DNA of 48,274 nucleotides, taken from NCBI RefSeq assembly GCF_001467025.1, contig NZ_LNXV01000011.1, positions 100,715 to 148,988 of the forward strand, given 5' to 3'. The translations under genes and the position numbers were made by a program. Below are positions 1-48,274 of the stretch, piece after piece (within the stretch, counting starts at the first letter, position 1; every line of letters starts with the position of its first letter). Under the pieces are notes generated by a model. It made no database searches and was not told the origin of the DNA. It saw only the letters and a program-made list of their open reading frames with translations. This DNA comes from Legionella brunensis (GTDB taxonomy: Bacteria; Pseudomonadota; Gammaproteobacteria; Legionellales; Legionellaceae).

Positions 1-1585
1 TCAATTGTTCTGTTGCTTCTATTTTTTCAGAAAATGCTATTACACACCCTTTTTGAATGTGAGGGCTCGCTGACATCGCTGCAAATTCAAAATCGTGAGG
101 ATAATAATTTTGACCGTTAATGATGATAAGGTCTTTTATCCGACCACAAACAAAAAGTTCCCCCTCATGAATAAAACCTAAATCCCCTGTTTTAAGGTAA
201 TAGTGTTTATCTTCACTTCCCTTAATTTGGTTTTTAAACGTTTTCTTGGTTTCGGCTTCATTATTGTAATAACCCTGCCCAATTGACTCACCGCGAACCC
301 ATATTTCTCCAACTTCATTGTCCTGACACAGCATATGTGTTTCAGGGTGTACTATTTTGACAGTCATTTGTGGTACACCTGAACTAATTAACTGCATACT
401 TGAAGCGACATCGTCTATTAATTCGACTCTATTTTGGCTAAAGCTATCTGGATTAGCGTGAATAACTTTGGCTTCTGATAAAAACAATTTGGAGGATACC
501 ATCAACGTTGACTCCGCCAACCCATAACAAGGATGCAGTACACTCTTTCTTAAGCCAGCTGATTTAAATTTATCATAAAAAAGATTCATGGTTTTCATAG
601 AAACAGGTTCTGCTCCATTGACAGCCACGTCAAGACAGCTCAAATCAAGTTCATCGACAATTGAATCCTCTGTCTTGCGAGCACAAAGGTCAAAAGCGAA
701 ATTCGGGCCTGCTACTGTAGTACATCTATATTTAGAAATATTAATGACCCATAGAGAGGGATTTCCAATAAAATCAATGGGAGACATGTGGGTAGCCGTA
801 ATGTTGGCATAGAGCGGTTCAATGATACAGCCAATCAATCCCATATCATGGTAAGGAGGAAGCCATGAAAAAACATGACTGTCTTCCTTATGATTCACCG
901 CTTTTTTCATGGTTTTTAAATTGTCAAGCAAGTTGCCATGAGTTAATATAACCCCTTTGGGGTTCCCCGTTGAACCTGATGTGTATTGCAGAAAAGCAAT
1001 ATCTTGGGGGGTAATTTGATTAGCCTGTATCAATTGTATAGGGTATTTTTTACGCTGTTCTGTTGAAACAAGAGGAATTTGTGCTTTTCTAAGCATATCA
1101 AATAAATTGGCATAGGTTTCATTCAAACCCACCATCTTTTTAAATTTTGCAGGTAGAAATCGATTCGCAATTATTCCTTTCTTTAAAGAGGCTGTCGTAC
1201 TTTTATCACATAATACCAAGCTCGGCTTTGCATCTTGAATGATATGCAATAAACGAAAAGCCATTTGAGTATTAGCCGGGGGAAAAACAGGAACCGCAAT
1301 TGCCCCTGCTCGCAAGCAAGCAAAAAATCCGACAATGTATTCCAAACCAGGCTTGGCCGCCAAGATAACCCGGTCTTTTGGTTTAGCATACTCGCCAATG
1401 AGATTGGCTAGTTTGTTCACTTCGCAGTAGAGCTCCCTTGAGGTAAGCGTTTCTGCATGAATACCATCCTCTAGAAACCGGTAAGCAACTACATCCGGGA
1501 GATTTATATTGCGAAAATCAAGAATTTCACACAAATTTTGATAATCAACGAATGACTTGGCTTCTCTTAGACTCTGATTATTCAA
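1..1585 (-). CDS. Fatty-acyl-AMP ligase (FAAL-type adenylation enzyme), 3' end outside window
   Basis: Enzymes of this family activate a fatty acid as acyl-adenylate and usually hand it to an acyl carrier protein of a PKS or NRPS rather than to CoA. I translated 528 residues. The nucleotide loop YTSGSTGNPKG lies at about 201-211. WLPPYHDMGLIG, NGAEPVS, CYGLAEST and a YLKTGDLGF/GRIKDLIIINGQNYYP stretch follow, all typical of the FAAL branch. The start is a TTG at 1585: an in-frame TGA lies 12 bases upstream, the next Met is about 108 codons in, and GAGGG sits 9 bases before the TTG. The frame is still open at base 1, so roughly the last 50 residues are missing. The gene is divergent from the exporter operon at 1864. 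Family assignment is firm; substrate and carrier partner are unknown. Confidence 0.88.
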   Translation of the reverse strand, partial: MNNQSLREAKSFVDYQNLCEILDFRNINLPDVVAYRFLEDGIHAETLTSRELYCEVNKLANLIGEYAKPKDRVILAAKPGLEYIVGFFACLRAGAIAVPVFPPANTQMAFRLLHIIQDAKPSLVLCDKSTTASLKKGIIANRFLPAKFKKMVGLNETYANLFDMLRKAQIPLVSTEQRKKYPIQLIQANQITPQDIAFLQYTSGSTGNPKGVILTHGNLLDNLKTMKKAVNHKEDSHVFSWLPPYHDMGLIGCIIEPLYANITATHMSPIDFIGNPSLWVINISKYRCTTVAGPNFAFDLCARKTEDSIVDELDLSCLDVAVNGAEPVSMKTMNLFYDKFKSAGLRKSVLHPCYGLAESTLMVSSKLFLSEAKVIHANPDSFSQNRVELIDDVASSMQLISSGVPQMTVKIVHPETHMLCQDNEVGEIWVRGESIGQGYYNNEAETKKTFKNQIKGSEDKHYYLKTGDLGFIHEGELFVCGRIKDLIIINGQNYYPHDFEFAAMSASPHIQKGCVIAFSEKIEATEQL

Positions 1586-1740
1586 GGTAAACCGCCCTCA
1601 ACATCAATCAAAAAAATCCAACCTTTTGAAAATTCAACAAATTATGTTGAAAAGGCTCTCCATTCATTGCCTATTACTGAATTAGTATAGTGCATTAATT
1701 TCATTTTTCCCGAAGAAACTAGGTCTTGCTCCTTCCCTTG

Positions 1741-1761
1741 TCATGAATTTTGCATTCATGA
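1741..1761. promoter_or_regulatory. 8-bp inverted repeat in a divergent intergenic region, possible operator
   Basis: TCATGAAT (1741-1748) and ATTCATGA (1754-1761) are perfect inverted copies around a 5-base centre. The site lies between the divergent acyl-AMP ligase and the exporter operon, where a regulator controlling both would bind. A second short palindrome, TGATAA/TTATCA (1788-1793/1801-1806), lies just downstream. No regulator gene is visible nearby, so the operator role is inference. Confidence 0.35.
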
Positions 1762-1863
1762 GTAATAAGATAAAGGCAACCCTATTTTGATAAGCTATAT
1801 TTATCATAGAATTAAAACGTGTCTCAGAAAGCGAGTTTATCCACTATGGAGAACCCTAAAATT

Positions 1864-2751
1864 ATGACGAGACCTGAACATAGTTTAATAACACTTAAAA
1901 GTTTACTTTTTTGCCTACCTGTAATTTTCTTTGGATTATTAGCAACAGGATTAACCGGCTGTAATCAACAAACGGCAATTACATTTCCTGGGTATGCCGA
2001 AGGGCGATACACCTATCTCTCGCCTTTATTTGCAGGAACACTTAAATCACTTAACGTAACACCAGGCATGGAAGTACAGGCAGGGCAAGTATTATTTACT
2101 TTGGAATTACAACCAACAAATCAAAATTTAACTATTGCAAAAGCAAAAATTCAAGAAGTAACCAATCAACTGCAAAAAGCAAAAGTCTATTTTGAATTAC
2201 AAAAAACAAATAATCTCAGAAATACAGCTTTATTAAAAAAAGAGATCATTTCAAAGGAAGAGTTTGAACATGGAAGATCTGCCTATGAACAAGCGCTTGA
2301 GGATAAAAAAGCCGCAGAAGCAAGACTGATTTCAGTACAAGCTGATGAAAAAAAGATACTTTGGGAGATAAGCCAAAAAACAGTTGTTTCGCCTGTCAAT
2401 GCCATTGTTTATAATACTTTCTACACTGAGGGTGAAAATATAGAGGCTGGAGCCCCCGTATTATCGTTACTGGATCCTAAGCAAGTTAAAATCATTTTTT
2501 TTGTACCACAAAATTTGTTAGGCCAAGTAAGACTTAACCAACCAATTGAAGTCAGTTATGATGCCAGCAAAACACCTATTAAAGCTAAAATCAGTTATAT
2601 TGCCGATAGAGTCGAATATACTCCACCTGTCATATACAGTATTGAAGAACGGCAAAAATTGGTCTTTCGTGTGGAAGCAAAACCTGATTTAAACACAGTA
2701 TTATCCAAAATCCATCCTGGTCAACCCGTTAGCATTACACTTGATAATTAG
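1864..2751 (+). CDS. HlyD/AcrA-family periplasmic adaptor lipoprotein
   Basis: This is the membrane-fusion (adaptor) subunit of a tripartite exporter, bridging the inner-membrane ABC transporter and a TolC-like channel. A hydrophobic stretch ends in the lipobox LTGC, so the mature protein should be a lipoprotein anchored at that Cys. A lipoyl-like half-motif (LKSLNVTPGMEVQAGQVLFTLE), a long alpha-helical hairpin rich in Lys/Glu/Gln, the second half (VVSPVNAIVYNTFYTEGENIEAG) and a beta-barrel domain follow. The frame opens at a GTG at 1819 with an ATG at 1846. I prefer ATG 1864 because it gives a normal short signal-peptide n-region and has GGAG upstream, though 12 bases away. It is the first gene of an operon with the ATPase 10 bases downstream. 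Transported substrate is unknown. Confidence 0.87.
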   Translation: MTRPEHSLITLKSLLFCLPVIFFGLLATGLTGCNQQTAITFPGYAEGRYTYLSPLFAGTLKSLNVTPGMEVQAGQVLFTLELQPTNQNLTIAKAKIQEVTNQLQKAKVYFELQKTNNLRNTALLKKEIISKEEFEHGRSAYEQALEDKKAAEARLISVQADEKKILWEISQKTVVSPVNAIVYNTFYTEGENIEAGAPVLSLLDPKQVKIIFFVPQNLLGQVRLNQPIEVSYDASKTPIKAKISYIADRVEYTPPVIYSIEERQKLVFRVEAKPDLNTVLSKIHPGQPVSITLDN

Positions 2752-2761
2752 GAACTTAAGT

Positions 2762-3688
2762 ATGGAAGCAAATTTAGTCATTGATGCTAACAATTTGTGT
2801 AAAAGTTTCTCTGGCGTTCCTACGGTTAAAAATGTCACTCTCAAAGTGAGAGAGGGAGAAATTTTTGGATTTCTAGGCCCCAATGGTTCAGGGAAAACTA
2901 CCGTTTTAAGAATGCTATGCGGTTTGTTGACACCCGATGAAGGCTATGGAACCTGCCTTGGCTACAACATTCGTACAGAAACTGCCAGCATAAAAAAACG
3001 TATGGGCTATATCCCCCAATTTTTTAGCCTATATAAGCAATTGACAGTCTATCAAAATATTCGACTTGCAGCGGAGTTATATGGGGTAGCTAATCGTGCT
3101 GAGCGTATTGACACGGTGATGCATCAATTAGAACTAGACTCCCACAAAAACAAAATAGCAGGAACACTTTCTGGTGGATGGAAGCAGCGACTCGCCCTTG
3201 CTGCAGCCATAATTCATAAGCCTCTTCTATTGCTACTTGACGAGCCCACAGCGAATGTTGATCCTGACTCAAGACAAAAATTTTTGCGCCTGATGCGTCA
3301 TTTATCCTCTGAAGGAATTACAATATTGCTTAGCTCTCATAATATGGATGAGGTTGAACGTTGCCATCGTATTGCTTACATGTGTGATGGTGAAATGATT
3401 ATGGATGGTAAAATTAGTGAAATCATAGACAGAGTCAATTTGTCCACTTGGCAAGTTCGTGGAGACAATGTTGTGGTATTAGAAAAACAGCTCGAAAGTA
3501 TACCAGGTGTCGATCAAGTGATTATACATTTCGATTCATTGCATGTTAGTGGTAAAGATCCTGTTGCTCTTGAACATGCCATTAAATCCTTTAGAAGTAA
3601 TCCTGATTTTACCTGGAAAAAAATTGAGCCTGTCTTGGATGATGCTTTTATATGGTTGACTAAAAGTCATAGGAAGGTCACAGATTAA
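2762..3688 (+). CDS. ABC transporter ATP-binding protein (ABC-2/DrrA-like exporter)
   Basis: The ATPase powers the permease encoded next. Visible motifs are Walker A GPNGSGKT, the Q-loop at YIPQFFSLY, signature LSGGWKQR (a variant of LSGGQ), Walker B LLLLDEPT and the switch His in LLSSHNMDE. The ~80-residue C-terminal extension after the nucleotide-binding domain is typical of DrrA/CcmA-like ATPases. The open frame reaches a TTG at 2741 inside the adaptor gene, but ATG 2762 with AGGA about 9 bases upstream is the better start. Its arrangement with an adaptor, a single ABC-2 permease and an outer-membrane protein resembles the YbhGFSR class of exporters, although only one permease gene is present, so that permease probably dimerises. 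Confidence 0.92.
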   Translation: MEANLVIDANNLCKSFSGVPTVKNVTLKVREGEIFGFLGPNGSGKTTVLRMLCGLLTPDEGYGTCLGYNIRTETASIKKRMGYIPQFFSLYKQLTVYQNIRLAAELYGVANRAERIDTVMHQLELDSHKNKIAGTLSGGWKQRLALAAAIIHKPLLLLLDEPTANVDPDSRQKFLRLMRHLSSEGITILLSSHNMDEVERCHRIAYMCDGEMIMDGKISEIIDRVNLSTWQVRGDNVVVLEKQLESIPGVDQVIIHFDSLHVSGKDPVALEHAIKSFRSNPDFTWKKIEPVLDDAFIWLTKSHRKVTD

Positions 3689-3730
3689 TTCAATCTGTTA
3701 TCGATTTTGAACATTTGACTAAGGGATTAA

Positions 3731-4870
3731 ATGTCTAACATAAGCCATGCCACATTGCGACTTTTCGCCATTCAAAAGAAAGAATTCATCGCAATGATGC
3801 GCGATGCTAATACCTATTTCTTTTTGATTCTAATTCCTTTGGTTCAGGTCATTTTATTTGGATATATTATAAATACCGACGCTAAGAATCTTCCGACCAT
3901 TGTTGTCTCAAAAGACTCTTCTCAATTCACCAACAGCATTATTCAGTCATTTAAAAACTCAGGATACTTTGATATTAAAACTATTACTAGCGATGAAAAC
4001 GAAGCAGAAAAATTAATGGACATTGGCAAAATAAAATTCATCCTATACATCCCTGAAAATTTTTCCAGAGATCTCATCAGTAACAAGAAACCCCATCTTT
4101 TGCTAGAAGGTGAGGCCACCGATCCTATGGTAGTAGGGAATGCATTTCACGCAACCCAGAGGATTGTTGATGATGCCCTTCGCCATGATGCGATAGGACC
4201 GATTCAATACCTTGCATCAAAAGGTCCTGCTTTTATCATTGATAGGCATGCCAAATACAATCCTGCCGCTAAAGCACAGTATCACACGCTTCCTGGATTA
4301 CTGGTTTCAGTTATTACTATATCGCTCACTATGCTCACTGCTATTTCCCTTACCACGGAATATGAAACAGGAACCATGGAAATGTTACTAATTACTCCCA
4401 TCCATCCCCTAGAGGTTATTTTTGGTAAAATCATTCCCAATATTGTCTTAGGATATATTTTATTTTTCTTAATTTTGCTTATTTCGCGATGGCTATTCCA
4501 CGTGCCTTTTTATGGTAGTTTTTTGCTATTAACGATAGTGGCATTTCCATTCTTTATGGCAAACTTAGGAATTGGAATCTTGACATCAAGTATCTCCAAA
4601 TCGCAGTTTCAAGCAGCTAATATTGCCAATACTTATGCCCTACCCGCCCTTCTTCTTTCAGGATTTATGTTTCCCTTTGCTGCAATGCCACAATGGGCAC
4701 AATTAATAGGCCATTTATTCCCTTCTACTTATTTTCTTCGCATAACTAGCGACATCATGTTAAAAGATGCAAATATAGTCACTATATGGCCTAATTTATG
4801 GCCTTTATTGCTTTTTACTTTTGTAGTTATTATGGTAAGCCATCATTTTTACCGCCAGACCTTGGATTAA
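3731..4870 (+). CDS. ABC-2 type transporter permease
   Basis: This is the inner-membrane channel subunit for the preceding ATPase. It has one N-terminal membrane segment (YFFLILIPLVQVILFGYII), a large extracytoplasmic domain of about 150 residues, then five or so membrane segments in the C-terminal half. Those contain the conserved ABC-2 region TTEYETGTMEMLLITPIHPLEVIFGKIIPN and the motif ALLLSGFMFPFAAMP, characteristic of the YhhJ/YbhR family. At 379 residues it is full length for the family. It follows the ATPase by 42 bases on the same strand and is presumably co-transcribed with it. Confidence 0.92.
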   Translation: MSNISHATLRLFAIQKKEFIAMMRDANTYFFLILIPLVQVILFGYIINTDAKNLPTIVVSKDSSQFTNSIIQSFKNSGYFDIKTITSDENEAEKLMDIGKIKFILYIPENFSRDLISNKKPHLLLEGEATDPMVVGNAFHATQRIVDDALRHDAIGPIQYLASKGPAFIIDRHAKYNPAAKAQYHTLPGLLVSVITISLTMLTAISLTTEYETGTMEMLLITPIHPLEVIFGKIIPNIVLGYILFFLILLISRWLFHVPFYGSFLLLTIVAFPFFMANLGIGILTSSISKSQFQAANIANTYALPALLLSGFMFPFAAMPQWAQLIGHLFPSTYFLRITSDIMLKDANIVTIWPNLWPLLLFTFVVIMVSHHFYRQTLD

Positions 4871-4940
4871 TATTTCAAGGATGGAAGAGTTGAGTGAATA
4901 TGCTATAGTCATCATTCGCGTTTGATAGGGAAGGTTGAAG

Positions 4941-4965
4941 AGATTTAGCCTATTGAACTAAATCT
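4941..4965. other. Short inverted repeat before the TolC-like gene
   Basis: AGATTTAG (4941-4948) and CTAAATCT (4958-4965) pair perfectly over a 9-base loop. They lie in the 145-base gap between the permease and the TolC-like gene. No run of T follows on either strand, so a terminator is unlikely. A regulatory hairpin or operator is possible but unproven. Confidence 0.25.
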
Positions 4966-5015
4966 ATGACAAGACACTTCATCCATATTGTTAGTTTCAT
5001 AAGACGGACATTCTA

Positions 5016-6377
5016 TTGAGCAAATTATCCAAATTAGTAATAAAGAATATTTTATTTATAATATTTTTTATTTTCGTTAGGGGAAGTTGGTCTGCTGATT
5101 TAATGGAAGTATTCCAACAAGCACTTGTTAACGAACCCATTTATCAAAATGAAGTATTAAAGACGTTAGTATCTAAAGCAAATATCGGTATTGATCAATC
5201 TCTTTTATTACCTCATGTTGGATTTACATCACAAGTCCTAGGAGATAGCCAGTCCAGTTCGGGAGCCATCGTCTCAACTGGCCTTCTTCCTAGGAATAAC
5301 GTAATACAAACCTATGATAATCGCCTATCGCTCACTCAACCCATTTTTAATTGGGCAAACTTCAAGCGCTTATCTGCTTCAAAGTTATCTTATCAAATCG
5401 CCGGCGCCAATTTAAATGCAAAATTTCAAGAACTTATAGTACGAGTGGCAGAAGCCTATTTTGATACGTTGTATTATGAAAATAATCTTAATTATTATAA
5501 ATCCAATAAAATGACTATGGCGAAGCAACTCTCACAAGTAAAAGAGAAATATCGCCTTGGTAAAGCAAATCGGAATGACGTGGATATAGCAATCTCTGCC
5601 TCTAGCCTTGCTGAGTCAAACTATATTACTGCGCAAGCAGAACTAGCAGAGAAAAAATTGCATTTAGCAGAGATGAGTGCCACTGAATATACTAAGTTAG
5701 CTCGTTTAAAAGTTAATTTTCCCAGAAATAGTCCCAAACCCTCCAGTTTACAGAATTGGGTCGATGCAGCCATCCAACAAAATTGGAGTATTAAAACTAA
5801 TCAATTGCGCGTTAAAGCCGCAAGGGAACAAGTCAAGCAGGCCTTTGCAGGACATCTTCCCAATGCAAATGTAGAACTTTACTATGATGTTCTCCCATTC
5901 CATGTTAAAAACGGTGGTTTGCTTGTCGCAGCAGGCTCAAGCAGACAAAATAATCTGGCCGCTGCAGTGAATATTAATGTCCCCATTTACTCTGGGGGGT
6001 TGGTATCTGCAAATACCAGAAAAGCACAGTATCTTTTCCGTATTGCACAACAGCAACTGGATGCCTCCTGCCGAAAAACAACTTATTCCGTCAAACAAGG
6101 TTACCTAAGAATTTTAACGAATATCCACAAAATAAAGAGTGATCAACAAGCTGTTACATCAAACCAAAAATCGCTGATCAGACTGAAAGAACGCTATGCA
6201 TTAGGGGCTGTGGGTTTAATGGACGTCATTAATCAGCAAGATAAGTTAATTTACTCCCAGATTGAACTCAATAAAGATAAATTTAATTACATTATAGAAA
6301 CATTAAAATTTAAAAAAAATCTAGGAACCTTATCTATAGATGACATCAAAATGGTTAATAGTTGGCTAGAAAAATAA
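5016..6377 (+). CDS. TolC-family outer-membrane efflux protein
   Basis: This is the trimeric outer-membrane channel expected to complete the exporter whose adaptor and ABC subunits lie immediately upstream. It has an N-terminal signal peptide (hydrophobic run ILFIIFFIFV, likely cleavage after SWSA) and two repeated OEP domains with long helices. Family landmarks are LSLTQPIFNW, VAEAYFDTLYYE, EKYRLGKANRNDVDIA, the second-repeat VNINVPIYSGG and KERYALGAVGLMDVINQQ. The start is a TTG at 5016; no ATG lies close downstream before the signal peptide, and AAGACGG sits 8 bases before it. The length of 453 residues is normal. A 145-base gap separates it from the permease, so it may have its own promoter. 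Confidence 0.9.
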   Translation: MSKLSKLVIKNILFIIFFIFVRGSWSADLMEVFQQALVNEPIYQNEVLKTLVSKANIGIDQSLLLPHVGFTSQVLGDSQSSSGAIVSTGLLPRNNVIQTYDNRLSLTQPIFNWANFKRLSASKLSYQIAGANLNAKFQELIVRVAEAYFDTLYYENNLNYYKSNKMTMAKQLSQVKEKYRLGKANRNDVDIAISASSLAESNYITAQAELAEKKLHLAEMSATEYTKLARLKVNFPRNSPKPSSLQNWVDAAIQQNWSIKTNQLRVKAAREQVKQAFAGHLPNANVELYYDVLPFHVKNGGLLVAAGSSRQNNLAAAVNINVPIYSGGLVSANTRKAQYLFRIAQQQLDASCRKTTYSVKQGYLRILTNIHKIKSDQQAVTSNQKSLIRLKERYALGAVGLMDVINQQDKLIYSQIELNKDKFNYIIETLKFKKNLGTLSIDDIKMVNSWLEK

Positions 6378-6386
6378 GCGATTTCT

Positions 6387-7568
6387 TCAATCCTCATTAT
6401 TCTTTTTAAGGCCTATCATGTAAAGTGATTCGAAAGCTGACAATGTTCTTTGGATATTATGTTTTTTAGCCATTTCATGCCCTTCCCAACCCATTTTTAA
6501 TCGTTCAGACTCGGATAACTCCATTATTTTATTTATTTTTTCTGCAAGCTCGTTGTTATTTCCTGGCTGGAAAAGATAGCCATTTTTTCCTTCTTCAACT
6601 AAGTGGGGTAAAGCCAACGCATTGGCCAAAATCACCGGTAATGACGCGGACATAGCTTCAAGTGAGGCCAATGATTGTAACTCAGCTGTTCCTGGCATAC
6701 AAAACATTGTCGCTTTAAGATAAGTCCTTCTTAACTCCTCGTCGGAAATTGCTCCCAAAAAATGGATACGTTCAGAAATATTTAAAGAAGTAACCAAATC
6801 TTTCAAATTCTCAAGAATTTCACCTTCACCGACTATTTCCGCGTGTACATTCAAGCTAGGTTTAGTCTTAGCGACAGCCTTAATCAGTTCATCAATATGT
6901 TTCTCTTCAGCTAATCTCCCAACAAAAAGGACTATTGGATATGTTGGCTTGTCAATTTTTTCATTAATTTTTAGTTCATAAGTGCTTGGATCAATCCCAT
7001 TTGAAATCGTGATTATTCCTGGCAATTTTAGCTTTTTACTTAAACTTTCAGTCGCTAAATCCGTGGGAGTAGTAATAATCGCCACTTTCTTAAGTACTTT
7101 GTATGCGTCGTACCATAAATACTTAACGAGTAATTTAAGAAATATCTTAGGCAAAGGCACATAAGGAGTGACATTATCTGGCATTACATGGTTAGTGGCC
7201 ACAGTAAGTATTTGCCGACGGATAGCCTCATCAATTGCATATCTACCAATCATAAAATGACATTGTGTATGAACTACATCAGGTTGCACTTTATCGAAAA
7301 TTTCTTGGATTTCTTTTTTGATTTGCCAAGGAAAACACATTCGAAATGAAAGATGGGTTGGTATTGCATGGGATCTTAAACGATGCTCTATTATCCCATT
7401 TTCGTTGGAGGTAAAGCTTTTTCCTGGATTACTACAAGGTGCAATGACATGAACTCTATGACCTAATTGCAATAAGCCCGCAGCTAAGCGCCCTCCAAAC
7501 CGTGCAGCTCCATTGATATCAGGAGGATAGGTGTCTGCAGAGATAAGGATGGTTAGTTTTTTTTTCAT
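6387..7568 (-). CDS. GT4-family glycosyltransferase
   Basis: This is a GT-B fold retaining glycosyltransferase. The N-terminal acceptor domain opens with SADTYPPDINGAARFGGRLA and continues to VVHTQCHFMIGRYA. The C-terminal nucleotide-sugar domain has VGRLAEEKHIDELIKA, the E-x7-E pair (ELQSLASLE), and the nearby PHLVEEGKNGYLFQPG. It most resembles cytoplasmic enzymes of the diacylglycerol glucosyl/mannosyltransferase kind. Its neighbour, transcribed divergently, makes GDP-mannose, so a mannosyl donor is a reasonable guess; this is inference from context. It converges with the TolC-like gene, leaving only 9 bases between the stop codons. Confidence 0.88.
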   Translation of the reverse strand: MKKKLTILISADTYPPDINGAARFGGRLAAGLLQLGHRVHVIAPCSNPGKSFTSNENGIIEHRLRSHAIPTHLSFRMCFPWQIKKEIQEIFDKVQPDVVHTQCHFMIGRYAIDEAIRRQILTVATNHVMPDNVTPYVPLPKIFLKLLVKYLWYDAYKVLKKVAIITTPTDLATESLSKKLKLPGIITISNGIDPSTYELKINEKIDKPTYPIVLFVGRLAEEKHIDELIKAVAKTKPSLNVHAEIVGEGEILENLKDLVTSLNISERIHFLGAISDEELRRTYLKATMFCMPGTAELQSLASLEAMSASLPVILANALALPHLVEEGKNGYLFQPGNNNELAEKINKIMELSESERLKMGWEGHEMAKKHNIQRTLSAFESLYMIGLKKNNED

Positions 7569-7753
7569 CTAGATCATTTTTTTGTCATTTTTTGCTCTGT
7601 TGAGTATAGCCTATAATAATTACTGATGTTGCACGTTCGTTTTATTCTTGGAAATTAAAATCACTGATGATTTAAAAGGTATCTTACTACCCTAACCAAA
7701 AGAGTAATTTTCGAGCAACGTTCTAAACAGGTATTCAGTGCGGAGGTTTGAAA

Positions 7754-9193
7754 ATGATACTACCTATAATCCTAGCAGGTGGTTGTGGTAGCCGTTTATG
7801 GCCGTTATCTCGTAAATTATACCCTAAACAATTCCTAAAACTTCACGGCTCTCAAACCATGTTACAAGCAACCATAACTCGCTTAAATGGTTTAAATCAT
7901 CAGCTGCCGATGGTGCTTTGTAACGAAGAGCACCGTTTTCTTGCCGCAGAGCAGTTAAGAGAAATAAATCTCTCTGATAGTACCATCATTCTTGAACCAG
8001 AGGGACGAGGTACAGCACCGTCAATTGCATTAGCCGCACTACTAGCTTTGCAAGCAAATGATAACCCCATACTCCTTGTACTTCCCGCTGATCATATCAT
8101 TATGGACATCAATCAGTTTCAACAAGCCCTGAAGAAAGGTTTACCTTATGCCGAAAAAGGTAAATTAGTAACTTTTGGCATTCCCCCTGATAAGCCTGAA
8201 ACTGGCTATGGATATATCAACGCACCTCAAGGAAAAAATAATAAGGAGGTCATAGAGGTAGCAGGCTTTACTGAGAAACCTGATTTGGAAACCGCTCGGG
8301 AATTTTTAGAAATTGGAGATTATTATTGGAATAGTGGAATTTTTATGTTTACTGCTCGTGATTATCTTCATGAATTAGAACAACATCGAGAAGATATTTA
8401 TACGAGTTGTGTCAGTGCCATTAATGGCTCGATAAAAAACCGCGACTTCCTCTACATTGATAAGAAAAGTTTTTTAAATTGCCCTTCTGAATCACTCGAT
8501 TATGCCGTAATGGAAAAAACAACGAATGCTGTTGTCGTTCCTATGGAAGTTGATTGGAGTGACATCGGTTGTTGGTCTTCTCTCTGGTCTATTTCAGAAA
8601 AAGATCTGCAAGGAAACGTGCACGTGGGTGAGGTTGTCAATGTTGATACCACTAATACTTATGTTCACACAGAAGATAAATTGGTAGTAGCTGTGGGGTT
8701 AAAAGATGTGGTTGTAGTCAATACCAAAGACGCTCTATTAATTGCAGATAAAATTTCTGCCTATAAAGTGAAACAAATTGTTGAAAAGTTAACCGAGGAT
8801 GAACGCAGCGAAGCAATTGTTCATCGAGAGGTATACCGACCTTGGGGTAAATTTGACTCTCTTGAACGCGGTAAACGCTATCAAGTCAAACATATCACTA
8901 TCAAACCCGGAGAAAAAATTTCAACCCAACTCCACCATCATAGGGCAGAGCATTGGGTTTTAATTTCTGGCTCAGCGAAGGTTACCCGAGGTGATGAAAC
9001 ATTCTTATTAACTGAAAACGAATCAACTTATATTCCAGTGGGTACAATCCATTCCCTTGAAAATCCAGGAATTTTACCTTTGGAGTTGATCGAAATTCAA
9101 TCTGGCTCGTATTTAGGTGAGGATGACATTGTTCGGATCGATGATCTCTATGGACGCTGTAGTTCTCAAAAAAAAACATCGGGCGCTGAGTAG
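7754..9193 (+). CDS. manC: Mannose-1-phosphate guanylyltransferase / mannose-6-phosphate isomerase
   Basis: This two-domain type II enzyme makes GDP-mannose from mannose-1-phosphate and GTP and may also isomerise fructose-6-phosphate. The N-terminal nucleotidyltransferase domain carries the signature GGCGSRLWPLSR near residue 10, VLPADHII, the FTEKPD motif and YYWNSGIFMF. The C-terminal cupin domain carries QLHHHRAEHWVLISGSAKV, the metal-binding part of the isomerase. The open frame begins at a TTG at 7748, but ATG 7754 is correctly placed 7 bases after GGAGG (7742-7746). The product is 479 residues, normal for ManC/AlgA. It probably feeds surface polysaccharide or glycolipid mannosylation. 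Confidence 0.95.
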   Translation: MILPIILAGGCGSRLWPLSRKLYPKQFLKLHGSQTMLQATITRLNGLNHQLPMVLCNEEHRFLAAEQLREINLSDSTIILEPEGRGTAPSIALAALLALQANDNPILLVLPADHIIMDINQFQQALKKGLPYAEKGKLVTFGIPPDKPETGYGYINAPQGKNNKEVIEVAGFTEKPDLETAREFLEIGDYYWNSGIFMFTARDYLHELEQHREDIYTSCVSAINGSIKNRDFLYIDKKSFLNCPSESLDYAVMEKTTNAVVVPMEVDWSDIGCWSSLWSISEKDLQGNVHVGEVVNVDTTNTYVHTEDKLVVAVGLKDVVVVNTKDALLIADKISAYKVKQIVEKLTEDERSEAIVHREVYRPWGKFDSLERGKRYQVKHITIKPGEKISTQLHHHRAEHWVLISGSAKVTRGDETFLLTENESTYIPVGTIHSLENPGILPLELIEIQSGSYLGEDDIVRIDDLYGRCSSQKKTSGAE

Positions 9194-9207
9194 CTTGACG
9201 AAATATA

Positions 9208-9229
9208 ACCCCGCAGCAAAGACCGGGGT
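9208..9229 (+). terminator. Possible weak hairpin between convergent manC and tldD
   Basis: ACCCCG (9208-9213) and CGGGGT (9224-9229) form a GC-rich 6-bp stem with a 10-base loop, 15 bases after the manC stop. The following CATATCATTAAAA has no true T tract, so termination strength is doubtful. It sits in the 86-base gap between two converging genes. Confidence 0.4.
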
Positions 9230-9279
9230 CATATCATTAAAAGGCTGATTCTGGCTCAATATTTTTATTAAAAACCTGC

Positions 9280-10722
9280 TTAACGAGTGCCGCCTATAGT
9301 TAGGGCGTCAATTTTTAAAGTGGGTTGACCAACACCAACGGGTACAGATTGTCCATCTTTTCCACACACACCTATGCCGCTATCTAAGGACAAGTCATTA
9401 CCTATCATGCTTACTTTCTTCATGACCTCTGGTCCATTGCCAATTAGTGTGGCCCCTTTAACAGGCTTAGTCACTTTTCCATCTTCAATAAGATAGGCTT
9501 CGCTAGCTGAAAAGACGAATTGCCCGGAAGTAATATCAACCTGACCACCGCCAAAATTCACAGCATACAATCCTTTCTTAACTGAGCGAATAATTTCATC
9601 TGGGTGATATTTACCTGCCAACATATAAGTGTTTGTCATTCTTGGCATTGGTAAATGAGCATAAGATTCTCGACGACAATTACCAGTAGGCTTCATTCCC
9701 ATTAATTTCGCATTCAGTTTGTCCTGCATATAATTGACCAAAACACCATCGTCAATCAATGTAGTACATTGCGCCGGAGTTCCTTCATCATCAATTGTCA
9801 ATGAGCCGCGTCTATCCTTTAGGGTGCCATCATCAACTACAGTCACCCCCTTCGCGGCCACTTGCTGCCCTAACCGACCAGAGAAAGCGGAAAGTCCTTT
9901 GCGATTAAAATCCCCTTCCAAACCATGTCCTACCGCCTCATGCAGCAAAACACCAGGCCACCCAGGTCCTAGAACTACAGGCATTGTTCCTGCAGGTGCC
10001 TCTTCTGCGTCAAGATTGATCAAAGCTTCACGCACAGCTTCTCGCGCGTATCCTAAGGCTCTTTCTTCCTCAAGAAAATAAGAATAGGCAACACGACCGC
10101 CGCCACCAGAACGAGCAGACTCCCTACGTCCATTTTTATCTTCAACGATGACACTAACATTAATGCTCACCAAAGGCCTTATATCTGCAATCATTTGGCC
10201 ATGCATGCCAGCAACCATCACGACCTCATAACAACCGCTTAAAGAGGCATTAACTTGAATGACACGAGGATCAATTCGCCTAGCCTCTTTGTCAATCGCC
10301 TCCAGGAGCGCTATTTTCTCTAGTTTGCTCATACCCTCAATAGGATTTAGTGGTGCATAACGAGTTATTGGTGCGCTGGGTATCTGTATCGACTGTGTCT
10401 GTTTAACACCGGTGAATGCAATCGAGCGTGCAGCATCAGCAGCTCGTTGCATAGCTGGCAGTAAGATATCGTCGCAATAAGCATATCCGGTTTTATCACC
10501 GCTAACTGCTCGAATCCCCACACCACGATCAATAGAATAACTACCACTTTTTACTTCAGAGTCTTCTAAATACCAAGATTCATAACTGCTACTTTGAAAA
10601 TAAAGATCAGCATCATCAACATGATGGCTCAGCATTGAGCGAATTAACTTCTCTAAAGCACCCTCATCCAATGATGCTGGCTTTAATAATAAATCTTTGG
10701 CAAGTGCTAATGCCTGGGTCAT
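9280..10722 (-). CDS. tldD: Metalloprotease TldD
   Basis: TldD partners with TldE/PmbA in a cytosolic metalloprotease heterodimer that matures peptides such as microcins and degrades unfolded peptides. The zinc-site motif [13 protein letters not shown] is present with H261, E262 and H266. The C-terminal region has [27 protein letters not shown], whose Cys is the usual third ligand. The length of 480 residues matches the family. It lies 27 bases after the nitrilase-family gene on the same strand, the nitrilase-tldD pairing that is common in gammaproteobacteria, so the two are likely one transcript. The partner pmbA is not in the window. Confidence 0.96.
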
Positions 10723-10749
10723 AATTTTACCTTATCTAAACTCGTCAAA

Positions 10750-11559
10750 TTAATAAGAAAGAACATGGTGATCATTACTTGGAAATTGCCTACGCAACTG
10801 CTGTAGCCGTTGTAAATAGACCTCTGCGGCGATCATTCCAATATTAGCCTCTTGTCGTTCAACCACTTTCCCCCAAGGTTCAACTATCATGCTATGACCA
10901 TATGTGTGTCGTCCATTTTCATGCATCCCGCCCTGATTAGGAGCGATGACATAACATAAGTTCTCAATGGCGCGCGCTCTTAATAATACTTCCCAATGAG
11001 CCGCCCCGGTCACTGCAGTAAATGCCGATGGTATACTAAATAGCTCTGCCCCTCTTAATACTAATTGTCGATACAATTCAGGAAAACGCAAATCGTAGCA
11101 TACCGATAAACCTACACGACCAACAGGGGTATCCACAACAACAATCTCATCCCCTCTTTCAATTGTAGATGATTCTTGATGAGCTTCCTGCTCAGAGACA
11201 CGAACATCAAACAGATGAATTTTATCATAACGTGCGGCACATAATCCTTTATCATCAAACACCAAACAACTTGATCTGGCACGCTCTTGAAGCCCCCTTA
11301 AAGGTAAGGTACCAGCAATAACCCATAAACCATACTCTTTAGCCCAACGACTGACATGATCCTGAATTTCCCCTACACCGTATTTCTCGGCTTTACGCAA
11401 CTTATCGGCTTCCTGCTTACCCATAAAAGCAAAATTTTCAGGTAGTACCAATAGTTCAACCTGCTCTTCTTTGGCTTTCATAAAAAAATGCTGAACTTGG
11501 TTCAAATTATCCGCAATGGAAGCCGATGAAATCATTTGTACAGCGGCAACTTTTGGCAT
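10750..11559 (-). CDS. Carbon-nitrogen hydrolase (nitrilase superfamily, YbeM/Nit-type amidase)
   Basis: This enzyme hydrolyses a small amide. Close relatives of the Nit1/YbeM group deaminate aberrant metabolites such as deaminated glutathione, a role inferred here from family and length. The Glu-Lys-Cys triad is visible as E41 (LPENFAF), K113 (YDKIHLFDV) and C154 (LSVCYDLRFPELYRQL). The frame is open to 11589, but the Met at 11559 starts exactly at the beta strand MPKVAAVQM and has GGA 7 bases upstream, so the extra ten residues are probably not translated. It lies 27 bases upstream of tldD in the same operon. Confidence 0.93.
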   Translation of the reverse strand: MPKVAAVQMISSASIADNLNQVQHFFMKAKEEQVELLVLPENFAFMGKQEADKLRKAEKYGVGEIQDHVSRWAKEYGLWVIAGTLPLRGLQERARSSCLVFDDKGLCAARYDKIHLFDVRVSEQEAHQESSTIERGDEIVVVDTPVGRVGLSVCYDLRFPELYRQLVLRGAELFSIPSAFTAVTGAAHWEVLLRARAIENLCYVIAPNQGGMHENGRHTYGHSMIVEPWGKVVERQEANIGMIAAEVYLQRLQQLRRQFPSNDHHVLSY

Positions 11560-11705
11560 GTTTAATCCAAAATTAAGAAAGTTGGTCAATTATCAGCGAT
11601 TAATTTGCAAGGTTTCAATGCTTAAGACTCTATAAAACTAAAAATAGCGTAAAAACTCAATGAAACCTCAAGGAATCTTGCCAGTTATTTTACATAATTA
11701 TAGAC

Positions 11706-11734
11706 TTGAAAAGGAAGCAACTAACCTATATATA
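11706..11734 (+). promoter_or_regulatory. Probable sigma-70 promoter of the YccA-like gene
   Basis: TTGAAA (11706-11711) and TATATA (11729-11734) are separated by 17 bases. The AUG at 11771 lies 36 bases further on, with GGAG at 11761-11764. The spacing is ideal and the boxes are near consensus. Confidence 0.5.
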
Positions 11735-11770
11735 TGCTAAACTAGCAGTATAAATAATCTGGAGCTATGC

Positions 11771-12445
11771 ATGAACAGAAATGACGTTACCTTGTTAAGT
11801 CAACGTAGTGAAACGGTACTTGCAACTAATAAAGTTTTACGCAATACCTATCTTTTACTCGGCATGACCTTTTTATTCAGCGCCCTGACTGCCTATGCAT
11901 CATTTGCATGGAATGCCAAACCAATGAATCCATTATTAATGATTGTTGGAGTCTATGGCTTAATGTTTCTGACTCACGCATTAAGAAATAGTGCTTTGGG
12001 ATTAATCAGTGTTTTTGCCTTTACAGGTTTCCTAGGCTATACCTTAGGGCCAGTTTTAAACCTCTATGTTGCCAACTTTTCAAATGGTCATCAGCTCATT
12101 GGAACTGCACTTGGCGGCACAGGTATGATCTTCTTTGCTCTATCAGGATACGCCCTGACTACCCGTAAAGATTTTAGCTATTTAGGCGGCTTCCTTTTTG
12201 TAGGAGTCATGGTTGCTCTTCTAGCAATGATTGCCGGAATCTTCTTCCAAATCCCGGCATTACAATTAGTGATATCAGCTGCGTTTGTACTAATTTCTTC
12301 TGGCTTAATCTTATTCCAAACCAGTGAAATTATTCATGGTGGAGAAACCAACTATATTTCAGCGACGGTTTCTTTATTCGTATCTATTTATAATTTGTTC
12401 GTTAGCCTACTCAACTTATTAGGTGCTTTTTCAGGCCGCGACTAA
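11771..12445 (+). CDS. Bax inhibitor-1 / YccA family inner-membrane protein
   Basis: This is a seven-segment membrane protein of the BI-1/YccA/YbhL family. Relatives modulate the FtsH protease or act as pH-sensitive calcium leaks; which applies here cannot be told from sequence. Visible features are a short hydrophilic N-terminus ending in VLRNTYLLLGMTFLFSALTAY, GFLGYTLGPVLN, GGFLFVGVMVALLAMIAGIFF and the conserved acidic end of the fold QTSEIIHGGETNYISATVSLFVSIYNLFVSLL. The length of 224 residues is normal. GGAG lies 6 bases before the ATG. It is monocistronic, ending at a strong terminator. Confidence 0.94.
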   Translation: MNRNDVTLLSQRSETVLATNKVLRNTYLLLGMTFLFSALTAYASFAWNAKPMNPLLMIVGVYGLMFLTHALRNSALGLISVFAFTGFLGYTLGPVLNLYVANFSNGHQLIGTALGGTGMIFFALSGYALTTRKDFSYLGGFLFVGVMVALLAMIAGIFFQIPALQLVISAAFVLISSGLILFQTSEIIHGGETNYISATVSLFVSIYNLFVSLLNLLGAFSGRD

Positions 12446-12463
12446 AATCATCTCCTCAACTTG

Positions 12464-12492
12464 AATCCCGGTGAGTTTGCCGGGATTTTTTT
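12464..12492 (+). terminator. Rho-independent terminator after the YccA-like gene
   Basis: AATCCCGG (12464-12471) pairs with CCGGGATT (12480-12487) around an 8-base loop. The T run extends to 12492. It lies 18 bases after the stop codon at 12445. Confidence 0.85.
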
Positions 12493-12518
12493 ACCCCTAT
12501 TTTTCGGGAGCGGTTAAC

Positions 12519-13493
12519 TTAAGTCTTAAGCTGAAAACAAGAAAGCTCTTCTGTGCAGCTAAGCAGAATCGCCGGCTCTAACTCTGTCTCTTCCTTAACC
12601 TTTACTTTTATTGTACCCAATTGAGTTTCATGTTTATTTTTTTCAATTTTAATAAAAAAGACTCCGTCACGATTTACGAAAACAGACTTCTTCGCACCAT
12701 CAGCAATAACAAGTTGTATATGCAAAGAAGTATTATTTTTTTTGACATAATTAGATAATGATTTTTGAACACTGTCGTAACAAATCTCAATGCCGACTCT
12801 GAGACCAAAATAATCCTTAACTAGACTATCGTTATCCCCTGTTTTAAAAGACATGCGACGCAGATCCATTAAATTTAAAAATCCTTCATCAACGTAATCA
12901 AAATCATAGTTCGTATGAGGATATCTTTTCTTATATTTTTGTATATCGCCATGATAAAAAAAGTAAGCCGTATTTCGATAATAGGTACTTTGATCAAGCT
13001 TGGCATTCTTATGCCAACAAATTGTTCCTGGAACAATTAGCATGTCCGTATCCCTGGAAAGTTCTGCCAGGAGACTTTTAAAAGCATTTTTTTGAGCCTG
13101 TGTATAATATCGTTCATAGCTGAGCTTGGAAAAATCTTTAAATAAATATTCCGGGGCAACAAATATTGCCGATGGAGGTGCTGGTTGTTGTTCGGGGGAA
13201 TTCTCAGTATCAAACTTTCTTTTACTCGTACCAAGTTTATTTTTAATCCAGAACAAGGAAGACTTTATAGCCACATTAGAGCCAAGATGGTTATCTTCTT
13301 TAATTTCAAGCAACGATTTTTTAGCAAAAATAATTTGCTCTTCCAGCAGTTTTAACCGTTTATCAAAAGGAGACATATAAAAATTTTCATCGGGTTGAAA
13401 AATAAAAACCCTCATACCAGATGGCACAGCCGGATTGTATTTTTTACCCTGGTTTGTATCAGAATCCAAGATAATTTTTCGGGAAGAGAGCAT
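12519..13493 (-). CDS. Divergent nitrilase-fold protein, unknown substrate
   Basis: I do not recognise a named family for this 324-residue protein, but the three catalytic signatures of the carbon-nitrogen hydrolase superfamily are visible in order. They are E115 in FVAPEYLF, K188/K189 in IQKYKKRYP and C238 in VGIEICYDS. MLIVPGTICW before the Lys also matches the strand order of the fold. It differs from the housekeeping nitrilase at 10750: the N-terminus is longer (about 110 residues before the Glu), with a charged linker containing EQQPAPP, and the C-terminus is divergent. There is no signal peptide. It converges on the terminator after the YccA-like gene and stands alone. An accessory amidase or a translocated enzyme are both possible; fold assignment is inference from motifs. 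Confidence 0.7.
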   Translation of the reverse strand: MLSSRKIILDSDTNQGKKYNPAVPSGMRVFIFQPDENFYMSPFDKRLKLLEEQIIFAKKSLLEIKEDNHLGSNVAIKSSLFWIKNKLGTSKRKFDTENSPEQQPAPPSAIFVAPEYLFKDFSKLSYERYYTQAQKNAFKSLLAELSRDTDMLIVPGTICWHKNAKLDQSTYYRNTAYFFYHGDIQKYKKRYPHTNYDFDYVDEGFLNLMDLRRMSFKTGDNDSLVKDYFGLRVGIEICYDSVQKSLSNYVKKNNTSLHIQLVIADGAKKSVFVNRDGVFFIKIEKNKHETQLGTIKVKVKEETELEPAILLSCTEELSCFQLKT

Positions 13494-13745
13494 AGAAAAT
13501 TAATTATAAAGATTCATAATAATGAACTTGATTAAACAATTACAATAATGGATGAAATAATAAGCATCATGAAGATGCCTAGACCAAAACCCAATTTGTA
13601 TCATATTTCTACAAAATAGGCAATAAAAAACCTAAAATCTAGCTGCATTACCCTCGTAAACGACCAAATATCAACCAACCTGATAATTTATGTTCTATAC
13701 TCACAAGATTACATTATTTTCACACTTTAGCATGGCTGGTTTATC

Positions 13746-14651
13746 ATGAGCGAACCTCAATTGCATCTCTATAGAGACCTAACTGCACCTGAAAAATTGT
13801 ACAGCATCGCTATTGTCTGGATTCCATTAATAGCAACTTTATATGCTATTTTCTCTGGGATGCTTTTTTCGATAAATCTAGCCACATTACTATTATTAAT
13901 AGGATGCTATAGTTGTACAGTTTTAGGGATTACTGTGGGTTTTCATCGTTTATTGACTCATCATTCTTTCAAAACAAAACGATGGGTTAAAATAGTTTTA
14001 ACTTGTTTAGGTTGCATGGCCTATGAAGGACCTCCCTATTTCTGGATAGCCGCCCATCGAAGACACCATAAATTCACAGAAACAGCCTCAGACCCACACT
14101 CACCTGTTGCAATGAATAAAATATCCCTGCGAAGTTTTTATCATGCACACATGGGATGGATGAGTAAACACACTATCGAGGACTGGCACTATTACATCGC
14201 CGATTTGCTCGCCGATCGAGATTTAAAAATTATCAATAAATACTATATACCAATAGCCTTAAGTGGATTAATTATTCCTGGAATTATTAATGGATTGATG
14301 TTTATGAGTTGGTATCACTTCATAGAAGGAATTATCGTTTGCGGTCTGGTAAGGGTTTGCATTCAACAACACGTTACATGGTCAATCAATTCTATCTGCC
14401 ACATATGGGGTAAGAAAAATTTTATAACGCAAGATCATAGCCGGAATAATTGGCTTTTTGCAATTTTAGCTTATGGAGAAGGTTGGCATAATGGCCATCA
14501 CGCTTTTCCAGCATCTGCTAAACATGGGTTGAAAAAATGGCAACTCGATATTTCTTATGGCTTTATTTTTTTGTTATCACTTATTGGACTAGTTACAGAG
14601 ATTAAGTTGCCTACTCAAGAACAATTGCATAAAAAATCTATCAAAAAATAG
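13746..14651 (+). CDS. Membrane fatty-acid (acyl-CoA delta-9) desaturase
   Basis: This is a di-iron membrane desaturase that introduces a double bond into acyl chains. The three histidine boxes are complete: HRLLTHH (67-73), HRRHH (104-108) and HNGHH (248-252, in GEGWHNGHHAF). Hydrophobic pairs lie around residues 20-62 and 165-205. At 301 residues it is of the short bacterial type lacking a fused cytochrome b5. It is transcribed alone, with a 251-base spacer upstream in which I see no clear promoter. It would adjust membrane unsaturation. Confidence 0.95.
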   Translation: MSEPQLHLYRDLTAPEKLYSIAIVWIPLIATLYAIFSGMLFSINLATLLLLIGCYSCTVLGITVGFHRLLTHHSFKTKRWVKIVLTCLGCMAYEGPPYFWIAAHRRHHKFTETASDPHSPVAMNKISLRSFYHAHMGWMSKHTIEDWHYYIADLLADRDLKIINKYYIPIALSGLIIPGIINGLMFMSWYHFIEGIIVCGLVRVCIQQHVTWSINSICHIWGKKNFITQDHSRNNWLFAILAYGEGWHNGHHAFPASAKHGLKKWQLDISYGFIFLLSLIGLVTEIKLPTQEQLHKKSIKK

Positions 14652-14857
14652 TAGAGCTTTAAGCAATCTAAAGCCTAGTCTAAAAATCAGATGCAAAAAG
14701 TAGAAAATGCAAAAATTCCTCAATAATAAATGACATTAGCCTAATAAAACCACCTCATTTATACACGTTACCAGCGATTCGGGCAAAAAAACAAGAATAC
14801 TCAATATGTACTATATTTAATCAATATTAAGTAATTTTTTTCTTGGATTTCCTGGCA

Positions 14858-15748
14858 ATGAAGCATAAAGACTTACTTAAGATAGCAGAACATATTCGGG
14901 CAGAGGTTTCTCTTTTTTTACCCTATAGTTCAAATAATATTTCTTTAACTGATCAACCCTTTCATAGAGTATTTTGGATAACTGCTATGCGTGCTCGTTC
15001 AGATGAAGAGGGGATTCGTGAAAGAATTCGTCAGTGGAAAATGAACTTAAAGGCTGACAACGTTGATACGCAATTTAAATCATTAAAAGTAACAGCAAAA
15101 ATACCTAACAATCCATCTGAAACCCCTACTCTTGAAGAGTGGCACAAATATATCAGCACACTACCTAAACGTGCCCTCAAAATCCAACATAAAGACGGTA
15201 CGCCAATAGAGCCTAATCATCGTACTGAAGCAAGGGCTAAAAATGCCATTAAATTTGGAATTGGTAATTGTGGTGAAAAAGCGGCTGTTGCCTTTTCCCT
15301 GCTTCTTGAATATCCCAAAGAAGGCTTAAAAAAACTGATGCCTCTCTCCCGCTCTATTCCTATGGAAATCGTTTCTCTAAGTGGTAGTGATCATACATTT
15401 CTTGTGTTGGACAGAGATCCAAAAAGTGATTTACAAGATATGTCTACCTGGGGACCAAACGCAATTATTTTAGATCCATGGATGGATAGTGTTGTTTCTG
15501 TCACAGAAGAACTTCAGAAATCAGAGAATAAACGCTCAGGCTGTTTTAAGTATATCTCTAAATACCAAGGAGAGCTGGTACTTGAGAACAAGGGGAACAT
15601 AGGACAAGGTCATACACAACGCTGGGATGAACACCGTAAGAAAAAAAATGAACCTACTTTGCTAAGAGAATGGTCTTTTTTTTATAAACCAAAGAGCAAA
15701 GAGAAAGAAAATGTCCCTTGGGTCACTCCACCTAAGAGCATGAAATAA
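14858..15748 (+). CDS. Unknown protein with apparent Cys-His-Asp (papain/transglutaminase-like) triad
   Basis: No named family is recognised. The 296-residue protein has an ordered set of motifs suggestive of a cysteine hydrolase or transglutaminase-like fold. They are C138 at a helix N-terminus (GIGNCGEKAAVAFSLLLE), H179 in a beta strand (GSDHTFLVLD) and D206 (AIILDPWMD). The N-terminal ~120 residues are helical and charged, and the C-terminus is Lys-rich. There is no signal peptide or membrane segment, so it is cytosolic or delivered by a leaderless route. The frame opens at a TTG at 14843, but ATG 14858 is more likely, with TTGGA 10 bases upstream. It stands alone, converging on korB. A translocated effector is plausible but not shown. 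Confidence 0.7.
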   Translation: MKHKDLLKIAEHIRAEVSLFLPYSSNNISLTDQPFHRVFWITAMRARSDEEGIRERIRQWKMNLKADNVDTQFKSLKVTAKIPNNPSETPTLEEWHKYISTLPKRALKIQHKDGTPIEPNHRTEARAKNAIKFGIGNCGEKAAVAFSLLLEYPKEGLKKLMPLSRSIPMEIVSLSGSDHTFLVLDRDPKSDLQDMSTWGPNAIILDPWMDSVVSVTEELQKSENKRSGCFKYISKYQGELVLENKGNIGQGHTQRWDEHRKKKNEPTLLREWSFFYKPKSKEKENVPWVTPPKSMK

Positions 15749-15781
15749 TTAACGGAATTTTTCCTCATTTACAGTAATCAT

Positions 15782-16759
15782 TTATTGGCTTTTGCCTTCC
15801 TGCTGCCAGCAAGCTTTAGCACGGAACAAGGTTGCTAAATCCGTACTTGATTTTTTAAGCGGCTTATTTAAAGTGAAGATTTCACGCTCTTTTTGATAAT
15901 ACACCCCTAAAGGAACTGGGAATTCTGGGAAAGTTAAACGTGCTAACCGCATAGCAGCAATAAAACTACTGGAGTCATGGCGATAAGCCGCTTCACCATG
16001 TGCCTTACGTTGTAGTACCTCGTCCTCTAAGTCTAGAGCCCATTGTTGTTCGGCTCCAAACGCTAAAGGTTGACCCTCTGTCAAAACAATAGTTTGCTCA
16101 GCGCGATTGTTTTTTACAGCAAACGCATCAAAAGCACCATTATTAAAAATATTGCAATCCTGGTAAATTTCAACAAATGAACAACCTCGATGTTCATAGG
16201 CTTGCTTAATTACTGAAGCCAGGTGATTAGGATCTTTATCCACAGCTCGGGCAACAAAGCTTGCCCCTGATGCCAATGCAATCGTCAGTGGATTAACAGG
16301 CTCATTATTAACGCCCTGTGGAGATGTTTTTGTAACTTGCCCTTTTTGTGAAGTTGGCGAAAATTGTCCCTTCGTTAATCCATAAACCTGATTATTAAAT
16401 AGCAAAATATTAACGTTAACATTTCGTCTTAAACAATGAATTAAATGGTTACCACCAATGCTTAACGCATCTCCATCACCTGTTATAACCCAGACAGTTA
16501 AATCATCACGCATAGCTTTAAGGCCGGTAGCCACAGCAGTAGCTCTTCCATGAATTGTGTGGAAACCATAGGTATTCATGTAATAAGGTAATCTTCCTGC
16601 GCAACCAATTCCTGAAACAAATACATGCTTCTCAGGAGGTAAGCCTAACTCTGGAAGCACGCGTTGCAAAGCAGCCAAGATCGCATAATCGCCACATCCT
16701 GGACACCATCGTACTTCGGTGGAATTAGTAAAATCCTCGCGTTTATACGTATTGTTCAT
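15782..16759 (-). CDS. korB: 2-oxoglutarate:ferredoxin oxidoreductase beta subunit
   Basis: This thiamine-pyrophosphate subunit, with KorA, oxidatively decarboxylates 2-oxoglutarate (or another 2-oxoacid) using ferredoxin. It carries the [4Fe-4S] cysteines C19 and C22 (WCPGCGDYA), C53 (GIGCAGR) and C202 (YQDCNIF). The TPP/Mg motif GDGDALSIGGNHLIHCLRRN and FNNQVYGLTKGQFSPTS are also present. The frame extends to a TTG at 16765, but ATG 16759 has GGA 8 bases upstream. It overlaps the end of korA by 17 bases, implying coupled translation. No ferredoxin gene is next to it. Confidence 0.94.
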   Translation of the reverse strand: MNNTYKREDFTNSTEVRWCPGCGDYAILAALQRVLPELGLPPEKHVFVSGIGCAGRLPYYMNTYGFHTIHGRATAVATGLKAMRDDLTVWVITGDGDALSIGGNHLIHCLRRNVNVNILLFNNQVYGLTKGQFSPTSQKGQVTKTSPQGVNNEPVNPLTIALASGASFVARAVDKDPNHLASVIKQAYEHRGCSFVEIYQDCNIFNNGAFDAFAVKNNRAEQTIVLTEGQPLAFGAEQQWALDLEDEVLQRKAHGEAAYRHDSSSFIAAMRLARLTFPEFPVPLGVYYQKEREIFTLNKPLKKSSTDLATLFRAKACWQQEGKSQ

Positions 16760-18560
16760 GATCAATTTCCAATTTAATGGCTTTAACCAAATGACTTACT
16801 GTAAAGGGTTGACCGTTGCATTGATTAATTGATCTAGCATCCACTAGATAATTCGCTCGCAACATTTGACATAACTGACCTGAATTTAACTCAGCCACCA
16901 AAATTTTATCATATTTGCTAAGTAACTTGCCTAAATTTTCCGGTAATGGATTTAGATGCCGTAAATGAAGAAATGCCACAGCCAATCCTTCCGCTCGACA
17001 CTGATTAACAGCAGACTTTAAACTGCCGTAAGTACTACCCCAACCAATCAATAAAGTCGTGGCATTATCATTACCTTCAATAGCTAAAGCGGGATATTCA
17101 CGCGCTATACCAGCAATCTTATCAGCTCGAAGCTTTATCATTTTTTGGTGATTCTCAGCATCATAGCTGACCCTTCCCTCTTCTCCCTGCTTCTCCAAGC
17201 CACCTAATTGGTGAATAAATCCAGGGGTACCAGGCACATTCCAACTACGCGAAAGAATTTCGTCACGTTGATAAGGTTTGGGAAAACGATTGAAATTCAT
17301 GACAGGGATTTCCAAAGACTCAACATCAGGGATTTTCCATGGTTCTGCTGCATTAGCCAGATATGCGTCTAGTAAAACAATCACAGGTGTCATGTACTTA
17401 ATAGCCAAAGCAAATGCTTCCATGATGGTATTAAAACAATCAGAAGGCGATTTAGCCGCAAGAACTGGCAATGGTGCCTCCCCATGGCGACCATAAAGGG
17501 CTTGTCGTAAATCACTTTGACCAGTTTTAGTCGGCAATCCAGTTGAGGCACCAGCACGTTGCACATCCACCAAAACCAAAGGCAACTCTGCCATTACTGC
17601 AAGTCCTAAACTTTCACTTTTTAAATCAAAACCGGGACCAGAGGTACAAGTCAGAGCTAAACATCCTCCATAAGCAGCACCAATGCAAGCACAAATTGCT
17701 GCAATTTCATCTTCTGCTTGCAGCAGTTGTACACCGTAATCCCCCAGCCTTGCGCATTCATGCAAAATAGCTGACGCAGGAGTAATTGGATAACCAGACA
17801 CCAACAATGGAGTTTCTGTTCCTGTGGCAAGCGTTGCAATGGCTAATGCAACAGCCTCAACACCCGTGATTTGTCTATATTCCCCATTCTCCCGACTGAC
17901 TTGTCCTAACATAAACTGTCGTCGAGACAACTCTAACGTCATGGCATAATTAAAGCCTGCAAGCAAAGTTAATTCATTGGCCTTGGCAATTTGAGGATTG
18001 GTTTTAAATTTCTTCTTAATAAACTCCACACAACTCTCTGTGGGTAAATCAAATAACCAAAGTACTAAGCCCAGAACATAAAAATTTTTAGCTTTCTTTG
18101 CTTGCGCATGACTTATCTCTAAGGAGACCACTGCTTGCAATGTTTGAGTTATCAATGGCAGAGAGACTAACTGATAATGCTCAGCAGCATTATCCAGAAA
18201 GTCTTTGGTCATCCCGGCCTTTTGCCAGTCTTTCTCTTGAAAACTATCTTCGTTGATAATTAATAAACCACCAGCACTTAAGTATTGCAGTGAATTTTTT
18301 AAAGCTGCAGGGTTTAACGCTACTAATACATCAAGCGACTCACCTGCAGTAAAAATAGCTTGTTCTGACATCGCTAATTGAAAACCAGAGACACCGGCAA
18401 CCGTTCCCGCAGGAGCTCTAATTTCTGCAGGGAAATCCGGAAGAGTTCTTACATCCCTGCCTGTTAGAGCAGCAGTAATTGTTAGCTGCTCGCCAACAAG
18501 CTGCACCCCATCACCAGAATCACCTGTTAATCGTATAACGATAGCGTCAGTATTTGACAT
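16743..18560 (-). CDS. korA: 2-oxoglutarate:ferredoxin oxidoreductase alpha subunit (gamma-alpha fusion)
   Basis: At 605 residues this is the fused form, with the gamma domain first ([19 protein letters not shown], residues ~1-190) and the alpha/pyrimidine-binding domain after about 230. Landmarks are [51 protein letters not shown] and [21 protein letters not shown]. With KorB it forms the oxidoreductase that can replace or supplement the 2-oxoglutarate dehydrogenase complex. Its first codons overlap the last 14 bases of pdxJ, and its end overlaps korB, so pdxJ-korA-korB form one tightly packed transcript. Confidence 0.94.
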
Positions 18561-19293
18561 GGCTTCTTGCTTCCAACATGAGTTGACGCATGTGTTTTAC
18601 CGCCTCTTTCAAACCACAAAATAAAGCACGGGCGATAATCGCATGACCAATGTTTAATTCGTGTAATTCTTTAATAGCCGCAATAGGTTTGACATTATGG
18701 TAATTTAAACCATGGCCTGCATTAACAATCAAGTTAAGGCTGGCGGCATATTTTGCCGCTTCAGTGATGCGCTGCAACTCATAGGCTAGCTCTTTTGGAT
18801 TCGTTGCATCTGCATAGCAACCTGTATGAATTTCAATTACCGGAGCACCAACAGCAGCTGCTGCTTCAATTTGCTTCATATCAGGATCAATAAATAAAGA
18901 AACTTCACTGCCTATCACCTGCAAACGTTTTACTGCATCAGCAACATTTTGATAGTGCCCAACAACATCTAAACCACCTTCTGTAGTTAATTCCTCTCGC
19001 TTTTCTGGAACCAGACAAGCATGTTCAGGTTTAATTTCTTCGGCGAAATCAAGCATGGCATTGGTAACTGCCAGCTCTAAATTCATGCGTGTTTGCAAAA
19101 CCGCTTTGATAAGTCTTACATCTCTTGCTTGAATATGGCGCAAATCTTCACGCATGTGTAAAGTGATTCCATCAGCACCTGCTTCCTCAGCCTCCATCGC
19201 AGCTTGCACTGGATCAGGATAAAGAGTACCACGTGCTTGACGCACAGTTGCAATATGATCAATGTTAACACCTAGCAAAATTTCATTCGTCAT
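18547..19293 (-). CDS. pdxJ: Pyridoxine 5'-phosphate synthase
   Basis: PdxJ condenses 1-deoxyxylulose-5-phosphate with 3-amino-2-oxopropyl phosphate to give pyridoxine 5'-phosphate, the last step of the DXP-dependent vitamin B6 route. The TIM-barrel begins with [21 protein letters not shown], followed by the signature [44 protein letters not shown] and NAGHGLNY. The length of 248 residues is normal. In many gammaproteobacteria pdxJ directly follows era-recO; here recO and era lie about 2 kb away on the same strand, with a membrane-protein gene and a palindromic repeat between them. Confidence 0.97.
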
Positions 19294-19486
19294 AGCTTCA
19301 CCATCTAAACCAAAGTAAGTGTCGAATTATCACCCGAAACCTAGTTTGTATCTATACCTAAGATACATTTTGGAACTTCTTGATATAGTTGAATTAGCAA
19401 TAATCATTTTTACTTGGAGTTGAAGCGGATTAATTAACAACAAGCGATTTGCATGCCAATTTTCACTTCATAAAAGTAATTACACT

Positions 19487-19550
19487 CTAGGGTCTGCTTA
19501 CAATTCGCTAGCTTTTCGGCCAAGATAGTAGAATTGTAAGCAGACCCTAG
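19487..19550. repeat. 64-bp palindromic repeat, short (internally deleted) copy
   Basis: This is a perfect 20-base inverted repeat (19487-19506 and 19531-19550, arms beginning CTAGGGTCTGCTTACAATTC) around a 24-base centre containing CGCTAGCTTTTCGGC. The left arm and centre match the left and right ends of the longer repeat at 26236-26377, with its interior missing. It occupies the 313-base gap between pdxJ and the GT-C gene. I see nothing else gene-like in that gap. The form is that of a MITE-like or REP-like element. Confidence 0.8.
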
Positions 19551-19606
19551 TAAATTTAAAGATTTTCCTGAAAAATATTGCCTAATCTATTTAAAAAACC
19601 AGTCTT

Positions 19607-21328
19607 ATGCCCTTTTCTTTGCAAAAATATTTCACTATTCGCAATTGTCTGTTTATCTTCCTTACGCTGCTTATTCTATTTGGCAATAATTTTTCAAATA
19701 TCAAAGACTTAGCCCATGGTCGCTATTATGTATACGAACAGGATGCTTATATGCACCTCGTAATTGCCTCTGATCTGCTAAACAATAAAGATTGGTATTA
19801 CCATTTTAACTCCCGGCTTAATGCACCATGGGGAGCAAAGACGCATAGTTGGACAAATTTGGTTACAGCTTTGCTAGCTGGAGGAGCTTTATTACTCAGT
19901 TACTTCATGTCACTCTCAACAGCACTTTATCACTGGGGTTTTTGGTTACCTATAATTTTTAATACGATTGCAGCATGGGCAATGTTGTGGGCAATCAAAC
20001 CATTAAAGCCCACCGTTTATCAACAACTCTTTGTATTATCTGCTTTTTTACTTAACCCTTTCCTAAACACTTTCTTTATTCCTTTGAGGGTTGATTATGA
20101 TTTTTTATTAATTACTTTAAGTATTGTTTATTGGGGATTTTTATTAAGATTAATTAGGAGTGATAAAACGGCCATTGCTGTTGCTACAGCACTGGTTGCC
20201 AGCTTAGGAGCATGGACTAGTATTAGCTTCATTGTGCTATTACTAATCGGTTTAAGCTTTCTTTTTTGGCTAGCATTAATAAAGCAAACCATGCGCTGGC
20301 AGATTGTCAGTCTATTTTTAATCAATTTATGTCTCGGTTTTGCTATTATAATTTACCTTGAACATCGCCACTTTTTTACCGTAGCTCATGACATAATCTC
20401 TATAACTCATCTAACGTTTCTTCTACTATTAACCCTAAGTTTCACAATTTATAGCAAATTTTTGCAATTAAAAAGCAATCTAATCAAACTTGCTTATAGC
20501 TTCGTTGCGATAGTAATTATTTTTTTAATCATGAACTGGTTATTCCCCGGCTTTTATCGGGGACCTTATAATCAGGCCGAGCCTTACTTGCTTCGGCATT
20601 TCTTTCCTACCCTTTCAGAATTCTATTCACCATTCAATATTGATAGTTCTCTTGGTTTAGCAATAATTTGTTATTTTATAATTGGTGCTGGTTATTGTTA
20701 CTACCTTTATTTATCTAATAGCCTTTGCATTAGTAAATTACTCTTCCTATGGGCAGCAATTATTACGACTTTGCTGACAGCTTATATGTATCGTTGGGTC
20801 GAATTCGCCACACCCCTTAATATCCTATTGATGTCTTTTTTCATCCGTGAAATTGAAAATACACGCCAGCTTTTTAGATTGCCATTTCTGATACTAATGG
20901 TGTGCCTACCTTTTTTAATTTTAATGCTGGCCAAAGATTATTTCGTGGATTCCCAGCAATTATGTCAACAGCAATTGTATTTAATATTACGCGATGATTT
21001 TTTAAATCAACCACAATTTAATCAAGATAAAATTATTTTTGCACACAGTAATTATGGACCCTTGCTGCTTTATTCTACCCGCTATGCAATTGTAGCTACG
21101 AATGATCACCACAATCCCGAAGGATTAAAGGATAGTATTCTTTTTTTTAAAAGCACAGAATCAATTGTCGAACAAATGATACTGAGAAGGAAGGTAGATT
21201 TAGTGCTTCTGTGCCCTCTTGAACATCACACAGAATTTAATCCTCAAACAAGTCCTTGGTTGCTTGCAGTGCCACTTCCTAAAGAATATTCACAATGGCA
21301 GCTTTATCGCGTGAAACCAACCCCATAA
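19607..21328 (+). CDS. Polytopic membrane protein, probable GT-C-type glycosyltransferase
   Basis: This 573-residue protein has about 11-12 membrane segments and a soluble C-terminal domain of about 120 residues. After the first membrane segment (residues ~12-26) the first outside loop contains an acidic motif EQDAYMHL (E44, D46). In GT-C enzymes such as the oligosaccharyltransferase STT3/PglB and the PMT/ArnT groups, such a loop binds metal and the lipid-phosphate sugar donor. RLNAPWGAKTHSWTNLV also resembles the conserved loop seen in this superfamily. The C-terminal part is extracytoplasmic (FAHSNYGPLLLYSTRY, RKVDLVLLCPLEHHT). No good ribosome-binding site is visible. The acceptor is unknown, and a polyisoprenyl-linked sugar donor is inference. 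Confidence 0.62.
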   Translation: MPFSLQKYFTIRNCLFIFLTLLILFGNNFSNIKDLAHGRYYVYEQDAYMHLVIASDLLNNKDWYYHFNSRLNAPWGAKTHSWTNLVTALLAGGALLLSYFMSLSTALYHWGFWLPIIFNTIAAWAMLWAIKPLKPTVYQQLFVLSAFLLNPFLNTFFIPLRVDYDFLLITLSIVYWGFLLRLIRSDKTAIAVATALVASLGAWTSISFIVLLLIGLSFLFWLALIKQTMRWQIVSLFLINLCLGFAIIIYLEHRHFFTVAHDIISITHLTFLLLLTLSFTIYSKFLQLKSNLIKLAYSFVAIVIIFLIMNWLFPGFYRGPYNQAEPYLLRHFFPTLSEFYSPFNIDSSLGLAIICYFIIGAGYCYYLYLSNSLCISKLLFLWAAIITTLLTAYMYRWVEFATPLNILLMSFFIREIENTRQLFRLPFLILMVCLPFLILMLAKDYFVDSQQLCQQQLYLILRDDFLNQPQFNQDKIIFAHSNYGPLLLYSTRYAIVATNDHHNPEGLKDSILFFKSTESIVEQMILRRKVDLVLLCPLEHHTEFNPQTSPWLLAVPLPKEYSQWQLYRVKPTP

Positions 21329-21341
21329 AAGTATGGGTGAT

Positions 21342-22034
21342 CTATGACTTTTTTTGTGCGTATAATGCACGCGATTTTAAGGTTTTTCCTCCCAAAAGAT
21401 GATCAATGGCTTGACGCATAATCAACTTAGCAGTTTTAAGCACATTTATGTCATCTAAATGCCCCTGCGAAAGCGCCAAAATGTCTTTACCTGCCAATCC
21501 AGCCTTGGCGGGTAAAAACCCTTCATTAACAATGAACCGATAAGATTTATCACCATCAATTAAATTCGCTGAATGAGCTTCTTCAGTCAATGAGATACCT
21601 TGACCGCAAGCTAGTAATAAAGCCCATTCAAAGCGTCTCAATAAGACCTCTATAGCTAAATTATCCGTTACAATGATTAATCCTTGAAGAGTCTGAACAT
21701 ACACCTCATAGAGATCAGGATGAGCATCGTGGGGACTTAGAGTGTAATATAGCAGTTCATTAAGATATAGGCCGGCAAAAAGAGCATTGCCTTTTATGTC
21801 GAGTGCAGCAGAAGTATTCTCAAACTGACGCACATAGTACCATTCTTTTCGTGCCTCTACTGAAAGCCATAAAGGAGTAAACGCTTGCAAAATCGCTTGC
21901 TTTTTAGGAGTCCTTCCTCCTTTGCACAGACAATTAACTATTCCTTTTTCTCGAGTAAAGAAAGTTGCCCGCACACTGGTATCGCCTGACGGGCGTTTAT
22001 GTAAAACCCAAGCCTCAAGGGTTTCAGCTGTCAT
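21342..22034 (-). CDS. recO: DNA repair protein RecO
   Basis: RecO helps RecR load RecA onto SSB-coated single-stranded DNA during gap repair. The N-terminal OB-fold is visible as EAWVLHKRPSGDTSVRATFFTREKGIVNCLCKGGRTPKK, and the helical C-terminal domain includes FEWALLLACGQGISL. The zinc-finger cysteines found in many RecO proteins are mostly absent, as in other gammaproteobacterial forms. The length of 230 residues is normal. The start overlaps the end of era by 11 bases, so translation is coupled. It converges on the GT-C gene with 13 bases between stops. Confidence 0.95.
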   Translation of the reverse strand: MTAETLEAWVLHKRPSGDTSVRATFFTREKGIVNCLCKGGRTPKKQAILQAFTPLWLSVEARKEWYYVRQFENTSAALDIKGNALFAGLYLNELLYYTLSPHDAHPDLYEVYVQTLQGLIIVTDNLAIEVLLRRFEWALLLACGQGISLTEEAHSANLIDGDKSYRFIVNEGFLPAKAGLAGKDILALSQGHLDDINVLKTAKLIMRQAIDHLLGGKTLKSRALYAQKKS

Positions 22035-22911
22035 AACCTAGTTGCTTTAACATTCGTTCATCATCCGCCCAACCAGTTTTTACTTTACACCAACATTGTA
22101 GAAAAACTTTTTTACCTAATAAATTTTCCATATCTATACGTGCACTGGTTGCCATCTCTTTTAACTTTTGACCTTTATCACCGATAATAATCCGTTTATG
22201 GTTGTCTTTCTCAACCAAGATTAGTGCATGAATACGTACCAAATTACCTTCATCTCTAAACGATTCAATTTCTACCGTTGTTGCATAAGGCAACTCTTGC
22301 CCACATAAGCGGAAAATTTTTTCACGTAGCAATTCTGCACAAAGAAAACGGATGGGGCGATCGGTAAATTGATCTTCAGCAAACAAATGGGGTCCCTCTG
22401 GCAAGTAAGCTTTCAACTCTTGTTCAAACTGCTCTACCTGAGTACCTGTTTTGGCTGAAAGAGGAATAATTTTAGCAAAATCATGAAGTTGAGTTAAGTT
22501 GTCTATAAATGGTAGCAATTGAGCTTTATCAACAATTTTATCCACTTTATTGATGAGTAGAATACAAGGTACATTAGCCTGCTTAATTAGATGAAGAACA
22601 TACTCATCCTCATCTGTCCAGTGCGTGCCCTCAACGATAAAAGCAATCACATCAACATCGCGTAATACAGTTTTAGCCGTTTTATTCATCATACGGTTCA
22701 TTACTTTTTTTGAGCCTTGATGGATACCAGGAGTATCTACGTAGACATATTGATACTCATCAATCGTTTGTATCCCTAAAATACTATGTCTTGTCGTTTG
22801 AGGTTTACGTGACGTAATACTTAACTTTTGATGTAAAATACGATTTAGTAACGTTGATTTACCGACATTGGGTCTGCCTACCAAAGCAATATAGCCGCAG
22901 TAACTTGTCAT
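22024..22911 (-). CDS. era: GTPase Era
   Basis: Era is an essential GTPase that binds the 3' end of 16S rRNA and helps assemble the 30S subunit. The GTPase domain has G1 GRPNVGKS (12-19), G2 around SRKPQTTRHS, G3 DTPGIH and G4 NKVD. The C-terminal KH domain has IIGDKGQKLKEMATSAR. At 295 residues it is full length. An AGGA lies about 10 bases before the ATG. The rnc gene that commonly precedes era is not there; instead a divergent unknown gene begins 217 bases away. Confidence 0.98.
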   Translation of the reverse strand: MTSYCGYIALVGRPNVGKSTLLNRILHQKLSITSRKPQTTRHSILGIQTIDEYQYVYVDTPGIHQGSKKVMNRMMNKTAKTVLRDVDVIAFIVEGTHWTDEDEYVLHLIKQANVPCILLINKVDKIVDKAQLLPFIDNLTQLHDFAKIIPLSAKTGTQVEQFEQELKAYLPEGPHLFAEDQFTDRPIRFLCAELLREKIFRLCGQELPYATTVEIESFRDEGNLVRIHALILVEKDNHKRIIIGDKGQKLKEMATSARIDMENLLGKKVFLQCWCKVKTGWADDERMLKQLGYDS

Positions 22912-23128
22912 TAATTATTAGTCCTGTTTATTTTTGAATCATTTTACCAGTCCATCTACTGGATTGCCAGTAAGGAATTGGTTTCTTCATCAATCACTAG
23001 ATTCCAAATTTTAATTTAAAATCTGCATTTTAAGAATTCTGTCATCTAAACTTTGCTGATATCCACTTGCAATAATCCTATAAAACCTTGTAGTGTTGTT
23101 GAAAGAGTGGGCAATTATAGTTTAAACC

Positions 23129-26100
23129 ATGGTCGAAAAAAAAATAAGCGGTGAGCGACAGCAAATCCCTATTCCCTTACAGGTTAAACCCACCCACGAA
23201 GCCATACCCACCATTACAGGCTCTGCAATCAGTAGTCAAGCAGGCACAGTATTGTATGGCTACTACAACATGGACTATAGGCTTCCAGGAAACGATTATC
23301 TGCGTATTTTTGCAAACCATAACAAGAAAACTGTCCAAATATTATTACTTACCCATGATCCCCAAAAATTACAATCTCTGCCCGGTGCTCGCCCTTCTTC
23401 TTTAGTAGCAAATACCATAGCTCAAATCAATCGTTACTGTATTCGTTCCAATCATTATCAACAACCACGCACACAAGTCCAAGAAGCTAAATATCAACTT
23501 GCTTTAGACTGCATTAAGAAATTAAGTCAACTACTCCCCTCAGAACGAGACTTGGCAAGCGATAATTGGGCAGGTCAGGAAGCATTACGTACCAAAGTAA
23601 TTGCGACTCTTGAAGAATGTCGCGGTAATAATTTACTGATTGCTACAAATCCCATTGTTTCTGAAGGAGTTTTAGATGGCCTACTTTACGAGGCACGACA
23701 GACAGCCCAGCATTATCAATTTAATCGTGTTCATCCAGTATGCAGGCTTGATCAACTTGATTTTAATCACATGAGAGAGGGAAACACGTTTGTATGGGAT
23801 AGTGAATTACACATAGGTCAAGATGAAGAGGCGCTAAATGACACTATCCGCGTCATTTGCCGACAATATAACCTGGTTCCCCCCGCTTCATTAAGCAACA
23901 TCCCGGCAAATCGCTTTAAGCGTTTGGAGTTATTTTTACAAAAACTCTGGCTTGATGGGCGTGATTGGATAAATCACTTGGCAACCCCTAAAAAAGCCAC
24001 TCAGGATACTGAAACGGATACACGAGCAGATGGTTTATCGATTACTAGGATTAAACCCTACTACCAACTACACGGTCTTACTCAAGTTGGATATTCAACC
24101 TTAGAACAATTAATGGCAGGTATCAGCAAACACAAAACTCCTACACATATTAAAGCCAATTCAGTTGAGGAAGCTAAGAACTGGTTAACAACTCGTCCAA
24201 ATGGAGACTGGGTTGAATTGCCTTCCCGACAAGTAATAATACGATTAGACGATGACCTGGCTACGATTAATTACTTTGAGGAAAAGGGCCTATTTTACCC
24301 TTTGCCTCAAGGCGAAGATCTATATATCCTAAGCCAGCTGGGGAAACATCATCTTTATTTGCCCGAACGAGCCAGCTTACAACTCAAAGCTTTTTTTTCA
24401 CGCTTACCTATTTTTTTTAGTCATCTATTTCAGCGCATCAATCAATTTACTCAGGATTTATACAAAGAATTCTTTAAGCATATTCATACACAACACGAAG
24501 AACTGAAGCCTCTTGAAGAAGAATCCTCTAAAGAAAGAACTACTCATCGCCGTTCAAGTTATCTGCAAGACGCCTTATATGCTCATGGTTTATTAACAGA
24601 TGGATTGACGTTGGAAGATTTTGTAAAAATTCAACTCAAAGAAAATAGTTACACCATCGTACGGGAAATGCATCCTCCAAGTCCTCCGCCATATGAAAAC
24701 CCCTTGCATCGATTTTTGGGGGTTTTACGACATATTGGTGGTTTTTTTGTAGATACCAGCGAAAAAAATCCAATTCTTGGTAGTTTAGCAATGGCGGCTT
24801 ATGCTTATGGTGCCGGAGCTGTAATTGCACCAGAAACTCTCACCTCTATCCTGATGAAGTTGCATCTTAATGGTCTAACCTATGGGATAAAACCAACCCA
24901 AGCATTGGCTAAATGGATGAGCCATGGCACTACTTCTGAAGCAGTTTCAGCAGCAATGACTTACTGGCAAGGTGTCGTCGTTGGTGGTGATCTCGATCAA
25001 TTTTTTATTAAAGCAATCAGCTTGCTAAAAGAAGAGCCTGCAGAAGTAGCAATCGTTGTCGCGTTAGCAATAAGTTTGGGCTACGGATTGTGTAAAACCA
25101 TCCCCACCCTTGAAGAAGAAATGGGATATTTTCCCTATATAAATTATGCGGCATTAGGAGCAAAAGGAGGTGCGGCTATCTATGATACGGTTATGCACCC
25201 TGGTGATGATTGGCTTCTCGGCTCAATTAAATGGCTACTTCGCGGGGCATTAAACATCGCCAAACTGATTGGCGGTCCCTTCGTTGAAGCTTATTATTAT
25301 GGTTATCATAAGGGATTTATCTCTGGTTTAAAAAAAAGCCGAACTTTATTTATTAACACAAGCAAGCAACTGACTGCAGCACTCTGTGATTTCTTTCTGG
25401 CAATAACTACTATTCCATTACTTGAGCTTAGTTCTTTATTTATTCATGTTCCTTTTAGAGGAATAACAAAATTTATGAGTAAAACGTTGGCCATTCTTGG
25501 AAATTGGCAAATATTAGGAAACATTTTAATTGAATTCGCCACTCGTCCTAATAGTTGGGGTTATTTGCCAGGCTTTCGTTTATCGCCACTCTATGGCTTT
25601 AGCAGCCCAATTCAGCATTACGCACAAAATCAATGGCTCAATATTTCAGTCAATATTGCAATGCTTCTTATCTGGCCGCCCTTTTTACTTCTTAAAAATC
25701 TGATTATATTACCAACGATTGATGTTTTATTTTTTCTGATTCGTTTTACTTTAACCCTTCTGGATCCTATAAGCCGCATATTTGCCTTAGGCGTTGGCTA
25801 CTCGTTAACAGTAGCTGGGATAATTTGGGACAACTCTTTAGGGCGTTTACTCCAACTCACAGCTTACGCGATTACTTTAGGCAGTAATAAACTTGATAAT
25901 TTTGCAGGAAATATTAAGCAGCAACTCGTTGCCGAGATACAAATTTGGCGCCGCACCCTTTATCATTGGGCATTTAGCGAAGAAGAAAAGAGTTTACATA
26001 AAACAAATACAGACGTGGAGTATTGTCTTCTGGATCCGATGAGAATAGAACGGTTACCGCATTCTTCAACAGGATGTGTACTTAAAAAGCTTCTTAGTAA

Positions 26101-26221
26101 TACTTTGCCCAATCTGGAATCGTCTGAAAATAATCCACAGCATACGACTTTATTTCATCCAAGATCCGACGATCACTCGCCAATAACAGCACTACAGGAA
26201 ACCCCAACCATTCATGCGTAG
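23129..26221 (+). CDS. Large unknown protein with hydrophobic C-terminal half, candidate secreted effector
   Basis: No family is recognised in this 1030-residue protein. Residues 1-440 are soluble, with mixed alpha/beta content. A charged stretch (447-476) and a Pro-rich patch (PPSPPPYENP, ~516-525) follow. The remainder to ~900 is hydrophobic, with likely membrane-associating segments near 548-568, 638-655, 745-773, 838-873 and 882-900. The last 80 residues are hydrophilic. There is no N-terminal signal peptide. Leaderless proteins with long soluble N-termini and membrane-inserting segments are common among Dot/Icm-delivered proteins of Legionella, so an effector role is a fair hypothesis but is not shown. 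It is transcribed divergently from era. No strong ribosome-binding site precedes the ATG. Confidence 0.6.
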   Translation: MVEKKISGERQQIPIPLQVKPTHEAIPTITGSAISSQAGTVLYGYYNMDYRLPGNDYLRIFANHNKKTVQILLLTHDPQKLQSLPGARPSSLVANTIAQINRYCIRSNHYQQPRTQVQEAKYQLALDCIKKLSQLLPSERDLASDNWAGQEALRTKVIATLEECRGNNLLIATNPIVSEGVLDGLLYEARQTAQHYQFNRVHPVCRLDQLDFNHMREGNTFVWDSELHIGQDEEALNDTIRVICRQYNLVPPASLSNIPANRFKRLELFLQKLWLDGRDWINHLATPKKATQDTETDTRADGLSITRIKPYYQLHGLTQVGYSTLEQLMAGISKHKTPTHIKANSVEEAKNWLTTRPNGDWVELPSRQVIIRLDDDLATINYFEEKGLFYPLPQGEDLYILSQLGKHHLYLPERASLQLKAFFSRLPIFFSHLFQRINQFTQDLYKEFFKHIHTQHEELKPLEEESSKERTTHRRSSYLQDALYAHGLLTDGLTLEDFVKIQLKENSYTIVREMHPPSPPPYENPLHRFLGVLRHIGGFFVDTSEKNPILGSLAMAAYAYGAGAVIAPETLTSILMKLHLNGLTYGIKPTQALAKWMSHGTTSEAVSAAMTYWQGVVVGGDLDQFFIKAISLLKEEPAEVAIVVALAISLGYGLCKTIPTLEEEMGYFPYINYAALGAKGGAAIYDTVMHPGDDWLLGSIKWLLRGALNIAKLIGGPFVEAYYYGYHKGFISGLKKSRTLFINTSKQLTAALCDFFLAITTIPLLELSSLFIHVPFRGITKFMSKTLAILGNWQILGNILIEFATRPNSWGYLPGFRLSPLYGFSSPIQHYAQNQWLNISVNIAMLLIWPPFLLLKNLIILPTIDVLFFLIRFTLTLLDPISRIFALGVGYSLTVAGIIWDNSLGRLLQLTAYAITLGSNKLDNFAGNIKQQLVAEIQIWRRTLYHWAFSEEEKSLHKTNTDVEYCLLDPMRIERLPHSSTGCVLKKLLSNTLPNLESSENNPQHTTLFHPRSDDHSPITALQETPTIHA

Positions 26222-26235
26222 AACAACATAATCGA

Positions 26236-26377
26236 CTAGGGTCTGTATACAATTCGCTAGCTTGAGTTGAAAAGTCTTGAGTTTCTGTGCTTCGTTGCTC
26301 ACACATGTATACTGCACTACGATACTCAAAATCAAGGCTTTTCGGCGAAGAGAGTAATATGGTATACAAGACCCTAA
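26236..26377. repeat. 142-bp MITE-like repeat, long copy
   Basis: It begins CTAGGGTCTGTATACAATTC (26236-26255) and ends in the imperfect inverted counterpart GGTATACAAGACCCTAA (26361-26377). The first ~27 bases and the last ~40 match the 64-bp repeat at 19487-19550, including the shared CTTTTCGGC at 26338-26346. The ~78-base interior is absent from that copy. Inside, TGAGTT and ACTCAA stretches form a further imperfect palindrome. It starts 15 bases after the stop of the 1030-residue gene and ends 18 bases before the pilin start. No transposase is encoded, so any mobility would be in trans. Confidence 0.75.
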
Positions 26378-26395
26378 ACTAAAAGACTAAACATC

Positions 26396-26827
26396 ATGCT
26401 AAGTAAAGGATTTTCACTGATTGAACTAATGACTGTAATTATTATCATGGGAATCTTAATCTGCTTTGCCTACCCGAGTTATCGTCATTATATCCTTCAC
26501 ACAAGAAGATATGATGGGCAATTAGCATTACTTGATTTAGCAAATCGTTTGGAACACTTCTATGCTGAGCAACATACTTACGAAACAGCTACGCTTGGTT
26601 TTGAAAAAACTACAGACATAAAAGATAATAATTTATCGCAGGAGAAATGGTATCTTTTAAAAATAGCATCACAGACCGTGGATACTTATAGTCTGCAAGC
26701 AATCCCCAGAAACTCTCAAGTGAATGACCTGGAATGTCAAACCTTAACGCTTGATCATTTAGGGGTTAAAAGCATCTCACCAGGCCCCAAGGGCACTCCG
26801 ATAGCACAAGCTGAAGAGTGTTGGTAA
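26396..26827 (+). CDS. pilE: PilE-like type IV (minor) pilin
   Basis: This is a prepilin with the type III signal sequence MLSKG|FSLIELM. The peptidase cuts after Gly5, the new N-terminal Phe is methylated, and Glu5 of the mature form (in FSLIE) is present. A single hydrophobic helix (TVIIIMGILICFAYPSY) follows, then the PilE-type segment RRYDGQLALLDLANRLEHFYAEQHTY. Two cysteines in the C-terminal part (LECQ and EECW) could form the usual D-loop disulphide. At 143 residues it is the size of a pilus-tip or minor pilin. It is isolated from other pil genes in the window, and its promoter would have to lie in or near the repeat just upstream. Confidence 0.88.
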   Translation: MLSKGFSLIELMTVIIIMGILICFAYPSYRHYILHTRRYDGQLALLDLANRLEHFYAEQHTYETATLGFEKTTDIKDNNLSQEKWYLLKIASQTVDTYSLQAIPRNSQVNDLECQTLTLDHLGVKSISPGPKGTPIAQAEECW

Positions 26828-26900
26828 AAAAGTTGCGTCATTAATGCACATTTTAGCTCTTTTTAAAACCATTTTGACTATTGTCTAGCCATATGAATAG

Positions 26901-27038
26901 TGTATACTTATAGCCAAGGTACTTCAAAATGCTAAGTTTTAGCCGCTTTGATCTTTTTACCTAAGAAGTTTCTACAAAACCTCTTGGATAGAAAAGGCTC
27001 CAGTTAAAAATGGCATTTTGAAGTTTCTTGAGTATACA
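26901..27038. repeat. 138-bp nested palindrome upstream of the coiled-coil gene
   Basis: Two nested perfect inverted repeats are present. The outer pair is TGTATACT (26901-26908) with AGTATACA (27031-27038). The inner pair is ACTTCAAAATGC (26921-26932) with GCATTTTGAAGT (27013-27024). Between them CAAG/CTTG also pairs, and the central 80 bases continue as a decayed palindrome. The element ends 28 bases before the ATG at 27067. It is either a MITE-like repeat or a structured leader of the downstream gene. Its sequence differs from the repeats at 19487 and 26236. Confidence 0.65.
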
Positions 27039-27066
27039 ATATATTGATTTTATCTGAGGGTTTGCC

Positions 27067-29112
27067 ATGGCTAACACAACCAAAATCACTGAAGCATTAC
27101 GTGTGCAAAGCACCCTTGAGGGGAGCCCCAAAAAGTCTATGGAAAACGCACTCGAGATGAGCCCCAAAAAGTCCATGGGGCAAAAACAAATTTCTCCCTC
27201 TCCTTCCAAAGAAGATGAATCAATCCAACTGAGATCCAAAGCAGGGAACTCTGTCAGTTTAACTGCATCGCAATTGGAGAAATGGTTTGCAACTCTGGAG
27301 GCAAGAGAGTTAAAACAGGATAGAAAAGAAAAACATATCTATCACCCTAATGATCCCGAAGTAAACCCTTCTTACCTGGCGACAATATACCTTAGCCGTT
27401 ATGGTTTGAAGACAGCAAAAGATGTCATCACTTTCCTAAAGTCACCGGCTGGACGTGATGTTCAGGCCATGATTGGCGAGCGATTGGCCGAAATTGCCTC
27501 TATCGAAAATGAAATTCATCAACAACAATTAGATGCAGAAACCAGAAGACAACGAGCACTAGCGGCTCTCCTCTTAGGTTTACTTTATGAAAAAGAAGCC
27601 GAAGCCAAAATAAAGAACGCTGAAATACAAAAAGACATTGATAAAAAATTGCATCATACAACTGAGACTACAAGCGGGTCTACCTCAAAAAGCGAAGCCT
27701 ATGCAGCTGTAGCTGCCTATTCGGAATCTATTGCTGCTCTGGAGAAAATTTTAAAAGACAAAGTCAAAGAATCAGAGGAGCTCGAAGAGGAATTCGATAA
27801 GCTTGATGAACTGGCACTAGAGATTGCAAGTCGCTACCATCATCTGGATCAACATATTACGACACTTGATCATTTTGGGCTGCTAGTAAATTCGTTTTAT
27901 ATGAGCCATGAAGAGCGGATCAAAGCAATAGAAGCTCTCGAAGCTAAAATTAATCAGCTTAAAGGTCAAACTACTTCAAGCGCTGAAGCTGAACAAACAA
28001 GCCCTCATGAGCAAATCAGCACGATGTTGATTACCCTCTCCCTTATGCAAGCACAACTAAAATCACCAACTTCTACAATAGAGCTCATGGAAGCAAGGGC
28101 TAAGGATCTCGAAAAAACCCTGAAAAAACAAGCTAACAGTATTGGCGATTTACTTGCAGGTAATAGCGACAATAGCGAAAATGTTGAAAGTAGCGAAAGT
28201 AGGGAGCAACGAGCTAAACAGTTGCTTCATGAACACAATGGCCTACATGTTCAATTTGCAGGCCTCAATGATATGATTGGTGTGATGAAAGGAGAGAAAA
28301 AACTCTGGGACAAGCAGGGCCAACCAGTCACTTCCATTGATAAAGCTGCTTTTGTAATCTCTTCCAAAAAATCCCTTGTGTTTCATCAAGGTGAGTATTA
28401 TTTACTGAATGGCGAAGCCCCTGAAAACTTTGACGAGCTACCTCAAAAAGTCAAAGACGAAGCTAAAAGAAACTTCGATCAAGCTCGTCCAGAAATTACC
28501 AGTTTAAAAAGGCTCGTTCACCATAATAAACAATTAGAAGAACACGATTTCAGCCAAAGAAAAGAAGACCTTACTCAACGTAGCGAAATCATGCAAAAAG
28601 AAATGTTACTTCTTACCAATCAACTTACAAAACTTCAGTCTTCCAAGGCCAATATGGAAATCTTAATACAACAATTAGACAAACAAACGTCAAATGTTGA
28701 TACAAATACCACACCTTCTGTATCCATCCCAACACTTAAACCAACTTTGAGTAAGGGGTCAAAAACGACAACAAATAATAATACTGCGGCTTATGTGCAG
28801 GGTTATAAACATACATTGTTATTGATGAGAAATAACCCTACCCCTGACTCAGTGCAGCGGCTAAGAAATTTTTTCATGGGGCCTGATGGTAAAACACCAG
28901 TTCCATCCACCATAGAAACTATTCTTTCTAGTATTAAGTACGGTAGGCCTATACCGTTGCAAACCATGCAAAATTTGTTGCAAAACATGAATCGCTTAGG
29001 ATTAGCAATGGCCGGACCAAACAGGAGAGCGCTCCAAACTCCTGAGTTGATCGAAGAAGTAAATACTGCTCCATCCCCTTTTAAAAGAAATCTCACGCCA
29101 AAACCTTACTAA
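27067..29112 (+). CDS. Coiled-coil unknown protein, candidate effector
   Basis: This 681-residue protein has no family I recognise. Residues 20-25 and 32-37 are two copies of SPKKSM in a basic N-terminal tail. Residues ~50-135 form a small domain (NPSYLATIYLSRYGLKTAKDVITFLKSPAGRDVQ). Long heptad-rich helices follow at about 130-200, 215-300, 330-360 and 500-545, alternating Glu/Lys with Leu/Ile. The C-terminal ~100 residues are helical, beginning AAYVQGYKHTLLL. There is no signal peptide or membrane segment. GAGGG lies 7 bases before the ATG. The make-up resembles leaderless coiled-coil substrates of the Dot/Icm system, which is inference. The gene is bracketed by a palindrome upstream and a hairpin downstream. 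Confidence 0.65.
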   Translation: MANTTKITEALRVQSTLEGSPKKSMENALEMSPKKSMGQKQISPSPSKEDESIQLRSKAGNSVSLTASQLEKWFATLEARELKQDRKEKHIYHPNDPEVNPSYLATIYLSRYGLKTAKDVITFLKSPAGRDVQAMIGERLAEIASIENEIHQQQLDAETRRQRALAALLLGLLYEKEAEAKIKNAEIQKDIDKKLHHTTETTSGSTSKSEAYAAVAAYSESIAALEKILKDKVKESEELEEEFDKLDELALEIASRYHHLDQHITTLDHFGLLVNSFYMSHEERIKAIEALEAKINQLKGQTTSSAEAEQTSPHEQISTMLITLSLMQAQLKSPTSTIELMEARAKDLEKTLKKQANSIGDLLAGNSDNSENVESSESREQRAKQLLHEHNGLHVQFAGLNDMIGVMKGEKKLWDKQGQPVTSIDKAAFVISSKKSLVFHQGEYYLLNGEAPENFDELPQKVKDEAKRNFDQARPEITSLKRLVHHNKQLEEHDFSQRKEDLTQRSEIMQKEMLLLTNQLTKLQSSKANMEILIQQLDKQTSNVDTNTTPSVSIPTLKPTLSKGSKTTTNNNTAAYVQGYKHTLLLMRNNPTPDSVQRLRNFFMGPDGKTPVPSTIETILSSIKYGRPIPLQTMQNLLQNMNRLGLAMAGPNRRALQTPELIEEVNTAPSPFKRNLTPKPY

Positions 29113-29124
29113 TACTTGCTTCGT

Positions 29125-29162
29125 AGCCGCAACTCTTCTAACATGGACAGAATGTTGCGGCT
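29125..29162 (+). terminator. Stem-loop after the coiled-coil gene, possible terminator
   Basis: AGCCGCAAC (29125-29133) pairs perfectly with GTTGCGGCT (29154-29162). TTCT/AGAA inside extends the stem after a small bulge. It lies 12 bases after the stop at 29112 and 14 bases before the next ATG. No T run follows, so it may act as a factor-dependent end or an RNA-stabilising structure rather than a classic terminator. Confidence 0.5.
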
Positions 29163-29176
29163 CTAGCGAAAAAACC

Positions 29177-29734
29177 ATGATGACTGATAAATTGTTTGAT
29201 AATCAATCAATTATTGTAACTTTAGATGTTGATGCTTTTTTATTTGACAGACTTAAGCAAATAGCTAGTGTTGGCTTTGCAGTTGTTGAAATTAACAGTA
29301 GTGAGCAAGAAATTTTAAAAACAGTTTTGCAAGATTTTCCTTCTTTGCGTATTGGAGCAGGCAATATTACGAATACTCAACAACTGGAGGATAGTTATCA
29401 AGCGGGGGTTCATTTCGCCTCTAGCCCAGGCTTTTTACCAGCAATTGCACAAACAGCAGCAATTTATTCGATGAATTATCTGCCAGGTATAGCTACCATT
29501 TCAGAAGCTATGCAAGTTATGGCTTTAGGTTATCATCAAGCAAGACCCTATCCTGCAAATCTTACCTTTTGCGCATCATTGAATAAATGTTTGCCTATGC
29601 TACGATTATTTCCAGCAGAAATTGAGTGGGATGAAGCTGAGCACTATCTGAGTCTGCCGGCTGTTGCGGCAGTTAGCATTATAAATCCCGAGAGCAAGCA
29701 GTTACATGCTCTATCGACTGGGGTTTTTGCATAA
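29177..29734 (+). CDS. KDPG/KHG aldolase-like protein lacking the Schiff-base lysine
   Basis: The family (Eda) cleaves 2-keto-3-deoxy-6-phosphogluconate to pyruvate and glyceraldehyde-3-phosphate in the Entner-Doudoroff path. Recognisable family blocks are the N-terminal strand SIIVTLDV, FAVVEINSSE (Glu aligned with the catalytic Glu of LEVTLRT), RIGAGNITNTQQLEDSYQAG, FASSPGF, PGIATISEAM and RLFPAE. In active enzymes the last block is K-[FL]-FPAE, whose Lys forms the Schiff base; here it is Arg. The C-terminus is also short (185 residues against about 205-215), and the phosphate-binding TGG segment is not visible. The reading frame is intact, so it is not a decaying gene. It overlaps the end of lspA by 24 bases, convergently. 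ATG 29180 is an alternative start. Confidence 0.75.
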   Translation: MMTDKLFDNQSIIVTLDVDAFLFDRLKQIASVGFAVVEINSSEQEILKTVLQDFPSLRIGAGNITNTQQLEDSYQAGVHFASSPGFLPAIAQTAAIYSMNYLPGIATISEAMQVMALGYHQARPYPANLTFCASLNKCLPMLRLFPAEIEWDEAEHYLSLPAVAAVSIINPESKQLHALSTGVFA

Positions 29735-30178
29735 ATCAATAAGTAAGAAAAAAGCCCCGATACAAATGGCACTATCAGCCAGATTGAAGACGGGCCAATG
29801 ATGATTCTTATAATAGACATCAATAAAATCAATTACATGCCCCAAAGCTGCTCTGTCATATAAATTTCCTACAGCTCCGCCAAGTATAAGACTCACGGCA
29901 AGTGATTGAAGTTTAGCTTTAGGGGGTAAGCGAATTAACCAGATTATTAAGAAAATACTCATTAAGATACTAAAGCTGGCAAAAAACCAGCGATGCCACC
30001 CCCCTGTGCCACTAAGAAAGCTAAATGCTGCTCCCGTGTTATAAGCCAAGGTGAAATTAACCATAGGCAGTAATGCTTCGGGCTGATAAGGCACAAAAGT
30101 TGTAGCAGCCCAATATTTAGACCATTGATCAACCAAAATAACTGCAATGCTTAACAAAAACCAAGGCCATTTTTTCAT
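29711..30178 (-). CDS. lspA: Lipoprotein signal peptidase (signal peptidase II)
   Basis: This inner-membrane aspartyl protease cleaves the signal peptide of diacylglyceryl-prolipoproteins. It has four membrane segments, and the two catalytic Asp regions are visible in [19 protein letters not shown] and [20 protein letters not shown] and the opening [20 protein letters not shown] are family signatures. At 155 residues it is normal length. The ATG overlaps the ileS stop by 4 bases, the classic ribF-ileS-lspA arrangement. The window encodes likely substrates, the two adaptor lipoproteins at 1864 and 38558. Confidence 0.97.
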
Positions 30179-32973
30179 GCGAAATGTCTCACTTCATCCC
30201 GACCACTAATATTATCGACACAACGTTGGCACAACTCCGGATGATTTGCATCAGCACCTACATCTTCTCGTCTATGCCAGCAACGATCACACTTTTCATA
30301 ATTGCTTGGATGCACAATGATAGCTACCCCTAACTCATCATTAGCAATGCTTTTATCCGTGCAAGCAGCCATAGGTTGAACCTCAGTAGCAGAAGTAATT
30401 AAAACAAATCTTAGTTCATCACCCAATTTATCAAGCAAAGGAAAAGTCTTATCGTCTGCATAAATCGTTACTTGCGCTGCCAAAGCTGAGCCAATTAATC
30501 CTTCCTTACGTTGATTCTCCAATGCTTTGTTAACTTCATCACGAATAGCCTGCAATCGCTCCCAATATGCCATATCCACATCGTCTATTGCGGGCCATTG
30601 CTCATACCATCGCTCTATAAAAACAGACTCACTGTTCTGCCCTGGAATAACCTGCCAGATTTCTTCTGCAGTAAATGACAAAATTGGAGCTAGCCATCGC
30701 GTCAGTGCATGGATGATATGAAACATTGCTGTTTGACAGGAGCGTCTGGCTATACTGTTTTTAGCCGTGGTATATTGACGATCCTTAATGACATCCAGGT
30801 AAAAACTACCCATATCCACAGCACAGAAATTATGAATTTTCTGATAAATTACGTGGAAATGATAATTTTTATAAGCCTCTATAATTTCCTCTTGTAATTG
30901 CTGTGAACGCTTGATTGCCCAACGATCTAGCTCGACGAGTTGATTCGCAGGAATACAATCTGTTTCAGGTATAAAATCAAACAAATTAGCTAGCAAAAAA
31001 CGCGATGTGTTGCGAATTCTGCGGTAAGCATCCGCATTACGTTTAATAATTTCTTCTGAGATACTAACCTCATGACGATAATCTGTTGAAGAAACCCATA
31101 AACGCAAAATATCCGCTCCATGCTGGTTGATCAACTTATCTAAAGCAACATAATTTCCTTTAGATTTGGACAATTTTCTACCTTCTGCATCCACAGTATA
31201 GCCGTGGGTTAAGACACTCTTATAAGGAGCATGTCCATAAATAGCTACCGCCGTGGTTAAGGAAGAGTTGAACCATCCTCGGTGTTGGTCGGAACCCTCA
31301 AAATACACGTCTGCAGGCAAACCTAACTCTGCATTTTGCTTTAAGACACAGTAATGGGAGACTCCTGAATCAAACCAAACATCAAGTGTATCGGTTATCT
31401 TCTCATAGTTCTTGGCATCTGCTCCTAAAAATTCGTTGATATCAAGATCAAACCAGGCATCAATACCTTGCTTTTCCATTCTAGTCGCTATTTTCTCAAT
31501 TAATTCAACCGTATTTGGGTGTAGTTCACGACTATTTTTGTGAACAAATAAAGTCATGGGTGTTCCCCAGGCTCGTTGGCGAGAAATACACCAGTCAGGA
31601 CGAGTCTCTACCATATTTGCAATACGTGCCTTACCCCATTCAGGTATCCAGTTGACCTTATTAATTACCGCAGCTATCGAATGACGTAGGCCATTCTTAT
31701 CCATAGCAATAAACCATTGTGGGGTAGCAAGAAAAATCATTGGAGTTTTATGACGCCAGCAATGAGGGTAACTGTGGCGAATAGATTCATGATGAAGAAG
31801 CACAGTACGCTCATTAAGAGTTTCTATGATTCTATCATTGGCTTTGAGTACAGAAAGACCTGCAAATAAAGGAACTTCCGCATGATAACAGCCATTCGTT
31901 AAAACAGGATTAATTAAAGGCAAATTATAGGCTAAGCCAACTTGATAATCTTCTGGACCATGAGCAGGCGCAGTATGTACACAGCCAGTACCCGCATCTG
32001 TTGTTACATGTTCGCCTAAAATGATGGGAACTTGTCTATCATTGAACGGATGTTGTAGAGCAATTCTTTCAAACTGTTTACCTTTGGCATTACCGACAGT
32101 TTTATAATCTTTATACCCATAACGAGTCATTACTGACTCAACAAGATCAGCAACTACTAAAAAATACTGTTGATTGACTTCTAATAATAAATAGTCAAGC
32201 TCAGGGTGTAAGCACACCGCTTCATTGGCTGGTAGGGTCCAAGGCGTTGTTGTCCAGATAGGCACAATCACTGGTTTAACAGGTAGACTCTCTGATATTA
32301 CCGAGATCAAATCTTTGGGTTGCACTGCAAAAAAAGCAACGTCAATTGAAGGCGATGTTTTATCTTCGTAGTCAACCTCAGCTTCAGCTAAGGCAGAACC
32401 GCAATCAACACACCAATGAACCGGCTTAAATCCCTGCTGCAAGTGACCATTCTCAATGACTTTACCAAGAGCACGAATAATATTGGCTTCATAAGAATAA
32501 TCCATCGTGACATAAGGATGCTCCCAGTCACCAAAAACACCCAAGCGTTTAAATTCCTCGCGTTGGATATCAATCTGACTTGCCGCATATTCCCGACATT
32601 TTAAGCGGAATTCACTAGCACTTACTTTCATGCCAGCTTTGCCTATTTTCTTTTCTACATTGAGTTCAATCGGTAAACCGTGGCAATCCCAACCTGGAAC
32701 AAAAGGAGTATCAAAGCCACTCAGACATTTAGATTTATTAATAATGTCTTTCAAAATCTTGTTAAGAGCATGACCGCAGTGCAAATGTCCGTTTGCATAA
32801 GGAGGACCATCGTGAAGAATAAACCGCTCGCAGTTTTGACGGGCTTCCCTAATTTTTTCATAAATACCTTTGGACTCCCAGTCAGCTAACATTTGAGGCT
32901 CGCGCTGTGCGAGGTTAGCTTTCATTGGAAACGTTGTATCTGGTAAATTTAAGGTATCTTTATATTCTGCCAT
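30175..32973 (-). CDS. ileS: Isoleucyl-tRNA synthetase
   Basis: This class I synthetase charges tRNA-Ile. The HIGH motif appears as [16 protein letters not shown] (~56-71) and KMSKS as KLSKSKGN. The editing domain holds [16 protein letters not shown] and [16 protein letters not shown], and WFDSGVSHY is present before the anticodon-binding domain. The C-terminal zinc finger is complete (CDRCWHRR and LCQRC). The length of 932 residues matches the gammaproteobacterial type I enzyme. It lies 70 bases downstream of ribF and overlaps lspA by 4 bases. Confidence 0.98.
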
Positions 32974-33043
32974 TTCATCTACTCTACTAAAAAACGTTAA
33001 GTTGCGAAGAAGTATATTTCACTATTTTGGCCAAACCAGCCCC

Positions 33044-33979
33044 CTAGACTCCTGGTATCGCACAAAAATAAGCTTTAGCCGCATTAACATCATCATGAAT
33101 TTGCTTTATCAAAGCATCTATTGAAGAAAATTTAATCTCATCTCGCAACTTGTGCAAGAAGAATACTTGCAGCATCTCTCCATATAGATTTTCATCGAAA
33201 TCAAACAAGTGGATTTCAAGAACATTTTTGGTGCCATCAACAGTAGGTCTACTTCCCAGATTAGCAACTCCTGTAAACCATAGTCCATTTCTTTCTATCT
33301 GCACACAGAACACACCTTTTAAGGGTAACGAAAGCCTGTGCATGCTTAAATTAGCCGTGGGTATTCCCCACTGCCTTCCACGCCCATCCCCTCGAATAAC
33401 CCGACCACAAAGCGTAAAGGTCCTTCCTAACAGTATAGAAGCTCGATTAAGATCTCCCTTCGCTAAAGCTTCTCTAATCTTAGTCGAGCTGATACGTTCA
33501 CTTTCTAAAGCAACATCAGGAAAAGTCTCAACACAACAGTCTTGCTCTTTCCCCATTTCTCGAATTAAATGAACGTCACCTTTTCGCTGTTGGCCAAAGC
33601 GAAAATCCTCTCCGACCAATAGATATTTTATCTGCAATAATGAAAAGAAATAATGCCTTGCAAAATCTTCAGCTGCCATTAAAGCAAGTTCTTTATTAAA
33701 TTTCAGGCAGCACACATAATCAATATTATAATGTTTGAATACTTCTAATTTTTCACGCAGACTTGATAGTCTAGCTGGAGATTGCTGTTTATGGAAAAAC
33801 TCACCTGGCTGGGGCTCAAACAATAAAACAACCGAAGGCAATTGCAGACGATTTGCATGCGTCAGCAATTTGGTTAATAAAGCCTGATGCCCACGATGCA
33901 CGCCATCAAAATTACCAATCGTTGCAACCGTGCCCTGCGAAAAACAGGAGATGTTATCTAATCCACGCAGCAGCTTCAT
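33044..33979 (-). CDS. ribF: Bifunctional riboflavin kinase / FAD synthetase
   Basis: RibF phosphorylates riboflavin to FMN and adenylates FMN to FAD. The N-terminal FMN adenylyltransferase domain has TVATIGNFDGVHRGHQALL, VLLFEPQPGEFF and LLVGEDFRFG. The C-terminal riboflavin kinase domain has VIRGDGRGRQWGIPTANL and VANLGSRPTV. The frame is open back to 34069, but those 30 extra residues are a hydrophobic run not found in RibF. The Met at 33979 (MKLLRGLDNI) is the usual family start, giving 311 residues. It is the first gene of the ribF-ileS-lspA operon. The 257 bases upstream hold no gene I can support. Confidence 0.96.
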   Translation of the reverse strand: MKLLRGLDNISCFSQGTVATIGNFDGVHRGHQALLTKLLTHANRLQLPSVVLLFEPQPGEFFHKQQSPARLSSLREKLEVFKHYNIDYVCCLKFNKELALMAAEDFARHYFFSLLQIKYLLVGEDFRFGQQRKGDVHLIREMGKEQDCCVETFPDVALESERISSTKIREALAKGDLNRASILLGRTFTLCGRVIRGDGRGRQWGIPTANLSMHRLSLPLKGVFCVQIERNGLWFTGVANLGSRPTVDGTKNVLEIHLFDFDENLYGEMLQVFFLHKLRDEIKFSSIDALIKQIHDDVNAAKAYFCAIPGV

Positions 33980-34236
33980 GCTTATAAATAATAAAAAGAA
34001 AAAGATTATACCGAGTTTACAAGCAGATTGCGAAATTAATCTAGGTAGAACATTAACAAAATCCAGCAATTTAACGCTTTGCTTTCATTGCAAAGCTGTT
34101 TGCTCATCAGCAGCTTAATGAAAACCAAGTAAGAATTTACAGCTGTTAAGTTCCTCTTAGCAAAAACGGCGTATTATTCCCGCCCAACAGGATAAATGAT
34201 AACCAAAGTGACCAATAAATAGTCATTCGCAATTAC

Positions 34237-37200
34237 CTAGTTAATGCCGTGTAGTTTTTTACCGAAGTGTCGACGCACTACTACAAAAAATACAGGTACA
34301 AAAAAAATCGCCAGGATAGTAGCCGTCAGCATTCCGCCTGCTACCCCAGTACCTACCGCATTTTGCGATCCTGAACCAGCGCCTGTGCTAAGCACTAACG
34401 GTAAAACACCGAAAATAAAGGCCATAGAAGTCATTAAAATCGGACGCAAACGCATGCGTGCCGCTTCAAGGGTCGCCTCAATCAATCCTTTATTTTCTTT
34501 TTCAATCAAGTCCTTGGCGAATTCAACTATCAAGATGGCATTTTTTGCAGATAAGCCAATGGTAGTCAAAAGACCCACTTGGAAATACACATCATTGTTT
34601 AGCCCACGTAAGTAAGTAGCTAACAACGCTCCAATGACACCTAATGGTACAACTAGCATCACCGAGAATGGAATTGACCAGCTTTCATATAAGGCCGCCA
34701 AACATAAAAAGACAACAATCAAAGAAATGGTATATAACAGAGGTGCTTGTGAGCCCGATAAGCGTTCTTGATAAGACATTGCAGTCCAATCAAAGCCTAT
34801 TCCCGATGGTAGCTTTGACGCTAATTTTTCCATTAACTGCATAGCCTCTCCCGTACTTTTACCCGGACCCGCTTCTCCTAAAATTTCCATAGAAGGTAAA
34901 CCATTATAGCGCTCCAAGCGAGGAGAACCATATTCCCAATAAGTTTTGGTAAATGCAGAAAATGGTACCATTTGCCCATCTTTTCCTCTTATATACCAAG
35001 TTTTGATATCATCGGGTAACATTCTAAATTTGGCATCGGCTTGCACATAAACTTTTTTGACCCGTCCTCTATCAATAAAGTCATTGACATAAGTGCTTCC
35101 CAAGTTAGTGGAGATAGCCTGATTAATATCAGTTATTGCTACTCCCATGGCCTCTGCTTTTACCTGATCAATCTCAAGCCTGAATTCCGGAGTGTCTTCT
35201 AAACCGTTAGGGCGAACGCGAACTAAGGCATCTGGATGTTTTCCTATCATCTCCAGAAGTTGATTACGAGCTTTCGTCAATTTTTCATGCCCCAAACCTC
35301 CCCTATCAATTAACTCAAAATCAAACCCGGTCGCTGTACCAAGCTCAATGATTGCCGGCAAATTAAAGGGAAACACCAACCCATCTTTGATTTGACCAAA
35401 AGCCTTTGTAGCTCTGGAAATAATTGCAGAAACGTTATTTTTTGCACCTTTTCGTTTTTCCCAATCCTTTAATGTCACAAAAGCAATGCCTGCATTTTGC
35501 CCTCTCCCGTTAAAACCAAAACCAACAACAGTAAATACTGAAATTACATTATTTTTTTCCTCAGTAAGGTAGTAATCTGTAATTTGGTCAGCCACTTTTT
35601 GCGTACGCTGTTGGGTAGCCCCCGCAGGCAATTGCATCATCGTTAACAACATGCCTTGATCCTCATCCGGTAAAAAAGAAGAGGGCAAGCTAAGAAATAA
35701 ATAACCCACGCCCAAAATAACCAATAAATAAATCAGCAAATAACGCCCCGTTTGGACAAGGATTTTATTAACAGCATCATGATAAAGATGTGTCGCACGT
35801 TCAAAATTGCGATTAAACCAGCCAAAAAATCCTTTCCTATGACTGATCTCACTGGCTGTTGTTGTCTTCAAGATTGTTGCACAAAGGGCTGGCGTTAAAA
35901 CTAATGCTACCAAAACAGAAAGCGCCATAGCTGACACAATAGTCACTGAGAATTGACGATAAATTGCTCCTGTAGAACCATCAAAAAATGCCATAGGAAC
36001 AAAAACAGCAGACAATACCATGGCAATCCCTACCAAAGCCCCTTGAATTTGTCCCATGGAGCGACGTGTCGCCTCCTTAGGCTCTAAATTTTCTTCCACC
36101 ATGACCCGCTCGACGTTTTCTATCACGACAATAGCATCATCAACTAGTAAACCTATCGCCAAAACCATACCGAACATAGTTAACGTATTAATGCTAAAAC
36201 CAAAAACTGACAAGATAGCAAAGGTACCCAGCAGAACAACAGGTACAGCAATAGTGGGAATTAACGTGGCACGAAAATTTTGCAAGAAAAGATACATTAC
36301 AAGGAAAACAAGAATAATCGCCTCGATGAGGGTTTTAACCACCTCTCGAATAGAAAGCTTCACAAAAGGAGTGGTATCGTAAGGATAAACAACTTTAAAA
36401 CCGCGTGGAAAAAAGGGTGACATTTCAGCGATTTCATTTTTAATAGCTGCAGCAGTATCAAGCGCATTTGCCCCTACTGCAAGCTTTATCCCTAAACCTG
36501 CTGCTGGCGCACCATTATAATGCGAAAGTATATCGTAGTTTTCTCCCCCTAACTCTATGTGAGCTACATCCCGTAAACGAACTATAGAACCGTCCTGGTT
36601 TACCTTCAGTGAAATTTTCCCAAATTCTTCCGTTGTTTTTAGGCGAGTTTGCGCAATAATAGAAGCATTAAGCTGCTGTCCTGGAACCGCAGGAGTACCT
36701 CCTAGTTGCCCAGCAGCAATTTGATTGTTTTGTGCTCGAATCGCAAGAATTACATCACTCGGTGTTAGCTGGAAATTATTCAATTTATGCGGATCTAACC
36801 ATATACGCATCGCGTATTGAGAACCGAATAACTCGACATCGCCAACACCATTAAGACGACTAATTGGATCTTGAATATCAGAGGCTACATAGTCAGCGAG
36901 ATCATATTGATTCATACTGCCATCATCAGAAATTGCCCCTAATACCAGCAGGTAACTACTGCTTGATTTCTTAACATTAATACCTTGTTGCTGTACTTCC
37001 AGGGGAAGTCGAGGCATTGCAAGTTGTAATTTATTCTGTACCTGAACCTGGGCAATATCAGGGTCAGCCTCTGCATCAAAAGTAAGTGTAATGGTGACCG
37101 TGCCTGAAGAATCGCTCTGAGAGGCCATATACATAAGCCTGTCTATGCCGCTCATATTTTGTTCGATAATTTGCGTTACTGTATTTTCTACGGTTTTTGC

Positions 37201-37359
37201 ATCAGCTCCAGGATAAGTAGCTGAAATTTCAATTGCAGGAGGGGCTACATTGGGATATTGGGCTATTGGTAAATTAAAAATAGCTATAGAACCAGCCAGC
37301 ATGACAAGAATTGCAAGAACCCAAGCAAAAATAGGCCTGTCTATGAAGAAGTTAGACAT
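34237..37359 (-). CDS. RND multidrug efflux transporter (AcrB/MexB, HAE1 family)
   Basis: This inner-membrane proton-driven pump extrudes drugs and other hydrophobic compounds. At 1040 residues it is full length. It opens with the family-typical [27 protein letters not shown]. Visible blocks include [20 protein letters not shown], the TM4 proton-relay segment [18 protein letters not shown] with the paired Asp residues, and a C-terminal [27 protein letters not shown]. Twelve membrane segments and two large periplasmic loops are evident. It starts 2 bases after the adaptor gene stop. No outer-membrane channel gene follows, so a TolC encoded elsewhere must complete it. Confidence 0.97.
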
Positions 37360-37361
37360 TT

Positions 37362-38558
37362 CTAATTACCTTTTTGTTGTTTATCTGCAGGCATTTTTTC
37401 ATCGATAGTAATCTTATTTTGCTCAATAGTTACTTCTGTAGACTTTACTTTCATTCCTGATTTGACTTTCATATGCCCAGACACAATTATCTTATCACCA
37501 GCATTTAAACCACGAGTAACAAGCCATTTATCACCCACTGCCCTGATCGCTTCTATTTTGCGTAAGACAACAACCCCATTTGCATCCACAATTAATGCTG
37601 TTGCCTCTCCACGTGCATTGCGCGTAACTCCTTGTTGAGGAGCTAAAATTGCATGTTCTTTTATTCCCTCTTTTAAACGTGCACGCACAAACATGCCTGG
37701 TAAAAGCTCATGGTGAGGATTAGGGAAAATAGCACGTACCGTAATGGAACCGGTGGTTTCATCAACAGTAACATCAGAAAATTCCAAGATCCCAGTTTTA
37801 CTATAGAGAGAGCCGTCTTCTAATATTAGCTCAACCACAATATTGCTACTGTTCTTCTTCAAAAAACCACTAGCATACTCACGTCTTAAACGTAAAAAAT
37901 CCTTGCTTGATTGAGTAACATCAACATATATGGGATCAAGCTGATGCACTGAGGTTAAAGCCGTTGTTTGATTTTCGGTAACTAACGCTCCTTCCGTTAC
38001 ACTAGACTTACCGATACGTCCACTAATAGGCGAAATAACCTTTGTATAAATGAGATTAATACGCGCTTTCTCCAAAGCAGCTTCAGCAGCAATCACTGTT
38101 GCATCAGCCTGTTTAGCATTGGCAACAGCGGTATCATAATCTTGATGACTTACATAATTGGTACTGAGTAAAGGTTTATAGCGTTTCACTGTTAAGTGAT
38201 TAATTTCCGCATTGGCTTGTGCTTTAGCAAGGTCCCCCTTGGCACTGTCATAAGCTGCTTGATAGGGTGCGGGGTCAATCTGGTATAAGGACTGTCCTTC
38301 TTTAACATCACTACCTTCAACAAATTGGCGCTTTAAAATAATACCACTAACCTGCGGTCTAACCTCCGCTACACGGTAGGGACGTGTTCGCCCAGGTAAC
38401 TCCACAGTGAAAGTAAAAGGTTCGACTTTTAAAGTAACAACCCCAACCTCAGGCGTTTCTTCAGCAGATTGCTTTTTTTTGTCACTACAACTGAAAAGTA
38501 GAGGCAATGTAGCCAATAGCACTAGAACTACATTTGTTACACTACTTTTCTTTTTCAT
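37362..38558 (-). CDS. RND efflux periplasmic adaptor (AcrA/MexA-like lipoprotein)
   Basis: This is the adaptor for the RND pump in the same operon. A signal peptide ends in LLFSC, so Cys24 is the lipidated residue. Order of parts: half lipoyl motif ([31 protein letters not shown]), helical hairpin ([20 protein letters not shown]), second lipoyl half ([24 protein letters not shown]), beta-barrel, and membrane-proximal domain ending in a Lys-rich tail. The length of 398 residues is typical. No TetR-type repressor gene is adjacent, and the 151 bases upstream show no obvious operator. Confidence 0.95.
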
Positions 38559-38709
38559 GGCACCTCAAGTTATTCTTAAAAAAGCCCCAAAATTACCTTA
38601 AACCAATGCTAATTTGGCAATTAACAATCCATTTTAATAACTATAGCATTAGAAGCTTATGTAAAACGATTTTGGTTAAAAAATGGTTATTCCGCATTTA
38701 TTAAGGATA

Positions 38710-39372
38710 TTAGAAGCCATAAGCAAGACGTAAACCTACTGAGTAAAGAAAAGGAAAATAAGCATCTGTAGGATTTAACTGAGCTTCCCCATAACCTGCC
38801 GTATAACTACCGCCAAGCTCAGCCATGAAATGCTCAGTAACATGATAATTTAGACCAGCCCCAAAAGTCGGGCTTAAGCGCCAATCATTAACAAGCATAT
38901 CGTTTCGATGTACACCTGCAGCTCCCACACTGGAATAGATTCTAAGCCTTGTATTGGAAATAGGCAGCATAATTTTGCCTTTCAAATCCACCGTTTCTGT
39001 CTTTGTTTTAAAGGTTGTCAAATTGTCATTCATGAAGCTAAACAGACTCATCGGATCAAATGATACATTCGCATCGGGATAGCGCATGTAACTTAATTCA
39101 AATGCTAACTGTGGAATAAACTCATAGCCAACAAAAACTCCCCATACACCTCCCCCTTCAGTAACTTTAATCGGGGTGGACATACTCAGTGCTGCATTCT
39201 GATTTTCCTTCAAAGGCACTAATCCTTCCCAAGTGGTTGAACCGTAACCACCAAATACACCAATATAGGGAGGGTGTGACAATTTCGAGTTCGTTTGCAA
39301 AGCCGCCTGACATCTTAGAGAACAAAACGATAACAGCAGTAAAGTGAATAATACAAATTTTTTAATAATCAC
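38710..39372 (-). CDS. Outer-membrane beta-barrel protein (OmpA/opacity-like)
   Basis: This is a small outer-membrane barrel. A signal peptide (KKFVLFTLLLLSFCSLRCQAA) is followed by alternating amphipathic strands ending in the C-terminal aromatic (LRLAYGF), the signal for barrel insertion. Segments such as PYIGVFGGYGSTTW, WGVFVGYEFIPQLAFELSYMRY and FGAGLNYHVTEHFMAELGG are typical of the opacity/porin-like family. The frame is open to 39450, but the GTG at 39372 sits just before the signal peptide with AGAG upstream, giving 220 residues. It lies 68 bases downstream of the Cys-rich gene on the same strand. Ligand or pore function is unknown. Confidence 0.8.
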   Translation of the reverse strand: MIIKKFVLFTLLLLSFCSLRCQAALQTNSKLSHPPYIGVFGGYGSTTWEGLVPLKENQNAALSMSTPIKVTEGGGVWGVFVGYEFIPQLAFELSYMRYPDANVSFDPMSLFSFMNDNLTTFKTKTETVDLKGKIMLPISNTRLRIYSSVGAAGVHRNDMLVNDWRLSPTFGAGLNYHVTEHFMAELGGSYTAGYGEAQLNPTDAYFPFLYSVGLRLAYGF

Positions 39373-39440
39373 AATAAAACACTCTTTAATGTCTTGACTA
39401 TCTGAAGCAGAAAGCCAAGACGTAAATGTCAAAAACCAAA

Positions 39441-39785
39441 TTACTGACATGCTTTCTTATTGGAGCTACAAAGTCTATTACGAGAGTCTACCCCCCCATA
39501 AAGATAGCAATTCCAATTATCCATACAGTCTTGAGGGCTGGTATATTGCTGATATTCACATGCCTTTTTTAGCGAACCAAACACGCTTACCATACGTGAA
39601 TAAAGTGCATTCATATCCTGGCACATACCCGATGGTAATCCTGAGGATGTGCAATAGCAGGTAGCTACTGACTTAAACGAAGCACAGAAGCTGACATCAT
39701 TGGTTGGCAAGGCATTTGGACATGCAGCAAAAACTGAACAAACAAAACCATAGAAAGAAACAACTGCAAAGATTTTTCTTATCAT
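39441..39785 (-). CDS. Small cysteine-rich secreted protein, unknown function
   Basis: This is a 114-residue protein with a clear signal peptide (MIRKIFAVVSFYGFVCSVFA) and a mature part of about 94 residues containing ten cysteines, probably five disulphides formed in the periplasm. It has no family I recognise. The Cys pattern is spread evenly (FCASF, TCYC, GMCQD, KACEY, QDCMD, WNCY, RLCSS, KACQ). The gene lies 68 bases upstream of the outer-membrane barrel on the same strand, suggesting co-transcription and a shared envelope role, which is inference. Confidence 0.7.
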   Translation of the reverse strand: MIRKIFAVVSFYGFVCSVFAACPNALPTNDVSFCASFKSVATCYCTSSGLPSGMCQDMNALYSRMVSVFGSLKKACEYQQYTSPQDCMDNWNCYLYGGVDSRNRLCSSNKKACQ

Positions 39786-39862
39786 CCTTGATCCTTATTC
39801 AAAAAAATTCTAGATGACTTTATCAGAAACTGAGCTACTGCAAAATATTTAATTCATTGTAA

Positions 39863-42800
39863 TTAATGTTGAGGCAGGTTTACATTAATTAATTTAATCA
39901 CTTCTTTAGCTATTAACTCTCGAAAAGCCGGTTGTAAATTTGCAGATATAACTAAAAAAGGGGCATCTGAGTCAATCATGCGAAAAAAACAAGCATCAAA
40001 TAAATTATCTATTTTCAATAAATCATCGTGAGAACTTCTTATATCTTGGGTTTTTAATCCAAAAAAACCAGCTTTTTCTCTTTTTTTAAAATTCGCCAGG
40101 AAACTATTCTGCACATTCAGGTTGATAAGAAAATTATTTCCTTTTGCAGAACTTAGCCTCCCACCTAGACTAAAGACTCTACAGTTTAATTTCACAGAAC
40201 GAAATATCTTGGTGTATAGCCAAACAAAAAACTTAATCAAAAACCCTTTAACTCTACTTTGCATCCGTTGAAATGTACCTATACTTGCAAGTTTTACCAA
40301 ATTTGGACACCCTTGATAAGGGTTTGTATTAATCACAGACTCATGAACCTCTTGGGCTAATGACGTTAATGTGGAATTTTGTTTCAGTATCAATTTAACA
40401 GGCTCAATTCTGAGAAAACACCCCACCACATTGTCATAACATTGACTATTTCGCGTAGATTTTACTCTATTCACACAAATAGAGTGGGAAATTTGTTGAG
40501 AATCATGACAACAATTGAGCAAAGCCAACACCATGACGGCACACAAACCATCCAGAATGCTAATATGATTATGCGCACAAAATAGTTGAAAATTACTCAA
40601 AGCGTCTTCAGGTATTTGCATATAGGTTGAATAGGTCAGTTGTTGGGCTTGCATATTTTTAATGACTTGTTCTGGAGGAAAAACAAATAAAGAGGTGTCT
40701 TTTAAATACTCATCCCAAAACACCATATCGCGATCTAAATGTTTCTGAATATAAGATTGCTCATCAAATAGGTAGGTTCTATAAGCTATATCTCTCTTTG
40801 ATTTTTTTATTTTTTTGCCAGAAACATAAAATTCAGATAAATCGGATAGCAAGATTTCAGGCGAAACATCATCAAAAATAATGTGGGGGAAACAGATTTG
40901 CAATTCAGTGAAATCATCCTTAAGGTGAAACAATCGCAATATTATCTGCGGTGAGCCTTTAGGCCAGGGATAAGAGGTAATTAATTGGTGACTGGACTTT
41001 TCTAGCATCAACTCAGATTCTTCTTCAGAAAAAGATTCAAGATTGGTCTCCATCACCTTAAAGGCTAAATTTTTTTGTAACCGTTGCGCAGGATAAAATT
41101 TGGATATTTGAAAACATAATATTTCATGCTTGTGGCAAACAGACTCTAATGCCGTGGTTAGACGAGCACCATCAAGGCGTCCTTCGAAGCGTTTTCTTGT
41201 AAATATATTTAATTTTTTCGCTTTTGGCTCGAACGTATCTGCCAACCATAAGAGAAGCTGAAAATCACTTAAGGGAAGCAATGCATCCTCTTTTTTGAAA
41301 GCCTGGCTTAGTGCACGATGTCGCTTCCTGATCGTTTTGGCCTTTTTTATTAAGGGAGCTAGATTAGTAATGGTCGGAGCATGATAAAAATCATGCAAGG
41401 AAATTTCTTTGCCTAGTTGATGGTTTATTTTTGAAACCACTCTCGCTGCCGATAGTGAGTGTCCTCCCAACTCGAAAAAATTATCTTTAAGCCCTATTGG
41501 CTTTATCTCCAGTTCCTCAGACCAAATTTCTGCAAGCATTTTTTCTAATGTTGATTTGGGTTCCAGATAATACTGACCTACGGTAAACTGAGGTGCTGGT
41601 AATGCAGACCGATCTAACTTCTCATTAGCATTTAAGGGGAAAACATCCATTTTAATAAAAGTGACAGGAATCATATATTCCGGCAAATGACGCTGCAAAT
41701 ATTGACGCAGATCACTGCCATCTACATCGTTGTTTAAATCTTTAAGGACGTAATAGGCTACTAATTTTTTATTCTTTTGGAGTCCTTCAAAAGCTAATAC
41801 CGCCGCTGCTTTTAAGGCAGAGTGCTTAAGCAAACAACTCTCGACTTCAGCAGGCTCAACTCGAAATCCCCGTATTTTTATTTGATGGTCGATTCTTCCT
41901 ATACATTCGATTTCTCCTTGAAGTCGACGGCATAGATCACCAGTTTTATATAGCTTCGCAGCAACATCATTGTCGAAGGGATCCTTAATGAAATATTGCT
42001 CAGTTAATTTTTCATTATTTAAATACCCCCTTGCCAGGCAACTCCCGCCAAGATACAACTCACCAATATCACCCTCAACAACCGGGCGAAGATGTTTATC
42101 AAGGATATAAGACTTCACATGTGGAGCCACTTCCCCAATGGGAACATTCGCCCCCAAATTATAGATGTTTTTTTCATTAATTTTGTAGAGGCAAACCGCC
42201 ACACTTGTTTCAGTAGGGCCATATTCATTAAATAAAACATGTTGGGGATACAGGGTTAACCAAGACTCACAATCAGCCGTCGACAAAGTTTCTCCAGCCA
42301 GCATAATTTTTTCTAAATCAGGCAAGTCGACACGCTTATTTTTTACTTCATATAACAAAACTTTAAAATAGCTAGGCGTTAGTTTAATAAAATTAACTTG
42401 ATGAGTGACCAAATATTTAAGGTACTGCCGTGGATCTTTTTTATTCTTATCCGTACAAATAACGACGGTTAAACCAAGCATTAAAGGGATAATCGACGTC
42501 GTTAACGCAAAATCGAAAGCATGATTAGAAGAAAAATCGATACGCTCCTGCGGTTGGCAATCACAATATTTAGCAAACCAAAGCGAGTAATCCACTACAC
42601 CTCGATGCTCAACTAATACTCCTTTAGGGGCGCCAGTAGAACCGGAAGTATAAATAACATAAGCCAAGTGACGTGAAGTTACCGCTGAGGCAGGATTATC
42701 TGTTTTTTGTTCTTTTATTTTCGCCTCTTTGTTCAGGACTATTTTTCCTTGGTAGCGAATAAATTTCTTCTCCAAAGAATTCGTTGTGATTAAGAATTGA

Positions 42801-43147
42801 GTAGAACCTTCGTGCAGAATCAGTAGTAATCGCTCTTCTGGATGTGATGAATCTAATGGCACATATGCCCCACCCGCTTTCAAAACACCAAGCATAGCTA
42901 TCAATAGTTCAATAGAGCGCTCCATACACAAAGCCACTGTTGTATCCGGCTTTATACCTATTTCTTGCAAATAATAAGCGAGTTGATTAGCCTTTTGATT
43001 CAATTGCTCATAAGTTATAGCTTGCTCTGCAAAGATGACTGCAATATCCTGAGGTCTCTGCCTGGCCTGCATCTCAAATAACTCATGCAAAGTCTTTGAG
43101 TTTTCCATCTCAATTTTTTTATCCCTTTCTATACTTGTTTGATTCAT
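39863..43147 (-). CDS. Single-module nonribosomal peptide synthetase (A-PCP-C)
   Basis: Three domains are visible. The adenylation domain (~20-515) has YTSGSTGAPKG, NEYGPTE, YKTGDL, RGFRVEPAEVE and catalytic Lys511 in NEKLDR. The carrier domain (~530-600) has LGGHS with Ser565 as the phosphopantetheine site. The condensation-type domain (~625-1095) has PHIIFDD in place of HHxxxDG, keeping the active-site His and the Asp. There is no thioesterase, reductase or epimerase domain. FDFA at the A4 position carries the usual substrate-binding Asp213; the amino acid is not predicted. ATG 43147 overlaps the MMPL stop by one base (a GTG at 43150 would overlap by four), so the two genes are translationally coupled. 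The product is unknown. Confidence 0.9.
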   Translation of the reverse strand: MNQTSIERDKKIEMENSKTLHELFEMQARQRPQDIAVIFAEQAITYEQLNQKANQLAYYLQEIGIKPDTTVALCMERSIELLIAMLGVLKAGGAYVPLDSSHPEERLLLILHEGSTQFLITTNSLEKKFIRYQGKIVLNKEAKIKEQKTDNPASAVTSRHLAYVIYTSGSTGAPKGVLVEHRGVVDYSLWFAKYCDCQPQERIDFSSNHAFDFALTTSIIPLMLGLTVVICTDKNKKDPRQYLKYLVTHQVNFIKLTPSYFKVLLYEVKNKRVDLPDLEKIMLAGETLSTADCESWLTLYPQHVLFNEYGPTETSVAVCLYKINEKNIYNLGANVPIGEVAPHVKSYILDKHLRPVVEGDIGELYLGGSCLARGYLNNEKLTEQYFIKDPFDNDVAAKLYKTGDLCRRLQGEIECIGRIDHQIKIRGFRVEPAEVESCLLKHSALKAAAVLAFEGLQKNKKLVAYYVLKDLNNDVDGSDLRQYLQRHLPEYMIPVTFIKMDVFPLNANEKLDRSALPAPQFTVGQYYLEPKSTLEKMLAEIWSEELEIKPIGLKDNFFELGGHSLSAARVVSKINHQLGKEISLHDFYHAPTITNLAPLIKKAKTIRKRHRALSQAFKKEDALLPLSDFQLLLWLADTFEPKAKKLNIFTRKRFEGRLDGARLTTALESVCHKHEILCFQISKFYPAQRLQKNLAFKVMETNLESFSEEESELMLEKSSHQLITSYPWPKGSPQIILRLFHLKDDFTELQICFPHIIFDDVSPEILLSDLSEFYVSGKKIKKSKRDIAYRTYLFDEQSYIQKHLDRDMVFWDEYLKDTSLFVFPPEQVIKNMQAQQLTYSTYMQIPEDALSNFQLFCAHNHISILDGLCAVMVLALLNCCHDSQQISHSICVNRVKSTRNSQCYDNVVGCFLRIEPVKLILKQNSTLTSLAQEVHESVINTNPYQGCPNLVKLASIGTFQRMQSRVKGFLIKFFVWLYTKIFRSVKLNCRVFSLGGRLSSAKGNNFLINLNVQNSFLANFKKREKAGFFGLKTQDIRSSHDDLLKIDNLFDACFFRMIDSDAPFLVISANLQPAFRELIAKEVIKLINVNLPQH

Positions 43148-45372
43148 CACAATACAGGCAAAAATCTATCTAACCATTTGGGTAAATACCAGTTCCATGT
43201 TTTAAGAAGCGCCATTGTGGAGGGCACTAATAAAGTTCGAATCAAGAAAGCATCCACAAAAATAGCAACTGCTATGCCAAGACCAAATGCCTTCACCATT
43301 AAGACATCAGCTACTAAAAAAGAGCCGCAAATAAAGATGACGATGACAGCCGCACTTGTGATAATGCGACTACTTCTTTCAATGCCAAAAACAATACTGT
43401 TATTGTTATTACCACTTTCCTCATGTGCTTCCTTTATTCTAGTTAATAAAAATACCTCATAGTCCATAGAAAATCCGAATAAGGCGCAAAAAATGATAAC
43501 CAGTAAACTAATATCAAGCATTCCTTGTGGTTCAAAATTAAGATATTGCGCCAAATAGCCATCCTGAAAAACTAAAACCAAAGCCCCATAGCAAGCACTA
43601 AGGCTTAATAAATTCATTATAATGGCTTTAACCGGCAACAATAATGAACGTAATAAAATTAACAAGATGAGATAGGTAAAAACAATAACCCAAAGAATGG
43701 CGAAAGGAAGGATGCGAGAAATACTTTCAAGAACCTCTACATTAATCACGGGAGTTCCAGTTAATTGCATTTTCATCCCAGAGGCCATTTTCGTATCGCG
43801 TAGATTTGTAATCAATTCTTTGGTTTGAGGTGAGTTAATATTATATTTACTAACAACGCTCATTACTGTAAATGAGTAGCTAGTCGTAGTCGCCAGTAAT
43901 TGCTTTAGATTGTTATCCAGTAATTTTCTATGCAAATTATATAAATCATAATACTGTTTTTTAGTTAGCTTGGAATCTGTAGTAACAACACTGTTAATTT
44001 GGTCAATGTCGGAATTTGCTTTAAGCTGTTGCGCTAAATTATACATATGGGAAATATTATTCTTTGATAAAATGTAGCTATGGGGTGTTTGAATTAAGAC
44101 AAGAATAGGGGTTAATGTTTGTACATTAAATTTTTCAGAATAAGTATTAAAAAAATCTCTACTTTCTGAATTTTTAGGGAGAATCTTATAATCGGAAACA
44201 CCAAACTTTGCCGACAACAGTGGGTAACCAAGCAACAGCAAGAAAATAAGGATTGGAAAGAAGAATACCAGAGGACGTTTGGTCACTTTTTCCGCCAGCC
44301 AATGCCAAAATTTAAAGTGCTTGATTTTATTTTTTCTGCCAAATCGCACCGACAATAAGTTTATTCGTGTGTTAAGCACTGCCAAAATCGCAGGTAGTAA
44401 AATGATTGCTGTACCGGCTGCTATTCCAACAGCTACAAGGCCACCTACTGCAACGGAAAACAAGATATTAACAGGAAACAAAAATAGGGCACTAAGGCTT
44501 ACAAAAACAGCTAAGCCACTAAAAAAGATAGCTTTCCCTGCTGTTTCTTCAGTTATTGCTATTGCCTCTCTTATAGTGACCCCATTATGCAACTCCTCAC
44601 GAAAACGACTTATTACGAACAGGGAATAATCCAAACTAAGACAAAGTCCTAATAGTAAAGCAATATTTAAAGTGAAGATTGAAAGTGTACACACATGTCC
44701 TAAAAAATAGAGAATAGTAAGAATTATTAATGCACATCCTCCACCTAAAACAATAGGCAACAATGCTGCAACAAGGGAGCCGAAAATAAAAATTAAAGTG
44801 ATTATTGCTACAGGGGTTGCAATAAAATCAGCCCGATAAAGATCAGTTTGTGTTTGCTTATTGACATCCTTTACAAAAATAGCTTGGCCTCCTAGCGAAA
44901 CAGCCATATTAGATGGCTTTTTTATGGCTGCTTCAAACTGTGACAATAGTCGTGCATCAAGAGGTTTGCTACCTTTTACCATTACAACGACATAAGCTGT
45001 GTGTTTATCTTTTGAGATTTGCTTTTTATTATTGTTCGGAAAAAATATTTCATGCTTGATTGGAAAATCCTTTAATTCCAGTAATGATTTCTTTATCTTT
45101 TTGATAAATAGAGGATTGCTTGCTAGAAGATTAGGGCTTTTATAAATAATTAGAAATTTATTAACGTTGTTATATTCCAGTTTTTTATTCAAATATTCCT
45201 CTGCTTTAGCACTTTCAGAGCTTTCGTCAATAAAACCTGTCGTCTTAAATGGACTAATAACATTAGGCAGAAACGGGATACACGCAACAACAAAAAATAA
45301 CCACCACACAATGAGATACCATCGTAATGGATAAATTATTTTGCCCAATCTGTAAAAAACATGATTTTGCAT
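43147..45372 (-). CDS. MMPL/RND-superfamily transporter
   Basis: This is a 741-residue inner-membrane protein of the MmpL type, which in mycobacteria and other bacteria exports lipids, lipopeptides and siderophores using the proton gradient. The first membrane segment (YLIVWWLFFVVACIPFL) is followed by a periplasmic loop of about 150 residues, then five segments (~185-330) with GLCLSLDYSLFVISRFREEL. A second periplasmic loop and second set of segments (~560-720) contain GFSMDYEVFLLTRIKEAHEE. The paired Asp-Tyr motifs in both halves are the proton-relay signature of the family. It is the first gene of a two-gene operon with the NRPS, implying that it exports the NRPS product. Confidence 0.93.
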   Translation of the reverse strand: MQNHVFYRLGKIIYPLRWYLIVWWLFFVVACIPFLPNVISPFKTTGFIDESSESAKAEEYLNKKLEYNNVNKFLIIYKSPNLLASNPLFIKKIKKSLLELKDFPIKHEIFFPNNNKKQISKDKHTAYVVVMVKGSKPLDARLLSQFEAAIKKPSNMAVSLGGQAIFVKDVNKQTQTDLYRADFIATPVAIITLIFIFGSLVAALLPIVLGGGCALIILTILYFLGHVCTLSIFTLNIALLLGLCLSLDYSLFVISRFREELHNGVTIREAIAITEETAGKAIFFSGLAVFVSLSALFLFPVNILFSVAVGGLVAVGIAAGTAIILLPAILAVLNTRINLLSVRFGRKNKIKHFKFWHWLAEKVTKRPLVFFFPILIFLLLLGYPLLSAKFGVSDYKILPKNSESRDFFNTYSEKFNVQTLTPILVLIQTPHSYILSKNNISHMYNLAQQLKANSDIDQINSVVTTDSKLTKKQYYDLYNLHRKLLDNNLKQLLATTTSYSFTVMSVVSKYNINSPQTKELITNLRDTKMASGMKMQLTGTPVINVEVLESISRILPFAILWVIVFTYLILLILLRSLLLPVKAIIMNLLSLSACYGALVLVFQDGYLAQYLNFEPQGMLDISLLVIIFCALFGFSMDYEVFLLTRIKEAHEESGNNNNSIVFGIERSSRIITSAAVIVIFICGSFLVADVLMVKAFGLGIAVAIFVDAFLIRTLLVPSTMALLKTWNWYLPKWLDRFLPVL

Positions 45373-45700
45373 TCTTGATTATCCCTAACCCCTATTTATA
45401 ACTTTTCAAAATCAGATTTACATATAAATTTTTATACATTGAATAGATTAGTATTCATCAAATTAAATGTAGGCATAAATATGAGCTTTTGCATCTAATT
45501 GGAGATATTTTTGCAGAAAATGTAGCAAGATATTTATAACAAAATTCATTTAAAATAATTCTATTTTTCCTACATATACAGAGTTTTACCTTTTTCCATT
45601 TAAGAAAAAAAATAATTGTGAAAATACAAAAAAAGCAGTAATTTGTAGGCGTTTTTAAAATATAGTATTCATCTATTTTCTTAAATTACAGGGACTTATC
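45373..45700. other. AT-rich divergent intergenic region
   Basis: These 328 bases separate the MMPL-NRPS operon from the divergent aldo/keto reductase. I see no gene. The region is very AT-rich, with TATAGT at 45661-45666 as a possible -10 for the reductase but no well-spaced -35. An 11-base direct repeat TAGTATTCATC occurs at 45449-45459 and 45663-45673, which could be paired binding sites. Promoters for both directions must lie here. Confidence 0.45.
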
Positions 45701-46771
45701 ATGCCTAAACACAAGCTCGTTTTAGGATTTGCACACTGGGGAAGTATTAAAGTGCCTATCTTCAAAATGATAGAAACAGTTAAATTTGCAGTAGAAAATG
45801 GTATAGAAGAAATTGACTGTGCCCCCCATTATGGTAATGGTGCGCAAGAAAATGTTTTGGGAGTAGCTTTGTTGTCTTTAGACGACAATGTCCGCACCCG
45901 CATCAAGATTTCCACCAAAGCGGGGCGTTTTATTGATCCTAATCAAAAATCGGAAAGCAGCAATGGTTTTACAAATACCAGTGGTTTTACTCAAGTCTTT
46001 GATTATAGCAAAACAGGTATCGAAAAATCTTTTAATCAAAGTCAGCTAAGAATGGGGTTACCCAGTGTACATGCTTTGTATTTACACGATATTGATAAAA
46101 CCACTCATGGAGAAAAGCATACAGCCCATTATGATGCCTTTGTTCAGGATGGCTATCTTGCTTTTGAAAATCTGAAAGAACAACAAAAAATTGAAGTTGC
46201 TGGAATAGGCTCAAACGATACTGAAATTTGTATAAAACTGATTGAAGATGGGCGCTTTAAAATTAACCGTATTATGCTGGCGGGCTGCTACAACCTACTC
46301 AATTTTTCAGCACTCGACAGACTATTTCCGCTTTGTAAAGAAAAAAATATCCAACTTTATATTGCCGCTCCCTATGGAGGTGGGCTTTTAAGCGGTCAAA
46401 CAGGAAATAAATTTTTTCGCTATCAAGAAGCAGATCGCGATCTGCTTGATAGGCTAGAAAAGATAGAAGCTATATGCGAAGCACACAATGTACCGCTAGC
46501 TCATGCAGCAATGCAATTTGTACACATGCACCCACAAGTTGAAAAAGTCGTTGTTGGCGCAAGAACACCAGAAGAACTTAAGACTTCATTGGACTATGCC
46601 AGTACCCCTATTACACCTAAATTTTGGGAGGCTCTAATAAAAAAGGGATTGATTCCTAAAAACACTCCCATCTCACCACTCAAAGTCCCATTAACATCGT
46701 CCATATTTGTGAAAGAAAGTGAAGTAATTAGCACTTCACCAACAAATTTAACAGAAAGCGTCCAAATTTAA
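45701..46771 (+). CDS. Aldo/keto reductase
   Basis: This is a NAD(P)H-dependent oxidoreductase with a TIM-barrel fold. The catalytic tetrad is visible as D39 and Y44 (EIDCAPHYGNG), K73 (KISTKAG) and H129 (YLHDID). ALPHA-8-type NADP-binding features appear in VEKVVVGARTPEEL near the end. Overall it resembles the D-threo-aldose/L-fucose dehydrogenase subgroup, but with a C-terminal tail of about 25 residues rich in Ser/Thr. AGGGA lies 7 bases before the ATG. It is divergent from the NRPS-MMPL operon. Whether it tailors the same product or is a sugar enzyme is open. Confidence 0.9.
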   Translation: MPKHKLVLGFAHWGSIKVPIFKMIETVKFAVENGIEEIDCAPHYGNGAQENVLGVALLSLDDNVRTRIKISTKAGRFIDPNQKSESSNGFTNTSGFTQVFDYSKTGIEKSFNQSQLRMGLPSVHALYLHDIDKTTHGEKHTAHYDAFVQDGYLAFENLKEQQKIEVAGIGSNDTEICIKLIEDGRFKINRIMLAGCYNLLNFSALDRLFPLCKEKNIQLYIAAPYGGGLLSGQTGNKFFRYQEADRDLLDRLEKIEAICEAHNVPLAHAAMQFVHMHPQVEKVVVGARTPEELKTSLDYASTPITPKFWEALIKKGLIPKNTPISPLKVPLTSSIFVKESEVISTSPTNLTESVQI

Positions 46772-46782
46772 ACATACAGCAT

Positions 46783-46810
46783 ATTATCCCGAGCGTTATC
46801 TCGGGATAAT
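46783..46810 (+). terminator. Strong stem-loop after the aldo/keto reductase
   Basis: ATTATCCCGAG (46783-46793) pairs perfectly with CTCGGGATAAT (46800-46810) across a 6-base loop, 11 bases after the stop codon. Only a mixed AT tail (CAAAATTTAT) follows, so it is a probable but T-poor terminator. It lies between convergent genes and may serve both. Confidence 0.6.
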
Positions 46811-46928
46811 CAAAATTTATACCCTGCTAACAACATTCATCTAGTTAACTTCTTTCAGGCTTTTTGACAAAATTTCGCATATTTGGATCAGCTAAAATAG
46901 GCATATCACCTCACCGTCCAGGGTTTAA

Positions 46929-47618
46929 TTACTGATATTGGTTTGTTGGTTCTTCTAAAGTAAAGACCTGCTCTTCATTTGATATCAAGGTCTTCTCTTT
47001 ATCTACTGTAAAAAACGCTTGACCAGAGGTTATTGTTTTTACTTTGGAGTTTTTCAACTGTTGCTCTAAGGACTGCAAAAACTCATTCATTAAAATTAAT
47101 TGATTTTTAAATTCCTCTTCTAATTGAGGAGCATTTAAACGTCTCTTTTCGAATATCTCAATACTAAGCTTCAGAGCATCTACTGGCTCCAGGGCACCAT
47201 GTTCATCTTGGTAAGCGCTCAGCTCAGATGATATGGTACTCTGCACAGTAATAAAAGGTATATGATTTTGTATTGCACCGAAAAGATATACCGCAAAAAA
47301 TTGCTCTAATTTATCTTTTAGATCAGGTTTATCAGTCGCAAAATATTTCATGAAAGCATCTTGAAGAGCCATGAAGCCACTAAATATTTGTCCTATTGAA
47401 TGTTGTTTCGAGATTAATGGCCTATGACCAAATTTTTTTACATTTTCATTTACATAGGAATAATAATCAGAACTTTGACCATTCCGAAATTGCAATATCC
47501 CCTCACTGTATACCCACGTAGTGAGTTCATCTTTGGACAAAGGGGTAGACTCAGCAACTTTATTAATAAAAGAACGCATTTCTTTTTCGTAAATGCTAAA
47601 AACAGAAAAACTTGGCAT
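46929..47618 (-). CDS. Unknown cytosolic-type protein with acidic C-terminal tail
   Basis: I recognise no family in this 229-residue protein. It is mostly helical, with no signal peptide and one mildly hydrophobic stretch (LEQFFAVYLFGAIQNHIPFITV). The last 25 residues (around KEKTLISNEEQVFTLEEP) are rich in Glu and polar residues, the composition described for C-terminal Dot/Icm translocation signals (the E-block), so an effector is a hypothesis. The start codon at 47618 (MPSFSVFSIYE) has AGGAT upstream. It converges on the aldo/keto reductase. Confidence 0.6.
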   Translation of the reverse strand: MPSFSVFSIYEKEMRSFINKVAESTPLSKDELTTWVYSEGILQFRNGQSSDYYSYVNENVKKFGHRPLISKQHSIGQIFSGFMALQDAFMKYFATDKPDLKDKLEQFFAVYLFGAIQNHIPFITVQSTISSELSAYQDEHGALEPVDALKLSIEIFEKRRLNAPQLEEEFKNQLILMNEFLQSLEQQLKNSKVKTITSGQAFFTVDKEKTLISNEEQVFTLEEPTNQYQ

Positions 47619-47884
47619 GTAATATCCTTATACAAAAATTTTAGAAACTGCCTATTTTACATAAAATTTCTTTAAAATTAATGTTGCGTGCAAGCAAAAA
47701 ACCAACCAATTCTCAATTCGAGCCTTGTGCCAATCTAAATGTTCGCCTAATATGCGTTTTAACTCGCTGATATACGTCATATTGCTCCTTTTTTGTCGAA
47801 GCTGAGCATATAAAGTACATTGTAAATCCTTAATCTTTATTGATTACAATCCCCTTCCCCACAAAAATATAAAGAAAACCTGTA

Positions 47885-48274
47885 ATGGGAAAAATTAGAA
47901 GAGCTTTTATCCTTGCTAATGGCACAGTTTCAATCACAAAGAAAAAACCAAATAAAGGCGGATATTTCAGTTTTTTCAGTCTTAACGAAACAGCAAGTTG
48001 GTTGATGTTTGATCCGGATAATTTTATTAATCAATTGGCTGAACATTGCCAAGAAGAGCACACACTTGTTCTTGATGGCCCAGGAACAGATCTTACCCAG
48101 GATAATGGATCCTTATTAAAATCAATTAGTGCTTTAATAGACGGACACATTGGTGATAATGGCATTAATGCCAATTTTGAAAAAATAAAAAAATTTATAG
48201 AGAAACAATCTAAAGAAGCTACACAAGCCGATGAAACATTAATCATCTGTGCAGTAGGTTGGAGTCGCGGCGGG
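47885..48274 (+). CDS. Alpha/beta-hydrolase-like protein (DUF2235-like), 3' end outside window
   Basis: An ATG at 47885 opens a frame that runs 130 codons to the window edge. The protein starts MGKIRRAFILANGTVSITKK. It has LVLDGPGTDL, resembling the FDGT-type opening of the DUF2235/Tle1 phospholipase family, and ends at the nucleophile elbow CAVGWSRGG (GxSxG). That order fits the family, in which the Ser of GxSxG is catalytic; some members are type VI secretion lipases. The His and remaining acid lie outside the window. The ribosome-binding site is weak. The 266-base gap to the divergent unknown gene holds nothing else I can support. Confidence 0.62.
   Translation, partial: MGKIRRAFILANGTVSITKKKPNKGGYFSFFSLNETASWLMFDPDNFINQLAEHCQEEHTLVLDGPGTDLTQDNGSLLKSISALIDGHIGDNGINANFEKIKKFIEKQSKEATQADETLIICAVGWSRGG

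What the first reader, a model, noticed from the sequence alone, without database searches (positions are those of the whole stretch)
39863..45372. Translationally coupled NRPS (A-PCP-C) and MMPL exporter
A two-gene unit with one amino-acid-activating module, a terminal condensation-type domain (PHIIFDD) and no thioesterase suggests that the C domain releases the product onto a free acceptor (amine or alcohol), with direct export by an MmpL-like pump. This parallels acyltransferase-MmpL lipid systems of mycobacteria and may be an undescribed small lipopeptide or amino-acid conjugate pathway.
Basis: partly seen in the sequence, partly recalled or inferred. Interest (0 to 1): 0.7.

Follow-up and report, generated by a model that had tools for sequence, protein, structure and literature searches.

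The report
Amino-acid synthetase with its own exporter
Many bacteria of what is most probably the Legionella family share a four-gene cassette in which a one-module peptide synthetase probably hands a single amino acid (asparagine or glycine) to an unknown acceptor and an envelope transport set probably carries the product outwards; it would matter as a dedicated, uncharacterised envelope pathway.

Summary
The two genes are real: an A-PCP-C synthetase (N, 39863-43150, -) and an MmpL3-like exporter (M, 43147-45372, -). The unit is larger than reported: it continues with a small secreted ten-cysteine protein (S, 39441-39785) and an OmpA-like barrel (O, 38710-39450). The order M-N-S-O recurs in relatives. 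Of 143 family genomes N occurs in 84, M in 105, O in 107 and S in 107; 80 hold N, M and O. In 8 of 14 genomes tested, one of them a single contig, this C domain is the only condensation domain, so it is not a mid-chain module. Its nearest relatives are terminal C domains of very large synthases of the same family (one checked: a polyketide synthase). Both have Pro/Ser-His-xxx-Asp instead of His-His-xxx-Asp-Gly and form a supported group apart from 34 other C domains. The A-domain code is asparagine-like in 60 and glycine-like in 12 of 75 relatives. Best reading: the C domain releases one amino acid onto a diffusible acceptor and the product leaves through M, S and O. Acceptor and product are unknown. 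The A-T-C gene was noticed in 2016 ('Cluster F'); I found no description of its partners. VibH/PapA kinship and conserved coupling are not supported.

The parts
43147..45372 (-). M: MmpL3-like RND/MMPL exporter, 741 aa, with both Asp-Tyr pairs (D248-Y249, D637-Y638; their role as proton relay is recalled)
   Evidence: Pfam MMPL 6.9e-73; best solved match MmpL3 at 262 bits against at most 97 for MmpL4/5; the four residues are conserved in at least 97% of 53 aligned
39863..43150 (-). N: single-module synthetase A-PCP-C, 1095 aa as drawn (GTG); relatives suggest the ATG at residue 15
41618..43078 (-). A domain, code DFTKMAEVAK (Asn-like)
   Evidence: code families from PMC12283262 passages
41357..41536 (-). 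PCP carrier domain, GGHS serine site
39866..41305 (-). terminal C domain with a C-terminal part of about 145 residues beyond the usual match
40868..40888 (-). motif PHIIFDD: second His (H756) and Asp (D760) conserved, first His is Pro or Ser
   Evidence: 61 Pro and 14 Ser of 75 aligned; H756 and D760 in at least 97% of 75
39441..39785 (-). S: small protein with a signal peptide (by eye) and ten conserved cysteines, 114 aa
   Evidence: no Pfam or NCBIfam family for the window copy; alignment of 37; model helical, block means of pLDDT 91-97 from residue 21
38710..39450 (-). O: OmpA-like outer-membrane barrel without a peptidoglycan domain, 246 aa as drawn (relatives start further in)
   Evidence: OMP_b-brl 3.1e-12 and OmpA_membrane 1.3e-11; E 0.037 to solved OmpA

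Best explanation
This is a conserved cassette that makes and exports an amino-acid conjugate. The A domain activates one amino acid (asparagine most likely here; inferred from the code) and loads it on the PCP. The terminal C domain, of a release type shared with large synthases of the same family, uses its conserved His to transfer the aminoacyl group to a diffusible amine or hydroxyl acceptor, so no thioesterase is needed (inferred). A lipid acceptor is the most likely because the partner M is MmpL3-like (inferred). M moves the product across the inner membrane and S and O handle it in the periplasm and at the outer membrane (inferred from linkage only). Shown: domain make-up, motif conservation, grouping of the C domains, absence of other C domains in several genomes, and linkage of the four genes.
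For: Architecture. N's C domain is the only Condensation hit at E 0.001 in 8 of 14 genomes. The closest other C domains are terminal ones in ten family genomes (motif PHII[VL]D[DGE] in all ten; in nine the match runs to model position 478-482 with 9-26 residues left, in G148 it stops at 388). In the one checked with Pfam (L168) the protein is a PKS (KS, KR, DH domains) with an ACP just before the C domain. Nine of these ten (G035 was dropped as a duplicate) join 21 A-PCP-C rows in one group, support 98/90, apart from 34 other C domains. Two different donors before the same terminal domain favour release. H756, D760 and R900 are conserved in at least 97% of 75. N occurs with M in 81 and with O in 82 of 84 genomes, M with O in 102 of 105; of 80 genomes with N, M and O, 42 have all pairs within 6 kb. 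Linkage survives in several orders: M-N-S-O in 32 of 91 loci, N-S-O-M in 2, N diverging from M with O convergent in 7 (one genus), M facing O-S followed by N in 1. S is directly upstream of O in 50 of 53 loci with O; for the other three, where the fetched stretch ended, one search places S next to O.
Against: No acceptor gene is in the unit. M and O occur without N in 22 genomes, and 16 of these 22 have no terminal-type C domain at 1e-30 (several are incomplete), so M-S-O does something without N. In 20 of 80 genomes only M and O are near each other and in 10 none of the pairs is. G108, 100% complete, has N and a PKS-type C but no M, S or O. Five genomes with the PKS-type C lack M, S and O (G139, G148, G129, G121, G037). 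The C-domain structure could not be predicted. Relatedness inflates the co-occurrence p-values. The tree holds no VibH, PapA or fungal CT row and its outgroup was gathered by similarity to this model.
Confidence: 0.5

Rival explanations
1. M-S-O is an older, general envelope transport set with its own substrate, and N is only a frequent genomic neighbour that uses it or merely travels with it.
For: M and O without N in 22 of 143 genomes, 16 of the 22 with M and O within 6 kb; 16 of the 22 (not the same count) show no terminal-type C domain at 1e-30 (G089 is counted among them, its five matches end by position 392); four loci from N-less genomes show M facing O and S (L127, L128, L133, L136).
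Against: N is rarely without M or O (3 and 2 of 84) and lies beside them in four different orders.
Confidence: 0.25
2. The C domain works the other way: it N-acylates the PCP-bound amino acid with an acyl-ACP or acyl-CoA donor, giving an N-acyl amino acid freed by hydrolysis or by an outside thioesterase.
For: Codes read as Asn and Gly, both known heads of N-acyl amino acids (recalled); no acceptor gene in the unit.
Against: The sister domain in L168 is terminal after an ACP in a PKS, where release is the natural role; here too the domain is downstream of the PCP, not upstream.
Confidence: 0.15
3. Self-condensation: two amino acids are joined by one module used twice, giving a dipeptide or diketopiperazine.
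For: Iterative use of single modules is discussed in Tobias et al. 2016 (section 17); the C domain resembles peptide-forming types by sequence.
Against: The PCP would have to serve as donor and acceptor; the PKS sister has no A domain in L168; an MmpL3-like pump suits a lipid better than a dipeptide (inference).
Confidence: 0.08

Closest known systems
Legionella 'Cluster F' (Tobias et al. 2016, PMC5126622, section 20)
   Same: Single-module A-T-C synthetase, called the most prevalent cluster in 15 Legionella genomes and not limited to a clade
   Different: The main text has 0 occurrences of MMPL, RND or exporter; no product predicted in the sections read. Identity with our gene is inferred from architecture and prevalence; figures and tables not seen
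C-terminal condensation domain of a Legionella PKS (Tobias cluster I, Fig. 3 legend; here L168, L169 and others)
   Same: Pro-His-xxx-Asp motif, terminal, match over nearly the whole model, one group with ours
   Different: 22% identity over 410 positions; polyketide donor in L168; M, S and O absent from five of the ten genomes that carry it plus G108
MmpL3 trehalose monomycolate exporter
   Same: Best solved relative, both Asp-Tyr pairs
   Different: NCBIfam equivalog score 309 against a cut-off of 1400; substrate unknown
VibH-type amide synthase (1l5a) and PapA5
   Same: Condensation fold; release onto a free acceptor is what I propose here too
   Different: 46 and 19-25 bits against 100 for surfactin synthetase; ours is fused to A-PCP and lacks the first motif His
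Surfactin/bacitracin/tyrocidine peptide-forming C domains
   Same: Best solved sequence matches
   Different: Listed matches end near model position 340 of 485; ours is terminal with a changed motif

Membership tests
Single-module NRPS (A-PCP-C) | A, PCP with Ser site, C, no TE or reductase | tested here: met
   GG[HN]S in 75 of 75 aligned
Mid-chain NRPS module | Other condensation domains in the same genome | tested here: not met
   N holds the only Condensation hit in 8 of 14 genomes (G005, G017, G026, G045, G141, G166, G096, G098); in the other 6, the own genome among them, there are others
Canonical condensation domain | HHxxxDG | tested here: not met
   first His is Pro (61) or Ser (14) of 75; second His and Asp kept; Gly in 4 of 75
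Terminal C of the family's PKS | PHxxxD motif, terminal position, same group in a tree | tested here: met
   PKS domains checked in one
Terminal C of the family's PKS | Chain release by transfer | not testable with these tools
   inference, with the remark in the Fig. 3 legend of PMC5126622
VibH/PapA free-standing acyltransferases | Free-standing and closest by sequence | tested here: not met
   fused to A-PCP; low scores
MMPL-type RND exporter | MMPL domains and Asp-Tyr pairs | tested here: met
MmpL3 equivalog | NCBIfam cut-off | tested here: not met
   309 of 1400 bits
Tobias 'Cluster F' | Same gene as drawn in their Fig. 3 | not testable with these tools
   text only; architecture and prevalence agree
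Asn-activating A domain | Code near DLTKxGEVGK | tested here: inconclusive
   window 6 of 10 positions, relatives up to 9 of 10; reference code recalled; PMC12283262 passages treat DLTKIGEVGK in the Asp/Asn section

The most novel reading that the evidence does not exclude
A dedicated synthesis-to-surface line for an aminoacylated envelope lipid in a Gram-negative family: an assembly-line enzyme whose terminal C domain aminoacylates a membrane lipid, an MmpL3-like exporter, a new family of disulfide-rich periplasmic carriers (S) and a dedicated barrel (O) at the outer membrane, with the amino acid switched between Asn and Gly between genera. It would be a Gram-negative counterpart of mycobacterial lipid assembly and export.
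Probability: 0.3. Interest if true: 0.75.

Novelty: new variant of a known kind. Interest (0 to 1): 0.5.

Why it matters
If right, a family of bacteria recalled as living in amoebae carries a conserved pathway for an amino-acid conjugate that goes to the cell envelope, made by an enzyme kind usually linked to secreted peptides. It gives a defined set of four genes, a predicted amino acid and a testable enzyme type (terminal PHxxxD C domain), and it links an orphan cluster noted in 2016 to an exporter and two envelope proteins. S has no Pfam entry for the window copy and among 369 genomes drawn from the class was found only in the 4 hits of this family.

Tried and rejected

Rows dropped before counts: N rows were limited to 900-1200 aa, at least 800 query residues, above 300 bits, duplicates removed (75 rows kept of 123 hits, which include repeat loci), so the A-PCP-C layout of those 75 is partly chosen. 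For the C-domain alignment, rows over 85% alike, short or with stops or X were left out, and one of the 69 references (L087) was not passed on, by oversight (68 used). For the tree 21 of 75 A-PCP-C rows were used, C domains under 45 bits and repeats were dropped, and the G035 copy fell out. One multi-module hit (G019, 8244 aa) was left out of the presence counts, and pieces of one gene (G168 and G025 for M, G110 for O) were entered as one interval of coordinates. Thresholds differ between genes (1e-150, 1e-80, 1e-8, 1e-4). The 91 loci are loci, not genomes; some genomes gave two or three.
Full report
What is there. The two ORFs exist as described. The 1095-aa protein is A-PCP-C with no thioesterase or reductase listed, and the 741-aa protein is an MMPL exporter. 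The host is most probably a member of Legionellaceae: the own genome carries IcmQ of the Dot/Icm system (234.8 bits, in none of 14 control genomes) and one phosphopantetheinyl-transferase-family hit, as Tobias et al. 2016 report for Legionella (abstract and section 11). No genome used here is named, so the family name is an inference and the species is unknown.

The unit is larger than two genes. Downstream on the same strand lie a 114-aa protein with a signal peptide by eye (S) and an OmpA-like barrel (O). Their homologues sit in the same place in relatives. Of 91 loci fetched around N or M that hold at least one of the four genes: 32 show M-N-S-O (one with O split in two), 31 N alone, 7 N diverging from M with O convergent, 4 M facing O-S without N, 3 N-S-O, 3 M alone, 2 N-S-O-M, 2 M-S-O, and 7 single cases of other kinds. 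Many N-alone loci are short contigs or places far from M. S is directly upstream of O in 50 of 53 loci with O; in the other three the fetched stretch ended first and one search finds S next to O.

Distribution. N is found in 84 of 143 family genomes (E 1e-150), M in 105 (1e-80), O in 107 (1e-8), and S in 107 of the 143 drawn as the order (1e-4; the listed handles are the same). N co-occurs with M in 81 and with O in 82 of 84 genomes, M with O in 102 of 105. Of 80 genomes with N, M and O, 42 have all pairs within 6 kb, 20 only M with O, 10 no pair, 5 only N with O, 2 only N with M, 1 N with M and with O. Fisher p-values (3e-14, 1e-14, 1e-23) ignore relatedness; that the linkage survives in several gene orders is the better evidence. 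Against exclusivity, 22 genomes have M and O without N. Among them one search finds an A-PCP-C-type C domain in G076 and fragments in G144 and G036, a PKS-type one in G035, G137 and G041, and none at 1e-30 in 16 (G089 counted there: its five matches end by position 392). So M-S-O has a role of its own or other suppliers. G108 has N without M, S or O. S was found in 4 of 369 genomes drawn from the class, all four of this family (at most 12 candidates scored per genome).

The synthetase. In 75 aligned relatives the PCP site is GG[HN]S in all. The C motif has Pro (61) or Ser (14) in place of the first His and Gly after the Asp in only 4; the second His and the Asp are kept in at least 97%. The ten-residue code is DFTKMAEVAK in the window. 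60 of 75 share the Lys/Glu pattern D..K..E..K close to asparagine codes, 12 read as glycine (nine exactly DILQLGMIWK), one as serine and two are unclear. PMC12283262 (passages only) gives DILQLGMIWK for glycine domains and treats DLTKIGEVGK in its Asp/Asn section; the other reference codes are recalled. The glycine type includes seven species of one genus that keep N, M, O and S together in the divergent order, so the amino acid differs while the partners stay.

Not a mid-chain module. A search for Condensation domains in 14 genomes found N's as the only one in 8 (G005, G017, G026, G045, G141, G166, G096, G098). G005 is one contig, 100% complete, and has no other match to N at 1e-30 with 9 of 9 candidates scored. 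G017 does have other A-PCP proteins but no other Condensation hit. The own genome has three further hits, one below cut-off.

What kind of C domain. In the class-wide search the listed matches outside the family end by position 362 of 485. Matches that run on belong to the A-PCP-C proteins and to large synthases of this family, 2,598-3,800 aa in the ten genomes seen, where the domain is terminal and has a PHII[VL]D[DGE] motif. One of these was scanned with Pfam and is a PKS with three ketosynthases and an ACP just before the C domain (L168); that the other nine are PKS is inferred. In a tree of 64 rows the 21 A-PCP-C and 9 PKS-type domains form one group (98/90) apart from 34 other C domains. 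The Fig. 3 legend of Tobias et al. 2016 says that such a terminal C domain of a L. pneumophila PKS can release the chain. The shared place at the end of the protein, after two quite different donors, is the main reason to read this domain as a release enzyme. The acceptor is unknown.

The partners. M is nearest to MmpL3 among solved proteins, with both Asp-Tyr pairs kept, but far below the MmpL3 equivalog cut-off. S has ten conserved cysteines and a variable distance between the likely cleavage site and the first of them, which argues against a lipoprotein (by eye); its model has mean pLDDT 85.7 and is helical with high confidence after residue 20. O has only a weak match to OmpA. A lipid-carrier role for S and a surface role for O are inference from linkage.

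What was known. Tobias et al. 2016 (abstract, section 11 part 1, sections 17 and 20, and found passages; figures and tables not seen) report Cluster F, a single-module A-T-C synthetase, as the most prevalent cluster in 15 Legionella genomes, with no product predicted in the text read. That is very probably this gene. The listings of searches in the open PMC library showed no description of M, S or O with it and no product; subscription papers are not covered. PMC11828895 (passages) surveys clusters of L. lytica; those passages do not mention it.

Verdict. Real, conserved, partly known as a gene, and new to me as a four-gene unit with a distinctive terminal C domain. Product and acceptor stay open.

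Noticed in passing
window 2-1585 (-), 1819-6377 (+); L035, L036: A FAAL-like AMP-binding protein, ACP-C proteins, a TauD oxygenase and an ACP-reductase (Pfam), with what looks by eye like an HlyD/ABC/TolC export set: a separate lipopeptide-like gene set about 38 kb from the unit.
   Followed up: partly
L168:1609-12870, L169:1777-13119 and similar loci: Synthases of about 2,600-3,800 residues ending in a PHxxxD condensation domain in ten genomes of the family; L168 is a PKS with three ketosynthases.
   Followed up: partly
L128, L133 compared with window 9280-18560: In one distant genus the M-O-S genes sit beside TldD-like, BI-1-like and KorAB-like genes, which also lie in this window about 20 kb from the unit: a possible ancestral neighbourhood (names by eye, not searched).
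   Followed up: no
L004:1390-2652: Stand-alone protein with weak AATase, Condensation and PapA_C matches in the same genome.
   Followed up: no
window 23129-26221 and 27067-29112 (+): Long ORFs without a family that I could name by eye; not searched.
   Followed up: no
L118:920-10342: Several N-like ORFs in a row in one genome (G088), two with unclear specificity codes.
   Followed up: no
G109, G136, G080, G135: Some genomes carry two A-PCP-C genes, e.g. G136 with one near M-S-O and one elsewhere.
   Followed up: no
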